A stretch of DNA of 64,000 nt from Stieleria magnilauensis. Lineage in GTDB: Bacteria > Planctomycetota > Planctomycetia > Pirellulales > Pirellulaceae. Location of the stretch: positions 5,802,394-5,866,393 of the forward strand of contig CP036432.1 in assembly GCA_007753675.1 (NCBI GenBank), read 5' to 3'. The position numbers were made by a program, and so were the translations under genes. Positions 1 to 64,000 of this stretch are shown one piece after another (position 1 is the stretch's first letter; every line of letters starts with the position of its first letter). The notes beneath the pieces are model-generated. The model made no database searches, was not told where the DNA came from, and saw only the letters and a program-made list of their open reading frames with translations.

Positions 1-1
1 A

Positions 2-313
2 TTCTTCCTCGATCATCCCGAACACATCACGCTGACCGACCAGCAGCAAAAGAAGCTGAACACGATCAAGGAATCCTCGTTGCTGGCGACTTCCACCTCG
101 GAGCGCAAAATCGCTGAAGCCGAACAGGAACTGTGGGTACTGACCGCCGCTGACCAGCCAGATATCAGCAAGATCGAAGCCAAGGTAAAGGAAATCGCCA
201 GCCTGACCGTTAACAACCGCATCGAGTTCATCCGTGCCGTCGGAAACGCTGCCGATATTCTGACCGAGGATCAACGCCAAACACTTGTCGGGATTGCGAC
301 GGACAACAACTAG
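2..313 (+). CDS. LTxxQ (Spy/CpxP-like) periplasmic metal-stress protein, C-terminal part
   Basis: The gene enters from the left edge, so its start and any signal peptide are outside the window. About 103 residues are visible and end at TAG 311-313. Two LTxxQ-type motifs are readable: LTDQQQKKL near the beginning and LTEDQRQTL close to the end. The stretch between them is charged and probably helical. This pattern is that of the periplasmic heavy-metal sensor / zinc-resistance-associated / Spy-CpxP superfamily, small helical proteins that bind metals or act as chaperones under envelope stress. The metal-efflux setting fits. The assignment rests on the motif pair and composition; no catalytic residue exists to check. 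Confidence 0.65.
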   Translation, partial: FFLDHPEHITLTDQQQKKLNTIKESSLLATSTSERKIAEAEQELWVLTAADQPDISKIEAKVKEIASLTVNNRIEFIRAVGNAADILTEDQRQTLVGIATDNN

Positions 314-368
314 CGGCAACTGGCAATCTGCAATGCAAACTTTACGAGGCTTTCACTCGAGATACTCC

Positions 369-1059
369 ATGGCTATCGAACCGTCCGGTGACATCTTTGA
401 GCAATCCCTCCTTCGACTCAATCACGCGGCGGAGTTCGCAAACATCGAGAGCGAGTCTCTTGAACGGTTGCGACACCCCAAGTCGATCCTGCAAGTTTCC
501 ATTCCCATCCGGATGGACGACGGATCACTACGAGTGTTTGAAGGTTACCGCGTTCGACACGATGATACGCGCGGCCCAACCAAGGGTGGCATTCGGTTCC
601 ATCCGGATATTCATCTGGGCGAAGTTAAAGCACTCGCGTTCTGGATGTCGTGCAAATGTGCGGTCGCAGGCATCCCGTTCGGCGGCGGAAAGGGTGATTG
701 CACCGGTGATCGTCGAGGTTGCCAACGGGCCGACATCGACGGATGCCGATGTGATTCTGAATGCCAAGCAGACACTGGTGGTGCCGGACATCCTGGCAAA
801 CGCGGGTGGCGTGACGGTCAGCTATTTTGAATGGACACAGAACCGAGCCGGTTACTGCTGGACCGTTGATGAGGTTCACGAGCGTCTGCATCAGATCATG
901 ACGCGTGAGTTCAACACCATCTATGAGCTGATGACAACGAATCAAATCGACATGCGAACTTCGGCGTACACGCACGCGTTCAATCGCATTGGCAATGCGA
1001 TTGAAGCGCAAGGCACGGAGCGTTTCTTTTCGTCTGAGCATGCGGTGCAAGGCCGTTAA
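369..1059 (+). pseudogene. Glutamate dehydrogenase remnant with internal deletion and frame change
   Basis: The N-terminal part starts at ATG 369 and reads well as a Glu/Leu/Phe/Val dehydrogenase, including PTKGGIRFHP, GEVKALAFWMSCKCA and the glycine-rich GIPFGGGKG (about residue 108). Just after this, near 690-700, the frame changes. The downstream frame gives the C-terminal part: APVIVEVANGPT, VVPDILANAGGVTVSYFEW, and a normal-looking end at TAA 1059. In full-length enzymes of roughly 410 residues these two blocks are separated by about 190 residues, which include most of the NAD(P)-binding Rossmann domain. That segment is missing here. The gene is therefore dead: a deletion of roughly 570-600 bp plus a frame shift. 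Direction and family are secure; the exact deletion point is not. Confidence 0.88.
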
Positions 1060-1383
1060 CGGCCTGCGAACTCACTTGCGATACAGCCGGGGACGCCGGC
1101 AAGCAGCCAAGTTTTCAAGTGATCATATTGACCGCTCCCTGGATCATGAACGTATGAAGACACTAAGCGTTTGATCCAGATTGGTCAAACGAGACGGCCA
1201 ATCAATCGGCATGACCAGCAGGCTCGCCCTATGTTTCGGCGAATCCGTGATCTCAGCGTGAAGGAACCATGTGAAACACGCATCCAAATGGATGAAAGCG
1301 TGGCACTTGCATTGCAGACCGCCACGCTTGTTTACGCACTGGCCCGAACGGGCCTTCACGTTCCTTTCAAAAGGCGATTTCAA
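1060..1383 (+). other. Intergenic leader region with a short hairpin
   Basis: No convincing gene is seen between the dehydrogenase remnant and the Gly/His-rich gene. At 1341-1354 a small hairpin (GGCCC, GAAC loop, GGGCC) lies about 30 bases before the start codon, followed by a ribosome-binding-like AAAGGCGA. It could be a leader structure controlling the downstream gene; that is inference. Confidence 0.35.
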
Positions 1384-1788
1384 ATGAAGAACGCATCAAA
1401 ACTGAAGATAATGGCTGGCTTAGTTGTAGTAGCCGCAGCGATTTCATGGTCCTCACCCGCAATGGCTAGTGGCGGTCATGGGGGTGGAGGTCATGCAAGT
1501 GGCAGTCATGTGGGAAGTGGACATGGCTACGGAGGCCACGGCAGTTTCAGCCATGGCGGATACGGACACGGGGGTTACGGCCATGGATACAGGGGCTACG
1601 GGCACGGAGCCAGCTACTACGGAACCGGGCTTGGCTATGGAGTGGGTTACAGTGGCATTGGCTACGGCGGCTTTGGCTATGGCAGCTACTATCCCAGCTA
1701 CACCCCAACCTATTCCAGCTACCGACCGGCGCTCGTTACCCCTCGCCGAGTACTGCATCGTCGCGTACGGTCGGGGTGCGGTTACTGA
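1384..1788 (+). CDS. Secreted Gly/His/Tyr-rich protein
   Basis: A 134-residue protein. The start at ATG 1384 is chosen because it opens a clear signal peptide (Lys-rich start, hydrophobic core LVVVAAAIS, then SPAMA before the mature part). The mature protein is low-complexity: many GGHG, GYGHG and SYY units, ending in an Arg-rich tail (RRVLHRRVRSGCGY). His and Tyr richness suggests metal binding or a surface/structural role; no domain is recognised. A similar but not identical protein is encoded at 48151-48516. A strong hairpin follows at 1824-1848. The function is unknown. Confidence 0.7.
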   Translation: MKNASKLKIMAGLVVVAAAISWSSPAMASGGHGGGGHASGSHVGSGHGYGGHGSFSHGGYGHGGYGHGYRGYGHGASYYGTGLGYGVGYSGIGYGGFGYGSYYPSYTPTYSSYRPALVTPRRVLHRRVRSGCGY

Positions 1789-1823
1789 TCCGTGGCCTGT
1801 AGGGAGGTTATCCAAGTCTGGTT

Positions 1824-1848
1824 GCCCCATCGCACTCCGCGATGGGGC
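1824..1848 (+). terminator. Hairpin, probable transcription terminator
   Basis: A perfect 10-bp stem (GCCCCATCGC / GCGATGGGGC) with a 5-base loop lies 36 bases after the stop codon of the Gly/His-rich gene. No clean T-tract follows (CTGCTTCG), so it may be a Rho-independent terminator of weak type or an RNA-stabilising 3' hairpin. Confidence 0.55.
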
Positions 1849-1967
1849 TGCTTCGTCCAAGATGTTGCTGGACTCTGCATCGGATTTGCCACTTGAATCG
1901 CGGCATCCGATCTGCTTGCCAGTCTTCGTCGATGGCGACAATAAATCGGTTCCGCACGCCAGTCTCA

Positions 1968-2186
1968 CTAACGCGGTTTCGATGACACTGGATGTGGTTG
2001 AAAAGCGTCCAGGTGTATTGGCGAGCTTGGTTCAATCGGCATCAGCTCGCCGCGCACGATGGCGACCTCGCGTGGTGCGTCGATTGCCAATGACACTCGA
2101 CCGCCAGATGTCCGGTGTATCGTGATCGTTGTGTTCGTTCCGGGCAAGCAAATCGACTCGCCCATTTTGCGTGACAGAATTAGCAT
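1968..2186 (-). CDS. csrA: CsrA-type RNA-binding translational regulator
   Basis: A 72-residue protein starting MLILSRKMGESICL, matching the CsrA N-terminus. The second conserved block IDAPREVAIVRGEL matches the canonical APKEVAVHREE region, with the RNA-contacting Arg retained. CsrA dimers bind GGA motifs in mRNA leaders and control translation and stability. About 15 residues of Pro/Ser-rich tail extend beyond the usual core. The gene lies 53 bases downstream of a zinc-ribbon/pseudo-receiver gene in the same direction, so the two may be cotranscribed. A second CsrA domain, fused to a receiver, is found at 46784-47395. Confidence 0.9.
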   Translation of the reverse strand: MLILSRKMGESICLPGTNTTITIHRTSGGRVSLAIDAPREVAIVRGELMPIEPSSPIHLDAFQPHPVSSKPR

Positions 2187-2239
2187 GAAATCGGTCCTTC
2201 GATAATTGGCTTGTTTGTGTTGTTTGGGCGACGCCGTTT

Positions 2240-2962
2240 TTAGGCAACGCTTCGGTATTTTGATTCATTTTGAAAAGGCGACTCGGTACCAAGCACCTGA
2301 CGAATCCGAGCCGAAAGACGAAACAGGTCACCGCCGTACTCAATTAACTCTTCGATGCCCAAGAAGTCGGCCATGGCATAGTCGTGGACGGCAACCTCAG
2401 CACCGTACAAAACAACCCGGGTATCGCAATCGAGCATCGCCAACTTCGGAGCCAATTGCCGTGCCTTTTGGCACGGAAGGGCAAGCTGCGCCACGACGAG
2501 CTTGGGGCGATACTTTTCGCACGCCTTCAGTGCATCCGTAGCCGACAAGGCTCTGACGACGCGATAGCCAGCTTCGATCAGATCACCGGCCAATCGAGCG
2601 TAAACCTCGTCGCGTGGTTCGACGATGAATGCGATGGGACGGGGCGTTGATCGGCGACTTTGATGCGGTTTGGGCAGATTCTCCTGTTTGCGAGATGGCC
2701 GTGTTGGTGTCGAGCGAATGGGCGATTCTTGTTTCGAGGTCTTTCGATCAGCGGTTGTTGATCTCGCAAGCTTCTCGCCATTCATTTGTTCCGTCACGAC
2801 AAAGGTGCCGTGGCAGTGCCCGCACGCAACTTCTTCGCCAACGAGTTTCGGGCGAACCTTCGCGGGGCGTCCGCATACCGGGCAGCCAATTAGGAGTGGC
2901 TCGGTGGCACCGCGTTGATAGCTTGCTGTTGCGATGGGCGCATATCGTTCTTGCATGATCAT
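2240..2962 (-). CDS. Zinc-ribbon protein with degenerate receiver domain
   Basis: A 240-residue protein. Residues about 28-55 carry two CxxC pairs (CPVCG and CGHCHG), a zinc ribbon. A basic, Ser/Pro-rich linker follows. The last 120 or so residues have the pattern of a CheY-like receiver (IAFIVEPRDEVYARLAGDLIEAGY, later KLVVAQLALP and RVVLYG). The position where the phosphorylated Asp should stand is Gln in VVAQLALP, so phosphorylation is unlikely. It may act by binding a partner instead. The csrA gene follows in the same direction. Start could be 2962 or the second Met at 2956. Confidence 0.7.
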   Translation of the reverse strand: MIMQERYAPIATASYQRGATEPLLIGCPVCGRPAKVRPKLVGEEVACGHCHGTFVVTEQMNGEKLARSTTADRKTSKQESPIRSTPTRPSRKQENLPKPHQSRRSTPRPIAFIVEPRDEVYARLAGDLIEAGYRVVRALSATDALKACEKYRPKLVVAQLALPCQKARQLAPKLAMLDCDTRVVLYGAEVAVHDYAMADFLGIEELIEYGGDLFRLSARIRQVLGTESPFQNESKYRSVA

Positions 2963-3034
2963 CTTGAAATCACTTTCCGTTTGAGAATGTCGTTTGGTTT
3001 GTTGCAGTGGAGCGAACGTCGGAAATGACGTGCA

Positions 3035-3427
3035 CTACAAACGAAAACGACACAGGGCAACGCAAAGCGGCGCACCCGCCAGCACCGCGGGAGAAGCCTG
3101 CGGGACCGCGCGGGAAAGTGAACTGCCTGTCCAGTGCGAAGCAAAGACTCGCTCGCTCGCGAAAATCGGCGATGGAACTTCGGATTGTGGCTCAAGCCCC
3201 TGATCAGGCGATGATTGCTGACATCTACAAGGGCATGACTGGCAAGGTGCCGAGGAATCAGTTCCGCAGCAGCATTCCGGTGCAGACTCTGCTGAAGTAA
3301 CGGACGAACCGACTTTCGACGGGCAATGCTCGCATTTGCAAGTGGAAGGCTGCGGTGCCCCGGCCGAGAACACGACGACGGCGATGAGGGCAGCAAGTTT
3401 CATTAGGCCAAAAAGCATTGGGTTCAT
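3035..3427 (-). CDS. Small secreted Cys-rich protein (LC-x-x-LC tail family)
   Basis: A 130-residue protein with a hydrophobic N-terminus typical of a signal peptide (LMKLAALIAVVVFSAGA). The mature part is Cys-rich: CKCEHC, ECCCG and CQSCPCRC. The C-terminus ends PLCVALCRFRL. The same type of ending is present in the proteins at 47498-47992 (KLCARLCRFLI) and 62945-63460 (HCASLCTWLI), so these form a small family in the window. Cys clusters next to metal-resistance genes suggest copper or zinc binding. It is transcribed divergently from the redox gene at 3644. No described family is recognised. Confidence 0.6.
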   Translation of the reverse strand: MNPMLFGLMKLAALIAVVVFSAGAPQPSTCKCEHCPSKVGSSVTSAESAPECCCGTDSSAPCQSCPCRCQQSSPDQGLEPQSEVPSPIFASERVFASHWTGSSLSRAVPQASPAVLAGAPLCVALCRFRL

Positions 3428-3643
3428 GGGATCGTCCGTGATCGCGACTCATTCAACGCCCTGTTCTGGGCCAGTGTTGCGAGATTTGATGCACAAGAGG
3501 ATGGAATCCTTCGCGGCAAATCAAAAATTTTCTAAACAAATTCGGAAGTGATTTGCAGCCGTTCAGGTTTGTTCGTGAAGAAACGGAAGGACTGCCGCAT
3601 CCAAAGCGGTATTGACATCACACGAAATGAGAGAGTTCGCTCG

Positions 3644-5677
3644 ATGCAAAGCCGTATTGCCGTTTTTCTTTTGCCGGTCGCCACAATGATGGTGGTTGGG
3701 TTGGCCGCGTCCGGAATCGCGTACGCCCAGATTTCGCCAGAAGAACACGCCAGCCACCATCCCGAAGAAGCTGCAAAAACGTTTGGCGAGTCAGGAATGG
3801 GTGGCATGGGCGGCAAGGAAATGGGTGGCCCGCCCGAAGGAACTGGGCCGGGAATGCTGGGCGGAAAAGGCGGTGGCATGGGAGGAATGATGGGAGGTGG
3901 CGAAGGCGGCGTCGGGATGATGGGTGGCGGCGGAATGGGTGGCATGATGGAAAAAATGGGTGCGCCCAAACCGAAAGACCTGTATCCATCGTTGATGGAA
4001 TTGCCCGATTTGCCGATGGAGCGACGTGGCGAGTTGGAGCACGAGGCGCACCAGCGAATGATCGCGGGGACCCGGGTCTTGAGCGAAGGCTTTGACGAGC
4101 TTTCCATTTCAGCGGGCAGCGATGATTTCGTAGCCATGCAGGCTGCAACCGCCAAGATTCGCGAAGGACTCGGTGATTTTGAAAGTGGTTTAGCAGCCCA
4201 TCGCGCACTTCGCGAAGGCAAAGCACCACGCAGTGTCGCCCTTCAGTGGTTCAAAAACGAAATGAACCTGAGTGACGGTACTCCAGTGGCAGCGTCGAAC
4301 GCTTGGCTATGGGGCATGACACCGTTTCACACGATCGTGATGGTGATCCTGGTACTGTTCGCGGTAACCATGATCTGGATGTACTTCTTCAAAATGCGCC
4401 GCGCCGCTTCGCTGCTGGAACGACTAGCGTCGAGTGAAGGAGGTGGGAGTACGGGAGTAGGGGCGTCAGCGAGTGGAGGAGCAAAGCTGGGAGTTGGGAG
4501 GGGGGGAGGTGGGAGCAATACAACAACGACTCCCAACTCCCCTTCTTCAACCGACTGTTGCGACACCGATGATGGATGCGTTACCGAACAAGACGTCAAG
4601 GGCGTCAGTCACAACGGGTTGCTCGCCGTTGGCAAGAAGAAACTCTGTAAGTTGCGGGTTGCCAAGATCATTCAAGAAACAGAAGACGTGAAGACGTTTC
4701 GCTTTGTCGCCTGCCATGGGGGCGGCATTCCGTTCAGCTACCTGCCGGGTCAATTTCTGACGTTGACATTGCCGGTTGCCGAGACACCGATCAAACGCAG
4801 CTACACAATTTCATCTTCGCCGACCCAGGGCTACTTCTGCGAGGTCACTGTCAAACGTGAAGATAAAGGCGCGGGGTCTCGTTACCTGCATGACCAAGTG
4901 AAAGTCGGCGACACGTTGGAAGTCAAAGCCCCGAGTGGCAAGTTCGTCTTCTCGGGGAAGGAATCCGACGACATCGTATTGATCTCCGGTGGCGTCGGAA
5001 TCACACCGATGATGAGCATCGCGAGAGCGCTCACGGACATGGCGTGGCCCGGCGAGATTCATTTTATCGCCGCGTGCCGCGATCCTGCACACTTCATCTT
5101 TGAATCGGAACTCAAACGACTTCAAGAGCAATTTGACAACCTGCACGTCCACGTCGCGATGAGTCGGATCAAGGAAGATCTTAACGGCTATACGAGCGGT
5201 CGCCTAAATAAAGAATTGCTGGCCGAGTGGGTGCCGAAAATCGCGTCAAAACGCATTCACATCTGTGGTGCTCCGGCCATGATGGAAGCCACCAAAGCGA
5301 TGCTCGCGGAACTGGAAGTGCCAGCCGAGAGCATTCACACCGAAAACTTTGGTTCCACACAGAAGCCGAAGGCGAAGGTTGCAGAGAAACAAGAGGCTCG
5401 CCAAGAGAAAGCGACGGGAGCGAAGGTCACGTTCGCGACATCCAACAAGTCCACTTCGTTGCCTCCGGACGAAACGATTCTCGAAGCGTCCGAACGGATT
5501 GGAGTCGATATTGATTACTCATGCCGAGTCGGCACCTGTGGCGAATGCCGGGTGAAGCTGCTTTCGGGCAACGTGTCAATGGAGGTCGACGACGGTCTGG
5601 ATCCGGACGAGAAAGAAGCGGGAATGATCCTGGCTTGTCAGTCGAAGTCGACAGAGGATGTGAGCGTGGAGGCGTAA
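3644..5677 (+). CDS. Membrane-anchored FNR-like flavoprotein fused to [2Fe-2S] ferredoxin
   Basis: A 677-residue fusion. The start at ATG 3644 opens a signal peptide ending near AYA; an upstream in-frame ATG at 3548 lacks this logic. Order: signal peptide (1-28); a Met/Gly-rich stretch (about 45-105, many GGM units); a helical periplasmic-type segment; one membrane helix (about 224-246); a low-complexity linker; an FAD domain (KRSYTISSSP); an NAD domain (ISGGVGITPMM, HICGAPAMM); and a plant-type ferredoxin (CRVGTCGEC with a later LACQS cysteine). It probably takes electrons from NAD(P)H in the cytoplasm and passes them through the membrane. The adjacent b-type cytochrome starts 3 bases downstream. 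The Met-rich part suggests copper contact. The linker is encoded by a dispersed hairpin repeat. The substrate is unknown. Confidence 0.85.
   Translation: MQSRIAVFLLPVATMMVVGLAASGIAYAQISPEEHASHHPEEAAKTFGESGMGGMGGKEMGGPPEGTGPGMLGGKGGGMGGMMGGGEGGVGMMGGGGMGGMMEKMGAPKPKDLYPSLMELPDLPMERRGELEHEAHQRMIAGTRVLSEGFDELSISAGSDDFVAMQAATAKIREGLGDFESGLAAHRALREGKAPRSVALQWFKNEMNLSDGTPVAASNAWLWGMTPFHTIVMVILVLFAVTMIWMYFFKMRRAASLLERLASSEGGGSTGVGASASGGAKLGVGRGGGGSNTTTTPNSPSSTDCCDTDDGCVTEQDVKGVSHNGLLAVGKKKLCKLRVAKIIQETEDVKTFRFVACHGGGIPFSYLPGQFLTLTLPVAETPIKRSYTISSSPTQGYFCEVTVKREDKGAGSRYLHDQVKVGDTLEVKAPSGKFVFSGKESDDIVLISGGVGITPMMSIARALTDMAWPGEIHFIAACRDPAHFIFESELKRLQEQFDNLHVHVAMSRIKEDLNGYTSGRLNKELLAEWVPKIASKRIHICGAPAMMEATKAMLAELEVPAESIHTENFGSTQKPKAKVAEKQEARQEKATGAKVTFATSNKSTSLPPDETILEASERIGVDIDYSCRVGTCGECRVKLLSGNVSMEVDDGLDPDEKEAGMILACQSKSTEDVSVEA
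4435..4549. repeat. Purine-rich hairpin repeat inside a coding sequence
   Basis: Purine-rich units (GGTGGGAGTACGGGAG and related) are followed by a perfect 12-bp inverted repeat: GGGAGTTGGGAG at 4489-4500 and CTCCCAACTCCC at 4530-4541. The same motif recurs in non-coding gaps at 22189-22239, 27244-27345 and 61119-61167. Here it is read in frame as the Gly/Ser/Thr-rich linker of the FNR fusion. Confidence 0.75.
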
Positions 5678-5680
5678 GCA

Positions 5681-6460
5681 ATGAAAGAACGCGAAACGAT
5701 AGTCGTCACCGGCCTCGTCTTCCTCATGCTGCTCGCATGGCTTGGCTTTCCGCTACATCATTCTCATCGCTTCGCAGGCAGTTTTTGGGGAGGCGTTCTT
5801 GGCGTCACCGGGGCGCTGCTGATGCTGGTGCCCCTGGCTTACCTGGTCGTCAAACGCAACAAGCAGTTGAAGCAGGCCGTCACCAAACACGTTTCGATGC
5901 GAACGCTGCTCGCGTGGCATATCTATGCGGGCGTGTTGGGGCCGATTCTGGTCATCCTGCACAGTGGCCACAAATACAACAGTGCGCTGGGGATCACGCT
6001 GACGGCGATGACATTGCTGGTTGTTGTCAGTGGTTTCATTGGGCGATATCTGATGTCGGGATTCGCTACGGAGATCAAAGCCAAAAAGGCGATGCTCTCG
6101 GAATTGCAAACCGCCTACGACCAAGCGGTCGTGGAGGTTGGTTCTCATCCGGCGTCCGCAGAGAACTTGCGACCATTCTCAGGATTCTTCAGCCGTCTGA
6201 CTGCTGGATTTTTCTTGTCGGAAGCGAGCGATACGGCGATCACGCAAGGCCAAAGCACGTTGGGCCGAAAAACGATCACACTCGTTCGCCTTGCCGAATC
6301 CATCGCGGATGTCGAATACGCGATCGCCACTCACCAAGATTTCAAACTCTGGTTCGGCAAGTGGCTGAAGTTTCACATCGTGATTTCGTTCGTTCTCTAT
6401 GCCCTGATGTTTGTGCATGTGTACTACGCCGTCTACTTCGGTTTGCGGTGGTTTGAATAA
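5681..6460 (+). CDS. Membrane b-type cytochrome-like protein of the redox operon
   Basis: A 259-residue protein with about four or five hydrophobic segments. Paired histidines in two helices (HIYAGVLGPILVILHSGH, and FHIVISFVLYALMFVHVYY) are spaced about 14 residues apart, as in diheme b-type cytochromes and ferric-reductase-like domains. A soluble loop of about 90 residues separates the two halves. It starts 3 bases after the FNR fusion and is surely cotranscribed with it. A role in carrying electrons from the flavoprotein across the membrane to the heptaheme cytochrome is likely but inferred. No closer family name can be given. Confidence 0.75.
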   Translation: MKERETIVVTGLVFLMLLAWLGFPLHHSHRFAGSFWGGVLGVTGALLMLVPLAYLVVKRNKQLKQAVTKHVSMRTLLAWHIYAGVLGPILVILHSGHKYNSALGITLTAMTLLVVVSGFIGRYLMSGFATEIKAKKAMLSELQTAYDQAVVEVGSHPASAENLRPFSGFFSRLTAGFFLSEASDTAITQGQSTLGRKTITLVRLAESIADVEYAIATHQDFKLWFGKWLKFHIVISFVLYALMFVHVYYAVYFGLRWFE

Positions 6461-6477
6461 GACTCGATCTCTATGAA

Positions 6478-8087
6478 ACTGCACTTTAGGCGAAAAGTTA
6501 TCGCAGACCGATTGATATTGCCACGAAAAAGGCCCTCAGAGAAAATGGAGGTTACCACACCAATCCACATCTCAAAGGGCCAAGGATGGCTAAGCGTAAA
6601 CGCTCCGGCAGACCACCGCAAGCTCAACATTCTCGCAAATCCACGCCTTCCCAGCACGACAAGCGGCGAAGGCTTGACACACCGAATCCGAGTCGCAGAC
6701 GAACCAAAACGGCAAGCATTCCGCTCAGCGGGACGATCGCAACTTTGGTCGCTTCGATGAGTGACTTGCTTGACAAACGAATCGGCTTTCGGTTGCCGAT
6801 CGTTATCGCCGGGGCGATGCTCGCCGGTGGTCGCCGCACTGCCGCCAGTTGGTTTCGCTGCGGCGGCGTTAACGATGATTGGGACCGGTTCTACGAGATG
6901 CTTCAATCGATCGGGAGAAACACTGTCTCGTTGATGCTGCCGTTGGTTATGTTCATCTTCAAGAAGTTCGATCCCGGCGAGAACGGTCACTGGACGTTTG
7001 CCATCGATGATTCGCCCACCAAGCGATTTGGGCCGTACGTTGAAGCGGCTAACATTCACCACAATCCGACACCCGGCCCTGGCGACGGAGATTGGCTTTA
7101 TGGTCATAACTGGGTTTGCTTGGCAATGGTCCTGAGCCATCCGCTGTTCGGAGTCATGGCGTTGCCGTTGCTCTCGCGACTGTACGTTCGGCAGGTTGAC
7201 ATCAACAAGCTGAAACAACGATATGACTGGGACTTTCGTACCAAACACCAACTCGCCATGGAGTTGCTTCGGCAAGTCTTTGGCACGCTTCGTGCGCTCG
7301 GCAGCAAAGCGAGATTCATTGTTGTGTTCGATGGCGCGTATGCGGCCAGGGACCTTGTGCGCCCGTTGATCGCTGAAGGTGCCACAGTAGTCACACGGCT
7401 TCGTCGCGATGCGAAGCTGTTCGATCTGCCGGCGAACAAACCGGGGCAGCGCGGTAGGCCTCGCAAGTATGGCAAGAATCGAATCAGCTTGGCCAAGCGA
7501 GCTGGACGCCGAGATGGCTGGAAAGCGATTACCTACTGTTGTCGAGGCGTACAGACGGAGGGACGTTACAAAACGTTCGTCGCGACCAGCAAGGTCGTGG
7601 GCGGTCAGGTTCGAGTCGTTTTGTTGGAGCATGCCAGTGGGAATTGGGCAGCGTACATCAGCACCGATCCGACGATGAGCGTGGAGGCAATCTTGCAAAC
7701 GGTCTCTGACCGTTGGTCGATCGAAGAGCACTTTCACGACGTGAAGGAGATTTGGGGTGCCGGCGAGCAGCAGGTCCGAAACGTTTGGTCTAGCATTGCC
7801 TGCTGGAACTTGTGCGGGTGGATGTACAGCCTGGTTGAATTGGAGTGTTGGGACCTGTCGGCCGAACAGCTGGTTGATCGCAGTGACCGACCGTGGGACA
7901 ATCCATCGCGTCGTCCCTCACACACAGATCGCCGTCGCCGAATCACCCGTGAAATGCTGCGTTCTGAATTTTTGAACGATCTGCATCTGGCTCCTGACGA
8001 AACAAAAATTCGCGACCGATTCGAACGCTTGCTCGCGTTTGCGGCGTGACGATCGACGACGCTACAGTCAATCACCTAAAGTGCAGT
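6478..8087 (+). mobile_element. IS element (IS4/IS701-like superfamily) with 5-bp target duplication
   Basis: A 1610-bp element bounded by 16-bp inverted repeats, ACTGCACTTTAGGCGA at 6478-6493 and the complement of ACTGCACTTTAGGTGA at 8072-8087 (one mismatch). A 5-bp direct repeat ATGAA flanks it (6473-6477 and 8088-8092). It carries one transposase gene. The right-hand ATGAA is the start of the heptaheme cytochrome gene, so the element inserted between the operon's second gene and the coding sequence of the third, exactly at the start codon. Confidence 0.92.
6586..8049 (+). CDS. DDE transposase (IS701/DDE_5-like)
   Basis: A 487-residue transposase. The catalytic triad is readable as FAIDDSPTKR, VVFDGAYAAR and WSIEEHFHDVKEIWG. 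The N-terminus is basic (MAKRKRSGRPPQ). The sequence context around the first Asp (HHNPTPGPG, YGHNWV) matches DDE_5-type transposases common in planctomycetes, but the exact IS family name is uncertain; the 5-bp target duplication does not settle it. The frame appears intact, so the element may still be active. It starts after AAAGGGCCAAGG. Confidence 0.88.
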   Translation: MAKRKRSGRPPQAQHSRKSTPSQHDKRRRLDTPNPSRRRTKTASIPLSGTIATLVASMSDLLDKRIGFRLPIVIAGAMLAGGRRTAASWFRCGGVNDDWDRFYEMLQSIGRNTVSLMLPLVMFIFKKFDPGENGHWTFAIDDSPTKRFGPYVEAANIHHNPTPGPGDGDWLYGHNWVCLAMVLSHPLFGVMALPLLSRLYVRQVDINKLKQRYDWDFRTKHQLAMELLRQVFGTLRALGSKARFIVVFDGAYAARDLVRPLIAEGATVVTRLRRDAKLFDLPANKPGQRGRPRKYGKNRISLAKRAGRRDGWKAITYCCRGVQTEGRYKTFVATSKVVGGQVRVVLLEHASGNWAAYISTDPTMSVEAILQTVSDRWSIEEHFHDVKEIWGAGEQQVRNVWSSIACWNLCGWMYSLVELECWDLSAEQLVDRSDRPWDNPSRRPSHTDRRRRITREMLRSEFLNDLHLAPDETKIRDRFERLLAFAA

Positions 8088-8873
8088 ATGAAACGCAACC
8101 TACTTATATTTGTCACGCTCGCTGCGATCCTGTCGACCGCCTACGCCATCGGCGTTTTGCCCAAGTCCGCAACGGACGCTGTGTCGCACACGCTACACCG
8201 CTCGGTCAATCCCGGCACGCTGTCCGCCGCCCATGCGGACCTTGGGGACAATTGTCAAGCCTGCCATACGCCGGTGATGGGTGTTGACACCGCAAAGTGC
8301 ATCCTGTGCCACGCCAACAACGAGTCGATTCTGCAACGACAGCCGACGGCCTTCCACGCCAGCGTCGGCTCCTGCAAACAATGCCACCTCGAACACCAAG
8401 GTCTTGATGCCAACCTGTCGGAGATGGACCACTCAATACTGACGTCGATCGGAATGAAGGCCATGCAAAACGCGGAAGCCGGGAGCGAGGAAGTGTCCGC
8501 TTATAACTTGCTCGTCGGAAAACTCAAGTTGGCTTCGCCACCACATGAGCGAATTAGCTTAGAAGAATCGGTGCTCGACTGCGCTTCGTGCCATTCCAAC
8601 GATGACCAACATCAAAGCTTATTCGGCAGCGACTGCGCACAATGTCACGCAACCGATCGCTGGACGATTCCGGAGTACAAACATCCGTCAACCAGTTCGA
8701 CCGACTGCAACCAGTGCCACCAAGCACCACCTAGCCACTACATGATGCACTTCAAGATGATCTCGGCAAAGGTCGCTGGTAAACCGCACGCCCGAGTCGA
8801 ACAATGTCACCAATGCCACCAAACCACGAGTTGGAACGACATTCAACGCGCCGGTTGGTACAAGCACCATTAG
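8088..8873 (+). CDS. Exported heptaheme cytochrome c
   Basis: A 261-residue protein with a signal peptide (MKRNLLIFVTLAAILSTAYA). Seven CxxCH heme sites are visible: CQACH, CILCH, CKQCH, CASCH, CAQCH, CNQCH and CHQCH. Extra histidines between them would supply sixth ligands, as in cytochrome c3/c7-type multiheme proteins. It belongs by position to the operon of the FNR fusion and b-type cytochrome, but an IS now separates them. The start codon is the first three bases of the 5-bp target duplication, so the protein is unchanged while its native upstream region is 1.6 kb away. Expression now depends on readthrough or on a promoter in the IS end. Confidence 0.92.
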   Translation: MKRNLLIFVTLAAILSTAYAIGVLPKSATDAVSHTLHRSVNPGTLSAAHADLGDNCQACHTPVMGVDTAKCILCHANNESILQRQPTAFHASVGSCKQCHLEHQGLDANLSEMDHSILTSIGMKAMQNAEAGSEEVSAYNLLVGKLKLASPPHERISLEESVLDCASCHSNDDQHQSLFGSDCAQCHATDRWTIPEYKHPSTSSTDCNQCHQAPPSHYMMHFKMISAKVAGKPHARVEQCHQCHQTTSWNDIQRAGWYKHH

Positions 8874-8937
8874 CGATATCGTAACTGCCAAGTACTCGGT
8901 CTCTATACGGAATGTAAAATTGGAAAATGAAATTGTG

Positions 8938-10023
8938 ATGAGTCCGCTACAAATCGATTTTGAAAATGAAAAGCTTCGGATAGTGGTATTGGGAACCGGC
9001 GCTTTGGGAATCAACCTCTTGCGCGGAATCATTGAAAGGCCAGAATTGGCTCAGATCGTGGGCTTTTTACCGGTAAGCAAAATCCCACGGCACTTTTCAC
9101 TTGAAGAGCATCCTGTCCAACAGAAGTTATTGCAATACGCGCGCAGTCAGGGCGTGCACATTCTTGATTGTCCTGGCGTCAACAGTATCGGATTCCGACA
9201 AGAATTGGATTCGCTGAGACCACACATCGTATTGGTGGGTGGATGGCCCGAAATTCTGAAGGCTTCAGTACTCAACTCCGAAGGCACCGTTTTCGTCAAC
9301 TGCCATGGATCAAAGTTGCCGAAGTATCGAGGAGCATTCCCGCACATAGCGTCGATTTTTTACGGTGACTGTCAGACCGCGATCACATTTCACCTGATCG
9401 ACGCCGGCATCGATACCGGGGATATCCTTTTCCAGAAGGATGTTCCGATCGAAGAGGAGGAAACGGCATTGGCACTGTCAGCCCGCATGGCTGAACTGTT
9501 TGGGGAATCTATCGGAACTCTGCTGAGCACAATCATCTCTGGGCGTACAATCCCAAGAAAGCAGTTCGGCGAAGCGTCTTACATTCCAACGGCGAATCCG
9601 TGGTGGGGGTGGATTCAATGGCATTCCTCTCCCGAATCCATCGATCAAAGAATGCGAGCTCTCGACGGGTATCTGCCGATGTTCACTTCGCTCAATGGCA
9701 TGGTGATTGGATTCGAGAAAGGAAGGGTTGTTCCGGCGCAAGATGGTCCTCGCGATTGGACGATTAAACAATCGACCGGCGATCGATGCCGGATGACTCC
9801 CGGTACGGTGATCTCAAGCGATCTGGACAAGTTAACGATTGCCACGCGCGATCCAGATTTCCTTGTTGAACTGAACAAGCCCGTGATTTATCCATCCACA
9901 AAGGGTTCTGAAGTGTACCAGGATATCGTACCTGGACATCAGCTCATCAGTCGCAAGTGCGGCAGCATATTAAGGGGACCAAGCGATATTGCCGAAGTTT
10001 TGAGGCACGAAACCGAATCATAG
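8938..10023 (+). CDS. Methionyl-tRNA formyltransferase-like (formyl transferase fold) protein
   Basis: A 361-residue protein. The N-terminal half begins IVVLGTGALGINLLRG, a Rossmann-like strand-loop, and carries the formyltransferase signature NCHGSKLPKYRGAFP plus IDAGIDTGDIL, both typical of Fmt/ArnA-type enzymes that use 10-formyl-tetrahydrofolate. The C-terminal half is Fmt-C-like but poorly conserved. The ATG at 8938 is preferred; the frame is open from TTG 8920. It sits inside a redox operon, far from def/fmt neighbours, so it probably formylates something other than Met-tRNA, for example a sugar amine or a cofactor. The substrate cannot be read from the sequence. Confidence 0.75.
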   Translation: MSPLQIDFENEKLRIVVLGTGALGINLLRGIIERPELAQIVGFLPVSKIPRHFSLEEHPVQQKLLQYARSQGVHILDCPGVNSIGFRQELDSLRPHIVLVGGWPEILKASVLNSEGTVFVNCHGSKLPKYRGAFPHIASIFYGDCQTAITFHLIDAGIDTGDILFQKDVPIEEEETALALSARMAELFGESIGTLLSTIISGRTIPRKQFGEASYIPTANPWWGWIQWHSSPESIDQRMRALDGYLPMFTSLNGMVIGFEKGRVVPAQDGPRDWTIKQSTGDRCRMTPGTVISSDLDKLTIATRDPDFLVELNKPVIYPSTKGSEVYQDIVPGHQLISRKCGSILRGPSDIAEVLRHETES

Positions 10024-10117
10024 CGTTCAGCCAGCGTCGCCAAAGTGGCTCAGTTCCAAACCGCTATCGACAGTCAACCGCGTCCCATTGTTTAAACCAT
10101 CTTTTGTGTAGTCTCTC

Positions 10118-11596
10118 GTGAAAACCACCCTCTTCGCACTCTATTTTCTCACCGCCACTTCACCCGTATGGATCGCGTTGCTCGCAGTGCCGCAAACGGA
10201 CCATTCGTTTTCGAGCGAGGTGGCAAAGAACAGTGGCTTGATCGGGATCGGTATTCTGCTGATGCAGTTTGTCTTGGCGGCTCGACTACCGCTGACAAAT
10301 CGCTTCTTTGGGCTCGATAGCGTGATGGTTTTTCATCGCTCGATGGGAATCTTCGCGTTTACATTGTTGCTGTTGCATCCCGTCCTACTAGCGTTCGGCG
10401 AGGGGAATTGGCAGTTGCTCTATGGCCTCGATCAGACGTGGTACATCTGGGCTGGTAAAACGACGCTGTTGCTCTTGCTCGTTCACATCTTGATCTCCGT
10501 GTTCCGTCGATCGCTGAAACTCAGTTTTGAGCGTTGGCGAATTTTGCACGATGCGATGGCCATCGGAATCATCGTCTTAGCATTGCTGCACAGTTGGTAC
10601 GCTGGCGGTGATTTGTCCGCATTTCCGCTGCGGATTCTGTGGGTGATCCTTGGCACCGCGGCAATCACAGCGTTTATCTCGCATCGGCTCATCCGACCAC
10701 GACGATTGGCTACCAAGCCGTACCGAGTTGAGGAAGTTCAGCAAGAATCGCCGAATGTCTGGACGTTACGTTTTGCGTTACCCGAAGGCGAAGTAGCCAA
10801 CCACTTGCCTGGTCAGTTCCATTTCCTGACGTTTCCAAATTCTTCCGCTGTGCCTGCGGAGGAGCACCACTTTACGATTTCCTCCAGCCCGTCGCTCAGC
10901 GGATTCATCGAATCCACAATCAAAGCATCAGGCGATTTCACGAGTCAAGTCGGTGAAATTCAGCCTGGCGAAACTGCGATTGTGCAGGGCAACTTCGGTC
11001 GCTTCTCCTATGCATTGCACCAGGAGGAGTCCGAATTCGTGTTCATCGCTGGTGGTATTGGTGTCACGCCGCTAATGAGCATGCTTCGTCACATGCGAGA
11101 CGTCGGTGACCTGCGCCCCGTGACGTTGATCTATGGCAACAAGACCGAGGCGGATATCGTGTTTCGCAGCGAGTTAACTGAGATGCGATCGACACAAAAA
11201 CCGAAGCTGCGATTGGAACATGTGCTGTCCACCCCTGAGGAGACGTGGAGTGGCGAGTACGGGCATATTGACGGCATTCTACTCAACCGCTTGCTCGGTG
11301 GCGACCTAATGAAAACCGGCTTCTACATCTGCGGCCCAGCGGCGATGAGCGTCCAAGTCGTCAACGCGTTAAGGAATCTAAAAGTGCGGCGACGCAACAT
11401 CCACACCGAGTCGTTTTCCTTAACAGAAGATACGGCGCCGACGAGTTCGCGAAGCGTGTGGCGGAAACGAGCGACGACTTTAACCGTGGCGATCACATTG
11501 GCCTTGATCATGGCAATTGCTGTGATGCGTGCCGGAGGAGCCACTAAACCCGGTGATGCACATGAGCATTCTCACAGCCACGGGCATTCGATGTGA
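10118..11596 (+). CDS. Ferric-reductase-like flavocytochrome (NOX/FRE fold)
   Basis: A 492-residue protein starting at GTG 10118. Six or so N-terminal helices include two His pairs about 14 residues apart (FHRSMG...LLLHP and LHDAMA...LLHSW), the bis-heme pattern of ferric reductase transmembrane domains. The second half has an FAD motif (HHFTISSSP), an NAD motif (GGIGVTPLMSML) and the FNR end motif YICGPAAM. Unusually, an additional membrane helix and a His-rich tail (HEHSHSHGHSM) close the protein. It likely moves electrons from NAD(P)H to an acceptor outside the membrane, such as Fe(III), Cu(II) or oxygen. Confidence 0.87.
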   Translation: MKTTLFALYFLTATSPVWIALLAVPQTDHSFSSEVAKNSGLIGIGILLMQFVLAARLPLTNRFFGLDSVMVFHRSMGIFAFTLLLLHPVLLAFGEGNWQLLYGLDQTWYIWAGKTTLLLLLVHILISVFRRSLKLSFERWRILHDAMAIGIIVLALLHSWYAGGDLSAFPLRILWVILGTAAITAFISHRLIRPRRLATKPYRVEEVQQESPNVWTLRFALPEGEVANHLPGQFHFLTFPNSSAVPAEEHHFTISSSPSLSGFIESTIKASGDFTSQVGEIQPGETAIVQGNFGRFSYALHQEESEFVFIAGGIGVTPLMSMLRHMRDVGDLRPVTLIYGNKTEADIVFRSELTEMRSTQKPKLRLEHVLSTPEETWSGEYGHIDGILLNRLLGGDLMKTGFYICGPAAMSVQVVNALRNLKVRRRNIHTESFSLTEDTAPTSSRSVWRKRATTLTVAITLALIMAIAVMRAGGATKPGDAHEHSHSHGHSM

Positions 11597-12735
11597 TTGC
11601 CCAGTCGCCTTCGGATGCACGTTCAACGTTTGCAGCCTGGCACACTCATCGTTCCGATCCAGCAGAATTTGTTGCCAGTCGACGATGTGAGGAAAATGGC
11701 GATGCATTCACTTGTAGGTTGACTCCAGCAAGCTGTCACTCTCTCCCGCACGCACAGTTGAAATTGCAATAATGCCGACCTGTCCACTGTCACCAAGGAG
11801 TCGTGCCATATCTTCCAATACATCCGGGATTCTCTCGAGCGGAAACCCGCAACTTGCAATGCCAACGCCTCGTCGAGTCCGCTTTTGTTAGGGTGTCACT
11901 GCTTGGGACATTCGCATCCCAGGCATGGCACCGCGACCGTGCGGATTCCAAGGCGTGCTGCTGTTCGGCGGAATCGGCTCGTCGGTATTCATCAGCTTGT
12001 CGTACAGTTCTGGCGGCAAAACACGAACAACCGAGAATAGACCTTTTACACCTTTGTACCAGCCGTCTCGCATCCCTTGTGTCTCTCGACGAGACGTTAT
12101 TTTCTGCATGTCCTTCATCGTCATCTTCATGGCGTATTCATTGTCGCCTTCTGAAACCGCTTTCATACCCTCCATCTTCATACTGGACATTCCTTTCATG
12201 ATTTGCGGATAACCTGGCACCTGAAAGCCGGGGTCATTCTTTACTTGGCGAATGATCGGACCTACCTGGGACGTCATATGGTTCATCATGTGATGGAACA
12301 TGTGACAATGAAGCACCCAGTCGCCGGGATTGTTGGCGATAAACTCGACATCGCGGGACTGGGCCACGCCCACGACGACATTGTTGCTTGGAATCCATGC
12401 GGAATCGGGTATCCTTCCACCTTCAGTACCCGTGATCCAAAATGTGTGACCGTGCAAGTGCATCGGATGCTGGTGAAGTGTGCTGAAATTGATGAATCGT
12501 ATGCGGACACGCTCGCCCAACTTGCATACTAGCGGCGTGGTGTAGGGGCCACTGCGACCGTTGAGCGTCAGGAAGTTCCAGTCCATTGCGTTGGAGTTGG
12601 GGATCGTTGCGTTGGGCAAGATCGAGAATTGCTGCGCGACCAGGACGAAGTCGCGATCAACTACAGGTGTGTGAACGACCTTTGGATGAATAATGAATGG
12701 CACGACCATGCCAACGGCTTCCTGCATCGCGACAT

Positions 12736-14031
12736 CACGACGATCGCACCAAAATCTGGTTTCAGTATTCGTTGATGTCTTGCCTTGGTGAACCCCTCTG
12801 CTAATAAATTCAGCCGGACTGGTTTTTCACTGCCCTGGTATGGAGATGGCAATGGCTTCCCAAATTGACGTGTTTCACGAGTGTTTTGATCAGGTCAGCG
12901 ACCCGCGAGTTGCCGGACGGACGATCCATCCGCTCAACTCGATTCTATTCTTGGTTGTCGCGGCGGTCATCGCAGGCGCGGATGGTCCCGATGAGATCGA
13001 AAGCTTCGGTGGAGAGAAACTCGACTGGCTCTCCAAGTTCGCTGACTTTGAAGCTGGAATCCCTTCTCACGACACCATCACGCGAGTGCTGTCGTTGATA
13101 AAGCCCGCGGAGTTTCAAAATGCGCTTCTGCAGTGGCACTCGCACCTTTGTGAACTTGCCCATGCATCTTCCGATTGCGATTCCAAAAATCACACAGGTC
13201 CCATCCACGTGGCGATCGATGGCAAGACGGTGCGAGGGTCCTACACCGATGCGGAAAAATCCAACGCGATTCACATCGTCAGTGCCTGGGCCACCGAGCA
13301 TAGTGTCACGCTCGGACAAACCGAGGTCGACTCCAAGTCCAACGAAATCACGGCGATTCCCGAATTGCTCGATCTGATCGACGTGCGCAATTCGATCGTG
13401 ACGCTCGATGCCATGGGATGCCAAAAGTCGATTGCTGAAAAGATCATCGAAGAAGGTGGCGACTATGTGTTCGCCGTCAAGGACAACCATCCCAAGCTTT
13501 GCGCCGCCATCGCTGACTACTTTGAGATGGCCCACAACGAAGGGCTCAAAGACCACGGTGTTCGAACCATCACCACGCTTGGAAAGCAGGCCGGGCGAGA
13601 CGAAGAACGCTTCTATGCGACTTGTCCGATTCCCGAAGCGCTCCGCGAACTGACCGACCAATGGAAGGGAGCCAAAAGTATTTGCCAAGCGAATACATGC
13701 ACCACTCGTGGCGACAAGCAATCAAGCGATGTCCGGTATTACATATCAAGCCGACCGGCAAGGGTGCGTGAATTTTCAAATTGCGCGCGTAAGCATTGGG
13801 GGATTGAGAGCATGCACTGGGTTCTCGATGTGGTGTTTCATGAAGACTCCAGTCGGCTCCGAACCAAAAACGCGACGTCGAACATGAGCTTTGCTCGCCG
13901 GTTTGTCACAACGCTCCTCAAGCGGGACACTCGGAAGAAGAGTCTCAAGCGGAAACGCAAAATCGCTGGCTGGAACACTGACTTTCTCGAAAAACTCCTG
14001 TTTGCAGCCTAATTTTGGTGCGATCGTCGTG
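12736..14031 (+). mobile_element. ISAs1-family element, copy A, in the multicopper oxidase gene
   Basis: A 1296-bp element with perfect 20-bp terminal inverted repeats (CACGACGATCGCACCAAAAT). Target duplication of 10 bp, ATCGCGACAT, at 12726-12735 and 14032-14041. The transposase reads on the plus strand, opposite to the interrupted gene. This copy is a diverged relative of copies B (14978-16264) and C (22240-23526). Confidence 0.95.
12840..14012 (+). CDS. ISAs1-family transposase (H-repeat type), copy A
   Basis: A 390-residue DDE transposase with AIDGKTVRGS, VTLDAMGCQKS and WGIESMHWVLDV supplying the catalytic Asp, Asp and Glu. An N-terminal DDE_Tnp_1-associated domain (FDQVSDPRVAGRTIHPL) is present. 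It is three residues longer than copies B and C, because of a different segment around residues 105-115 (ELAHASSDCDSKNHTG), and has scattered substitutions. The frame is complete. Start could be 12840 or the Met at 12852. Confidence 0.94.
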   Translation: MEMAMASQIDVFHECFDQVSDPRVAGRTIHPLNSILFLVVAAVIAGADGPDEIESFGGEKLDWLSKFADFEAGIPSHDTITRVLSLIKPAEFQNALLQWHSHLCELAHASSDCDSKNHTGPIHVAIDGKTVRGSYTDAEKSNAIHIVSAWATEHSVTLGQTEVDSKSNEITAIPELLDLIDVRNSIVTLDAMGCQKSIAEKIIEEGGDYVFAVKDNHPKLCAAIADYFEMAHNEGLKDHGVRTITTLGKQAGRDEERFYATCPIPEALRELTDQWKGAKSICQANTCTTRGDKQSSDVRYYISSRPARVREFSNCARKHWGIESMHWVLDVVFHEDSSRLRTKNATSNMSFARRFVTTLLKRDTRKKSLKRKRKIAGWNTDFLEKLLFAA

Positions 14032-14977
14032 ATCGCGACATGCGGGTGCAGGAAGTAACTACCTTCCTGGTGGACGTCAAATTCATACACGAACGTTTCA
14101 CCGGGCTTAACATAGTCCTGAGTCACAGCCGGAATCCCGTCCATGCTCACTGGCAATTCGAGTCCGTGAGGATGCAGTGTCGTCTCTTCCGGTAAGTCGT
14201 TGCGAAATACGATGCGCACTCGCTCGCCCTGCGTCATCTCCAAAACAGGACCTGGAAAGAGATCGTTATATCCGTAAGCGTCCATCCAAATCCCGGGAAG
14301 CAGTTCTCGGCGGGCCGGCGTCGCCCGAAGATGGAACTCACGGGCTCCCCGGACCATCTTTCCACTTAATTTCTCCAAGTCGGGCGCGATGACTTCAACC
14401 GCCGGTAGGCTTGGATCACGGTATCCTGGCACAAGCTTCCCGCGGTCAGTAGGGCTGCCGACCGGACCTCCAACCCCAGCGTGCAGACGAGGGAACTCAC
14501 CGCCGTTTCCGTGCGCAACATGATCCATTTGCATTGCAGGGGGAGCGGTTTGTTCCTGTCCCGATACATTACCCGCCGCAAACATGCCAGCGGTGGCGGC
14601 GACGCCCTGTGTCAGGAAGTTTCGACGGCCATCATTATTTCCGCTCATAATTCATCCTTTCAATTAACTCTTTGACTCAGTGATTTGCCAATGGCGACGG
14701 CTACCGCGGTTTAGGTACGGCGTCAATGTGTCCACCGTTGATCGGGCTCGGAGGAATCGTCAGCCCACCGGTCAATAGCATGCCGCGAATCGCCACATCA
14801 CTTTCACGATACATAACCAAATTGGCGACTTGTTCAATACGTAAGCCAAGATAAAAACGTTGAGCCATCAGGACATCCGGCCAAGGGGCACGGCGAGCCT
14901 TGTAGCTTTCGTGCAACAGCTCATAAGACTGCTTTGCTTTTGGCAAAATCGTTGTTTCATAGTCTTGAACTCTTTCC

Positions 14978-16264
14978 CACGACGATCGCACCAAAATTAG
15001 GCTGCAAACAGGAGTTTCTCGAGGAATTCGCTGTTCCAGCCAGCGATTTTTCGCTTCCGCCTGAGGCTCTTATTCCGAGTGTCTCGCTTGAGAAGCGTCG
15101 TCACAAACCGACGAGCAAAGCTCATGTTCGATGTCGCGTTCTTGGTTCGGAGCCGACTGGAGTCCTCATGAAACACGACATCGAGGACCCAGTGCATGCT
15201 CTCTATACTCCAATGGCTACGAGCACAATTTGAGAATTCATGCACCCGCGCCGGTCGGCTCGAAATGTAGTAGCGAACATCGCTTGATTGCCGGTCACCA
15301 CGAGTCGTGCAAGTATTCGCTTGGCAGATACTTTTTGCTCCTTTCCACTGGTCGGTCAGTTCGCGAAGTGCTTTTGGAATTGGGCAGGTCGCATAGAAGC
15401 GTTCCTCTTCACGCGCGGCCTGCTTTCCTGTGGTCGTCATTGCCCGAACACCGTGGGCTGTGAGCCCATCGTTATGGGCCATCTCAAAGTGATCGGCGAT
15501 GGCAGCACAGAGCTTGGGATGGTTGTCTTTGACAGCGAACAGATAGTCGCCACCTCCCTCGACGATCTTTTCAGCAATCGACTTTTGGCATCCCATGGCA
15601 TCGAGCGTCACGATCGAATTGCGTAAGTCGATTAGATCGAGCAATTCGGGAATTGCCGTGATTTCGTTGGACTTTGAGTCGACCTCGGTTTGCCCAAGCG
15701 TGACACCATTTGCGGTCGCCCAGGCACTGACGATATGAATCGCATCAGATTTCTCCGCATCGGTATAGGATCCGCGCACCGTCTTGCCATCGATCGCAAC
15801 GTGAACGGGACGATTGTCGTCCTTGCTGGCGTGATCCCAATTAATCTCGCAGAGATGAGCGTGCCATTGAAGCAGCGCCTTCTGAAACTCGGCTGGTTTG
15901 ATCAGGGACAACACTCGCGTGATGGTATCGTGAGACGGAATGCCGGCATCAAAGTCGGCGAATTTGGATAGCCAATCCAGTTTCTCACCACCGAAGCTTT
16001 CGATCTCATCAGGTCCGTCCGCGCCTGCGATGACCGCCGAGACAACCAAAAACAGAATCGAGTTAAGTGGATGGATTGTCCGGCCTGCGACTCGCGGGTC
16101 GCCGACCTGATCAAAACACTCGTGAAACACATCGATTTGGGAAGCCATTGCCATCTCCATAACAGGGCAGTGAAAAACCAGTCTGGCTGAATTTATTGGC
16201 AGAGGGGTTCACTGAGGCAAGGCTTCGACGAATACTGAAACCAGATTTTGGTGCGATCGTCGTG
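14978..16264 (-). mobile_element. ISAs1-family element, copy B, in the tolC-like gene
   Basis: A 1287-bp element with the same 20-bp terminal repeats as copy A and a 10-bp target duplication AACTCTTTCC at 14968-14977 and 16265-16274. Transposase on the minus strand, codirectional with the interrupted gene. It is almost identical to copy C. Confidence 0.95.
14997..16160 (-). CDS. ISAs1-family transposase, copy B
   Basis: A 387-residue DDE transposase, complete. Catalytic motifs AIDGKTVRGS, VTLDAMGCQKS and WSIESMHWVLDV are intact. It differs from copy C by one residue that I can find (TRNKSLRR here against TRKKSLRR), which points to very recent transposition of one from the other or from a shared source. 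Confidence 0.94.
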   Translation of the reverse strand: MEMAMASQIDVFHECFDQVGDPRVAGRTIHPLNSILFLVVSAVIAGADGPDEIESFGGEKLDWLSKFADFDAGIPSHDTITRVLSLIKPAEFQKALLQWHAHLCEINWDHASKDDNRPVHVAIDGKTVRGSYTDAEKSDAIHIVSAWATANGVTLGQTEVDSKSNEITAIPELLDLIDLRNSIVTLDAMGCQKSIAEKIVEGGGDYLFAVKDNHPKLCAAIADHFEMAHNDGLTAHGVRAMTTTGKQAAREEERFYATCPIPKALRELTDQWKGAKSICQANTCTTRGDRQSSDVRYYISSRPARVHEFSNCARSHWSIESMHWVLDVVFHEDSSRLRTKNATSNMSFARRFVTTLLKRDTRNKSLRRKRKIAGWNSEFLEKLLFAA

Positions 16265-17447
16265 AACTCTTTCCCAAGACGTTTGGTACATACGAAACTG
16301 CGTCGCGAGTCGGTTGCGCAATTCGAGTTCCAATCGTCGTGCTTCGGCATGCGCTTGCATTAAGTCGGCGCGAGCCTGACGAATGGTGCCTTGATTCCGA
16401 TCAAAAATGGGTAGCGGAATCCCGAGCGTGAAAGTCGTTTGAGTCGTATCGGCAACGGGACTGCGAATGCTTGTGATGCCGGCGATGATATTCGGTATCG
16501 GCTCCGCCTGTTCTCGCTTGATGCTGATCTTATCGTGTTGTATTTTCTGCCATGACGCCTGAAGCTCTGGGCTCGACGACAAGAGGTTTGCCAGTGACGA
16601 ATCCCAGTCGAGCGGTTCTTCGCTCGGTTCCAGCGATCCGTGCACAACTTGCGGGACTTGCTCTGGAATGCCCGCAAATGAACTCAGAGTCCTCCACGCG
16701 TGCGAAAATTCGTACTCGGCTTGCTTCAGATTTAATCGGTCGCGCTGCAGATCGACCTGTGCACGCAATAGCCCCGATTGATTCGTTTGACCAACATTCA
16801 GCATTTCCCCGTACGTTTGCAGGTTGTCTTCGCCGTTTCCAAGTAATTCACGATGTGTCTCTACCAATCGTTGCGCCGCGAGAGTGCGATAGAATTGAGC
16901 GCGCACGTCATTGAGTACGCGTGATTGCTGCGCATGTAGGTTGGTTTGTGCGATTTGCACTCTTTGGCACCACTTGGCCCGACTTAGTCGAAGCTTGCCG
17001 CCAGTAACGAACTCCTGCGAAATGAATCCGCCATTCCAGGTTTCGTCTCGACCTCCTCCGATGCTGTCGTATTCGCCTTCGTAGCCGACAACCGGATTGA
17101 GATAGAGTCCTGCTTGGTAGGCGGCCCCTTTGGCAGCGCGAACCTGGGCGGTTGCTTGAATCAGCGTGGGGTTATTTGCCAAAGCAAATGATTCAAATTC
17201 CGATAGAGACACACCCTGAGAATGAACGTCCAACTCGGATGTGACATGAACTTCCTCCGGCATCATGTGCATGTCGTAGTCGCTCATCGGTTGCTGAGCG
17301 AGGCTTGTCCCCGCAGTCAGCAGCCCAAGCGTCAAAGCCAATGTATATTTTCGCATCGCGATCCCTTCGCAAATGAATTCAGTCCGTTAAGACGAATATT
17401 CGGAACGATTACCGTCTGAAATCAGTTCAAAAGGATCATGCAAGATA

Positions 17448-17462
17448 CATACCGGGGGTATG
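17448..17462. promoter_or_regulatory. Palindrome CATACC-GGG-GGTATG upstream of the tolC-like gene
   Basis: A 15-bp inverted repeat with 6-bp arms and a GGG centre lies about 90 bp upstream of the tolC-like start codon. Its G/C-rich centre flanked by TAC/GTA resembles operators of the CsoR/RcnR metal-sensor family. No such regulator gene is seen in the window, so this is a candidate operator only. Confidence 0.4.
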
Positions 17463-17781
17463 AGGCAGCGAATCGTTACAACCGTCAAAGGTCGTACAAA
17501 AAGTCGGCAGACAAATCGGAGGTACGGTCAAGAAACAAGGGGGCGCTGGCGTCCAGTGAAGTGCCTTGGTCATTACATGCGCCGAAGGCTGCGACAGGAA
17601 TCATTCGCAGATGACCGATTCTTCAGGCATTCTGGTAATCATTGCCCGAGTAAATCGCCGGTCGTCGCCAGTTAACGTGAAGAATTGCCGATGTCGGTGC
17701 ATCGAATGCGTTGACTGCAATCGGAACATCATACGGTTCAGTCGTAAGTACATGATTCCAACCTCTCCGTTGAGGAAAGCC

Positions 17782-17913
17782 ATGAACAGCAAGCATTCAA
17801 TCCCGACTGCGGAGTCGATCATGAATCGACATGTCCACGACTACCTTACCGAACACTTTCGTCCTGATTTGCACCGAATCATGAATCTACAAATTGTAGG
17901 CGGAAACAATTGA
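17782..17913 (+). CDS. Small protein of unknown function (43 residues)
   Basis: A short frame starting at ATG 17782, preceded by a good ribosome-binding site (TGAGGAAAG, about 6 bases away). It ends with TGA immediately before ATG 17914 of the methyltransferase-like gene, so the two are probably translationally coupled. The product is His-containing (NRHVHDYLTEHFRPDLHR) with no recognisable domain. A leader peptide or small regulator is possible. Confidence 0.4.
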   Translation: MNSKHSIPTAESIMNRHVHDYLTEHFRPDLHRIMNLQIVGGNN

Positions 17914-18390
17914 ATGGACCTTTTGCATCGTCAAATTGCTTGCCATCAGTCGCCCTCAACTCTAGTGCTCGACATCGGTGGCGAAGGACGCCACAGCGAA
18001 GCTTGGAATCTGAATCCACGCCGTGTGCGAACACTCGGCCCAAATCGCGGCTCGCCAATTCCCAAACTCATTCTCGGTCGTGCAGAGGCGATCCCATTAC
18101 GAAATCAAAGCGTTGATGTAATCCTTGTGGAGCGGACACCACTAAGAATCGAAGCGTTTTATGAAATCAGGCGAGTGATCCGCCGTGACGGAACAATCAT
18201 ACTCCGACACGCCGTGCCACCGATTGAGGAGCCTCATCGGACCGCATGCCAGTTGCTCCCGGATCGCGTTTCCCAGCACAGATATCGGATCTCTGGTCGA
18301 TGGATGCAAGAAACGGTATTTCAGTGTAAAGATCACCGATGGATTCCGTGTGATTCATTGAACGAAAGGGATCACGCCCATGTCGGCTGA
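17914..18390 (+). CDS. Truncated SAM-methyltransferase-like protein
   Basis: A 158-residue protein. The opening strand and loop (LVLDIGGEGRHSEAWNLNP) resemble motif I of class I SAM-dependent methyltransferases. AEAIPLRNQSVDVILVERTPL resembles the motif around strand 4, and YEIRRVIRRDGTIILRHA resembles the following strand. It is shorter than most family members, and the SAM-binding loop is not canonical (GGEGR instead of GxGxG), so activity is uncertain. It overlaps the permease gene by 11 bases. The coupling with an amino-acid permease is seen but its meaning is unknown. Confidence 0.55.
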   Translation: MDLLHRQIACHQSPSTLVLDIGGEGRHSEAWNLNPRRVRTLGPNRGSPIPKLILGRAEAIPLRNQSVDVILVERTPLRIEAFYEIRRVIRRDGTIILRHAVPPIEEPHRTACQLLPDRVSQHRYRISGRWMQETVFQCKDHRWIPCDSLNERDHAHVG

Positions 18391-20296
18391 CGCGTGTGGC
18401 TGTTGCGGAAAACCGCCTGGCGAATGCGATTGCTGGGAGTTTCCTGGTTGGGGAAAGGTCGAGAGGGTTCTTGACCTACCAAATCTACCCGCCGAGGAAA
18501 CCGGCAAGAGTCCAACGCGTCTGGGGGTTTGGAAAGCGACCGCGATCTGCGGCAACGACATCACGTCGAGCTGTTTATACGTTTCTGCATTGGCGGCGTT
18601 GTACGCCGGACCACTGGCTCCGCTGGCACTGCTATTGGTCGCCGGCGTGTTGTTTCTTTTTCGTAGTATCTATGCCGAAGTTGGCAGCGCCCTGCCACTG
18701 AACGGCGGCGCGTACAACGTGTTGCTCAACACGACGACCAAATCACGGGCCGCACTTGCGGCCTGTTTGACATTGCTTTCGTACATCGCAACGGCCGTCA
18801 TCAGTGGCAGCGAAGCAATGAACTATGCCTCGGAACTGTTGCCGACAATCAATGTGTTTTGGGCCACGGTAATCTTGCTGGGCGGATTCGCGGTTCTCAA
18901 TGTGATGGGCATTTCGGATTCGGCAAGCGTGGCACTTGGCATTTTCGTGTTCCATTTGTGCACGCTAGCCGCGTTGGTTGCGATTGGGGTGATGGCGATC
19001 ATTGGTGACCCCACAATCTTCGTTGAAAACATCCGCACACCCATGAACCAATGGCCTACGCCACGTTCTGGCGGCATGATGATCGCGTTAGTCTTCGGGT
19101 TCTCCGCTGCCATGCTCGGCATCAGCGGGTTTGAAAGTTCCGCGAACTACATCGAGGAGCAAAAGCCCGGCGTATTTCCGAAGACGCTGCGCAATATGTG
19201 GATCGCAGTTGCATTATTCAATCCAGTCATCAGTTTGCTCTCCTTTGCGTTGTTACCGATGTCAGAAATCGCGACCTACAAAGAGGCGCTTTTGTCAGAA
19301 ATGGGGCGACGAGGTGTAATGAGTGTTGGCAGCTTTGAGGCGCACTCCTTTCTGCCGCGGATGGCTGCCGGTTGGATCAGTCTCGATGCCGTGGTCGTGC
19401 TCTCGGGTGCCGTGCTGACAAGCTATGTCGGTGTGACGGGATTGGTTCGGCGAATGAGCATGGACTTGTGTCTGCCACAATTCCTATTGCTTCAGAATCG
19501 TCGGCGTGGCACGAACCATTGGATCATCATCTCGTTCTTTCTACTCTGCTGCTCGATTCTGTTGATTACATCTGGCAAGATCGAAATGCTTGCTGGCGTA
19601 TACACGCTATCGTTCCTTTCGTTGATGGCCTTGTTTGCATTAGGCAATCTGTTGTTAAAAGCGAGACGGCCTGATCTAAAACGTGCCACGCAGGCGAAGC
19701 GGCTGACGGTCGCTATCGCGTTGGGCGGGGTACTGTTGGCGCTGGTTGGCAATGTTGTGCTAAACCCCGATTATGTTCGTGTGTTTTTGCTTTACTTTGC
19801 GGCTGCCGTTGGCGTCGTTGCATTGATGCTCGTTCGTAACAAACTGCTCATCCAATTGCTCAAAGTGGCCAAGACGCTATGTGGCCTTCCACTACTAAGA
19901 CGTTGCAAGACGGGTCACCAGATTGCGACGTTGCTTCAGGAGGTCCAGTGTCGAGCGATCATCTTTGTCGCTTCCGACGGGTCGCCCAATGAGATGCGTC
20001 GGGCAGCGGAATACGTTCGGCGGAATGAGCAGATGCGAATCCTGAAAGTCGCTTGGTGCTATGATGTCGAATCTGAAATACCGCAGGACATGCCGCAGAT
20101 TCGCGAAGAGATTGATAAAGAGTTTCGCGATCTGCACATCGACCTGTTGTTGGTGCGCGGAAAACTCGGCCCTAGTTTATTGCGTGTGCTGGGGCAACGC
20201 ATGGGGGTGCCGCTGAACTACATGTTCATCACTTCCGCCACGGCGGGTTTGATCGACGACCTTGCCGACTGGGGTGGTGTTCGCATCATCGCGTAA
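18380..20296 (+). CDS. APC-superfamily permease with C-terminal Usp-like domain
   Basis: A 638-residue protein. A Cys-rich N-terminus (CGCCGKPPGECDCW) precedes about 12 membrane helices with APC-family signatures (GVWKATAICGNDITSSCLY, EVGSALPLNGGAYN, GFESSANYIEEQKPGVFPKTL). The last 130 or so residues are soluble: CRAIIFVASDGSPNEMRRAAEY opens a universal-stress-type domain. It probably imports an amino acid or polyamine, with the Usp part as a regulatory cap. The Cys cluster could bind metal. It starts inside the end of the methyltransferase-like gene, and an Na+/H+ antiporter follows. Confidence 0.85.
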   Translation: MSADACGCCGKPPGECDCWEFPGWGKVERVLDLPNLPAEETGKSPTRLGVWKATAICGNDITSSCLYVSALAALYAGPLAPLALLLVAGVLFLFRSIYAEVGSALPLNGGAYNVLLNTTTKSRAALAACLTLLSYIATAVISGSEAMNYASELLPTINVFWATVILLGGFAVLNVMGISDSASVALGIFVFHLCTLAALVAIGVMAIIGDPTIFVENIRTPMNQWPTPRSGGMMIALVFGFSAAMLGISGFESSANYIEEQKPGVFPKTLRNMWIAVALFNPVISLLSFALLPMSEIATYKEALLSEMGRRGVMSVGSFEAHSFLPRMAAGWISLDAVVVLSGAVLTSYVGVTGLVRRMSMDLCLPQFLLLQNRRRGTNHWIIISFFLLCCSILLITSGKIEMLAGVYTLSFLSLMALFALGNLLLKARRPDLKRATQAKRLTVAIALGGVLLALVGNVVLNPDYVRVFLLYFAAAVGVVALMLVRNKLLIQLLKVAKTLCGLPLLRRCKTGHQIATLLQEVQCRAIIFVASDGSPNEMRRAAEYVRRNEQMRILKVAWCYDVESEIPQDMPQIREEIDKEFRDLHIDLLLVRGKLGPSLLRVLGQRMGVPLNYMFITSATAGLIDDLADWGGVRIIA

Positions 20297-20380
20297 TCGA
20301 TCAACATTGCTAAATTAACGTATTTGCCGGTGATGGGACCTGATTTGCGATGTTATGGATTGCAAGAGAAACGTTCAACT

Positions 20381-21637
20381 ATGGATACAACTTCCGTTAC
20401 AATTGTCGCGCTGGCAATCATTCTTTACAGTCTCGTGTCAGCGCGATTGCGGCAGAGCGTTATAACGGCTCCGATCGTTTTCGTTTCATTCGGACTGTTT
20501 GTTGGCAATGCCGGATTTCGACTGATTGACTTCCGGCTGGAACACGACGTCATTCATTTGCTGGCGGAATTGACTTTGATCGTCGTGCTGTTCACGGATG
20601 CGTCCCGCATTGACTTAAAGCTTCTTCGCCGTGAACACGATTTGCCTGTTCGATTGTTGACGATTGGTCTACCGCTTTGCATGTTGATTGGAACGATCAC
20701 TGCTTGGTGGTTGTTTCCTGAGTTTGGGTTTTGGCAAGCCGCGGTATTGGCGGCTGTTGTTGCACCAACCGACGCAGCTTTGGCACACGCTGTCGTGACG
20801 AACAAACTGGTGCCGACGCGAATTCGCCAAGCAATCAGCGTCGAAAGTGGCTTGAACGACGGGCTATGCCTACCACTGTTTCTAACATTCTTGTGTGCTG
20901 CGCGCGTCGCTGAGCATTTGGAAACAACTGCCTATTGGGTACAGTTCGCTGCGATGCAAATCGGGTTTGGACCACTGGTCGGTATCTGCGTTGGTTACAT
21001 CGGTGGAAAACTGATTGAACGTTCGGCGATTCACAAGTGGATTAGTCATTCTTTTCTCGAACTGACGACCATCGCTCTGGCATTGGTTGCCTATGGAGCG
21101 GCGGAGTCGGTCGGCGGAAACGGCTTTATAGCGGCCTTCTGTGCGGGGCTGACTGTTGGGAACGTCTCGCGATCGATTTGCCGCGCCATCCATGAGTTTG
21201 CGGATGCGGAAGGGCAGTTACTCACTCTGCTGGTCTTTCTTATCTTTGGTGCCGTCCTATTGCCACAGGCCTACTCGAATCTCACATTCACCGGGATGCT
21301 CTTTGCAATTCTGGCGTTGACAGTGCTACGGATGTTGCCGGTGGCGATCAGTCTTATCGGTACTCGATTGAGAGGGGAAACACGTTGGTTTATCGGATGG
21401 TTCGGTCCCCGCGGCGTCGCATCGATCGTGTTCGCCTTGGTCCTGCTCAAAGAGATCGAGGTTCCCGCCCGGCAAGACATTTTTGCGATCGCAATGGCGA
21501 CGGTCGCATTGAGTGTCTTTTGCCATGGATTGACAGCGTATCCGCTCGCAAAATGGTATGCAGTCCGAACCGAACGGGCCAAGGAAATCAGCGCAGCCAT
21601 GGAACACGAACCCCTCAGCGAGATGCCCTTTCGCTGA
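20381..21637 (+). CDS. Na+(K+)/H+ antiporter, CPA1/NhaP type
   Basis: A 418-residue membrane protein with about 12 helices. The start at ATG 20381 is preferred over 20324 because the protein then begins directly with a hydrophobic helix (TSVTIVALAIILYSLV). Family hallmarks: APTDAALAHAVV and ISVESGLNDGLCLPLFLTF, the ion-binding Asp region of CPA1 exchangers, and RGVASIVFALVLL near the end. It exchanges sodium or potassium for protons at the inner membrane. It follows the APC permease in the same direction. Confidence 0.87.
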   Translation: MDTTSVTIVALAIILYSLVSARLRQSVITAPIVFVSFGLFVGNAGFRLIDFRLEHDVIHLLAELTLIVVLFTDASRIDLKLLRREHDLPVRLLTIGLPLCMLIGTITAWWLFPEFGFWQAAVLAAVVAPTDAALAHAVVTNKLVPTRIRQAISVESGLNDGLCLPLFLTFLCAARVAEHLETTAYWVQFAAMQIGFGPLVGICVGYIGGKLIERSAIHKWISHSFLELTTIALALVAYGAAESVGGNGFIAAFCAGLTVGNVSRSICRAIHEFADAEGQLLTLLVFLIFGAVLLPQAYSNLTFTGMLFAILALTVLRMLPVAISLIGTRLRGETRWFIGWFGPRGVASIVFALVLLKEIEVPARQDIFAIAMATVALSVFCHGLTAYPLAKWYAVRTERAKEISAAMEHEPLSEMPFR

Positions 21638-21983
21638 TTGCGATCAGGCTAGCGCAATCAACAATTACCTGTTCGCGGCCCTGGTGATTGTCTTACTCGT
21701 GACCACGTTGATCACACCGCCAACGTTAAAGTGGGCGATGCCCCAGCACGACATGTCGCGGCAACCGATGGCTTCCCAATCCATGCAACAGCCGATGGTT
21801 GCCTCCGGTGGCGGTGTCATCAATAACAAACTTTGCCCGGTGATGGGCGAACCGTTGGGTTCGATGGGCGATCTCGTTCCGGTGACAGTTGGCGGAGAAA
21901 CGCTGTTTGTTTGCTGTCGTGGCTGCGTGAAAAAGGTGAAAGCCGATCCAGCCAAGTACTTCGCGATCGCTCGTAACGAATGA
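21558..21983 (+). CDS. YHS-like metal-binding protein preceded by a Kef-type antiporter tail helix
   Basis: An open frame of 141 codons that overlaps the end of the antiporter gene; the real start is unclear, and GTG 21684 is one option. From about 21650 it reads NNYLFAALVIVLLVTTLITPPTLKWAM, split here into NNYLFAALVIVLL and VTTLITPPTLKWAM. This is what the last helix of a Kef/CPA2 antiporter looks like. A Met/Gln linker follows, then a domain with CPVMGEPLGSMGDLVP and LFVCCRGCVKKVKADPAKYF, the same pattern found twice in the 25130 protein. It looks like the fused remains of another antiporter's end plus a metal-binding module, or a membrane-anchored metal protein. Confidence 0.55.
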   Translation: MQSEPNGPRKSAQPWNTNPSARCPFADCDQASAINNYLFAALVIVLLVTTLITPPTLKWAMPQHDMSRQPMASQSMQQPMVASGGGVINNKLCPVMGEPLGSMGDLVPVTVGGETLFVCCRGCVKKVKADPAKYFAIARNE

Positions 21984-22051
21984 AGATAGATTTAACGTCG
22001 CTGGCTCGCCAGCATTTCAGTAAGAGAGTTTCTCGATCAAGGATGAATGAG

Positions 22052-22180
22052 ATGAAAAACGTATTAACCACGGGTATTTTGCTGGTGATGTTGGCACTTG
22101 CCCTCACTGCGGGCGGCTGTGCCGCGTCGGGCAGCGGAGGCTATGGAGGGTCCGATGGTCACGCAGGCCACTCTCACTAA
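22052..22180 (+). CDS. Small His-tailed lipoprotein
   Basis: A 42-residue protein from ATG 22052, preceded by AAGGA at 8-9 bases; ATG 22043 is an alternative. It has a lipoprotein signal (LLVMLALALTAGGCA, lipobox before the Cys) and a Gly/Ser-rich tail ending DGHAGHSH. Likely anchored in a membrane and able to bind a metal ion. Directly downstream lies a purine-rich hairpin repeat and an IS. Confidence 0.6.
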   Translation: MKNVLTTGILLVMLALALTAGGCAASGSGGYGGSDGHAGHSH

Positions 22181-22188
22181 GCGCAGCT

Positions 22189-22239
22189 GGGAGTGGGGAG
22201 GTGGGAGCAAGGCAACTCCCAGGTCCCACCCCCCACTCC
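22189..22239. repeat. Purine-rich hairpin repeat interrupted by ISAs1 copy C
   Basis: GGGAGTGGGGAGGTGGGAG on one side and AGGTCCCACCCCCCACTCC on the other form an imperfect hairpin of about 20-25 bp. The ISAs1 copy C inserted in its right arm, duplicating CCCCCACTCC, which continues at 23527. Confidence 0.7.
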
Positions 22240-23526
22240 CACGACGATCGCACCAAAATCTGGTTTCAGTATTCGTCGAAGCCTTGCCTCAGTGAACCCC
22301 TCTGCCAATAAATTCAGCCAGACTGGTTTTTCACTGCCCTGTTATGGAGATGGCAATGGCTTCCCAAATCGATGTGTTTCACGAGTGTTTTGATCAGGTC
22401 GGCGACCCGCGAGTCGCAGGCCGGACAATCCATCCACTTAACTCGATTCTGTTTTTGGTTGTCTCGGCGGTCATCGCAGGCGCGGACGGACCTGATGAGA
22501 TCGAAAGCTTCGGTGGTGAGAAACTGGATTGGCTATCCAAATTCGCCGACTTTGATGCCGGCATTCCGTCTCACGATACCATCACGCGAGTGTTGTCCCT
22601 GATCAAACCAGCCGAGTTTCAGAAGGCGCTGCTTCAATGGCACGCTCATCTCTGCGAGATTAATTGGGATCACGCCAGCAAGGACGACAATCGTCCCGTT
22701 CACGTTGCGATCGATGGCAAGACGGTGCGCGGATCCTATACCGATGCGGAGAAATCTGATGCGATTCATATCGTCAGTGCCTGGGCGACCGCAAATGGTG
22801 TCACGCTTGGGCAAACCGAGGTCGACTCAAAGTCCAACGAAATCACGGCAATTCCCGAATTGCTCGATCTAATCGACTTACGCAATTCGATCGTGACGCT
22901 CGATGCCATGGGATGCCAAAAGTCGATTGCTGAAAAGATCGTCGAGGGAGGTGGCGACTATCTGTTCGCTGTCAAAGACAACCATCCCAAGCTCTGTGCT
23001 GCCATCGCCGATCACTTTGAGATGGCCCATAACGATGGGCTCACAGCCCACGGTGTTCGGGCAATGACGACCACAGGAAAGCAGGCCGCGCGTGAAGAGG
23101 AACGCTTCTATGCGACCTGCCCAATTCCAAAAGCACTTCGCGAACTGACCGACCAGTGGAAAGGAGCAAAAAGTATCTGCCAAGCGAATACTTGCACGAC
23201 TCGTGGTGACCGGCAATCAAGCGATGTTCGCTACTACATTTCGAGCCGACCGGCGCGGGTGCATGAATTCTCAAATTGTGCTCGTAGCCATTGGAGTATA
23301 GAGAGCATGCACTGGGTCCTCGATGTCGTGTTTCATGAGGACTCCAGTCGGCTCCGAACCAAGAACGCGACATCGAACATGAGCTTTGCTCGTCGGTTTG
23401 TGACGACGCTTCTCAAGCGAGACACTCGGAAGAAGAGCCTCAGGCGGAAGCGAAAAATCGCTGGCTGGAACAGCGAATTCCTCGAGAAACTCCTGTTTGC
23501 AGCCTAATTTTGGTGCGATCGTCGTG
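22240..23526 (+). mobile_element. ISAs1-family element, copy C
   Basis: A 1287-bp element with the 20-bp terminal repeats of copies A and B and a 10-bp target duplication CCCCCACTCC at 22230-22239 and 23527-23536. It lies in an intergenic hairpin repeat, so it may have broken no gene. Confidence 0.95.
22344..23507 (+). CDS. ISAs1-family transposase, copy C
   Basis: A 387-residue complete DDE transposase with the same catalytic motifs as copy B and a single visible residue difference (TRKKSLRR). It reads on the plus strand, opposite to copy B. Start at 22344 or the Met at 22356. Confidence 0.94.
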   Translation: MEMAMASQIDVFHECFDQVGDPRVAGRTIHPLNSILFLVVSAVIAGADGPDEIESFGGEKLDWLSKFADFDAGIPSHDTITRVLSLIKPAEFQKALLQWHAHLCEINWDHASKDDNRPVHVAIDGKTVRGSYTDAEKSDAIHIVSAWATANGVTLGQTEVDSKSNEITAIPELLDLIDLRNSIVTLDAMGCQKSIAEKIVEGGGDYLFAVKDNHPKLCAAIADHFEMAHNDGLTAHGVRAMTTTGKQAAREEERFYATCPIPKALRELTDQWKGAKSICQANTCTTRGDRQSSDVRYYISSRPARVHEFSNCARSHWSIESMHWVLDVVFHEDSSRLRTKNATSNMSFARRFVTTLLKRDTRKKSLRRKRKIAGWNSEFLEKLLFAA

Positions 23527-23571
23527 CCCCCACTCCCAATGGCTCATTTTTCCGTGAAATGGTAAACTTGC

Positions 23572-23742
23572 GTGAAGAAATTGTGGCTGGAGAGCATCGA
23601 AGGAGACTGCGGTAGATGCCTTGTCGCCAGCGCGTTTGAAGCAAGCAATTTGGCCGCCGATACGATTCCCGGCCACACACTCAATGACTTTCATCCGATC
23701 GAACACTGGTTTGTTCGGAAGTCGGAGTTTACTCAGGTTTGA
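23572..23742 (+). CDS. Possible small protein upstream of the anti-sigma-like gene
   Basis: A 56-residue frame from GTG 23572 to TGA 23740-23742, which abuts ATG 23743 of the next gene. It contains KKLWLESIEGDCGRCLV and ends VRKSEFTQV. No ribosome-binding site is obvious and no family is recognised. It occupies the place where a sigma factor would be expected next to an anti-sigma gene, but it does not resemble one. Treat as tentative. Confidence 0.25.
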   Translation: MKKLWLESIEGDCGRCLVASAFEASNLAADTIPGHTLNDFHPIEHWFVRKSEFTQV

Positions 23743-24660
23743 ATGACTACCATGCGTTGTGAAACTGTCGCCCCACAGCTTTCCGCCCACTTTGACGGCG
23801 AACTCTCCCAGAAATTGTCCCTTGAGATCGATTCGCACCTCGCGCATTGCGAGTCGTGCAGTGCGGAGTCTCGCAGCTTTGAGCGAATCAGTGACTTGCT
23901 CGGTGCAAGCAACCTCCATGAACTTCAACCGCCGTCGTGGGCAACCGTCGCCAAACGATTGCAAGCCGAGCAAGCAACACCGGTCACCTTGCCGAGCAAC
24001 TCGCCATTCACAATTCCTGGTCGATCGAAGGTCAAGGACTTTATGGTGATCGTGGCTTCTCTGGCCGCGTCGATCTTGATTCTCGCCTGGACTTGGCGAC
24101 CGGCTGACCAGCCGACTCAGGTGGCTCAGTCGGTCCATTCGAGCCATGCAGGTCCCGCGATAAACGCGACGGCCATCAATTTTCAAGAGACGGTTTCGCT
24201 ACAACAGCAGGACACTGGATTGGCAATGCAAGCCCTGACGCAAAAGTACGAGGGCCGAGAAGCGTCGGCTGAGGAAGTCGTCAAGAATGTCGGCTTCCAA
24301 CCGATAACGCAATCGTCTCTGTCCGACGGTGTGAAGTTGGTTTCGACCCAGCTTCTGAAAATGCCGCAGTGCAATTGCGTCGATGGTGTTTGCATGTGTG
24401 GTCCCGGCGAATGCAACTGCGTTGCTTGCGTGTGCCAGCGTCCTGACGGGTCGACTTTCCTAGTCGTCGAGCAGTGCCACGGCCAGAACGTCAACTTCGG
24501 CGAACTGCCAGTTCGGCTTGTGCAGCGTGGCAACCACGAACTGCAGGTGACCGGCAATGAAAAGGGGCTGGCAGTGACATGGACTGCCAACAAGACGCGG
24601 AGGCTTGCCGTTGGTTTACGCGATCTGAACGAGATGGATCAATTACTTGCCATCAACTGA
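23743..24660 (+). CDS. Membrane anti-sigma-like protein with zf-HC2 domain and Cys-rich periplasmic domain
   Basis: A 305-residue protein (start 23743, or 23752 at MRCETV). Residues about 10-40 form a zinc-binding anti-sigma domain (HLAHCESC). A single membrane helix (VKDFMVIVASLAASILILAW) follows. The outer domain holds a Cys cluster (CNCVDGVCMCGPGECNCVACVC) and then a conserved tail region (TWTANKTRRLAVGLRD). The protein at 40084-40905 has the same order and a related core (LLKMPQCNC here, VLDMPCCKC there). The Cys-rich outer part suggests a metal-sensing anti-sigma factor. No sigma factor gene is seen beside it. Confidence 0.75.
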   Translation: MTTMRCETVAPQLSAHFDGELSQKLSLEIDSHLAHCESCSAESRSFERISDLLGASNLHELQPPSWATVAKRLQAEQATPVTLPSNSPFTIPGRSKVKDFMVIVASLAASILILAWTWRPADQPTQVAQSVHSSHAGPAINATAINFQETVSLQQQDTGLAMQALTQKYEGREASAEEVVKNVGFQPITQSSLSDGVKLVSTQLLKMPQCNCVDGVCMCGPGECNCVACVCQRPDGSTFLVVEQCHGQNVNFGELPVRLVQRGNHELQVTGNEKGLAVTWTANKTRRLAVGLRDLNEMDQLLAIN

Positions 24661-25129
24661 GTTCATCCGATGGCCTTGGTATTCCGCATTTGTGCGGTCA
24701 TTGCTCCGCCTGCGTTGAAGTGGTCGTTGCGGCGCAATCAAATTGCGACGCTTGCGGATCAACCCCAGTGAATCGCTCGATTCGATCGCTCGTAAGCTGA
24801 GGAGCAGAAGCCTGAGAAGCAGCGAAGGACGCGTCGTGATCAGAGTCGCGCTACCATTGACGATGAGCGACGACGGTGGGAAGAAAACCCGATTCCTCAC
24901 CGGCAAAGCGTCGTCCACGGCTCACGAAATGCTGTCAATGAATGCCTGGGCAGAACTTTCAAAAGAATTGGATTTTCCGTGAAGGATTCTCGTTGGTTAC
25001 GCATCTAACGCTTGAAATTGACCAGAATGTCGTTTTGCCGTTGTGCGGATTTTCACCGAGCGAGTCGGTACTCGCCAAGCCGGAGCAGCGGAACGGCGCC
25101 CAATACCTTTCCATTTGAAGGATGTCTGA
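24661..25129. other. Gap without a convincing gene
   Basis: About 470 bases between the anti-sigma-like gene and the Cys-rich metal protein. One plus-strand frame (24743-24982, 79 residues) has no recognisable domain or good start, and a short frame has a few CxxC pairs that look fortuitous. A ribosome-binding region precedes 25130. Nothing else is supported. Confidence 0.3.
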
Positions 25130-25774
25130 ATGAAGATTGCACGATTCGTTTTTACTTTCGCAGCTGCCGCCGCAGTTTTCGTTGGGGGCCTAAACTCCGC
25201 ATCCGCGATCGCTCACGAAGGCCAAGATCATGCTGCAGGGCACGACCATGAAGCGATGATGAAGGCTGAGAAAACGATCAAAACTGCGCTTTCGTCACTG
25301 TCCGCAGAAGACCAGGAACTGGCAGCGGCTCAGCGGTTTTGTCCGATCATGACCTACGATCGCCTCGGCGCGATGGGCACACCGTTGAAGGTGATGATCG
25401 AAGGCAAACCGGTTTTCTTGTGCTGCAAAAGCTGCACGGAAGATGCCTTGAAAGGCGGAGCCAAGACCGTCAAGACTGCTGAGAAACTGCGCGACTCAAC
25501 TGCAACGCTTGCCAAGTTGCCGATGAACGAACGCATGGCCGCCGAAGCACAAAAGTACTGCGCCGTTGCCAACACCAGCTTTCTCGGTTCAATGGGAGCG
25601 CCCATTAAATTGGTCGTCGAAGGCAAGCCCGTCTACTTATGCTGTAGCGGATGCACCAAGAAAGCCCAAGCCGACCCGGCCGCAGTTCTCGCCAAAGCTG
25701 AAGAACTGAAGAAGGCTGGTACGCTAGAAGGCCACGACCACGCAGCCCACGGACACGGCGATCAAAAGAACTAA
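25130..25774 (+). CDS. Exported protein with two YHS-like Cys-rich metal domains
   Basis: A 214-residue protein with a signal peptide (ending SASA) followed by a His-rich start (HEGQDHAAGHDHE). Two related domains follow. The first (about residues 66-105) has RFCPIMTYDRLGAMGTPLKV and PVFLCCKSC. The second (about 139-180) has KYCAVANTSFLGSMGAPIKL and PVYLCCSGC. The C-terminus is again His-rich (GHDHAAHGHGD). The repeated CP.xxx...LG.MG.P..V...GKP.(F/Y)LCC..C pattern is also found in the 21558 frame. Probably a periplasmic metal chaperone or buffer for copper or zinc. Confidence 0.72.
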   Translation: MKIARFVFTFAAAAAVFVGGLNSASAIAHEGQDHAAGHDHEAMMKAEKTIKTALSSLSAEDQELAAAQRFCPIMTYDRLGAMGTPLKVMIEGKPVFLCCKSCTEDALKGGAKTVKTAEKLRDSTATLAKLPMNERMAAEAQKYCAVANTSFLGSMGAPIKLVVEGKPVYLCCSGCTKKAQADPAAVLAKAEELKKAGTLEGHDHAAHGHGDQKN

Positions 25775-25832
25775 GAGTCGCTCGATTCAATAGGAAGTTG
25801 GCACACTTGATGCTCTCTTGGGCATTTCGTGC

Positions 25833-25870
25833 GATAGGTCGCCGCAGTATCCTCTCTGCAGCGGCCTATC
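25833..25870. terminator. Hairpin terminator between convergent genes
   Basis: A stem of about 15 bp with two mismatches (GATAGGTCGCCGCAG / CTGCAGCGGCCTATC), followed by TGCTTTATT. It sits between the Cys-rich metal protein and the oppositely oriented acyltransferase remnant, as expected for a bidirectional terminator. A related hairpin occurs at 26636-26667. Confidence 0.65.
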
Positions 25871-25900
25871 TGCTTTATTGGTTCATGCGCTCAGAGGGAT

Positions 25901-26374
25901 TTATGGGCGGGCCGCAACCAACGGACTGTTGAGCTTGCTGGTTGAGGCTCGACTTCCTCGTTTTGCCCATCGGATGACTGGCAATTCCAAATAACGATGA
26001 ATCAGATCCGATGCCACGTAGGTAATCGGGTACACGATCAACGTGCAGTAGACCGCAAGTAAGAAGCGATTGTTCATATTCGGGGCGACCTGCAGCAACC
26101 CGAATAAAGCTAATTCAATAGCAACCCAGTGAAGTAAGTAGGTGACATAACTCGTTCGCCCCAAGAACTGCATTGGCCTGGATAGTAAAATGGTTCGAGC
26201 CCATTCAAGTGCTCGCACTCGGTTTGCATGCACCCGATCGTACATTACGAGAGTCATTGTTGCGAACCAGATCTTGTATGGCAGGCTCGACTTCAAGAAT
26301 GGAACTCTTCTGTCAAGTAATATCAACAGCGGCACTAGGCCGATGGAAGTTTCGCAGGTAAGAGTCCGTGGCAA
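25901..26374 (-). pseudogene. Acyltransferase-3 (OafA-like) C-terminal remnant
   Basis: About 157 residues on the minus strand with three or four hydrophobic segments and the acyltransferase-3 signature FLGRTSYVTYLLHW followed by LVVYPITYV-type helices (here LIVYPITYVASDL). Family members are usually 350-400 residues and begin with a catalytic His in the first helix. That N-terminal half is absent, and no ATG with a good context opens this frame. It is most likely a truncated remnant of a surface O-acyltransferase. Confidence 0.65.
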
Positions 26375-26781
26375 TTGTCCCGATCCGAGCGAGTTCGTTC
26401 TCAGCCAAGTGTTTTGTCGGCTTATCTGACGAGAACTTAGGCGATCGAAGAGTTCAATCCCTTGCTTTACTTCAAAGGAGCTGGGAGATAAAGAACCATT
26501 GCTCCCGATTCCAACCTCCTCTGCTAATCAGATTTCGTCCAACCGTAACAATGCGTACCACATCGGTGTATGTCGGTGTATGTCGGTGCGGTTTTTTCCG
26601 CGAGTCATCCAACTCCCTGACTCCCCCTCTCCGACAGGCCGCGGCAGAATCCCCACTGCTGGGGCCTATCTGCGTTTTTGGACATTTGTTTCCCAAACAA
26701 ATGATGAAGAAAACAGTGTTGAACGGCATCTAAAAAAGCAAACGACCGTGCTTCCCATTCACGACGAAAACAAGGCGAAAA
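26375..26781. other. Gap with tandem TGTATGTCGG units, C-rich repeat arm and hairpin
   Basis: No gene is supported. At about 26562-26588 the unit TGTATGTCGG is repeated in tandem, followed by a T-run. A pyrimidine arm of the purine-rich repeat (CCAACTCCCTGACTCCCCCT) lies near 26608-26628. A hairpin at 26636-26667 (AGGCCGCGGCAG / CTGCTGGGGCCT) followed by ATCTGCGTTTTT looks like a terminator. It shares GGCCTATCTGC with the 25833 hairpin. Confidence 0.5.
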
Positions 26782-26991
26782 ATGAGTCACTTCTGGCGAA
26801 TGCTGCTGGGATGCATGATCCCAATACTCATGGTTTTTGTTTTGCCTTTGTTTGGGGTCAGCGAAGGCGTGACCCTAGCCGTATTCCTCGTTCTGATGCT
26901 CGGATGCCACTTACTCATGGTGCCAAACGATCACTCGGCCCACGTTGATCATCACCACAAACACGAGAGCAATGATCATGCAAACTCTTAG
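26782..26991 (+). CDS. Small membrane protein with His-rich C-terminus
   Basis: A 69-residue protein with two hydrophobic segments (MLLGCMIPILMVFVLPLFGV and VTLAVFLVLMLGCHLLMV) and a His-rich end (HVDHHHKHESNDHANS). Proteins of this size and layout (DUF2933-like) are often found beside metal-resistance genes. It overlaps the start of the DUF5676 gene. Function unknown; a metal-binding membrane accessory is plausible. Confidence 0.65.
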   Translation: MSHFWRMLLGCMIPILMVFVLPLFGVSEGVTLAVFLVLMLGCHLLMVPNDHSAHVDHHHKHESNDHANS

Positions 26992-27280
26992 CATTAAACG
27001 ATTCGGTTTCGCGATCGCCAGTGCCTCGGTGGTGTCGTACCTCGGATGTGTCTTCGTAATGTTGACCGTCCCAAAAGATGTCGCAATCCGGTTCTTCAAT
27101 AGCCTTATGCACGGCGTTGATGTGACAACCATCATGCGTTGGGACATGCCAATCGGCGAGACAGTATTAGGTGCCGTTGGAATTTTCGTGTTGGGATGGT
27201 TGTTCGGTGCGTTGATCGCATGCTGCTATAACTGCTGCGGAAAAGAGAGCGGGAGTAGGGAAACTGGGAGTCGGGCGTGA
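26978..27280 (+). CDS. DUF5676 family membrane protein
   Basis: About 100 residues starting MQTLSIKRFGFAIASAS (ATG 26978; ATG 26972 also possible). Two membrane helices with a characteristic middle (FFNSLMHGVDVTTIMRWDMPIGE), then a second helix GIFVLGWLFGALIACCYN. I recognise the DUF5676 pattern (KRFG at the start, LLHG-x-DVT in the middle). It overlaps the upstream His-rich small gene by 14 bases, so the two are cotranscribed. The C-terminus (KESGSRETGSRA) runs into a purine-rich repeat and may be an altered end. Function unknown. Confidence 0.78.
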   Translation: MQTLSIKRFGFAIASASVVSYLGCVFVMLTVPKDVAIRFFNSLMHGVDVTTIMRWDMPIGETVLGAVGIFVLGWLFGALIACCYNCCGKESGSRETGSRA

Positions 27281-27345
27281 AGGAGTTGGGAGACACAGAG
27301 TGTTTCTTAAACTCACGCTCCTAATCTCCCTGCTAACTCCCTATG
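27244..27345. repeat. Purine-rich hairpin repeat after the DUF5676 gene
   Basis: Contains GCGGGAGTAGGGAAACTGGG and GAAGGAGTTGGGAGAC, with a pyrimidine-rich opposing arm (CTCCTAATCTCCCTGCTAACTC). It resembles the elements at 4435 and 22189 and overlaps the end of the upstream coding sequence. Confidence 0.6.
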
Positions 27346-27412
27346 GTCCGTCGTTTGCAGACGTGCAAGCTAACAGGACGCAATTCTTGAATGCAATAAA
27401 CTAGGTTAAGGA

Positions 27413-28753
27413 ATGAGTGATTCAGAATCATCTGGTGGCTACGAAAAAAACAGTCTGTCGCTAACCGGATCAGTTGCGATGGGGACTGGTGTGATGATCG
27501 GTGCGGGGATTTTTGCACTCACCGGACAAGTTGCCGAACAGGCGGGCGGCCTGTTCCCACTCGCTTTCGTTGCGGCGGCGGTCGTGGCGGGGTTCAGTGC
27601 CTACAGCTACGTGAAGATGGCCGAGCAGTATCCGTCGGCGGGCGGAATCGCGATGTTCTTGATGAAAGCTTACGGTAAAGGAACCGTAACGGCTGGCATG
27701 TCGCTGTTGATGTATTTTTCAATGGTCATCAACGAGAGCCTCGTTGCTCGAACCTTTGGTACGTACACATTGCAGTTGTTCGATGCGAAGGATAATCAGT
27801 TCCTCGTTCCCGTCTTGGGCGTTGGGCTACTGGTCGCTGCATTCATCGTCAACATACTCGGAAACAAATTCATCGGCACGTTTTCGACTGTTACGGCGGT
27901 CATCAAGATCGCAGGCATCCTCTTGTTTGCTGGCGCGGGCCTCTGGGTTTCGGGTTTGAATTTTGAAAGCGTGGGTGTGACGGAGCGTACATCCGGTGGC
28001 AGTTTCCTCTCCGCAATCGCTCTGGCACTGCTGGCCTACAAAGGATTCACGACAATTACTAACAGTGGATCTGAGATCACTCACCCGAAGAAGAACATTG
28101 GCCGATCGATCATCATTTCGCTCTCGATTTGTCTAGTCATCTACCTGCTTGTTGGATTCGCCGTGGCTGGCAATTTGTCCATCGCAGAAATCATCGAAAG
28201 CCGAGATTACGCACTTGCCGAAGCAGCACGACCGGCATTTGGGCAATGGGGGATGTATTTCACAGTGGGTCTCGCGATCGTCGCGACGATTTCCGGACTG
28301 ATCGCCAGCACGTTTGCCGTTTCTCGAATGCTGGCCATGCTCAGTGAAATGAAGCTCGTGCCGCACAAGCACTTCGGAATGCCCGGCGGTATTCAAAAGC
28401 ATACGCTTGTCTACACCGTCGTCTTTGCAGTCACGCTGACTATTCTCTTTGATCTATCGCGGATCGCATCGCTCGGAGCGATCTTCTACATCGTGATGGA
28501 CATGGCGGTGCATTGGGGCGTGTTGCGTCATGTTCGCGAAAAGGTCAACGCCAATCGCTGGATGCCGATTACCGCAATCGTGCTCGACTCCATCATTCTC
28601 GGAGCGTTCCTTTGGATGAAAGCGACCAGCGACATGCTCGTCATCTGGGTCGCCCTGGGCGGAATTGTCTTCATCTTCGCTGGCGAAAAACTCTTCCTCT
28701 CTTGGACGGAAGATGACGACGACTCGAATCATGCGGACGGTCATGCTGCGTAG
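27413..28753 (+). CDS. APC-superfamily amino-acid permease
   Basis: A 446-residue protein with about 12 helices. The opening SLTGSVAMGTGVMIGAGIFALTGQ is the APC-family helix-1 signature with the unwound GAGIF segment. YPSAGGIAMFLMKAYG and GFTTITNSGSEITHPKKNIGRSI are typical of helix 3 and the helix 6-7 loop. It ends with a short acidic/His tail (DDDDSNHADGHAA). It likely transports an amino acid or related organic cation. A site-2 protease gene follows 60 bases downstream in the same direction. Confidence 0.87.
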   Translation: MSDSESSGGYEKNSLSLTGSVAMGTGVMIGAGIFALTGQVAEQAGGLFPLAFVAAAVVAGFSAYSYVKMAEQYPSAGGIAMFLMKAYGKGTVTAGMSLLMYFSMVINESLVARTFGTYTLQLFDAKDNQFLVPVLGVGLLVAAFIVNILGNKFIGTFSTVTAVIKIAGILLFAGAGLWVSGLNFESVGVTERTSGGSFLSAIALALLAYKGFTTITNSGSEITHPKKNIGRSIIISLSICLVIYLLVGFAVAGNLSIAEIIESRDYALAEAARPAFGQWGMYFTVGLAIVATISGLIASTFAVSRMLAMLSEMKLVPHKHFGMPGGIQKHTLVYTVVFAVTLTILFDLSRIASLGAIFYIVMDMAVHWGVLRHVREKVNANRWMPITAIVLDSIILGAFLWMKATSDMLVIWVALGGIVFIFAGEKLFLSWTEDDDDSNHADGHAA

Positions 28754-28813
28754 TTGTCTTGGCGGCAAGAGCAAACGAAACAAATACTCAGAGAATCAAA
28801 CACGAGGAACATC

Positions 28814-30166
28814 ATGGAAAAGAATTCAACACCAATCGGATGGCTCAACGTCCTCTTCATCCTTTGCCTCTTTTTGCCGGTTCTCGTTCTGTTGATGATG
28901 CCTGGCGGAACGATGATGGGCGGCTTCCTGTGGCTGCCGATCGTTCTGCTACTGTGCTTTTGGATGATCGCCAGTATGGCGGCGGCGGCACGTGCTGGGC
29001 AACAAGAAGAGACCGACCACACCGTCGACGATGGCATTCGCATGATTCCGGACGCCGAACAGCCGGATGCGATTCGCGCGGTGATGGATGTGCGAGTAGC
29101 GATGCGGCAAAATGGTGCCGGGATTTTTCGCGGACGGCTAACCACACCTGCCGATGAAGCGTTAGTTCGACTGGAATCGGACCTTGGCGAGAATGCTGTT
29201 CCCATGATTCAACAGGACGAAGAACTGGGAACTGCCATCGTTCTGATGAATCGACCAACCGAAGAAGCGGTCCTGGAACGACCAACCCGACTTTGGCTGC
29301 ACTGGCTCCTATTTGGTTTGACGTTCTTAACGACGACCTGGGCGGGCGCACTGCACCAAGGCACCAATCTGCTGGAGCAACCCAGCGAAATCGCGGTTGG
29401 GCTTTGGTACTCCGTGGGCCTGATGTTGATCCTCGGCGTGCATGAGTTGGGCCACTACTTCATGGCCCGGCACCATGGATTGAATGTCTCGCCGCCGTTT
29501 TTCATACCTGTCCCTTTTGCGTTGGGAACTTTCGGTGCCTTCATTCAAATGAGGTCACCAACCAGGAATCGACGAGCATTGTTCGACGTTGCCGTGGCAG
29601 GCCCGCTGGCGGGACTCGTCATCGCGATACCGGCGTTGTTGATCGGTTTACAAACGACCGAAGTGCTGCCACCGGATGCGGAACCAGCGTCAGCGATGAT
29701 GGGGCACGGCACGTCCGCGGGATCGTCTTTGCTCTTTGCCTTGATTTCCAAGATTGCCTTGGGCGATCAGCTTCAAGACGGGTATCTACTGCAACTCAGC
29801 CCGCTCGCTTTCGCCGGTTGGCTGGGTTTGTTGGTCACAGCGTTGAACCTGATGCCGATCGGTCAACTTGACGGAGGACACATGGCCCGAGCAATGTTCG
29901 GACGGCGCGTCGGAGAAACGATCAGCAGTGTCGCCATGTGGTCGCTATTCCTGCTGGCGATCTTTGTTTGGCCCGGACTGTTGTTCTTCGCCTTGTTCAT
30001 CTACTTCATCGCCGGACGAGGAACACCGCCGCTCAACGACATCACACCGATCAGCCCCGGTCGACGCTGGATCGGCTACGCTACCTTCGTGATCCTGGCA
30101 CTCATCCTGATCCCGCTGCCCCACAAATTCTGGCACGCAGCGGAGATTTATTGCCCGTACTTGTAA
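28814..30166 (+). CDS. Site-2 protease-like membrane metalloprotease (M50)
   Basis: A 450-residue protein. ATG 28814 follows a good ribosome-binding site (ACGAGGAACATC). The N-terminus has two helices and a soluble part of about 130 residues. The M50 zinc motif is VHELGHYF, and the second-site motif LNLMPIGQLDGGH supplies the third ligand. Membrane helices surround both. Such proteases cleave within the membrane and often release anti-sigma factors. Two zf-HC2 anti-sigma-like proteins in the window (23743 and 40084) are possible substrates; that link is inference. Confidence 0.85.
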   Translation: MEKNSTPIGWLNVLFILCLFLPVLVLLMMPGGTMMGGFLWLPIVLLLCFWMIASMAAAARAGQQEETDHTVDDGIRMIPDAEQPDAIRAVMDVRVAMRQNGAGIFRGRLTTPADEALVRLESDLGENAVPMIQQDEELGTAIVLMNRPTEEAVLERPTRLWLHWLLFGLTFLTTTWAGALHQGTNLLEQPSEIAVGLWYSVGLMLILGVHELGHYFMARHHGLNVSPPFFIPVPFALGTFGAFIQMRSPTRNRRALFDVAVAGPLAGLVIAIPALLIGLQTTEVLPPDAEPASAMMGHGTSAGSSLLFALISKIALGDQLQDGYLLQLSPLAFAGWLGLLVTALNLMPIGQLDGGHMARAMFGRRVGETISSVAMWSLFLLAIFVWPGLLFFALFIYFIAGRGTPPLNDITPISPGRRWIGYATFVILALILIPLPHKFWHAAEIYCPYL

Positions 30167-30332
30167 ATTGTTCGGTCGTGGCGAACTCAGCAGATATGTT
30201 GTGGATACAACCAATTTATGAACCAGAAAAACGGCAAGCGTTGCTGCAGGAACCGTCGGAAGAAATCCACTTGAGGCTATTGATGAGCAGCATTCTTTCA
30301 TCACTCAAACGTTTTACCGGCAGGACATCAGG

Positions 30333-30797
30333 ATGATCGACTCAACGGCAAGAAACCGACTTCTTCCTTTGGTGGCATATTTTGCCAGCGCGTTTGTCCT
30401 GCATTTAGCCTGGGAAACTGCGCAAATGCCGTTGTTTGAATCTGGTGACGCACCCTTCCAGGACACTTTCTGGATGTGCTTCAAGGCAACCGCCACAGGT
30501 GACATGCTCTTCATGCTCGCGCTGTTTGCGACTATCGCGACGATTCACGAAGACATCTGGTGGCTCTCGAATCGAGAAAGTTACTTGCATCCCGCAACTT
30601 GGGTCGTTCAGATCGTAATAGGCGTCCTACTGGCCGTCAGTTTTGAACTGTGGGCCGTTCATGTTGTAAATCGCTGGGTCTATGATTCCATGCCGTTGGT
30701 CCCCATCCTTGGTGTCGGGATTACACCCATGTTGCAAATGACACTCATTCCCGTTGCTTCGACCGCAATCTGCCGGGTTGTGGCCAAGCGAAGTTGA
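30333..30797 (+). CDS. Four-helix membrane protein of unknown function
   Basis: A 154-residue protein with about four hydrophobic helices (LVAYFASAFVLHLAWE, DMLFMLALFATIATIH, TWVVQIVIGVLLAVSFELWAV, PMLQMTLIPVASTAI). Acidic and Trp residues (HLAWETAQMPLF, HEDIWW) stand out. No family is recognised. It follows the protease by 166 bases, same strand. Confidence 0.6.
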   Translation: MIDSTARNRLLPLVAYFASAFVLHLAWETAQMPLFESGDAPFQDTFWMCFKATATGDMLFMLALFATIATIHEDIWWLSNRESYLHPATWVVQIVIGVLLAVSFELWAVHVVNRWVYDSMPLVPILGVGITPMLQMTLIPVASTAICRVVAKRS

Positions 30798-31122
30798 TAG
30801 TTCAAAACAACCATGCGCCGTGATTCCGTCCGTTTGACGAAATGACGTTCTGGTAAAACTCCGAACAATCGCACTCCGATAATTGTCTCCACGTCGTTAG
30901 GCGAGCCCCGTTTCGTCCTTCCGATCCGCTCGTGAAGAAGGTTAAGGAAACAAGCGTTTCGCAATACCACTGCACTCACTTCCATCTCACATCGCATCCG
31001 TTTGATTGCACCGAGTCGTGTACCGTGCGATGGGTGCCGCACGCAGCGACGTCGCACAGGAAAAGGAATACGGCCTGACAACTTCGGTTCCCCGAAACAG
31101 AGCTCCGGGGTTGATTCCAGGC
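30798..31122. other. Gap without a convincing gene
   Basis: About 325 bases. Only weak frames are present, none with a domain or ribosome-binding site. A small inverted repeat (CCCCG ... CGGGG, near 31092) occurs. Together with the neighbouring remnant at 31123-31360 this looks like decaying sequence. Confidence 0.3.
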
Positions 31123-31360
31123 TCACGCTTTCTGAAAAACATAACTCTCAGAGTCTCTGGTTCTTTGCCGACACCGGTTAACACGAAACGCCATCGCCTT
31201 CACGCAGGATTCGCAGATGTCGATGCATTGAGCACAGCAGCTTGGACAGTCGTTGTCACTCTTCTTTCCGCCCATGACTTCCAGGCATTCCGTGCTAGCG
31301 ACCACACACTGCTGACACGCTTCGATACAACTTTTGAATTGGCTGACCAGCCTTTTTCAG
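31123..31360 (-). pseudogene. Remnant of a four-helix-bundle copper-binding protein (Csp/DUF326-like)
   Basis: On the minus strand a frame without a usable start reads QFKSCIEACQQCVVASTECL and then CPSCCAQCIDICESCVKAMA. This Cys spacing, CxxxCxxC and CxxCxxxCxxC with helical filling, is the hallmark of Csp-type copper storage or DUF326 proteins, which normally have about 110-130 residues. The frame is preceded by a TGA, and after the last Cys block it continues into unrelated sequence (RQRTRDSESYVFQ). It is therefore a broken copy. The DUF305 gene lies just upstream on the same strand. Confidence 0.55.
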
Positions 31361-31400
31361 CTCGGCAACTTTCGCAACCTACCCAATTCGTCAAGCCGTT

Positions 31401-31874
31401 CTACCGTGACGCGATCGGGCGTTCAGGCTCATTCTCTAAATCCGCGATCAACGCCTTCATCTGAGCAATTTCTTTTCTTTGCGCCTCAATGATCTCATCG
31501 GCTAATTCACGGACCCTTGGATCACTGATCTCAGCCCTTTCACTGGTCAGGATCGCGATTGAGTGGTGAGGGATCATAGCCTTCATCCAAGCGACGTCTT
31601 GAACCGTTTCTTGGCTCCGGACGAGGTACAAAGATCCAGTGAATACCACGATGCTGGTGACAGCAATCGCGATATTGGTCTTGGTGTCTTTGTACATCCC
31701 TAGCATGAACGACAGCATGATCATTGCCATGGTCGAACCCATCACCAACGCCATATAGAAGCGAGTCTCGCTCCAATAGACGTGATCGATGGCGTAAGTG
31801 TTCAGGTACATCAACAAGAGCATGACTGCGGTGGACGTTGCGATCATGGCTCCAAAAAGGCGATATTTGGACAC
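31401..31874 (-). CDS. DUF305 family membrane-anchored protein
   Basis: A 157-residue protein starting at GTG 31874, chosen because AAAGGA lies 9 bases upstream; an ATG at 31931 is 19 codons earlier. Three or four hydrophobic segments are followed by the DUF305 core (WMKAMIPHHSIAILTSERA, then DEIIEAQRKEIAQMKALI). In DUF305 proteins the HH pair and later Glu/Met residues are thought to bind metals such as copper. The proteins often occur in copper-resistance loci, which fits here. Confidence 0.85.
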   Translation of the reverse strand: MSKYRLFGAMIATSTAVMLLLMYLNTYAIDHVYWSETRFYMALVMGSTMAMIMLSFMLGMYKDTKTNIAIAVTSIVVFTGSLYLVRSQETVQDVAWMKAMIPHHSIAILTSERAEISDPRVRELADEIIEAQRKEIAQMKALIADLENEPERPIASR

Positions 31875-32301
31875 GGTACTAATTCCTTTGGCTGTAAACT
31901 TGTTAGAGGCGATGGTGGCATATTTCGGCAAATCGCCATCCCGACTGACGCACTACGCAGATGGCGTGCCAACATCGATTTGTTCAAATCCGATGGGCGC
32001 GATCACCGGAGAGTTCGCAGTCATCGCAAATTCAACTGGCTAGATTGACGGCTCCGCGGCCAGCCTGTTCGATCTTCGCTCAAGCAGAAGCGAGCGAGTC
32101 ATCGCATAAGAATCGCGCATCGAAGGATTGATGCCAAGGCTGACGCGTTCCCAACTGCGCTGGATGTGGACGTTTCGATCGTCGCTGACGAGTGGGGCCT
32201 TGCCACTTCGGTGGAACTAGATGACGTGGCAATGTGTGGATCGCGCTGTCGGGTGCCGGATGTTGCAGTTAGGTTATCGCGAATAGTTTCGTGCTAACGA
32301 T
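31875..32301. other. Gap without a convincing gene
   Basis: About 430 bases between two minus-strand genes. It includes the DUF305 gene leader and, near 32150-32290, a frame of about 55 codons with no domain or clear start. Nothing else is supported. Confidence 0.3.
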
Positions 32302-33222
32302 TCAGTTTCGACGTCGGACGATTCGCATGGGGCCGATGATGTAGGAAGGATTTTGTTGATGGGCGACTGCAGCGGCTTGCTGGCTGTCGGTTGCTGGGAC
32401 CACGACACTTAGTGGCCGTCCATATCCTCCCGCCTGTGGATACATCGTGACCTCCCACAGGTCAAAGAGACCGGCGTCGTAGGCTTGTAGATTTAACTGC
32501 AATTGCTGAATCTGCCGCAATCGCATTTGCTGTTGTTCGTACGCGCGTGTTTGCGCTTGTAGAAAGAACGACTCTTGCTCCTTTTCGTCATAGTCTTCCT
32601 TGGCCGCCAGCCAGCGTTCCCAGCCCGGCTTGAGCATCGCGAAGGTTTCGTCGGTGAAGAGGAAGAACGGGACGCAGTACAGATTGCTGTCCTCTAGTTC
32701 GATCATCACACCCGCACACTCGAAGGTTCGTGGTTTGCCTCGCTGATCGCGCGCCCAGTCTTCGAGTCCCTTTTCACCGTCAATTTCTTCGGACGTGAAA
32801 TGCGCGACCAGCTTGGGAATGATGGCGCGGTAGACGCCAGGCATCTTGTCGAAGCGTTGGTTGTTGACGTAGACCTTCCCTAGCCGACGCTGAATGGTGA
32901 CGCCGTGCTTGTCAAAGCCGACGATTCGCCCGGGGAGTTTCAGGCCAGACTTCAATTCCCAGACTTGATTGCCGCTGCCACCGCCGGTGATCGTGTCCTT
33001 CGTTTGGGTTTCGAGGTACTTGCGGTCCGAGTCTGACAATTGCTCGATCGGGACAGCGACCAAGTCATCGGGCTTTCGTTTCAGGACAACGGTCGTGTCG
33101 CTGTAACCGATCAGGTCGGCGTCGACTTGGTATTGCCCTGTTTTGTCGGACCATTCGCGAGCGAAAACGCTCGTTGTTGTGGTCAGTGTCAATAGGAACG
33201 TAATGGATCGTATGGTGTTCAT
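32302..33222 (-). CDS. SHD1-domain secreted protein
   Basis: A 306-residue protein with a signal peptide (MNTIRSITFLLTLTTTTSVFA). Residues 22-75 form an SHD1/SLA1-homology domain (REWSDKTGQYQVDADLIG, then VAVPIEQLSDSDRKYL), a domain that is very abundant in planctomycetes and rare elsewhere. A longer middle part has no recognised fold, and a Gln-rich helical region (EQQQMRLRQIQQLQLNLQ) lies before the end. Probably a periplasmic or surface protein that binds peptides or acts as a scaffold. It follows glgX by 22 bases. Confidence 0.85.
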   Translation of the reverse strand: MNTIRSITFLLTLTTTTSVFAREWSDKTGQYQVDADLIGYSDTTVVLKRKPDDLVAVPIEQLSDSDRKYLETQTKDTITGGGSGNQVWELKSGLKLPGRIVGFDKHGVTIQRRLGKVYVNNQRFDKMPGVYRAIIPKLVAHFTSEEIDGEKGLEDWARDQRGKPRTFECAGVMIELEDSNLYCVPFFLFTDETFAMLKPGWERWLAAKEDYDEKEQESFFLQAQTRAYEQQQMRLRQIQQLQLNLQAYDAGLFDLWEVTMYPQAGGYGRPLSVVVPATDSQQAAAVAHQQNPSYIIGPMRIVRRRN

Positions 33223-33244
33223 CAGTCATTCCTTCGGAGAAAAC

Positions 33245-35404
33245 TTAGGAGGTGGATGTACCGCTGCTGCGTGTCAGCACGACGACGCTACGAGGGTTTA
33301 CGTGGTAGCGGCTGTTTTCGATCGCGACTTGCGATTCCCGACCAGCAATATCGAGCGGACTGGAAAGCGAAGTGTCGATTGCCCGCATCCAGATGTTTGA
33401 ACTGTCGGCGTGAAGGTCAAAAACGCGTTGACGAGTCGATGCGTTAACCATCACGTACAGATCGGCTTCGCTCGCTGACCGGCCGGAGAGGTGATAGGCC
33501 AGAGTCTGCGACTCGGAGGACATATCCACTTCAGGCGATTCGGCACCGAACCAACGAATATCGTCACGCCAAAACGTGGAACTTCCAATTGTTGGATGCG
33601 TTTTGCGAAACGCGATCATCTTCTTGAAGAAGCGAAACACTTCTTGGTTTGCTTCGAGTCGACTCCAATCGAGCCAACTTGTTTCGTTGTCTTGGTTGTA
33701 CGGATTGTTGTTGCCGCCCTGGGTTTGCATGAATTCGTCACCCATACGGAACATCGGCGTTCCGGCGGAAAGCATTAACAGACAGCAGAAGTTCTTGACT
33801 TGGCGTTTGCGTAGGTCGAGCACTTCTTGCGATGCTTCTGTATCGCCTTCCCAGCCGTTGTTGCAACGGAACTCCGTCGGGCCGTCTCGATTGTCTTCAC
33901 CATTGGCCTCATTATGCTTTTCGTTGTACGAAACGAGATCGTAGATTGTGGAGCCATCATGGGACGCAATGAAATTGATACTTTGAAAAGGCCGGAATGA
34001 CTGCGATGGATGATCGGGAAACAGGTCGCTGCTTCCGTACAGTCGTGTCATCAGGTCCGGCACCGTGCCAGCGTCACCACGAACGAACCGTTGCAAAGTA
34101 TCGCGATAGCGGCCGTTCCACTGCATCCAGGTTTGCCCAGGAAAAGAGCTACCAAGCTGATAGAGTCCGGCGGCGTCCCATGGTTCGGCAATCAGTCGGA
34201 CGTTGGCCAAGTCGGGATCACTGGCGATTTGGTCAAACAAGGGTGGCTGTTGCAGATTGACGTTTCCTTCCGAGTCTCGCGAAAAGACCGATGCAAGATC
34301 AAACCGGAAACCATCGACGTGCATTTCCTTGGCCCAATATCGCAGGCTATCGACGATGAGTGAGCGAACGGTCGGATGCGCCGTATCAAGTGTGTTGCCG
34401 GTTCCGCTGAAGTTTGCGTAGGGCGAGGCCGGATCATCCGACGCAACGTAGTAGACGTCGTTGTCAATTCCCCGGTAGCAGTAGGTCGGTCCGTGATGAT
34501 CGCCTTCGCACGTGTGGTTGAAGACGACATCCAAAATGACTTCGATACCGGCTGCATGCAGTTCACGAACCATTTCGCGAAATTGGCTGTGTTGCTCGCA
34601 AGACGACTGATGAGCAGAATAGGCGTGGTGGGGCGAGAAAAAGTTCAAGGGCATGTAGCCCCAGTAGTTATTGTCTGCCGGGTCGAATTGGAAGACGGGC
34701 ATCAATTCAACTGCGGTAACGCCGAGCTCCTTCAGGTACGGGATTTTCTCCACGACACCAGCGAATGTCCCCCGATTACTGGCCTCGACATTTGAAGAGG
34801 GATGCCGCGTGAAGCCACGAACGTGCATTTCGTAGATGACAAAATCGGAACCATGGCGGATTCGCTGTTCATCGCCCCAGTCAAACGGACATCTGCAAAC
34901 GTCCAAACGCCCCAGCGGAACGCGGCCCGCGTTGGAGCCGGGCGAGCGTGCTGCCTCGCGATTGAAGCAATCGGGAAAATAGATGCTTCGCGAATACGGA
35001 TCGAGCAAGACTTTCTCAGGGTCGAAAGCGTGCCATGGCAAAGCGGCACCCTCGACCGGCCCGTCAACTTGGTAAGCGTAGTATTCCGAGTCACCGGCTT
35101 CGGCGATGGGAACTCGACAATGCCAAATCGGTCCCGACTTGTTTCTCAGTGGATCAAGCGCCACGGAGTGCCACGGAACTCGCAGTTCATCCTTGAGGTA
35201 CATCAGCAACGTTACGCTGCGAGCGTTCCCCCCGTGGAGTGCAAAGTTGTAGGACTGTTCGTGTTCCAGCCAAGTGACACCCAGCGGTCGCGGCGTGCCG
35301 TCGGCCCGCTCCCAATTTGGTCCGAGCGTTGGCCGATGCTGCGTCACCGATCTCACATCGGTGCCGCAGTGACGACAGTGGGATCGAATCGTCTTTTGAA
35401 TCAT
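33245..35404 (-). CDS. glgX: Glycogen debranching enzyme GlgX (isoamylase-type GH13)
   Basis: A 719-residue protein. A short Cys/His N-terminal extension (HCRHCGT) precedes the CBM48-like domain (GVTWLEHEQSYNFALHG). GH13 motifs are in order: DVVFNHTCEGDHHGP (region I), GFRFDLASVF (nucleophile Asp), LIAEPWDAAG (acid/base Glu) and FIASHDGSTIYDL (region IV). It hydrolyses alpha-1,6 branch points of limit dextrins. The start overlaps the stop of the coiled-coil gene (ATGA), so translation is coupled. The glycogen phosphorylase at 37330 is in the same gene string. Confidence 0.94.
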   Translation of the reverse strand: MIQKTIRSHCRHCGTDVRSVTQHRPTLGPNWERADGTPRPLGVTWLEHEQSYNFALHGGNARSVTLLMYLKDELRVPWHSVALDPLRNKSGPIWHCRVPIAEAGDSEYYAYQVDGPVEGAALPWHAFDPEKVLLDPYSRSIYFPDCFNREAARSPGSNAGRVPLGRLDVCRCPFDWGDEQRIRHGSDFVIYEMHVRGFTRHPSSNVEASNRGTFAGVVEKIPYLKELGVTAVELMPVFQFDPADNNYWGYMPLNFFSPHHAYSAHQSSCEQHSQFREMVRELHAAGIEVILDVVFNHTCEGDHHGPTYCYRGIDNDVYYVASDDPASPYANFSGTGNTLDTAHPTVRSLIVDSLRYWAKEMHVDGFRFDLASVFSRDSEGNVNLQQPPLFDQIASDPDLANVRLIAEPWDAAGLYQLGSSFPGQTWMQWNGRYRDTLQRFVRGDAGTVPDLMTRLYGSSDLFPDHPSQSFRPFQSINFIASHDGSTIYDLVSYNEKHNEANGEDNRDGPTEFRCNNGWEGDTEASQEVLDLRKRQVKNFCCLLMLSAGTPMFRMGDEFMQTQGGNNNPYNQDNETSWLDWSRLEANQEVFRFFKKMIAFRKTHPTIGSSTFWRDDIRWFGAESPEVDMSSESQTLAYHLSGRSASEADLYVMVNASTRQRVFDLHADSSNIWMRAIDTSLSSPLDIAGRESQVAIENSRYHVNPRSVVVLTRSSGTSTS

Positions 35405-36039
35405 TGAGCTATCCGGTTCTGGTGCCCTGATCGCGTGCGTTCAAACTCGACCTGCAGGCTCAGCAGTTCCGATCGCAACCGGTCGATCTGCCACTGCAAA
35501 TGTTGCATCGGGTCGGCGGTGATTCCTGGCTGCTCGGCTCGCTCCAGCGCTAGTCGTGCGAGCTGCGCGGCAAGCTCTATTCGCTTCATCTGGTCGTCGC
35601 GAAGATATCCAGATGCTTTGCTTGCCCAAGCAAGCTGTTTCTCCGCGAGAATCGCGTCATTCTTTACCGATTGTAGATGACTTTTGTGCAGGTCGTGATC
35701 CGCATGTTTCCCGACCTGCTCAACCAACTTCGTCGCGTAGGCAACTTGGTTTTCAAGCCGCAGCAGCAATAGCTTCGAATTCAAGTTGGGAATTCGTCGA
35801 TTGGCGGCCAACGCGGTTTGCAGATCGCGTTTGGCCAGCTCCAGATTCTTCTGGAAGTAGCGAGCGTCGATATCGGTGGCCGCGTGTTCGTTGTGCGCTT
35901 GTTCGTTCTGTGAGTTTTCCTGAGATATCGCAGCCGAAACTGCAAAGACAGCAATGACTCCAAAGACCAAGACGGCCAACATCCAGGTCTTCACACGCGT
36001 CGGTTGTGACGGAGTGTGTGATTCGCATTTTCGACACAT
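35401..36039 (-). CDS. Membrane-anchored coiled-coil protein
   Basis: A 212-residue protein from ATG 36039. It has a Cys-containing N-terminus (MCRKCESH), a single membrane helix (WMLAVLVFGVIAVFAVSAAIS), a His-rich segment (NEQAHNEHAATD) and a long amphipathic helical part with many Leu/Gln heptads (LLLLRLENQVAYATKLVEQV). No family is recognised. It ends in an ATGA overlap with glgX and begins 2 bases after the end of the Usp gene, so it is part of the glycogen operon. Confidence 0.6.
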   Translation of the reverse strand: MCRKCESHTPSQPTRVKTWMLAVLVFGVIAVFAVSAAISQENSQNEQAHNEHAATDIDARYFQKNLELAKRDLQTALAANRRIPNLNSKLLLLRLENQVAYATKLVEQVGKHADHDLHKSHLQSVKNDAILAEKQLAWASKASGYLRDDQMKRIELAAQLARLALERAEQPGITADPMQHLQWQIDRLRSELLSLQVEFERTRSGHQNRIAQ

Positions 36040-36040
36040 T

Positions 36041-36421
36041 TTAGAACTCCAATGTAGAATAGGGTGATTGACCAGTGGGGACGGATAGAATCGGGCAAGC
36101 CGCATGGCGAGTGACTTGCTCGGACGTACTTCCTCGAAGCACGTCAAGAAAGCCGTGACGCCCTCCTGTCGTCATGACGATCAAGTCGGTGTTATGTCGT
36201 TCAGCAATTTTGAAAATCTCGGCGCTCGGGTCACCGGACGCCACCACGACCTCCCACGTCCAATCCTCTAAGTTCGGAAACGACAACGAATCAAAAACAG
36301 CATTGTCGTTTCCCACATGAACCAAAGTCGCTTCAACGGATTCGCACTTTAGAATTTGCGTCAGCTCCCAAGCCCAGGATATTGCCGACTGGGCGTCAGG
36401 CTGTTTGGCAACTGGAATCAT
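36041..36421 (-). CDS. Universal stress protein domain, second half (frame-shifted)
   Basis: A 126-residue Usp-like part. It begins abruptly at MIPVAKQPDAQSAISWA, where the frame before it continues in the previous gene's sequence as FEKVMIPV. It ends with the typical Usp block VMTTGGRHGFLDVLRGSTSEQVTRHAACPILSV, with the nucleotide-loop glycines (GxxxxxxxxGS) present. It overlaps the previous Usp gene by 4 bases. The reading frame suggests it was originally the C-terminal domain of one two-domain protein with 36418-36939. Confidence 0.75.
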   Translation of the reverse strand: MIPVAKQPDAQSAISWAWELTQILKCESVEATLVHVGNDNAVFDSLSFPNLEDWTWEVVVASGDPSAEIFKIAERHNTDLIVMTTGGRHGFLDVLRGSTSEQVTRHAACPILSVPTGQSPYSTLEF

Positions 36422-36939
36422 GACTTTTTCAAAGCGACTTCGCCATCTTGCCGCCGCACAAAGCCCGGAATTTCATGCGGAACGAACAGGCAAGCTCGGT
36501 GCGAAATTCGGGCGACGCGTTTCGCGATGTCTTGATGCAACCAGCGATCAAGTCCATCCCGGTGATGCGTCGCCAGCACCACCAGATCCGGTTCGTGCCG
36601 ATCCATGTGGTCCAGGATTGCGTCCACGGGAGCGTTGCCGCCCACGAGATGTTTGTGAACGCCGATCCCCAGACGCCCTACGTCTTCGGGCAATGCCCAA
36701 TCCGGAAGCAATCCCCATTGCGCTAAAGTTTGGCATACTTGGGGGAAGTCTTCCCAATCGACCGATTCAGGATGTCGGTCCACATGAAGAATCTCAAGCA
36801 ATGCGTTGGCGTTGACAGCCAGCTTCAGAGCATGAATGAACGCCGACTCCGCCCCACCCGAAAAATCGGTGGGGTGGAATATCCGTTGAAACGATTCAAC
36901 GCGTGGCAAAACCTCGGTGACGGTTGTTTCCTGACTCAT
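36418..36939 (-). CDS. Universal stress protein domain, first half
   Basis: A 173-residue protein from ATG 36939 (another Met at 36957). It contains a Usp domain: RIFHPTDFSGGAESAFIHAL at the start and LVVLATHHRDGLDRWLHQDIAKRVARISHRACLFVPHEI near the end, where the second nucleotide loop is degenerate. After EIPGFVRRQDGEVALKKS it stops. A -1 frame change at a run of five A (TTGAAAAAGTC) would lead straight into the second Usp domain (36041-36421). Either a mutation split one protein or the two are made by coupled translation. Confidence 0.75.
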   Translation of the reverse strand: MSQETTVTEVLPRVESFQRIFHPTDFSGGAESAFIHALKLAVNANALLEILHVDRHPESVDWEDFPQVCQTLAQWGLLPDWALPEDVGRLGIGVHKHLVGGNAPVDAILDHMDRHEPDLVVLATHHRDGLDRWLHQDIAKRVARISHRACLFVPHEIPGFVRRQDGEVALKKS

Positions 36940-36953
36940 GACTGGCTCCCAAA

Positions 36954-37250
36954 TCATTGCACTTCGCAGACGCGATTCATCGTGCCCATGTCGTTCGGAA
37001 CACACTGCGGGCATTCGCCTTTAGCGTGACAATTCGCTTCACAGACCCAATCGCCATCAACCACAAATTTGAATTCGTATCGGCCAGCCGGAAGGTCCAG
37101 CTTCGCCGTCCATTTTCCGGCGTCGGCTTTAGCCATTGGCGTTGCATCGGCTTTCCAATCATTGAAAGTGCCCGCCAGGAATACTGCTTTGGCATCGGGA
37201 GCGTGGCAGGTAAACTCGGTTTCGCTGCTGTCTCTTTTGGCTTTCGACAT
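36954..37250 (-). CDS. Stand-alone CBM48/AMPK-beta-like glycogen-binding protein
   Basis: A 98-residue protein consisting almost only of an isoamylase-N/CBM48 domain: VFLAGTFNDWKADATPM, then WTAKLDLPAGRYEFKFVVDGDWV. This is the glycogen-binding fold found in AMPK-beta and branching enzymes. Four Cys at the end (CEANCHAKGECPQC) could hold a metal. It lies between glgP and the Usp genes and probably tethers or regulates glycogen enzymes. Confidence 0.85.
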   Translation of the reverse strand: MSKAKRDSSETEFTCHAPDAKAVFLAGTFNDWKADATPMAKADAGKWTAKLDLPAGRYEFKFVVDGDWVCEANCHAKGECPQCVPNDMGTMNRVCEVQ

Positions 37251-37329
37251 CAGTAACTCCTAGAATACTAAGTGAAGGTGATTGATTGCCTTTTAGATGC
37301 ACATCCCTCCGAATTCCTTCATTCGACAT

Positions 37330-39090
37330 TTAGGTTTCATAGTAAGCCTTCACCACGTACTGCTGCACCATCCGCTGCGTGTTGAAATAGGATCCGTTCA
37401 GTGCAATTGCGTGCGACATGATTCGCAGCCATTGGTCGGGCTTTGTGTAGTACAGGGGGACGATCACTTGCTCCAATTTGTCGTATAGGGCATCTGCGTC
37501 CTCCTTGAAGCGGTCGACATTCGCAGGATTCGTTGACGCAGCATTTCCGAACGCCCAGCCAGTGGTGCCTTCGACACAACCTTCAATCCACCATCCATCC
37601 AAAATGCTCAGGCTTGGCACTCCGTTAATCGCAGCTTTCATTCCGCTGGTGCCCGATGCCTCCAGCGGTGGCTGCGGAGTGTTCAGCCAAACGTCGACGC
37701 CGGAAACGATCAGTCGAGCAAGTTCCCAGTCGTAGTTTTCCAAATAGACGAGTTTGACTGCGGGGTGCAGTTGATTCTTCGCTCGCACGATTTGTTGAAT
37801 CAGATGCTTTCCCTCGACATCATGAGGGTGTGCCTTGCCAGCGAAGACGATCTGGATTGGCCCATGCTTCTCGACGATGCGGTGGAGTCGCTCTGGATCG
37901 CTGATCAAAAGGTTCGCTCGCTTATACGCTGTCGCGCGTCTAGCGAATCCAATCGTAAACGTCAGCGGATCGAACAAGTCATCTTGAGTCGCGTTGATCT
38001 CGTCGATCAACCGCAGCTTTGCGGCTCGGTGAGCCTGCCAGACTTCGTTGGGCGGCATCGCCAGCGCGCCGCGCAAACTGGCATTGTCCTCACGCCATCC
38101 TGGGAGAAAACGATCAAACAATTCGGAGAAGGAGGGGGACGCCCACGTCGCAACGTGAACGCCGTTGGTGATGTGGTCGATGGCGTAGTGATGGTTCGTG
38201 TCTTTGGGCACTAGCATGTGACGCGACACTTCCCCGTGCTTCTTTGCCACTCCGTTGACGTAGTGACTCAGGTTCAGGGCCAAGTACGTCATGTTCAGCT
38301 CGCCCGCACAGCAGAACACTTCGTGCATGTCGAATAGATCGGATCGGCCCAGCACTTGTTCGACGAGATCGAAACCAAAACGATCATGACCGGCGGGTAC
38401 GGGGGTGTGTGTTGTGAAGACACACTGCTTCCGAACGGCCTGCACATCTTCCGAATTGAACATCTCGCGACCGAGAGACTTCGCTCGCTCATCAAGTAAC
38501 TCGAGCACGAGAAGTGCGGCATGGCCCTCGTTCATGTGAAATTGAACGAGCGAATCAATGCGAAGTGATCGCAGAATACGAACCCCACCAATTCCCAGCA
38601 CGACTTCCTGGCTCAAACGATGTCGACTATCGCCGCCGTAGAGTTGCTGCGTCAATGCTCGATCAGTGTCAGCGTTTTCATCCAAGTCGGTGTCCAAAAG
38701 CAAAACCGGAAGACGGTACCCTTCGCACCCGACCACGTCATACTGCCAAGCTCGGACATGGACCGTCCGTCCCTCGATTTCTACCTCTGCCCGCTGGGGC
38801 AGTTCCCGACAATGCTCTTCGATATTCCAATCAACCGGTTGTTCGTGCTGCCAGCCTTCGGCGTCAATTGTCTGCGACAAGTAGCCTTGTCGATGCAGCA
38901 ATGTAACCGCAATCATCCGCACGCTCATATCGGCTGCCGCCCGCAACGTGTCGCCAGCAAGAACACCCAATCCGCCACTGTAGGTCGGCATCGCGGGATC
39001 GAGTGCAATCTCCATTGAGAAATAGGCGGCCGTTGGCAACGGTGTGTTCGTTTCGTTACTGGTCATCGGTTTGGTCGCCCGCCACTGCAT
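37330..39090 (-). CDS. glgP: Alpha-glucan (glycogen/maltodextrin) phosphorylase, GT35
   Basis: A 586-residue protein, of the shorter bacterial type. The start at 39090 is the longest; 39066 (MTSNETN) is also possible. The family blocks TAAYFSMEIAL, YSGGLGVLAGDTLRA, HMNEGHAALLVLELL and THTPVPAGHDRF lead to the PLP-lysine segment GTSGMKAAINGVPSLSILDGWW, broken here for length: GTSGMKAAINGV and PSLSILDGWW. It releases glucose-1-phosphate from alpha-1,4-glucans, complementing GlgX in the same gene string. The gene is 3 bases downstream of the BON-protein gene. Confidence 0.93.
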   Translation of the reverse strand: MQWRATKPMTSNETNTPLPTAAYFSMEIALDPAMPTYSGGLGVLAGDTLRAAADMSVRMIAVTLLHRQGYLSQTIDAEGWQHEQPVDWNIEEHCRELPQRAEVEIEGRTVHVRAWQYDVVGCEGYRLPVLLLDTDLDENADTDRALTQQLYGGDSRHRLSQEVVLGIGGVRILRSLRIDSLVQFHMNEGHAALLVLELLDERAKSLGREMFNSEDVQAVRKQCVFTTHTPVPAGHDRFGFDLVEQVLGRSDLFDMHEVFCCAGELNMTYLALNLSHYVNGVAKKHGEVSRHMLVPKDTNHHYAIDHITNGVHVATWASPSFSELFDRFLPGWREDNASLRGALAMPPNEVWQAHRAAKLRLIDEINATQDDLFDPLTFTIGFARRATAYKRANLLISDPERLHRIVEKHGPIQIVFAGKAHPHDVEGKHLIQQIVRAKNQLHPAVKLVYLENYDWELARLIVSGVDVWLNTPQPPLEASGTSGMKAAINGVPSLSILDGWWIEGCVEGTTGWAFGNAASTNPANVDRFKEDADALYDKLEQVIVPLYYTKPDQWLRIMSHAIALNGSYFNTQRMVQQYVVKAYYET

Positions 39091-39093
39091 GAA

Positions 39094-39495
39094 TTACAGA
39101 TTGTCACGTTCAACGTCTTTCACGAGCAGTCGATTCTGTACTCGCTGAACCCCATCGACCGTCCGTGCTAGTTCTTGCGCCATCTGCTTGAAAAAGAAGC
39201 TTGGCACGCTGCCGTCGATGACCAAAACACCATCGTCACATCGGCAAGAAATGTTTCGCAGCGCGGCGTACCCGCTTCTCGCCCATCGGCTCTGCACGCC
39301 CGCGACAACACGACACCCGCAGGGTTGAATGACGGGAAGCACGGTTAGCCTGGGCGACGATCGCTCTTCAGCGTCGTCGAATGGCAGTCCTGCATCCGCG
39401 CCGTCGCATTTTCCCACGCCGGCCGTTCGATCAACTTGTTTCACCGAGCGACCCGTTGGGGATGAGCAGCGCTGCTTTGTAGAAACAACACTCAT
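39094..39495 (-). CDS. BON-domain protein
   Basis: A 133-residue protein. The second half fits a BON domain: ALRNISCRCDDGVLVIDGSV, followed by ELARTVDGVQRVQNRLLV. BON modules bind membranes or phospholipids and occur in stress proteins. The first 60 residues are Cys/Pro/Arg-rich and show no known fold. It probably starts the glycogen operon. A second, much shorter BON protein is at 50294-50500. Confidence 0.75.
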   Translation of the reverse strand: MSVVSTKQRCSSPTGRSVKQVDRTAGVGKCDGADAGLPFDDAEERSSPRLTVLPVIQPCGCRVVAGVQSRWARSGYAALRNISCRCDDGVLVIDGSVPSFFFKQMAQELARTVDGVQRVQNRLLVKDVERDNL

Positions 39496-39608
39496 GCGAA
39501 CCTCCAGGCGATCGAGGGAAGCAAAATTTGCGAGTGACTCAGTAACGACAGCAGATCGCGAGAGTCAAGGCGTTATCGAAAGCGAAAATTCGCCAATGTT
39601 CATCGCCG

Positions 39609-39836
39609 CTACTGATCGTCGCTTTGGATCACCGCCGAGCTACCGCAGCAACTTCGTTTGATCGTGCAGCAGTACGCACGCTTTGCACAGCACGTGTTTC
39701 CGACCAACTCGGTCGATTCGATCGAATTGCCTTGCACCATGGCACCGGGTGCCGAATCGGATGCAGGCACACTCAACGCGGCGGTGCCAAAGAGTCCAAG
39801 AGCCAAAACACCGGCTGCTACTGATTTCAACAACAT
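39609..39836 (-). CDS. Small secreted Cys-rich protein
   Basis: A 75-residue protein from ATG 39836, supported by a GGTGGAAG ribosome-binding site. It has a signal peptide (MLLKSVAAGVLALGLFGTAALSV), and the mature part ends with a tight cluster TCCAKRAYCCTIKRSCCGSS. Three CC pairs in 20 residues suggest metal binding or disulfide bonding. A leader hairpin (GGCGGAA CGT TTCCGCC) lies at 39881-39897. Unlike the LC-x-x-LC-tail family elsewhere in the window, it lacks that ending. Unrecognised family. Confidence 0.65.
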   Translation of the reverse strand: MLLKSVAAGVLALGLFGTAALSVPASDSAPGAMVQGNSIESTELVGNTCCAKRAYCCTIKRSCCGSSAVIQSDDQ

Positions 39837-39880
39837 GACTTCCACCTCTAGTCGTCAGGGATTGGGAACCAAGACGTTTT

Positions 39881-39897
39881 GGCGGAACGTTTCCGCC
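39881..39897 (-). promoter_or_regulatory. Leader hairpin upstream of the Cys-rich gene
   Basis: A perfect 7-bp stem, GGCGGAA and TTCCGCC, with a 3-base loop, about 45 bases before the start codon. It could influence translation or be an operator; no partner is identified. Confidence 0.35.
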
Positions 39898-40083
39898 GTC
39901 GTTCGTCTTTCCTTGGTTTTGATGCCCAGACGGCTTTACTTCTTCACAAAATCTCACAGGATTTTTCGTTCTGCTGGTTCGTCGAAAAAACGGGCATTCG
40001 CGTGAAGGGTCGCGGCGCAACCGCCATCCAAAGGGCTAGCCAAGTCATCTGGCGCATCATCAGATATTTCGCGGAGCAGTCAT

Positions 40084-40905
40084 ATGGATTGCCAACAAGC
40101 CAGCAAACTATTGTCGAACTACTATGACGGTGAACTATCTGGCGAACAGCAAATCAATGTCGATCGTCACATCAAGGGCTGCTCCGACTGTCTTGAGCAC
40201 TTGACCTTTTTTGATGCGGTTTCCGAGGCGATCCGAAAGCTGTCTCTGGCCGCAACGCCTAAAGAATTGCTTTGGGAACGCATCGCAACGGAATTGGACG
40301 AAACGCCTCGATCTTTCGATCAGCGTGCTCTGCCAACCGCGCCGACCGCCGTGGCGAGAGAGCAATCTCGATGGCGGTGGACGATGTTATCCACCGCAGC
40401 CATCACGCTAATTGCGGTCGGTCTATACTGGGTGGCGCTCACCAATCATCAGCATGATGAACCGCTCCAGGCGTATCTGAACCTATTTGAAACAGACCCT
40501 GAGCTCGCTCAGCAGCACCTAGCAGAAACGTATACGGGTCGCTCCATTTTACCCGACCAGGCCGCGCAACTGGTCGGTTACCGTCCACGCAACGTGGACA
40601 CACCGCCCAGTGGTTTCGTATGCGATGAGTTGGTCGTGCTGGACATGCCTTGCTGCAAATGCATCCAAGCCCTTTGGCAGCGCAAAGACCATACGCATCT
40701 GGCGGTCTTCGAGCACAAGTGTAAAGTGAATGATTGGTTTTCTAAAGATCCGAGCATCCAGATCGAGTGTGCCGGAATCATTTGTCGAGTTACGCAGATT
40801 GACGGGCAACTCGCCGCCTCATGGCGAGTAGGCTCCCGCATGATGACTGTTATCGGCGTAAGAGACACCGACGAACTGGCCCGGCTCATCGAAATCCTTT
40901 CGTAA
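40084..40905 (+). CDS. Second membrane anti-sigma-like protein with Cys-rich outer domain
   Basis: A 273-residue protein. The N-terminus is a zf-HC2 module (YYDGELSGEQQINVDRHIKGCSDC). A single membrane helix (TMLSTAAITLIAVGLYWVAL) follows. The outer domain has the core VLDMPCCKCIQALW, further Cys (CKVNDW, IECAGIICRV) and a tail like that of the 23743 protein (DGQLAASWRVG). It shares domain order and the LLKMP/VLDMP-Cys core with that protein. This argues for a paralogous metal-responsive anti-sigma pair. No sigma factor gene is adjacent. Confidence 0.78.
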   Translation: MDCQQASKLLSNYYDGELSGEQQINVDRHIKGCSDCLEHLTFFDAVSEAIRKLSLAATPKELLWERIATELDETPRSFDQRALPTAPTAVAREQSRWRWTMLSTAAITLIAVGLYWVALTNHQHDEPLQAYLNLFETDPELAQQHLAETYTGRSILPDQAAQLVGYRPRNVDTPPSGFVCDELVVLDMPCCKCIQALWQRKDHTHLAVFEHKCKVNDWFSKDPSIQIECAGIICRVTQIDGQLAASWRVGSRMMTVIGVRDTDELARLIEILS

Positions 40906-40908
40906 ATT

Positions 40909-41997
40909 TCATCCGCCGTCAGGATTGGCGAACTTAAGCCACTCGTGTTCGCGCAGAGTCTTACGAGACTTATCATTGAGTCGGACTGCAGTCGTACCCC
41001 CGTCGCCGGCGACCAATTCCAGAGCGTCGATCTCTCCGAGAGCATTCACTTTTTCGCGGACGATTGGAACGGCTATTCTGCAGCCGTTGAACGCATCTTC
41101 GGCCAAGCTGCTTACGTCGACGTAGTCGTATTCACCTTGTTGCAAAGAATTGACTCGGCGCAGCAGCAAAATGTGCCAAAGCTCATCGGCGGCTTCGTAT
41201 CCACTCCGAGTCAAACGGAACACCTCTCGTTTGTACCCGAGATCCTCGGCGAAACCGCATTGCTCAAGTTGCTCCAAGCCACCCTCCCACTTGGCCTCGG
41301 AACGTTCGTCACCAGTATTCGTGAGGCAGATGCCACCCACAGATAACTCGTGGCCAGCTCGCATTCGGGACAGGAGGATTCGACTGCTGTCAGCCACGGA
41401 TGCAACGGCAAGAATGGAACATGCTTCTGGTAAAAGCGTTACGTCGCGGCGGTCTGACTCAGCGGTTATCACCGCAAATTCGTTGCTGTCGAGAATCGCA
41501 TTCATTGTCAGATCGAGTTGCTGTCGGAACAGACGAGCGAATTCCTCTGCTTCCGTGTACTGAAGATACAATCCGTCGGTTTTTACGCTGTCCTTGAACG
41601 AGCGGACTGCTTGGACTTGCTCCAAATCAGCCGCATTGGGAATGGGGCGGTCGCAGAAGAAAAGCAAGACTTTGTCATCGCCTTTTGTCTCGGAGAACTC
41701 ATGGATTTCTTGAACCGTGCCAGACAGGGCTTTCGCGGTTGGCGTTCCGAGACGCGACCATAGGATTGCAACGAGCAGGTCGCAACGCTCCAGCAATTGA
41801 GCGTTAATCAAGTCTTGCGGATGCCCACCCTGCACAGCACGCGAGTGGGTCTCAACCCGAATCGGCTCGACGATTACGGATCGCGGCAGAGAATGGGCGG
41901 CATTCCATTCCTGAATGACTCGGCAAGCCTCTTCCCGTTCAAGATGGACATCGCCGGGGCTGGCTATAAATACACGGACGATGATTCCGTTTTGCAT
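40909..41997 (-). CDS. DUF4062-domain protein with winged-helix-like C-terminus
   Basis: A 362-residue protein from ATG 41997. The N-terminus is a DUF4062 domain: VRVFIASPGDVHLEREEACR, then GHPQDLINAQLLERCDLLVAILWSRLG, a fold related to nucleotide-binding and TIR-like modules. The middle and C-terminus look like an alpha/beta region followed by a helical, winged-helix-like part (EQCGFAEDLGYKREVFRLT). DUF4062 is common at the N-terminus of STAND NTPases and other defence proteins, but no NTPase follows here. Its role is unknown; a defence or signalling effector is an inference. Confidence 0.72.
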   Translation of the reverse strand: MQNGIIVRVFIASPGDVHLEREEACRVIQEWNAAHSLPRSVIVEPIRVETHSRAVQGGHPQDLINAQLLERCDLLVAILWSRLGTPTAKALSGTVQEIHEFSETKGDDKVLLFFCDRPIPNAADLEQVQAVRSFKDSVKTDGLYLQYTEAEEFARLFRQQLDLTMNAILDSNEFAVITAESDRRDVTLLPEACSILAVASVADSSRILLSRMRAGHELSVGGICLTNTGDERSEAKWEGGLEQLEQCGFAEDLGYKREVFRLTRSGYEAADELWHILLLRRVNSLQQGEYDYVDVSSLAEDAFNGCRIAVPIVREKVNALGEIDALELVAGDGGTTAVRLNDKSRKTLREHEWLKFANPDGG

Positions 41998-42340
41998 ATT
42001 CTCGATACTCGCCTTTGAAGAGAGGAAGTTTTTGCATCGTGCAGGAAACTTTGCAGGAATCAAACAAAACGATGATTGTATTGGAGCATTCCGGAAATGG
42101 CAGCCATAGCAAGCAAGAAAACTCGGTTCCGGAAGGTCAGTTTCCAGCATGCCATCGTGCTAAAGTCCCAGCAATCGCAAGTTGGTAACGCTGGCAGCAT
42201 ACGCCACTCAACGCCCTGTCATTGCAGGTTCGCTATGGAGTTCATGTACGATAAATCCGACGGACCGATGACACGCCGCAACTGAGCTTCGAGCGACGGC
42301 GTCAAACAAATCAATGACGAGGTGAGCAGTTATTGCTCGA
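41998..42340. other. Gap without a convincing gene
   Basis: About 340 bases between two minus-strand genes. It includes the presumed promoter of the DUF4062 gene and the end region of the ATPase gene. Short frames are present but none is supported. Confidence 0.3.
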
Positions 42341-44848
42341 TCATTCATAGTTCGTTGAGATCGATCGGTAAGCGAGCAGTCGCAGCGCGTTAAAGACGAC
42401 GACGAGGGTACTTCCTTCGTGGAGGGCGACGGCGGGGCCGATGTTGAGACCTAGGATTGTTGCCGGTACGAGAAAGGCGACCATGCCGAGGCTCATCCAT
42501 AGGTTCTGGCGGATGATGCGGCGGGTGGCTCGGCTGAGTCCAATAGCGAGTGGGAGATGGTCGAGGTTGTCGGCCATCAGTGCAACGTCGGCTGTTTCGA
42601 GCGCAACGTCGCTGCCGGCGGCTCCCATGGCGATGCCGACCGAAGCGGATGCCATCGCAGGGGCGTCGTTGACGCCGTCGCCTACCATCGCCACGCCGCC
42701 TTCACTTTGCAGCTTCTTGATCTCCGTGACTTTGTCGTCGGGCATCAGGTCGCCGCGTGCTTCGTCAAGACCAACTTCATTGGCGACCGCGTCGGCGACT
42801 TGCTGATTATCTCCGGAGATCATGATCATCCGCTGAATGCCGAGTTGACGCAGTTGTGCAATTGTTCGTTTCGATGCTTCACGCGGTGTGTCCATCAGTC
42901 CGATGACGCCGAGATAACGGTCGCCGCGACGAACAATCATGGTGGTTCGTCCGTGTTTTTCAAGTGACTCGACGATGGTTCGAACGCTATCGGGAAGCGG
43001 TGGACCATCGACCTCTGCGAATAAGTCGTCCTTGCCAATGTGAACCAATTCGCCTTCGACGGTCGCTTGAATCCCACGTCCAGTAATGCTCTTCAAATCG
43101 GTCGCTTCAGGGATGAAACCCGCGGCTAGCGCCGTCGGCTCACCAGACTCCCCTCCTTCCAGCTTCTTTCTCCCGTCTCGGACGACGGCTTTGGCGAGCG
43201 GGTGCTTACTGAGGTCTTCGACGGCGATCGCAAACCGCAAGAGTTCCGATTCGTCGACACCTTCGGTGGTGCGAACGTCAGTCACTTTGGGTTCGCCTTC
43301 GGTCAGTGTTCCGGTTTTATCGAACGCGATCGCATCGAGACTGCCGAGGCTTTCCAGTGGCCCGCCGCCTTTGACAAGGATTCCTCCGCGAGCTGCTCGG
43401 GCGACTCCGCTCAGAACTGCACTGGGTGTTGCGATCGCCAGGGCACAGGGGCTTGCTGCGACCAAAACAGCCATCGCTCGATAAAATGAATCGCTGAAAC
43501 TTTCGTCGATGACCAACGGTGCAAACATCAGTAACACAACGCCAGTGATGACGGATGGGACAAAGTAACGCTCAAACTTCTTCGTAAACTTCTGAGTCGG
43601 TGAAACTCGCGTTTCCGCTTCGCTGACCATCGTAACAACGCGGGCGAGTGTGTTCTCGGACGCCGTCTTGGTGACTTGGATTTCGATGGAACCGGACTGA
43701 TTGATCGTCCCAGCGAACGCACGATATTCGGCGGAAAGCGATTCGGGATCAGCTGCTGCGGCGTCAACGTCATCGACGGGGCGTTTGTCTACGGGAACAC
43801 TCTCGCCGGTAATCGGTGCTTGGTTGATGCTCGATTCACCAGCGATCACGAAGCCATCGGCGGGGACGCGTTCATCGGGTTTGATCACGACGACGTCGCC
43901 AACGACCAATTCTTCGACGGGAACCTCAGTTTCCGTGCTGTCGCGGCGCACACGCGCGGTTCGAGGCGCGAGTTCCGACAGCGCTTCGATGGCACGCTTG
44001 GCCTTTCCCATCGCGTAGCCTTCCAAGGCGTGGCCAATGCTGAACAGAAACAGCAACAACGCTCCTTCGGCCCAGGCACCAAGCGACGCGGCACCTGCGG
44101 CGGCGACGATCATCAAGAAGTCAATTTCAAATTTACCAGCTCGAATTTTTTCAATTGCTTCGGTGACCGTGTAGTAGCCGCCGAAGAGATAGGCCGCGAT
44201 GTAACAGCCCAAAGAAATCCATTCGTTGAGATGCGCAAAAGATTCGATCAACCATCCGACTAGCAACAACACGCCACAGAGGACTGCGAAGATCAATTCC
44301 GACCTGGGACCAAAAATACCGCCGTGAGCGTGGTCGTGTCCCGAGTGATCGTGTTCCGCCTCGTGACCTTCATCATCATGCTTGTGGCCGGCGTGATCGC
44401 CGACAACGTCCGCTGCTTCGCCGGTCCATTCGTTCAGAGCCTTTGCGATCGCGGATTCGCTGGTGGTCCGTTTGTCGTACTCGACGCGAACAGCGCCATC
44501 GGGTGACACGACCGCTTCAAGGACGCCGTCTACCCGTCCTAATCGCGACTCGATCGCGGAGGCTCGGCGGGCGTGTGTTGATCGCAACTTACTGAGCCAA
44601 TGCCCATAACGCTGATCCAATTGCGCACCGGCACGCTTTGCGAGATCTCGCACTTCGCCAGTCGAAACCACACTCGGATCGTAGTGAATACAAATTCGAT
44701 CGGGCGTCTCGGTACCCCTCTTAATCGCGTGAACCGAATCAATGCCAGCCTTCGCTTGCAGCAAGTCCGCCAGTCTGTCGACGCAGGCATCATCCGCCGA
44801 ATCGACGGTCGGCAGCAAAAGGCCCAGTTGCATTTTTTCTTTATTCAT
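42341..44848 (-). CDS. P1B-4-type heavy-metal-transporting ATPase (SPC motif)
   Basis: An 835-residue P-type ATPase. The start at 44848 is preferred because it overlaps the stop of the preceding small gene; 44863 is also open. The N-terminus has two weak HMA-like regions and a His-rich stretch (HAGHKHDDEGHEAEHDHSGH). Catalytic features: SPC in AASPCALAIATP (about residue 460), phosphorylation motif DKTGTLT (about 510) and GDGVNDAPAMA (about 720). The late helix motif LHEGSTLVVVFNALRLL is the signature of the P1B-4 group, which exports cobalt, zinc or related ions, rather than CPC-type copper pumps. Metal specificity is inferred. Confidence 0.9.
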   Translation of the reverse strand: MNKEKMQLGLLLPTVDSADDACVDRLADLLQAKAGIDSVHAIKRGTETPDRICIHYDPSVVSTGEVRDLAKRAGAQLDQRYGHWLSKLRSTHARRASAIESRLGRVDGVLEAVVSPDGAVRVEYDKRTTSESAIAKALNEWTGEAADVVGDHAGHKHDDEGHEAEHDHSGHDHAHGGIFGPRSELIFAVLCGVLLLVGWLIESFAHLNEWISLGCYIAAYLFGGYYTVTEAIEKIRAGKFEIDFLMIVAAAGAASLGAWAEGALLLFLFSIGHALEGYAMGKAKRAIEALSELAPRTARVRRDSTETEVPVEELVVGDVVVIKPDERVPADGFVIAGESSINQAPITGESVPVDKRPVDDVDAAAADPESLSAEYRAFAGTINQSGSIEIQVTKTASENTLARVVTMVSEAETRVSPTQKFTKKFERYFVPSVITGVVLLMFAPLVIDESFSDSFYRAMAVLVAASPCALAIATPSAVLSGVARAARGGILVKGGGPLESLGSLDAIAFDKTGTLTEGEPKVTDVRTTEGVDESELLRFAIAVEDLSKHPLAKAVVRDGRKKLEGGESGEPTALAAGFIPEATDLKSITGRGIQATVEGELVHIGKDDLFAEVDGPPLPDSVRTIVESLEKHGRTTMIVRRGDRYLGVIGLMDTPREASKRTIAQLRQLGIQRMIMISGDNQQVADAVANEVGLDEARGDLMPDDKVTEIKKLQSEGGVAMVGDGVNDAPAMASASVGIAMGAAGSDVALETADVALMADNLDHLPLAIGLSRATRRIIRQNLWMSLGMVAFLVPATILGLNIGPAVALHEGSTLVVVFNALRLLAYRSISTNYE

Positions 44849-45059
44849 CTTTTTCTTTCTCATTGTTTCCGATCATGACTAAATGCTTGCGTTTATTCGA
44901 GTGCATCAGCATTAACACCGGTTGCTCCGCGTCGGATCGTTCGCGAATTCGTTCGTAATGGTCAAGGATGCAAATGGCGTGCCCATTGGTACAGACTACT
45001 GCCATTGCGACGGCTAAGCCTTCGGTGTAGGAAATACTCCCCTTGGTTACGTGTGGCAT
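44841..45059 (-). CDS. Small protein overlapping the P-type ATPase start
   Basis: A 72-residue protein whose last codons (EKEKDE) overlap the first codons of the ATPase, so translation is probably coupled. It begins MPHVTKGSISYTEGLAVAMAVVCTN and contains Cys and His (CTNGHAICILDHYERI). No family is recognised. A metal-binding or regulatory accessory of the pump is plausible. Confidence 0.5.
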   Translation of the reverse strand: MPHVTKGSISYTEGLAVAMAVVCTNGHAICILDHYERIRERSDAEQPVLMLMHSNKRKHLVMIGNNEKEKDE

Positions 45060-45114
45060 CAGCGGACTCTGAGTTCATTCGGGAAGGTTTAATTCGCAAG
45101 GAATAGTCGTGCAC

Positions 45115-45303
45115 CTAGCCGTGCGAAACACGATCTGCCGTGTTGCGAATTTCTTGCGACAGGCTACTGGCGTGAGGAGCGTTAGTAGGAAGCGAAGCAA
45201 CACGTGTTGGCTCGGCGGCACACAAAAGCGATATCGCGGCAAGTTGAATTGCAGCGGCGGCTCCACGCGACAGCGACGCAAAACGTAACGCAGAGCGACT
45301 CAT
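45115..45303 (-). CDS. Small exported protein, coupled to the phosphatase gene
   Basis: A 62-residue protein from ATG 45303, overlapping the phosphatase stop (ATGA). It has a hydrophobic stretch (AAAAIQLAAISLLCA) consistent with a signal peptide, then a short polar tail (SLSQEIRNTADRVSHG). No domain. Coupling to the signalling operon suggests a related role. Confidence 0.45.
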   Translation of the reverse strand: MSRSALRFASLSRGAAAAIQLAAISLLCAAEPTRVASLPTNAPHASSLSQEIRNTADRVSHG

Positions 45304-46784
45304 TGAATTCTCCGTCCTTGTCCGTCGAGTCGAAGTTGATTGGTTTGTGATTGCTGGTCGTGCTCCAGGCACTGGGCCACCAGCAGCGTAATATCGTCTT
45401 GAGAAGGTTGACCGCCAATGTGCGCGTTGACCCGATCGGCAAACGTGCGAGCAAGTTCCGCGATACAAGCGTGGCCGTCGTCCACTGCGAGCTGCTGGAT
45501 TCGTGTGCGGCCAAACATTTCGCCTGATTCATTGGTCGCTTCACTGATCCCGTCGGTTAGCAGCATGAAGCGATCGCCGTGATGGAGCTGGATCGTTTCT
45601 GTTTTCCAATCCAACGTCTCGTCCACGCCAAGGGGTAAGCCGGTCGCTTCGATCGACTGCATTTCTCCTTCATGAATCAACAGCATGGGTTCGTGACCCG
45701 CGCTGGCAAACTTCAACTCTTTTGATTCCGCATTCCAACGCAACATGATTGCGGTTGCGAAGCCATCTTCGGCTAAGTAACGCGGCAGGGCTCGGTTGAC
45801 GCGTCCCATCAGTTCGCCGGGATCGGTACAGCCGACTGCAGCCGAGTCGATGACTAATTTCAGAATCGAGGCACTCATAGCGGCTGGGATGCCGTGGCCG
45901 ACAAGGTCAGCGACGTAGATCAACCACGACCCGTCGCGCAGCTTCATCACGTCGTAGATGTCACCGGCAACTTCTTCGGCGGGTTGGTAGTGCGTTGCGA
46001 TGCGAAGACCGGGAACGTCAATTCTGTTGGGGAGCAAGTTGCGTTGAATTTGTTCGGCTCGCTTCATCGCTGTCGCCCGATTCGCTTGAGCGGCATTCAA
46101 TGAATCTGCCATCGCGGAAATTGATTCACTCAAATCATTCAATTCCAAACTGAGGAATGAAGTCGGTTCGACCTCAAATTGTTGCGAACCGAGTCGTATC
46201 ACTGATGCGGCAAGCTGCATCGTTGGTCTAGCGATCAGCCGCACGAGCACCACATCGACAATTACCGCCGCCAACGCCGCGATGCCCAACAACCAACTGA
46301 CGTGCATCAGGATTTCACCTCGAACACTTCGTCGAATGTCTGCGGCCAACTCCGAAACTTCGACCGTTAGCAATCCTGACGAGAATCGTCCCGCGATCAC
46401 CTCGAGGCTAAAGTTTGGCGCGTCGACCGAAACGGTTGAATCGATCGGGCCGGTGTGGGTGTGCAGCTTGCATCCATTCCAGCGGACGTCGATCCAATGC
46501 CCCGGCGAGTCCGGACCAGCGGTTTCGGCGCAACTGCTTTCCAGGAAAGCCGTGATTGCCGCAGTATCATCGGGATCACTCAAACGCAACAACGCACTTC
46601 CGATCACACCCGCTTCGTCGCTGAGTGTGATTCGTCGTTCATCAGTGGCACGCCGCATCTCTCGTCGGTAATCCGTCACCAGTAAGAGGCCAACGAGAAG
46701 GGCGAGTGGGATATTGACTGCCACCAGCAACAGCGACACCGTCGGGTAGGCCCGACGGTGATTCTTGGTCACGCGGTCGCCCAT
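45300..46784 (-). CDS. SpoIIE/RsbU-type PP2C phosphatase with HAMP-like region
   Basis: A 494-residue protein starting at ATG 46784, which overlaps the stop of the CsrA-receiver gene by one base. Two membrane helices bracket a periplasmic sensor domain of about 120 residues. After the second helix comes a HAMP-like part (LVRLIARPTMQLAASV), a short coiled coil, then the PP2C domain (YQPAEEVAGDIYDVMKL, YVADLVGHGIPAAMSAS, GHEPMLLI, LLTDGISEATNESGEMFG, DDITLLV) with its metal-binding Asp residues. It probably dephosphorylates an anti-sigma-factor antagonist in response to an outside signal. No such antagonist gene lies beside it. Confidence 0.88.
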   Translation of the reverse strand: MGDRVTKNHRRAYPTVSLLLVAVNIPLALLVGLLLVTDYRREMRRATDERRITLSDEAGVIGSALLRLSDPDDTAAITAFLESSCAETAGPDSPGHWIDVRWNGCKLHTHTGPIDSTVSVDAPNFSLEVIAGRFSSGLLTVEVSELAADIRRSVRGEILMHVSWLLGIAALAAVIVDVVLVRLIARPTMQLAASVIRLGSQQFEVEPTSFLSLELNDLSESISAMADSLNAAQANRATAMKRAEQIQRNLLPNRIDVPGLRIATHYQPAEEVAGDIYDVMKLRDGSWLIYVADLVGHGIPAAMSASILKLVIDSAAVGCTDPGELMGRVNRALPRYLAEDGFATAIMLRWNAESKELKFASAGHEPMLLIHEGEMQSIEATGLPLGVDETLDWKTETIQLHHGDRFMLLTDGISEATNESGEMFGRTRIQQLAVDDGHACIAELARTFADRVNAHIGGQPSQDDITLLVAQCLEHDQQSQTNQLRLDGQGRRIQ

Positions 46785-47395
46785 CAATCGTGTCCAGCAA
46801 GGCGTTGTTGCACGATGTGAACAATCTCGGTGCAACCGAACGCGCGCAGGCGGCTCGCAGAACCTTCAGGGGATTCATCCGGTGAAGGAAAACTGAGCAG
46901 CGCTACAGGAATTTGGTCAATCGAAGGATCATGGTACATGACCTCGACAACACCGTCACCGCTACCCCATAGCAAGTGCTGGTCAATAACCAACATGTCG
47001 AACGCGCCGGAACGGAGCGCTGACAAGCAAGATATTCCATCGGTGACTTCACTCGCACCGAAACCGACGTAGCGAAAGGCATCGGCATAGCGACGACGTT
47101 CGTCGGCGTCAGTGATGGCCACCAAAACATTCGCTGGGTCCGACTGTTCGGAACGAGAGGGCAAAGTGCGCGTCTCACGAGACTTGGGTTCCAGTCGCCA
47201 ATGAGTGGCAATGCCTTCTTCGACGACCGTGTCTTCGTCATCGGGTGACACTTGTTCGCCGCGACAAATGGCGATTTCACGAGGAGCGTCGGTCGACAGT
47301 CTCGCTCGACTGCGACTTGCTTTCGCGATGGTGATCGTGGTTTCAGAACGGAGCAAACAAATCGATTGTCCAACCCTTCTTGATAGAACCAACAT
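46784..47395 (-). CDS. CsrA-receiver fusion protein
   Basis: A 203-residue protein with two parts. Residues 1-55 are a CsrA domain (MLVLSRRVGQSICLL, then STDAPREIAICRGEQ). After a short acidic linker, residues about 88-203 form a receiver-like domain (NVLVAITDADERRRYADAF, then LRSGAFDMLVIDQHLL) with Asp kept at the phosphorylation position. The domain pairing of an RNA-binding regulator and a phospho-receiver is not one I know as an established family. The sequence also resembles the stand-alone receiver at 50537 (ALRCRAFDILIVETELPLG). It is cotranscribed with the phosphatase gene (TGATG overlap), so phosphorylation-controlled RNA binding is a reasonable hypothesis. Confidence 0.88.
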   Translation of the reverse strand: MLVLSRRVGQSICLLRSETTITIAKASRSRARLSTDAPREIAICRGEQVSPDDEDTVVEEGIATHWRLEPKSRETRTLPSRSEQSDPANVLVAITDADERRRYADAFRYVGFGASEVTDGISCLSALRSGAFDMLVIDQHLLWGSGDGVVEVMYHDPSIDQIPVALLSFPSPDESPEGSASRLRAFGCTEIVHIVQQRLAGHD

Positions 47396-47497
47396 GGTTT
47401 GAAATTCCTTGAGGCGTAGACGGGATCATTCCGCCGTGAGTGTTGTGATGCCGGAATCATTTCCGGGCGACGCTGTGCTTTGGATCGAGCAAGTGGC

Positions 47498-47992
47498 TCA
47501 AATCAAAAAACGACAAAGCCGCGCACAAAGCTTCGGAGGCGTTTCAAACCAGACAGCGATCCGCCCGTCTTGGTGTCGTGATGCAACCAGCACTGCGTGA
47601 TCCACTCGCGCGAGAAAGAAGTACTGGGCGTATACCTTGGCCCGCCGCGGTGACGGAGCTGACTCCGCATAGGCCAACGGGCTGGCCTCGCAGCATGAAC
47701 ACGGGAGGCCTGACGTCGACATCTCGGAATTGGTCGTGGTTGCCGCAGCAGTATGGCAGCCGCACATCGTCGCCGGCGAAGCGGTTGCGCAGCAGCGTGT
47801 TGCCGCGTCGTTTGAATGACCACATTGGCAGTGACGCGTCTGGCCGACCAGCGCCGTGATCAGGACAAGAACCGCCGCGAGGTGCACCGCAACTTGGTGG
47901 CGAACACATTTGCGCCGTGAGTGATGGAAGCAGCAATTCCCGCTCACCCGACTGACCTCCTCAGGCACCTTACGATGCCAAGGTGACACCAC
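47498..47992 (-). CDS. Cys-rich membrane/secreted protein (LC-x-x-LC tail family)
   Basis: A 164-residue protein. A hydrophobic segment (VAVHLAAVLVLITALVGQ) near residue 35 serves as signal or anchor, although the true start may be an internal GTG. Cys/His clusters follow (HCQCGHSND, CGCHTAA, LPCSCCEASPL). The end KLCARLCRFLI is the same ending as in the proteins at 3035 and 62945. The family has no described function; metal binding is likely. Confidence 0.6.
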   Translation of the reverse strand: MVSPWHRKVPEEVSRVSGNCCFHHSRRKCVRHQVAVHLAAVLVLITALVGQTRHCQCGHSNDAATRCCATASPATMCGCHTAAATTTNSEMSTSGLPCSCCEASPLAYAESAPSPRRAKVYAQYFFLARVDHAVLVASRHQDGRIAVWFETPPKLCARLCRFLI

Positions 47993-48150
47993 AACGACGG
48001 CACTGGCGAATCGTATTGACTACGCCATCGATTCTTCGCCGGAGTCGAAAACGCAAAAAACGTACGTTTTACGGGGGTTTTACGATTTGGTACGCGACCT
48101 GCATTACCGATCCCATGTTCCCCCGCTTCTCCTCCCAACGGATCTGAAAA

Positions 48151-48516
48151 ATGAAACGCTTTTTGATGATTGCCTTCGCTGGTGCTGCCCTGACCTTTCT
48201 CATTCCGTCGGCTGACGTTACGGCTGCTGACTTCCATCATGGCGGTGGCCATGGCTACAGCGGCAGCCACGGGTATATTGGTCATGGTGGCGGTCACGTT
48301 AACTACGGGCACCGATACACCGGTGGCCACAGGTACTATGGCGGACACGGAGTCGTTACTCCCTACTATGGTTCGGGGTACGGCCGGTCCTCGTTCGGCT
48401 ATGGTGGTGGCCACTACGCACCGAACTACCGCGCGTACCAACCGGCTCATCGCGGCCACGGTGGTGTGCATCTCGACGTAGGACGTTTGCATCTCGGAAT
48501 CGGCGGTCATCACTGA
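48151..48516 (+). CDS. Secreted Gly/His/Tyr-rich protein, second copy
   Basis: A 121-residue protein. A good signal peptide (MKRFLMIAFAGAALTFLIPSADVTAADF) is followed by low-complexity Gly, His and Tyr repeats (GGHVNYGHRYTGGHRYYGGHG) and a short amphipathic end (GGVHLDVGRLHLGIGGHH). It resembles the 1384 protein in layout but not in detail. A strong hairpin follows at 48580-48603. His-rich repeats suggest metal binding; the function is unknown. Confidence 0.68.
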   Translation: MKRFLMIAFAGAALTFLIPSADVTAADFHHGGGHGYSGSHGYIGHGGGHVNYGHRYTGGHRYYGGHGVVTPYYGSGYGRSSFGYGGGHYAPNYRAYQPAHRGHGGVHLDVGRLHLGIGGHH

Positions 48517-48579
48517 TCGAAGCCAGCCATCTGCGCAATTAATTACGACCGCGCGGATAACGACGAATAGACCGCGACG

Positions 48580-48603
48580 GCATCGCAGGACAGCCTGCGA
48601 TGC
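48580..48603 (+). terminator. Hairpin, probable transcription terminator
   Basis: A perfect 10-bp stem (GCATCGCAGG / CCTGCGATGC) with a 4-base loop, followed by GGTTGTCGTT, about 65 bases after the Gly/His-rich gene and 45 bases from the opposite antiporter stop. It may serve both convergent genes. Confidence 0.6.
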
Positions 48604-48648
48604 GGTTGTCGTTCTCCAAAGCCTTCGTGTATCAATTGCTGGTTTCAT

Positions 48649-50244
48649 TTACGCCCCTCTTCCGAGTTCGGGCAAATCGGGCATCGTGTCATCGCCGATT
48701 CGGGCAAGCGATTTCTTGAGTAGGACCGGAGTCATCAGCGTGGTGACGATAACCATGGCAACGACGGCGGAAAACAGCGAGCCAGAAAGAACGCCAAATC
48801 CCCTGCCTATACTTGCGAAAATGAGTCCGACCTCTCCTCGCGGAATCATCCCCAACCCAATCGTCCAACGATCCGCCCCACGTCCAGATACAATACCACA
48901 GGCCAATTTCCCGACGATCGCAACGACACTCAGGCCCAACGCAAGCCACAGAGTGTTGATATCGGTGAACGATCGGAGATCGACTTGCATCCCCATCAGT
49001 ACAAAGAAGATGGGAGCAAATATCTTTTCCAGTGGCGCGATTAAGCCTTCCATGGAGTGTTGTGAATCAAACTTGAAATGGTCCTCTCGCAAAATCAAAC
49101 CTGCCGCAAATGCTCCTACAATCGGGGCCAGTCCGATGATCCCCGCGACCCAAGCCAGAAGGAATGCCAACGCGAGCGGAAACAATAGCTTGAGATGACG
49201 CCCCCCAAAAGTCGTGAACACGGGAATCATCCATCCAACGAACTTTCCGCCACACAGAATTATTGCGACGAGGAAAAGCGTCGACAGCAAACCAATCTTG
49301 CTTATCTTAAGCACATCAACTTCCCCAGTGGATGCCACTCCGACAACAACCGTCATCAAGATGAGGCCGAGAATGTCATCTATGACCGCCGCGCCGAGAA
49401 TAATCTTCGCTTCTCGAGTCTGTGTTTTCTTAAAATCTTGCAGGACGCGAGCGGTGATTCCAACGCTGGTCGCACAAAGCGTTGCTGCCAAGAAAAGATG
49501 GGCTACAACCGGGGACTCGGGCAGCAACCACCGGCTCGCAAAGTAACCTAGCACAAATGGGATAGTGACTCCGACGACGGCAACCAGCAATGCTCTCCAA
49601 CCGACCGCGAGCATGTCATCGACCTGGGACTCCAATCCCACCATGAACAAGAGCAGAATGACACCTAGCTCCGAAAACAGCCAAATCGCAAAACCCATTG
49701 CGATGTAGCGTGGTCCTTCTTCCCCGGTCACAATCGTAATCAACCGGGCGGTTCTTCCGTGCTGGTTGACGGCATCGGCACCGAAAATCTGTTCGGCCGC
49801 CAGAGGCACGGACTCGCCGGAAAGCCAGACTTCGCTGAACAACGGGATTATATCGCCCAGATTCATCACCAGCGTAAAGAACGGAATTCCTAACCAAACG
49901 CCGATGTTCCCCAATAGCGTTCCGATCAACAGTTCCCCCAACACGGACGACTGTCCGACTCGTTCGGCGACCCATCGGCCTGAGGCGGCAAGCACAATAA
50001 TGATCCCAAGCTCGAGCAGGATGGGTGAAAATGATAGTTGATGGTCTTCCGGGCTGTGAGCGTCAATGCTGTCTTTTGCGTCTACGTTCCTGTTTGAATT
50101 CTGCTCCGCTGGCGGGAATTCGGTTGCTTTGACCGAACGCATCGGGGCGGCATCACAGACGAGGTCACTCATCATCCCAGCCAGCATAAGGCTGAGAATC
50201 ATGAAGACCATCGGCAGAGGGTTTCGATAAGCTGCACCAATCAT
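48649..50244 (-). CDS. Kef/CPA2-type cation:proton antiporter
   Basis: A 531-residue protein with a polar N-terminal extension (about residues 20-75) and then about 12 helices. CPA2 hallmarks are present: GELLIGTLLGNIGVWL, ATLCATSVGITARVLQDF, GAAVIDDILGLILM (the two Asp of the ion-binding site) and a late GMIPRGEVGLIFASIG. It exchanges monovalent cations for protons, and Kef relatives export potassium. No TrkA-N domain follows. It is the last gene of the minus-strand efflux array. Confidence 0.88.
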   Translation of the reverse strand: MIGAAYRNPLPMVFMILSLMLAGMMSDLVCDAAPMRSVKATEFPPAEQNSNRNVDAKDSIDAHSPEDHQLSFSPILLELGIIIVLAASGRWVAERVGQSSVLGELLIGTLLGNIGVWLGIPFFTLVMNLGDIIPLFSEVWLSGESVPLAAEQIFGADAVNQHGRTARLITIVTGEEGPRYIAMGFAIWLFSELGVILLLFMVGLESQVDDMLAVGWRALLVAVVGVTIPFVLGYFASRWLLPESPVVAHLFLAATLCATSVGITARVLQDFKKTQTREAKIILGAAVIDDILGLILMTVVVGVASTGEVDVLKISKIGLLSTLFLVAIILCGGKFVGWMIPVFTTFGGRHLKLLFPLALAFLLAWVAGIIGLAPIVGAFAAGLILREDHFKFDSQHSMEGLIAPLEKIFAPIFFVLMGMQVDLRSFTDINTLWLALGLSVVAIVGKLACGIVSGRGADRWTIGLGMIPRGEVGLIFASIGRGFGVLSGSLFSAVVAMVIVTTLMTPVLLKKSLARIGDDTMPDLPELGRGA

Positions 50245-50293
50245 GGATGCGTCGATCCGTGAAGCTTGCCATCGTTTGCTGCAGCTTGATTCG

Positions 50294-50500
50294 TCATTGC
50301 AAAACCTTGATTTGATTTCTGACGCCGGTGACTCCCGGCGTCGTGCTAACGATTGCCATGGCGAGAGCGCGATCGTCCAAATCCAAAACTGATGCTGTCA
50401 GTTCGGCGATCCCATGCGAATCCACCGTGACAGTCGAGTTTGGGAATCCCGACCTCGTTAGAGACTTGCTGATTCGCGTTTCGATGTAGTTTTTTATCAC
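50294..50500 (-). CDS. Small BON-domain protein
   Basis: A 68-residue protein that is just one BON module (TVDSHGIAELTASVLDLDDRALAM, then TTPGVTGVRNQIKVL). Such stand-alone modules can bind membranes or phospholipids. It lies between the antiporter and the receiver-like gene. Start ATG 50500. Confidence 0.75.
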   Translation of the reverse strand: MIKNYIETRISKSLTRSGFPNSTVTVDSHGIAELTASVLDLDDRALAMAIVSTTPGVTGVRNQIKVLQ

Positions 50501-50536
50501 TTCGATTCCTGAATCTTGGGTAACGACTCAACGAGC

Positions 50537-50920
50537 TTATTGGCGTAGGCGACTCTCGACAACCTGAACAAGTTCTTCGATTGCAAGCGGGGAGCCGTTG
50601 CTGCGTCTGTGGCCCTTTCTTGAATCCACAGGGATTTCAATGATGACTGCCGGGACCGCTTGAATTTGCGGGTCATTCCTCAACACCTCGATGATGCCTT
50701 CGCCTTGCCCCAACGGAAGTTCCGTTTCCACTATCAAAATGTCGAACGCTCGGCAGCGTAAAGCATCCAGACACTCATTCGCGTCAGAAACGTTGGCTAC
50801 GTTGAATCCCTCACTGGAGAGACGCGATGAATATTGGTATTGAAGCGTCGAATCAGAAATGGCCATGAGTACGGTTCTTCTTGCCTCTAACATCGTCGCT
50901 TGCATATCCTCTCTTCTCAT
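50537..50920 (-). CDS. Stand-alone receiver-like protein with Glu at the phospho-acceptor position
   Basis: A 127-residue receiver-like protein (start 50920 or 50905). The acidic-pocket region (VLMAISDSTLQYQYSS) and the phosphorylation segment FDILIVETELPLGQGEGI follow the usual order, but the phospho-acceptor Asp is Glu (IVETELP). In other response regulators Asp-to-Glu changes can mimic the phosphorylated state. The sequence around it is strikingly close to the receiver of the CsrA fusion (FDMLVIDQHLLWGSGDGV). Confidence 0.75.
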   Translation of the reverse strand: MRREDMQATMLEARRTVLMAISDSTLQYQYSSRLSSEGFNVANVSDANECLDALRCRAFDILIVETELPLGQGEGIIEVLRNDPQIQAVPAVIIEIPVDSRKGHRRSNGSPLAIEELVQVVESRLRQ

Positions 50921-50949
50921 TGTCTTGTCAACACAAACGTTTCGTTTTG

Positions 50950-51711
50950 CTATTCGCCCACCCTAGCCATGATTTCTTCGAACTTCGCCCAACGACGAAA
51001 CTGACGTTTCATAATGCGGGCAATGCCATAGAGCACTAGCCCACCACCGAAGACGAGATACCACGAGGTTTCTACGGCGACTTTTCCTTGCTGCATCCTG
51101 TGCATCACGATTTCCAATCCAGGGAACGCCAATGCGATCACAGCAACTGCCGCTGATTCGGCGCGAATCACCTTGGGCCAATTCATTGGCAGTTCCGCGC
51201 TCCGCCACCGTATGATTCGAGGCACAAAAGCGGGGGTGCGATTTGCCCACCGGATGAACACTCGCCCGAACTTCTGCCGCAAGAATGCTTCCTCGGTAAA
51301 CATGATTCGTTCGTAGTACAGCGCAAAAGACATCACATAAATCGCAATCAGCCATGGCGAAAGGGAATGCATCACAATCCCAAGCGCGATGAGGAAATTG
51401 CCGAGGTACAACGGATGCCGAAGGACTGAATAGAACCCAGACGTGTTCAGTGACTCGGCAATCTGTTCTTTCGTGTTGCGACCGGACGTTCCATCTGCCG
51501 CATGCCCTACCGTATGGCATCGTATGAAAAGACCAAGCAACGAAACGCAGAGACTGACGATGCCCCAAGCGAAATGCAAACTCGGATTCGTTTCGATCGT
51601 CGGGTATCGCGTCGCGGCGACGAAGATCAGCGGTAGGAAAGCGAATGGAAGATAGCTGCGCCAACGGAACAGCCAAACACCAGATCGTTCAAATTCTTCA
51701 ATGAGGGGCAT
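50950..51711 (-). CDS. Isoprenylcysteine/phospholipid methyltransferase-like membrane protein (ICMT/PEMT)
   Basis: A 253-residue membrane protein from ATG 51711. It has about five helices and the ICMT/PEMT signature RHPLYLGNFLIALGI followed by EEAFLRQKFGRVFI. The family methylates isoprenylcysteine or membrane lipids using SAM. It is transcribed after the CzcA-like pump, with which it shares a 13-base spacer carrying a purine-rich repeat arm (GGAGTTGGGAG). The link to metal efflux is unexplained. Confidence 0.8.
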   Translation of the reverse strand: MPLIEEFERSGVWLFRWRSYLPFAFLPLIFVAATRYPTIETNPSLHFAWGIVSLCVSLLGLFIRCHTVGHAADGTSGRNTKEQIAESLNTSGFYSVLRHPLYLGNFLIALGIVMHSLSPWLIAIYVMSFALYYERIMFTEEAFLRQKFGRVFIRWANRTPAFVPRIIRWRSAELPMNWPKVIRAESAAVAVIALAFPGLEIVMHRMQQGKVAVETSWYLVFGGGLVLYGIARIMKRQFRRWAKFEEIMARVGE

Positions 51712-51724
51712 AGGAGTTGGGAGT

Positions 51725-54700
51725 TTAGAGGTCGGTTGGCTTGGGATCGTCCGGTTCCGCGGCGTCTTCGGTGGGCTCAAACCAGTGGTAAATTGACGGC
51801 AGCACAATTAGCGTTAGCAGACTGGATGTAATCACTCCACCGATGACGACGGTGGCCAGTGGGCGCTGGACCTCTGCACCGCTGCTGTTGGAAAATGCCA
51901 TCGGCAAAAAACCGAGTGCGTCGGTGGTCGCTGTCATCAACACGGGACGCAGGCGGTCGACTGCGCCGGTGAAGACTGCGCTGCCGACTTCGCTGCCGGA
52001 TTCACGTAGGGCACGGATGTGTTCAATCAACACCACACCGTTCATGACCGCGATGCCGAACAGGGCGATAAATCCCACCCCGGCGGAAATCGAAAACGGC
52101 ATGTCACGAATCCATAACGCCAAAATCCCGCCAACGGTCGCGATCGGCACATTCAAGAAGATCAGCAGCGCGAGTTTGACCGAATGAAATGTCAGATACA
52201 GCAACGATCCAATCAGAAACAGCGCGAGCGGAACTGCGACGGACAAACGCCCGACGGCGTCTTGAAGGTTCTTGAATTGACCTCCCCACGTCACGCGATA
52301 ACCGGGCGGCAGGTCCACCTGGGATTCAACGGCCGCTTGAGCTTCGCCCACAAAACCGGCCAAGTCGCGACCACGAACATTGACTTGAACCAAAAAGCGA
52401 CGGCGAATTTCGTCCCGGCTGATTTGTGCGATGCCAGGACCAACGGTGATTTCAGCAAGTTGTTCGAGCGGTATCTGCCGACCACTCTTGTCCGCAATTC
52501 GCATCTTTTTGAGCGATTCCAGGTCTTTGCGGTACTTCGGTGCCAACCGGACCATCAACGGGAAACGCTTTTGGCCTTCAAAGACTTCGCCAGCGTCTTT
52601 GCCCCCAATCGTCGCGACCGCATCGAGCACGTCTCCGGCATTGATTCCGTAGCGCGCGATCTGATCTCGCAAAATCTTCACTTGGATGTAAGGCAGGCCG
52701 CCCGTTTGCTCGGGCTGGACGTCCGCCGCACCGGGTACTTGAGAGACAACGCCCGCGATTTCGTTTCCGATCTTTTGCAACGTTTCAAGATCGTCACCGT
52801 AGAGACTGATTCCGATATCGCTGCGAACACCGGAAAGCAATTCTTGAACACGCAATTCAATCGGCTGAGTGAAGCTGAAGTTATTTCCAGGAATTCGTTT
52901 GTACAGTGCTTCGCTCATCGCGGTGATCAGTTCTTGTTTGTCATCGAACCGCCACTCATCACGAGGCTTCATGATGACAAAAATGTCACTCGCCTCGACG
53001 CCCATCGGGTCGGTGGCGATTTCAGGGCGTCCGGTTTTTGACACGACCGATTCGACTTCGTCGCCGAATTCATCCAGCAACGTTTGTTCGATGTCGGTTG
53101 TCATCTCAATCGAACGTTCCAGTGAAACGCTGGGCAATCGCACGGCCTGAATTGCCATGTCACCTTCGTCAAGTTTCGGCACGAATTCCGCACCGAACCG
53201 ACTGGCGATGAAGATGCCGACGGCCAGCGAGACGGTTGCGAAACAGACGATCGCCACCGGGTGCTTCATGCTGCGTCGCAACAACGGCTCGTACCCGCGC
53301 TTGGCCAGGCGAATCAAAAACGGGTCGTTTTGTGTAAACTTACGAGCCAAGAATAGCGATGCGAGAACCGGCATCACGGTCAATGAAAGGATCAATGCGC
53401 CCACGAGTGCCGACATGAAGCTGAACGCCATCGGGCCGAACATCTTTCCTTCGATGCCCTGCAACGACAGGATCGGAATGAAGACGATGATCACGATCGC
53501 ACCAGCAAACAGAATCGGTCGTGCAACTTCGTGACCCGCTTCCCGAAAGACTTTCAGTGGCGCCTTTTGCAAATCAGGATTGCGTTGTTTCGCCAACCCT
53601 ACTTGCCGAATCACGTTTTCGACCATCACCACGGCACCGTCAACGATAATCCCAAAGTCGAGCGCCCCCAGGCTCAACAGGTTGGCCGAGACGCCGAAGT
53701 ATTTCATCGACATGAAAGTGAACAAGGCGGACAATGGAATTGCCGAGGCCACAATCAAACCGGCTCGCCAATCGCCAACTAGCAAGAACAACATGATGAT
53801 GACCAGGATGGCACCCCCGCTGACGTTCTCGATAACGGTATCAACGGCCCGTTGGACCAGCTCGGTGCGGTCATAAAACGCTTCGATGTAGACCCCTTCG
53901 GGCAGCGACTTTTGAATTTCCGCCACTTCCGCTTTGACGTCTTGCACGACGACGCGAGAGTTCTCGCCGATCAACATCATCACGATTCCAACGACCGCTT
54001 CGCCTCGACCGTCGCGGGTGACGTAGCCCTGACGCAGCAGCGGCGCAAATCGAACATCGCCGATGTCGCGAACCAAGATCGGTGTTCCGTCTTCGCGGCT
54101 GTCCAACACGATGCTGCCGATATCGTCGAGCGACTCAACCAGCCCTTCGGCGCGGATCAGTCGTTGTTCTTCGTAGTGCTGGATGTATCCACCACCGGCG
54201 TTGGCGTTGTTGCGATCCAGGGCATCAAAGACTTGTTGAAGCGTGATGCCATAATTCAGCATCGCAGTAGGATCGACCTGGACTTCGTAGGTTTTCAGCT
54301 CACCACCAAACGTGTTGACTTCGATCACGCCGGGGACACCGCGGAGTTGAAAGGCCACGTTCCAGTCGAGAATGGTCCGAAGTTCTTGCAGGCTGTAGTC
54401 GTAGCCCTCTTTCGCTTGAACCTCAAACTGATAGATCTCGCCCATTCCTGTTGCGATCGGTCCCATTGTGGGTACACCGATGTCCGACGGAATGTCCGCG
54501 CGGGCTTCGGTCAATCGCTCGCCAACCAGTTGTCTGGCCCAGTAAATGTCAGTGCCTTCCTCGAACACAACGGTCACGTTGGAAAGGCCGAATCGAGTGA
54601 CGCTGCGGATTTCGGTGACTTTCGGAATACCGCTCATCGCGGTCTCGACCGGAAACGTGACGAATTGCTCCATTTCGACCGGGCCGAGCGCCGGTGACGT

Positions 54701-54853
54701 GGTTAGAACCTGAACCTGAACATTGGTCAGGTCGGGCACTGCGTCGACGGGAAGCCGTAACATCGAATAGATGCCAGCGACCACCAACAGCACGACGCCC
54801 AAGAGGACGACGATGCGATTGTTCAGCGAGATGTCAATAATGCGATTTATCAT
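51725..54853 (-). CDS. Heavy-metal RND efflux pump, CzcA-like (divalent class)
   Basis: A 1042-residue RND transporter. The N-terminus (ISLNNRIVVLLGVVLLVVAGI) is the first of 12 membrane helices. The helix-4 proton-relay motif is GALDFGIIVDGAVVMVEN, the DFG-x3-DG type of the HME subfamilies that export Co, Zn, Cd or Ni. Periplasmic porter loops follow both helix blocks. The gene follows its HlyD-type adaptor (54860) by 6 bases, and an outer-membrane partner is presumably the TolC gene at the window end. Specificity is inferred from the motif. Confidence 0.93.
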   Translation of the reverse strand: MINRIIDISLNNRIVVLLGVVLLVVAGIYSMLRLPVDAVPDLTNVQVQVLTTSPALGPVEMEQFVTFPVETAMSGIPKVTEIRSVTRFGLSNVTVVFEEGTDIYWARQLVGERLTEARADIPSDIGVPTMGPIATGMGEIYQFEVQAKEGYDYSLQELRTILDWNVAFQLRGVPGVIEVNTFGGELKTYEVQVDPTAMLNYGITLQQVFDALDRNNANAGGGYIQHYEEQRLIRAEGLVESLDDIGSIVLDSREDGTPILVRDIGDVRFAPLLRQGYVTRDGRGEAVVGIVMMLIGENSRVVVQDVKAEVAEIQKSLPEGVYIEAFYDRTELVQRAVDTVIENVSGGAILVIIMLFLLVGDWRAGLIVASAIPLSALFTFMSMKYFGVSANLLSLGALDFGIIVDGAVVMVENVIRQVGLAKQRNPDLQKAPLKVFREAGHEVARPILFAGAIVIIVFIPILSLQGIEGKMFGPMAFSFMSALVGALILSLTVMPVLASLFLARKFTQNDPFLIRLAKRGYEPLLRRSMKHPVAIVCFATVSLAVGIFIASRFGAEFVPKLDEGDMAIQAVRLPSVSLERSIEMTTDIEQTLLDEFGDEVESVVSKTGRPEIATDPMGVEASDIFVIMKPRDEWRFDDKQELITAMSEALYKRIPGNNFSFTQPIELRVQELLSGVRSDIGISLYGDDLETLQKIGNEIAGVVSQVPGAADVQPEQTGGLPYIQVKILRDQIARYGINAGDVLDAVATIGGKDAGEVFEGQKRFPLMVRLAPKYRKDLESLKKMRIADKSGRQIPLEQLAEITVGPGIAQISRDEIRRRFLVQVNVRGRDLAGFVGEAQAAVESQVDLPPGYRVTWGGQFKNLQDAVGRLSVAVPLALFLIGSLLYLTFHSVKLALLIFLNVPIATVGGILALWIRDMPFSISAGVGFIALFGIAVMNGVVLIEHIRALRESGSEVGSAVFTGAVDRLRPVLMTATTDALGFLPMAFSNSSGAEVQRPLATVVIGGVITSSLLTLIVLPSIYHWFEPTEDAAEPDDPKPTDL

Positions 54854-54859
54854 GATGAA

Positions 54860-56383
54860 TTAGTGACCGTGGCCGATCTCTCCTTTCATCAGTTCTGACT
54901 TCAGAGCGAATCCACCGGACGTCACCACTTTGTCGCCGACCTTCAAACCTTCGCGAATTTCGACAACGCCGTCAGATTTCGTCCCTGTGACGATGGGAAC
55001 CATGAGAAATTCGGTTTCGCCTTGCTGAACGAAGACGACGGTTTTGTCCTCCACTTCCTGAATGGCCGATTCGGGCACCGCCAAAATGTTTTGAGAGTCT
55101 TCCGAGGGTATTTCAATTTCCACGAACATTCCCGGCTTCAAATGCCGATCCTCGTTTTCGGCAATCGCCTGTAGGCGGAGCGTACGGGTGTCCGGATCGA
55201 GAACGTCGCCGCGATAAAAGATTTTGGCAGTATGCGTATGCAATGAACCGTCGCTGGCCGTCGGAGCACGAAAGGTCAGCGTGTCGCCGAGCCCGGCGAT
55301 CGCGGGTAGGTCCTTTTGATAGATGTCGGCTTGAACCCAAACGGTGGATAGGTCAGCGAGACGAAACATCTCGGTGTCGGTGCCAACTCGCTCGGCCAGA
55401 ACCACATTCTTGGCAATGATGGTTCCCGCAAAGGGAGCGACGACTTCGTAGTGAGATAGGTGCCCGCTCTTCTCGTCAGGCTGAATGTTTTCAAGATCGT
55501 CATCGTCATAACCGAGGATGTTCAGCTTTGCCTTTGCGACTTCAACGGCCTGTGCCGCTTGTTGCACGGCCTGCTCGGCTTCCAGGGCATCCTGCGGGAC
55601 GCCAAATCGCAACTGTTCCAGAACCGCGTTGAAACTCGCTTTGGCGGTATTGAGGTTGGCTCTTGCTTCGATCAACTGCTTTCCGGCGATCGCGCCAGTG
55701 TTGGCGATCGGTTCGATGCGATCGAAATCCGTTTGGGCTTGCACCAAGGTCGTGTAGGCACCGAGCAACTGTTCGCGATACTTTCCGATCGGCTTATCAC
55801 CAAGCGTCTTTTCAATTTCCTCCGCCGAAGCGTTCCGATCGAGCGCGTCGATCAACTGCAAAGCATTCGTCTTCACCTGTTGAGCGAAGTCATTCGCCTG
55901 CTTGGCAAACTTTTCCTGCAACCTTGCTTGGTACAATTCCAGCTTGGCTGTACCCACCTCACGGCTGTCGATGATCGCGAGCGTCTGGCCCTCGTCGACG
56001 CGGTCGCCCAAATTCACGGGGACTTCATGCGCCCGCCCTTCGGTAATGGAATAGATGTTAGCGCTGCGGTCCTCGTTCAGTGTGAGCTTTCCCGTGGCCC
56101 AGGTTTGCATCGTCACTGTCTGACGGTTGACCGGCTGCACCTTCAGCTTGGAAGCTTCCCACATTTCTTTTGGCAATTGGACGACCGCTTCTTCCGCGCC
56201 ACCCTCATCGTGGTCCCCTCCCTCATCATGACCGTGCCCGTCTTCGCCCTCGGCAGCCTCCGTGTCAGCGAGCGGTCCACCGGACCAATAAGGAACGCTA
56301 AAATAGACCGCTCCGCCGGCAAGCACCGCTGATGCGAGGCAGGCTCCAATGAGGGTTTTGTTGAACGTTGTTTTCTGCGGCAT
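54860..56383 (-). CDS. HlyD-type periplasmic adaptor with His-rich N-terminus
   Basis: A 507-residue membrane-fusion protein from ATG 56383 (an upstream ATG at 56404 adds seven residues). Signal anchor (LIGACLASAVLAGGAVYFS), then a His/Asp/Glu-rich segment (GEDGHGHDEGGDHDEGGAEE), the barrel-sandwich lipoyl halves (EGRAHEVPVNLGDRVDEGQTLAI and YEVVAPFAGTIIAKNVVL) around a long helical hairpin, and a C-terminal beta domain ending EIGHGH. It connects the inner-membrane RND pump to the outer-membrane channel. The His-rich segment probably captures the metal. Confidence 0.92.
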   Translation of the reverse strand: MPQKTTFNKTLIGACLASAVLAGGAVYFSVPYWSGGPLADTEAAEGEDGHGHDEGGDHDEGGAEEAVVQLPKEMWEASKLKVQPVNRQTVTMQTWATGKLTLNEDRSANIYSITEGRAHEVPVNLGDRVDEGQTLAIIDSREVGTAKLELYQARLQEKFAKQANDFAQQVKTNALQLIDALDRNASAEEIEKTLGDKPIGKYREQLLGAYTTLVQAQTDFDRIEPIANTGAIAGKQLIEARANLNTAKASFNAVLEQLRFGVPQDALEAEQAVQQAAQAVEVAKAKLNILGYDDDDLENIQPDEKSGHLSHYEVVAPFAGTIIAKNVVLAERVGTDTEMFRLADLSTVWVQADIYQKDLPAIAGLGDTLTFRAPTASDGSLHTHTAKIFYRGDVLDPDTRTLRLQAIAENEDRHLKPGMFVEIEIPSEDSQNILAVPESAIQEVEDKTVVFVQQGETEFLMVPIVTGTKSDGVVEIREGLKVGDKVVTSGGFALKSELMKGEIGHGH

Positions 56384-56557
56384 GGTGGCGAACTCTTCCG
56401 GCAAATGTTGTTTTCTTGTCGATCGAAATCCTTTTCGTCGAAAATAACTTAGATGGCAGTGTAAAAACGGTTCCCGGCCTCACGAGGCTAGTCGTATCCG
56501 AGGCCGGGAACCTCGCCGATCGCGGTAACACACCGCGACCGACTTGGGTAATCGAAG

Positions 56558-56614
56558 ATTGATGATTGCCGATCGGAGATTGAAGAACGCAATCTGAAAT
56601 CTTCAATCATCAAT
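56558..56614 (-). repeat. Nested inverted repeat at an operon junction
   Basis: ATTGATGATTG (56558-56568) and CAATCATCAAT (56604-56614) form a perfect 11-bp stem; inside it GATTGAAGA and TCTTCAATC form a second stem. It overlaps the stop codon of the 56610 gene and lies before the adaptor gene, so it could control RNA stability or coupling. Confidence 0.65.
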
Positions 56615-57134
56615 GGCTATGTCCTTCGTGGTCATGATCGTGTGAAATCTTACCGGTATACGATTTGCCGTCGATTTGCAGGATCACGGCTCCTTCGGCC
56701 CCGGCTTCCATCCATTGGTCCATCTCGGCCTGGGTCGACGTGAATCGCGATGACTTTCCGGATTCATCGTCGGGCTGAGGGTCGGCGGGAAGTTCAAACG
56801 ATTTCACTTCGCCGTCATGCTTCAGGCTGACGGTTAGTTTTTCGGCTTCGATTGCGACCGGCTTCGTTGCCGATCCGTCGAGAACGTACATCGCTACCGC
56901 GCCGCTGCCGTGCATCATCTCGATGTGGAACGCCTCCTTACCGAGTTCGACGAGCTCCCCGCCATGTGGACCGTGTTCGGGGTGGCCTCCCATATCCATC
57001 ATCGGTGGCATCTCGTCCATGACGATGGGCTCTGGCGATTCGACCGGTGTGTCATCGATCTGCACGTCACTTTTAGAACAGCCCATCACTGCGACAATCG
57101 CCAGCAACAGGGTGAATAATTGCATTTTCATCAT
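56610..57134 (-). CDS. Metal-binding lipoprotein of the efflux array
   Basis: A 174-residue lipoprotein (lipobox VAVMGC). The start at 57134, with other Met at 57131 and 57125. Features: a Met/His-rich part (MPPMMDMGGHPEHGPHGGEL) that resembles metal-binding proteins of copper/nickel loci, then a beta-rich region, and a His-rich end (HDHDHEGHSH). It lies between the small secreted gene and the second adaptor. It probably binds the metal in the periplasm for efflux. Confidence 0.78.
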   Translation of the reverse strand: MMKMQLFTLLLAIVAVMGCSKSDVQIDDTPVESPEPIVMDEMPPMMDMGGHPEHGPHGGELVELGKEAFHIEMMHGSGAVAMYVLDGSATKPVAIEAEKLTVSLKHDGEVKSFELPADPQPDDESGKSSRFTSTQAEMDQWMEAGAEGAVILQIDGKSYTGKISHDHDHEGHSH

Positions 57135-57170
57135 GGCTCTTTCGGGTAAGGGGGGGGATCAAAAACGGAA

Positions 57171-57201
57171 TGGGGAATCGGACGAAGTTACCGATTCCCC
57201 A
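57171..57201 (-). repeat. Inverted repeat between two small genes of the efflux array
   Basis: TGGGGAATCGG (57171-57181) and CCGATTCCCCA (57191-57201) form a perfect 11-bp stem with a 9-base loop, in the 86-bp gap between the small secreted gene and the lipoprotein gene. It could be an attenuator or stability element. Confidence 0.65.
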
Positions 57202-57220
57202 CTCCTTCAAGACGCACGTT

Positions 57221-57565
57221 TTAGTGAGCGTGCTTGGTTTCAAAGCCGAGCTTCTTCAACCAGCCTTCCCACTGATGGGCTTCTTTGTGGCTCTTCAGAG
57301 CCAATTGCTGCCACTTCGGGCAGCGGTAGTTCACGTCGGTGTGCCCGCCGTGCGAATCGACTTTGACTTCACAGCGAAGCTTCGTGAGCGTCTCGGCGAG
57401 CTTCTTACTCTGGTCGCCTTCGGCATGTGTCGTTTTCCACTTCTCCAAGCGGTATTCGACGAGTTCTTGAGCGGCAGCATTGGGCTCGGTTGCCTGAACC
57501 AACATGCTGCCCATCGCGACCGATGCGACCAAAACCGCGACTGCAAGTATCCGTACTTTCAACAT
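57221..57565 (-). CDS. Small secreted protein of the efflux array
   Basis: A 114-residue protein from ATG 57565, chosen because GGAGGA lies 7 bases upstream; a start at 57571 is also open. A signal peptide (LAVAVLVASVAMGSMLVQA) is followed by a helical domain (AAQELVEYRLEKWKTTHAEG) and a Cys/His region (RCEVKVDSHGGHTDVNYRCPKW). Proteins of this kind appear in planctomycete CzcA loci. The two Cys and the HGGH motif may bind metal. Confidence 0.7.
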   Translation of the reverse strand: MLKVRILAVAVLVASVAMGSMLVQATEPNAAAQELVEYRLEKWKTTHAEGDQSKKLAETLTKLRCEVKVDSHGGHTDVNYRCPKWQQLALKSHKEAHQWEGWLKKLGFETKHAH

Positions 57566-57695
57566 TGACATTCCTCCGTGGGAGTCTTCTTCAAAACAAA
57601 CAACATCGCTTCGGCAACGCACCGAAACGGCAAACCAATTCGCTCGTTCACAAAACGAGCACGAGGAACCATTCCCCATGTCAGTGATTCTTTCT

Positions 57696-60600
57696 TCATG
57701 TCGCAACAATCGGGCGATGAGGTTCTGTGCTGGTAGCTCCCAACCCGTGACTCCCCATCTCTTCCTGGTGGTCTTTGACAATCTGTTTCCCTGCCCCCTG
57801 TCCGATCGTCCAAAATAGTGCTGGACGAACAAAAAACTCCGCTAGCGTGCTGGTCAGCAGTCCGCCGACGATGACAGTCGCGATCGGGTACAAGATTTCT
57901 TTGCCGGGTTCACCGGCGGCCAGCGCGAGCGGTAGCAAACCAATCCCAGATGTCAGCGCCGTCATCAGCACCGGAGCCATCCGTTCCTGGCCCGCACGCC
58001 GGACCATTTCACGGGTCCACGATTCGCCTTCGTGCTCGACCAAGTGGATATAGTGGTTTAGCAGCAAGATCCCGTTGCGGCTGGCGATTCCGCACAGCGA
58101 AATGAATCCGACCATCGCAGCGACCGTCAGGTTTTGATCCGTGATCACGAGCGCCGCGACCGCACCGATAAATGCGGTCGGCAGAGCGACCAAGACTTGC
58201 AACGAAAAATTGGTGTTTCCGAACAGTGTGTAGAGCACCAGGAACATGCCTAGAAGCGTGATACCAGAAAGAACCAGCAAGCGCCGGGAAGCGGATTGTT
58301 GGCTTTCAAACTGACCGCCGTATTCAATGAAGTAGCCCGGTGGCAATTCCATTTCTGCCAACTTCTCCTTGATGTCACCCACCACGTCGACCACCCCTCG
58401 CTCGGACACGTTAGCTTGCAACACGATTCGCCGACGAACCTGTTCCCGCTTGATCATATTCGGTCCGCCGCTCTCATAGATGTTGGCAACTGAATCGAGC
58501 GGCACCGTTCCGCCGCTGGGCAACGGCACGGCCAATCGCTTGAGCTTCGAGACGTCTTCGCGATACGGTTCGTCCATCCGAACCATCAGGTCGAACGTCC
58601 TCTGACCGAGTAACACTTGGCTGACCACGGTTCCATTCATCGCTGTTTCTACTAGCTCCATCACGTCGGCAGGACGTAATCCATTTTGCTTGAGCGCACT
58701 TCGGTTCAACTCGATTCGCAACTGTGGGATGTTGGTTTGCTGTTCAATGACAACGTCCGCTAAGCCTTCGACGCCCGAAATGCGCTGTTTCATCTCGTCC
58801 GCTTTGTTGCGTAAGACGTCGAGGTCGTCGCCGAAAAGTTTGATCCCAATTTGAGCTTTAACACCCGAAATCATGTGACTGATCAAGTGAGCCAACGGCT
58901 GCTCGGTACTCGACACCACGCCGGGAATGTCCTCCATCGTTTCGCGAATGGTTTCAATGGTTTTCTCCCGATCCGCACCGTCGGCCATTTCAAGAAATAG
59001 CTCAGTGACGTTGACGCCTTCCGCATGTTCGTCGAGTTCCGCACGCCCCGTCTTGCGAGCGACTGACTTGACCGAGTCAATTTTCATCAACTGCTCTTGA
59101 GCGATTTCTCCAATTTTGTTGCTAGTCGCAAGCGACGTCCCCGGCGCTAGCAGCGCGTTGACTTGAACGGCTCCTTCATTAAACGGTGGCAGAAAGTCGT
59201 TTTCCAACTGACTCACCGCGAAAACTGAAAACGCCACCATTACGCCAGCGACACCCAGAACCGGCCCAGCAAAGCGAGTGCTGAAGCTAATGGCCAGCCC
59301 CGCAAGCCCTTTCAGACCTTCAAGCAACCGCCCCTCTTCGGCTTCTTCACCGCCAAGCAATCTCTCGATGGCGACCAGCGCGAACCAAATCGCAGGTGTC
59401 AACAGGATCGTCCACCACAGGGAATCGCCGGGCATTGCAAATGGCAGATGCAAGATATGGATCGCACGCGGCACGACCCAGTACATGGTTAGCGCTGCAA
59501 TACCAAACGCAAGCATGGGAACGACAAATCGCCAGAACTTCTTGCCTGACAGCAATAATGACGCCAAGACGGGAGTCACGGTTAATGAAACGCCGAGCGA
59601 CGCGATCAGCGATACCACGTATCCCATTGCAAGCGGCACGAACAATTTGCCTTCCATGCCTTCGAGCGCGAAGAGTGGAATAAAGACGAGTACGACAATC
59701 GCCGTTCCGTACACCACGCTACTTCGCACCTCGATGCTGGCCTCATAGACCACCCGCAGCAGCGGCCGAGGGTACTCCGAGTGACGGTTTTCTTTCAACC
59801 GTCGGAAGATATTTTCAACATCAACAATCGCATCATCGACCAGCTCACCGATCGCTACGGCCAAGCCACCTAACGTCATTGTGTTGATCGAAAGACCAAA
59901 CGCGGCAAACACGCACGCGGTCGCGATGATCGACAACGGAATCGCGGTGAGCGTGATGAACGTGGTGCGAAAATTCAGCAGGAACAGGAATAGGATCACC
60001 AGCACCAGGACTCCGCCGTCGGCAAGAGCCTCGACAACGTTTTCAATCGCTCGGTCAATGAATGACCTTTGTGAATAGACATTGGCGATGCGAATGTCAT
60101 CGGGAAGCGAGATTTTCAGTTCTGCGAGGGCTTCCGCGATGGCCGTATCGACAGCACGGGTGTCGCTGCCGGGTTGTTTGTTGATCGTCAAGACGACCGC
60201 TGGACCACCTTCGACCTCACCACCTTCCATTCGCATAAACGTTGAGGAGTCTCCGCGTTTGACCTGAGGCCCCTCAACAACTTTTGCGACATCCGCAAGC
60301 GTGATGGGACGGCCTTCACGCATCGTGATGGTGATTTCCCGCAAGTCATCCAAACTCGTAATTCGCCCCAGTCCACGTACCAGCAGTTCGTTGGCACCTC
60401 GTTCATCGAGATACCCGCCCGTCGCGTTCAAGTTAGAGTCGCTGACGGCTTGGTGAACATCGTCCATGTTCAGACCGAACGTACGCAGTGCATCGGGATC
60501 AACCAGCACCTGGTACTGCATCCGTCCACCGCCCATCGTGAAGACTTGCGACACACCTGGAATCGTCAGCAACCTTTGACGCACAACCCAGTCGGCCAGT

Positions 60601-61073
60601 GTCCGAACTTCCATCGGCTCAGTGACATCACCTTCGCTCCACATGCCGTACATGAGAATCTGGCCCATGATAGACGAGATTGGCGCGAGTGTCGGCTTGA
60701 TTCCGTCGGGCAGATTCTCCGACGCAAGTTGCAATCGTTCGTTGACAATCTGGCGGTCGTTGTAAATGTCGGTTTCCCATCCGAATTCGACATAGATCAC
60801 GGACAATCCGATGCCGCTGCTGCTGCGCACCGCTTCGACACCGCTGGCACCATTGAATGCCGTCTCCAGTGGAAACGTAATTAACGCCTCGACCTCTTCG
60901 GGAGCCATCCCTGGCGCTTCGGTCATGACAACGACGCGCGGGCGGTTCAAGTTTGGGAAGACGTCAATCGGCAACTTTGTCGTCTGCCACGCGCCTACAC
61001 CAAGCATAATGCCAGCGAGCGCCAGAACGATCAGCCGGTTGTTCAATGAGAACTGAATGATTTTATCGAGCAT
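57696..61073 (-). CDS. Heavy-metal RND efflux pump, CusA-like motif, with an inserted membrane segment
   Basis: A 1125-residue RND transporter. The helix-4 motif reads AVAIGELVDDAIVDVEN, an AIG-x3-D type like CusA rather than the DFG type of the second pump. This may indicate a different metal preference (inference). Between helix 6 and the second porter region an extra stretch of about 80 residues contains two or three hydrophobic segments (FVVPMLAFGIAALTMYWVV and WWTILLTPAIWFALVAIERL). Usual pumps of this family are about 1040 residues, and the 51725 pump lacks this insertion. A repeat-like sequence (GAAGAGATGGGGAGTCACGG) encodes part of its C-terminal tail. Confidence 0.92.
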   Translation of the reverse strand: MLDKIIQFSLNNRLIVLALAGIMLGVGAWQTTKLPIDVFPNLNRPRVVVMTEAPGMAPEEVEALITFPLETAFNGASGVEAVRSSSGIGLSVIYVEFGWETDIYNDRQIVNERLQLASENLPDGIKPTLAPISSIMGQILMYGMWSEGDVTEPMEVRTLADWVVRQRLLTIPGVSQVFTMGGGRMQYQVLVDPDALRTFGLNMDDVHQAVSDSNLNATGGYLDERGANELLVRGLGRITSLDDLREITITMREGRPITLADVAKVVEGPQVKRGDSSTFMRMEGGEVEGGPAVVLTINKQPGSDTRAVDTAIAEALAELKISLPDDIRIANVYSQRSFIDRAIENVVEALADGGVLVLVILFLFLLNFRTTFITLTAIPLSIIATACVFAAFGLSINTMTLGGLAVAIGELVDDAIVDVENIFRRLKENRHSEYPRPLLRVVYEASIEVRSSVVYGTAIVVLVFIPLFALEGMEGKLFVPLAMGYVVSLIASLGVSLTVTPVLASLLLSGKKFWRFVVPMLAFGIAALTMYWVVPRAIHILHLPFAMPGDSLWWTILLTPAIWFALVAIERLLGGEEAEEGRLLEGLKGLAGLAISFSTRFAGPVLGVAGVMVAFSVFAVSQLENDFLPPFNEGAVQVNALLAPGTSLATSNKIGEIAQEQLMKIDSVKSVARKTGRAELDEHAEGVNVTELFLEMADGADREKTIETIRETMEDIPGVVSSTEQPLAHLISHMISGVKAQIGIKLFGDDLDVLRNKADEMKQRISGVEGLADVVIEQQTNIPQLRIELNRSALKQNGLRPADVMELVETAMNGTVVSQVLLGQRTFDLMVRMDEPYREDVSKLKRLAVPLPSGGTVPLDSVANIYESGGPNMIKREQVRRRIVLQANVSERGVVDVVGDIKEKLAEMELPPGYFIEYGGQFESQQSASRRLLVLSGITLLGMFLVLYTLFGNTNFSLQVLVALPTAFIGAVAALVITDQNLTVAAMVGFISLCGIASRNGILLLNHYIHLVEHEGESWTREMVRRAGQERMAPVLMTALTSGIGLLPLALAAGEPGKEILYPIATVIVGGLLTSTLAEFFVRPALFWTIGQGAGKQIVKDHQEEMGSHGLGATSTEPHRPIVAT

Positions 61074-61118
61074 GATATGTTTGCGAGTCCGTTGCGTTGT
61101 TCAAAAGGGGGAGTTCGG

Positions 61119-61167
61119 AGCTGGGAGTGGTTGTTTACTTTTCTTTCCCTCTCCTTCACTCCCAGCT
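61119..61167 (-). repeat. Inverted repeat between adaptor and pump genes
   Basis: AGCTGGGAGTG (61119-61129) and CACTCCCAGCT (61157-61167) form a perfect 11-bp stem in the 99-bp gap between the adaptor and pump genes. Purine-rich units next to it (GGGGGAGTTCGGAGCTGGGAG) match the dispersed repeat family. Confidence 0.7.
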
Positions 61168-61172
61168 TTTTC

Positions 61173-62708
61173 CTAGTGGTTGTGTCCAGCGTGTGGGTCA
61201 ATCGCACCGCCTGACTTGTTCTTCAGCGCCATCTGCAACTGATGGGCGCCACTGACGGCGATTGACTGGCCCGGCCAAACTTGACCGTCGTTCTTGATGG
61301 CGACGTTGATGGAGTCAGCCGCAAGGACCTGAACGGCCACTCGATCGAAATGATCGTTGTTCTCCACGAACACGAAACGCTCTGGGCCTTCTTCTGCAAC
61401 GGCATCCTTGGAAACTACAATCGCGTTGTCAAAGCCAGCGAATGGCACCCGCAGCTGCAAACGCTGGCCCGGCTTGTAACGCCAACTAACGAACCGTTGG
61501 CCTTCAATTTCCTCGGTTCTTTCGACCTCGTTTGTCAACGAGACGAAGAATGGCAACGAACGCGACTCCCGATTCACCTCGTTTCCGATGTAAACGATCT
61601 TCAAATTGTCAATGATGTGGGGCGGCCCCTGTTGCGTCTCGAATACGGCTTGAAGCATTGCTCCCGAGTTTGCCGCTTTCTGTAACGCTTCTCCATCTCT
61701 TTGGTAGGCTTCACCCTCAATCAGAATCTGGCTATAGTCGGACAGTCTGCCCAAATGTTGGCCCGCCTGGACCGACTCTCCGCGACTTACCTCTAGATTT
61801 GTGACTAGAAACTCGGCGTCGATATGTTCAGGATGAATGGGTGGAGGTTGCATGGATGCAAACCGCATGTCGCCAACGCTTGCTGACGTCAGACCCTCAC
61901 TACTTGGAGCGTGAAGTGAATCGTGGTGTAGCGAGCGATCGGCATGAAGCGTCGGAGCATAAACCGTGACTTCGCGGATGAGCTCGCGCGTTTTTTCAAT
62001 ACGGTCGATTTGGTCGTCGGTTAATCCGTGCAGAAGCATCGACTGCTTTGCCGCCATCAATGCGGCTGTCAATTTGTCCCGCTCATACTCTCGCGCCAGC
62101 TTTGTTTTCCCAGCGATCGCACCAGTGCCAGAGATGGAAGCCAATCGCTGAATCTCACGTTGTTCAACGTCAAGCTGCCCCAAAGAAGTTAGGAATCTTT
62201 CCTGCGTGTCAACGAGATCTTGATGGGTCAGTCGCAAGGTAAACAGCGGGCGACCACTCTGAACCAACTCACCCCGTGAGATATTGATTGCATTGATGAC
62301 GCCCGTCAGAGGCGAAGTGATGGCCACATGAGTACGGCCCGGCCAATCCGAAACCGACGCCGGAACTTCGATATACTCGTTGAACCGACCGACGGAGACT
62401 GTTTGCGTGGACAGCCTCAGGTTGGCACGCGCTTGGGCGCTCAGTTCTATTGAATTTAACTCATCATGGCCATCGTGGTCGTGACCTTCATGGCCGCCGC
62501 CACCGTGATCGTGCCCCGAGTGATCGTCATGGCCACCATCGCTGTGGTCATGACCTTCGTGGCCAGCCTCTTCCGAAGCGGCCACCAGCCCAAGCTTTTG
62601 CGGGTACTCGGTGAAGGCAAATCCGCCCGCGACGATGGCCACAAGAATTGCGGCAATCGTCAAGACTGGTCCAGCAAGCCTCGCAAAAAACGCCTTGATT
62701 TTGGACAT
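61173..62708 (-). CDS. HlyD-type periplasmic adaptor with strongly His-rich N-terminus
   Basis: A 511-residue membrane-fusion protein from ATG 62708. A membrane anchor (FFARLAGPVLTIAAILVAIVAG) is followed by a 40-residue His/Asp/Gly stretch (HEGHDHSDGGHDDHSGHDH) likely to bind metal ions. The lipoyl/hairpin and beta-barrel parts follow (TSPLTGVINAINISRGELV, and RLQLRVPFAGFDNAIVV). The end again is His-rich (AGHNH). It belongs with the RND pump at 57696. A Cys/His-rich small gene lies upstream. Confidence 0.92.
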   Translation of the reverse strand: MSKIKAFFARLAGPVLTIAAILVAIVAGGFAFTEYPQKLGLVAASEEAGHEGHDHSDGGHDDHSGHDHGGGGHEGHDHDGHDELNSIELSAQARANLRLSTQTVSVGRFNEYIEVPASVSDWPGRTHVAITSPLTGVINAINISRGELVQSGRPLFTLRLTHQDLVDTQERFLTSLGQLDVEQREIQRLASISGTGAIAGKTKLAREYERDKLTAALMAAKQSMLLHGLTDDQIDRIEKTRELIREVTVYAPTLHADRSLHHDSLHAPSSEGLTSASVGDMRFASMQPPPIHPEHIDAEFLVTNLEVSRGESVQAGQHLGRLSDYSQILIEGEAYQRDGEALQKAANSGAMLQAVFETQQGPPHIIDNLKIVYIGNEVNRESRSLPFFVSLTNEVERTEEIEGQRFVSWRYKPGQRLQLRVPFAGFDNAIVVSKDAVAEEGPERFVFVENNDHFDRVAVQVLAADSINVAIKNDGQVWPGQSIAVSGAHQLQMALKNKSGGAIDPHAGHNH

Positions 62709-62944
62709 AATTACTTCCAGGAATAGAGACGGGGAACTGTGATATCGCGAAGAAATAGGCGCGCGCTCGCCCGCTATACATTCGCTAGAAAGCCCGCAGT
62801 TCCGATTCAGCGCAGCAATGAACTACAAAGACGAAACATGACGGTTGCTGAAGAACAGAAACGGAAAAAACGATGAACCAGATCAGGTCCAACCTGCAAC
62901 AGGGCAGCGTTTGTTCCGACTCCTCAACTAGAAAGGCTATTCAG

Positions 62945-63460
62945 TTAAATCAGCCACGTGCAAAGAGATGCACAGTGCGATAGAGAGTCTTCAACGCCGG
63001 CAAACTGCCGTTGGCGTTCTTGCTGCCAGCAGACAGTGCGGACCCGAGCCATGCTCGGATCAAAGTCGTACAAAATGTACCCAACAAAAACGGCGTCGCA
63101 CACAAAGTCAACATCGCTGGAGGGAACAAAGCTGCACGATCCAGTTGAGTGGCAACCCGGCAAGCGGCCATCGCAGGGACCAGATTCACATCCTGGACAT
63201 ACAGGTGCGATATTCGTTTCGCTACCGGCGACAAACTCACTGGTGCAAGACCCTTCTGCTCCACGGCTGTGGTCGTGTCCCTCATGATCGTGGCAGCAAT
63301 CATTATCGTGCTGGACACTTGGGTGACCGTCCGCATCGCAGACATCATCGTATACGCTGTGCGCGTGCGAATCACAACTAGCAGCATGATGCAACGAACA
63401 CCCGAGTAACGAGTGCAGCAGCATGGCTACGACGGTAGTGATTCGACAAATGGCAAGCAC
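62945..63460 (-). CDS. Cys/His-rich secreted protein (LC-x-x-LC tail family)
   Basis: A 171-residue protein. A hydrophobic start (RITTVVAMLLHSLLGCSLHHAA) is consistent with a signal peptide or lipoprotein (LLGC). The mature part is rich in Cys and His (CDSHAHSVYDDVCDADGHPS, DNDCCHDHEGHDHSRG, CPGCESGPCDGRLPGCHSTG). The end HCASLCTWLI matches the tail of two other proteins (3035 and 47498). It lies between the tolC gene and the adaptor gene, so it is probably a periplasmic metal-binding accessory of the pump. Confidence 0.65.
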   Translation of the reverse strand: MLAICRITTVVAMLLHSLLGCSLHHAASCDSHAHSVYDDVCDADGHPSVQHDNDCCHDHEGHDHSRGAEGSCTSEFVAGSETNIAPVCPGCESGPCDGRLPGCHSTGSCSFVPSSDVDFVCDAVFVGYILYDFDPSMARVRTVCWQQERQRQFAGVEDSLSHCASLCTWLI

Positions 63461-63607
63461 GGGTGGTTCCTGCGATTACAAGGTATTCATATTGTCGGCA
63501 TCTTTGTTAAAAAGGTCCATAGCGATTGCAGTCGCTCCGCATATTTTGAACAAATCGCCCAGGTTGACTTAGGCGGATCCCACAACCACCCTTCAGCGGA
63601 CGGAAAA

Positions 63608-64000
63608 TCACTGTTGGCTGAACGTCAGGCCCCGTAGGCTGTCGTCGCCGCTATTGTCGACGATCGGGTCCAAGGCACCCGTCAACACATAGCCATCGAC
63701 GCGGGCGCGGGCTTGGCCGAGCAGTGCCTGGGCCGCGATGTACTGCAGATTGGTATCGAAATATGACCGTTGCGCAATCAAGACTTGAACATAGCTAGTT
63801 TCACCGGCCTTATAGGCGATCTCCGCCAGCTCAAGCCCCTCCTGCGCGTTCGGTAGGATATCTCTCGCGTACTTATCGACTGCCGCCAAGGAAGCGTCAA
63901 AATTGCCCGCGGCTGACGCGAGTCGTGCTTTGATCGCATTTTCGATGCGCTCGACCTCACGAGACGCGCGAACGTATTCTGCTCGCGCCGCCGAGAGATT
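63608..64000 (-). CDS. TolC/CusC-like outer membrane efflux protein, C-terminal part
   Basis: The gene continues beyond the right edge of the window; about 130 residues are seen. The amphipathic helical pattern (LSAARAEYVRASREVERIEN, then YARDILPNAQEGLELAEIAYKAGETSYVQVLIAQRSYFD) is that of the outer-membrane efflux family. The end (GYVLTGALDPIVDNSGDD) follows the usual closing strand. It is the outer-membrane partner for the adaptor and RND genes that follow it. Confidence 0.88.
   Translation of the reverse strand, partial: NLSAARAEYVRASREVERIENAIKARLASAAGNFDASLAAVDKYARDILPNAQEGLELAEIAYKAGETSYVQVLIAQRSYFDTNLQYIAAQALLGQARARVDGYVLTGALDPIVDNSGDDSLRGLTFSQQ

Follow-up and report, generated by a model that had tools for sequence, protein, structure and literature searches.

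A CsrA domain joined to a degenerate receiver in Stieleria magnilauensis, and a more common canonical fusion family in its relatives

Analysis of a 64-kb stretch of DNA (the window), which is part of the complete 10.77-Mb chromosome of Stieleria magnilauensis, revealed a protein that we read, with a probability of roughly 55%, as a CsrA RNA-binding domain joined to a pseudo-receiver that no longer acts as an aspartate-phosphorylation switch, in a fusion separate from a canonical family of CsrA–receiver proteins. In its relatives, the fusion is commoner and more interesting than in the window itself, since it is found there with a helical hairpin between the domains, mostly complete receiver sites, and often a neighboring histidine-kinase gene. 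The following features of the window are referred to:

46784..47395, minus strand: CsrA–pseudo-receiver fusion gene (203 aa, ATG start, TGA stop)
47255..47395, minus strand: CsrA domain, aa 1–47 (Pfam PF02599, alignment with 1y00)
47147..47254, minus strand: short linker, about aa 48–83, lacking the helical hairpin of the canonical family (alignments)
46787..47146, minus strand: degenerate receiver domain, aa 84–203 (alignments, AlphaFold2 model)
46982..46984, minus strand: codon GAC of Asp138, the phospho-acceptor position (aligned with a nearly invariant Asp column)
45300..46784, minus strand: SpoIIE/PP2C-type phosphatase, 494 aa (Pfam SpoIIE, E 2.6e-46)
50537..50920, minus strand: stand-alone receiver-like paralogue, 127 aa (own genome's best match to the receiver of the fusion)
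1968..2186, minus strand: stand-alone csrA of the same subtype, 72 aa (own genome's best match to the CsrA domain of the fusion)

The first-pass annotation had described this gene as a CsrA domain joined to a receiver-like domain with a retained Asp and coupled by TGATG to a SpoIIE-type phosphatase, and this description was borne out. Residues 1–47 passed the curated cut-off of PF02599 (36.9 bits, cut-off 27, E 3.5e-9), which answered the question of a real CsrA fold in the N-terminal part, and were also matched to the CsrA structure 1y00 by plain phmmer (E 3.4e-4), while the stricter NCBIfam csrA equivalog cut-offs were failed (30.8 vs 70.1). Family alignment and 1y00 showed that R6, A37, P38, R45, and E47 are retained, with R45 aligned to R44 of E. 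coli CsrA; R6 and R44 of the E. coli protein, equivalent to R6 and R45 here, are RNA-contact residues. Changes at mostly family-conserved positions were detected as well, namely F14 and P15 to L, G28 to R, and G34 to S. Thus, the N-terminal 47 residues resemble E. coli CsrA, which is a stand-alone protein of 61 residues, whereas the window fusion has about 155 more, including the receiver-like domain. The CsrA domain would be expected to dimerise as CsrA does. A chance ORF was ruled out by the evidence for both domains, a ribosome site (Shine-Dalgarno-like AAGGA upstream of the ATG), and a second genome, in which the fusion occurs with one amino-acid change, so that a single-genome assembly accident does not account for it either; an assembly chimera was ruled out by the same fusion in G003, the genome of another Stieleria, and in locus L027.

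The receiver half is degenerate. Pfam Response_reg (PF00072) did not match the fusion at E values up to 1 (nor at 0.01), NCBIfam CheY reached E 0.0098 only, and our own receiver model was failed at E 1e-3 by the window fusion and by L030, a similar short CsrA–receiver fusion in another genus, both of which stand outside the 97 collected fusions described below. A weak plain phmmer match was obtained between residues 94–172 and the CheY structure 4hnq (E 0.0011), and residues 89–199 shared 34% identity (E 5.6e-16) with the receiver-like paralogue located about 3 kb away in the window. The paralogue itself matched Response_reg below the cut-off (E 4.5e-5, 24 bits, cut-off 30.2) and revealed Glu at the phospho-Asp position. 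A single-sequence AlphaFold2 model of the entire fusion was discarded (pLDDT 33). Modelled alone, the receiver half was predicted to adopt a receiver fold (pLDDT 88.1, pTM 0.81), though this model leans toward that fold because 13 of the 15 rows of the input alignment were receivers from viral contigs. The 50 PDB matches listed for it were receiver-domain entries with a query TM-score of 0.65–0.79, the best solved matches being PhoB and CheY structures. No helix or strand was called in residues 85–104 of the model and the mean pLDDT was 52 in residues 91–100, so that α4/β5 appear to be unformed. Overall, the C-terminal half carries a predicted CheY-like receiver fold, as the first-pass annotation had proposed.

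Alignment and codon both confirmed Asp138 as the retained Asp, while the phosphorylation site around it is incomplete. Where the wider family has the acidic pair, the window fusion has I-T, and Arg stands in place of the Lys, whereas Asp138 and the Ser are kept. Since the acidic pair and the Lys are lost, a classical phospho-switch is unlikely in the window copy, and its receiver is best read, from alignment and model, as a degenerate pseudo-receiver. Some atypical receivers function without a full phosphorylation site. Among the structural matches, we found the pseudo-receiver FrzS (2i6f); it resembles the window fusion in its receiver fold and incomplete phosphorylation site, but the window receiver differs in the α4/β5 region unformed in the model and in being fused to CsrA.

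A genuine switch, in which an orphan kinase, a kinase encoded far away, or a small phosphodonor phosphorylates Asp138 and thereby toggles RNA binding, would agree with the retained Asp138 and Ser (the latter at the Thr/Ser position), through which residual phosphorylation is possible, and with the canonical receivers and often adjacent kinases of the wider family. We nevertheless consider it improbable, as the acidic pair and the Lys are lost, α4/β5 are unformed in the model, and our own HK model detected no histidine kinase in the 64-kb window: none of the 52 kinases found among 686 ORFs from the window and 60 neighborhood loci is located there, with the limit that this model, derived from a single HisKA-type kinase, may overlook kinases of other types. 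Moreover, Glu stands at the Asp position in both the paralogue and L030, so that this type of receiver seems to drift at the phospho-site. The proposal of phosphorylation-controlled translation that accompanied the first description is thus poorly supported for the window fusion, while it fits the canonical family much better (see below). Instead, the pseudo-receiver may serve as a module for protein interaction or for shaping the dimer, setting where or when the CsrA part binds its putative mRNA targets.

The stop codon TGA of the fusion overlaps the ATG of the phosphatase gene as TGATG, as read from the junction, which agrees with the coupling claimed before. By reading, the N-terminal part of the phosphatase contains hydrophobic stretches, and its HAMP match is weak and below the cut-off. 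A Ser/Thr partner switch, in which the SpoIIE phosphatase dephosphorylates the fusion or a bound protein and so controls access to RNA, could be derived from this translational coupling, the intact SpoIIE domain, and the occurrence of the pair in both carrier genomes. The last point is uninformative, however, because the stretch is almost the same in both genomes; reading the starts of the window ORFs brought up no STAS or RsbW-like partner, and L030 lies near a sensor kinase (HK model) and an NtrC-like regulator (by reading) and not near SpoIIE. We therefore regard such a partner switch as unlikely as well.

In the vicinity of the fusion, Pfam identified a P-type ATPase with a weak heavy-metal domain, an Na/H exchanger, and a BON protein, while RND efflux genes and near-identical transposase-like ORFs were recognised by reading only. 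Based on these genes, we infer that the neighborhood is a metal-resistance island, and the fusion would probably act within a stress or metal-resistance island. The ORFs at 12840–14012, 14997–16160, and 22344–23507, near-identical and transposase-like by reading, suggest a mobile or rearranging island. Window positions 41399–60399 displayed 99.958% identity over 19,001 bases in G003, compared with 82–95% for pieces of two chromosomal loci elsewhere in the same two genomes (main pieces 91–95%). Among the 14 genomes of the genus searched, the entire 7.9-kb segment was present only in the own genome and G003, the best partial matches in the others covering the ATPase part at 72–78%. Given this high identity and patchy presence, the stretch was probably shared between the two genomes recently. 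A plasmid origin was rejected, as no plasmid record contains a single place that covers 80% of either query. A viral origin was rejected likewise, all 13 viral loci found matching the receiver half alone; 80 viral loci yielded 65 distinct CsrA ORFs, none of which matched our own receiver model at E 0.01, and no WG-type receivers were detected in a scan of viral contigs. Overall, 247 viral-contig stretches were found to encode CsrA relatives, of which 80 were kept, and six viral CsrA ORFs of 115–161 aa (L286, L298, L300, L301, L320, and L323) harbored uncharacterised C-terminal extensions.

That the window fusion was found, among the genomes searched, in the own genome and one other Stieleria only, that its receiver residues are eroded, and that family-conserved CsrA positions are changed would also suit a decaying gene, i.e., two genes fused recently and by accident on a mobile island, the receiver half being without a selected function. 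Against this stand the open frame, intact in both genomes, with its good ribosome site and translational coupling, the predicted receiver fold that is still compact, and the similar short fusion L030 in another genus, so that we give decay little credence; the single amino-acid difference between the copies is too few for measuring selection. A CsrA domain with a pseudo-receiver is the reading that we retain.

With regard to its origin, membership of the window fusion in the canonical family was rejected based on the missing hairpin, the degenerate receiver, and a different position in the tree. In a quick receiver tree, the 97 collected fusions grouped together (support 91), along with four rows mislabelled as HK that are fusion proteins from overlapping loci, while the window fusion and L030 grouped with stand-alone receivers, most of them with a WG motif (support 93). 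The branches are long, and according to a warning of the tree tool, such joins of the window fusion and its nearest receiver relatives may be false. Because of the long branches and the quick tree, a separate origin is likely rather than shown. The fusion appears to stem from a local csrA and a stand-alone receiver of the planctomycete type, which mostly carries a WG motif after the Asp. Elsewhere in the order, in another family, a stand-alone receiver gene with the WG motif is followed about 0.3 kb downstream on the same strand by csrA (L031, 1498–2521), a pair that is possibly an unfused forerunner of the window fusion.

Genes with a CsrA domain are numerous in these bacteria. The own genome harbors 12, and all 80 sampled genomes of the family revealed 3–14 CsrA matches. 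The top matches of the own genome to the CsrA domain of the window fusion are the stand-alone genes at 1968–2186 of the window and at 3.67 Mb. The csrA at 1968–2186 and L024 are near-identical copies in one genome with similar upstream sequence, so that csrA genes seem to be duplicated or mobile; the downstream frame differs in G003 (L086). Just upstream of this second csrA of the window, the ORF at 2240–2962 (minus strand) encodes a protein that weakly resembles a zinc ribbon at its N-terminus and weakly matches a receiver (E 0.011). Another gene of the own genome (L025, 201 aa) encodes a CsrA domain together with a helical stretch and ends in a truncated C-terminus.

The statement that CsrA is normally a stand-alone protein holds poorly in this family. 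After the first CsrA–receiver fusions in relatives had surfaced among long CsrA ORFs, a survey of Planctomycetota that combined both domains in one profile identified at least 120 places whose match starts at residue 1–2 and extends to residue 236 or beyond of 256; they are spread over at least 86 of the 241 Pirellulaceae genomes. Among the matches listed in 392 genomes of the phylum, full-length fusions occurred within the family, beyond it in G105 of the same order, and beyond the order in 10 more genomes of the class (families f21 and f22); none of the matches listed outside the class starts at the CsrA end. The own genome revealed no full-length member of the canonical family among the matches listed. 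For further analysis, 97 unique proteins with both CsrA and receiver were collected (75 clusters at 70% identity). Together with the window fusion, Pfam at E 0.01 assigned CsrA to 98/98, Response_reg to 94/98, and HisKA to 6/98 (best E 3.2e-4), and low-count families were also present, PDE8A_N (7) being the commonest after CsrA and Response_reg. R6 and R45 are present in all 97 collected fusions, and the full receiver site (acidic pair, Asp, Ser/Thr, and Lys) in 90, with 7 incomplete. Thus, the canonical proteins share with the window fusion the order of CsrA first and receiver last, but the latter lacks the hairpin, has incomplete canonical receiver residues, and falls into another group of the receiver tree.

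A helical hairpin lies between the domains of the canonical proteins. Linkers of 96 of the 97 fusions (after a length filter) displayed the common consensus RHxLRNRLN...GxxxxAxxxL and usually carried HxxRNxL, while the alignments revealed no such hairpin in the window fusion. Comparison of the linker profile via hhalign with a DHp profile from 24 histidine kinases of the same loci resulted in a probability of 95.5 (E 1.5e-8), while column-shuffled DHp profiles, which preserve composition, reached at most 4.0 in 100 trials, the reversed profile 1.5, and nine other kinase segments at most 0.9; selection of the DHp segments by their H-box pattern biases this comparison. At the profile level, the hairpin of the canonical family thus matches the DHp domains of histidine kinases and can be described as DHp-like. 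The hairpin His is present in 77/97 fusions and missing in 20/97.

Kinase genes were also encountered next to the fusions. A histidine-kinase gene was located within 2 kb of 26/37 fusions (40 loci picked manually in rank order, 37 with enough flank) compared with 1/19 stand-alone csrA genes (20 fetched, one too short), with a Fisher p of 2.2e-6 that is too small, as the genomes are related; 11/37 fusions had no kinase inside 2 kb. In the canonical family, a nearby histidine kinase would phosphorylate the receiver, perhaps via the hairpin His, and receiver phosphorylation would then alter how the CsrA dimer binds RNA. In three genomes of the family (L186, 2772–15083; L187, 2882–15003; L188, 3030–15799), two fusion genes flank two or three giant sensor-like proteins of 850–1340 aa, possibly as a conserved signalling cluster. 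According to Pfam, one of the giants of L187 carries CheB, CheR, PAS, HisKA, HATPase, and receiver domains, and a second one CheB, CheR, and PAS only.

In textbook Csr/Rsm systems, a two-component system acts on CsrA indirectly via titrating small RNAs. A receiver on CsrA's own chain would skip the small-RNA step and lead from a sensor kinase directly to translation or mRNA stability. A comparable combination of receiver and RNA-binding domain on one chain is found in the ANTAR response regulators AmiR and PdtaR. The proteins described here differ from these in having CsrA at the N-terminus and the receiver at the C-terminus, and additionally in the DHp-like hairpin of the canonical family and in the degenerate receiver of the window copy. 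The architecture as such is already catalogued: a 2007 paper citing Galperin 2006 (PMC2222644) lists CsrA beside ANTAR as an output domain of response regulators. In PMC12471899, E. coli CsrA is called an orphan response regulator, which is a misfit for a protein of 61 residues without a receiver. As a previous report of the fusion, the catalogue entry was found, while a literature search with little reach into subscription papers revealed no functional study of any CsrA–receiver protein. Novelty is thus limited; for the hairpin, the kinase linkage, and the degenerate copy, the literature searched held no description.

Taken together, Planctomycetia may possess a widespread class of two-component systems leading from kinase to mRNA directly, a reading to which we give somewhat less than even odds. 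The regulator would be a CsrA dimer on a DHp-like, usually His-bearing bundle with a canonical receiver, so that one chain could hold both a His-Asp relay and the translational output, and the class would have been re-invented in a degenerate and mobile form in the window, from csrA and a pseudo-receiver. As the window copy suggests, such a fusion can also form with a receiver that has degraded, and it can pass from one species to another. In the canonical family, the canonical receivers, the DHp-like middle domain, and the frequent neighboring kinase make direct control of CsrA by a kinase testable and, as far as these sequences indicate, suggest a direct route from an environmental signal to translation control.
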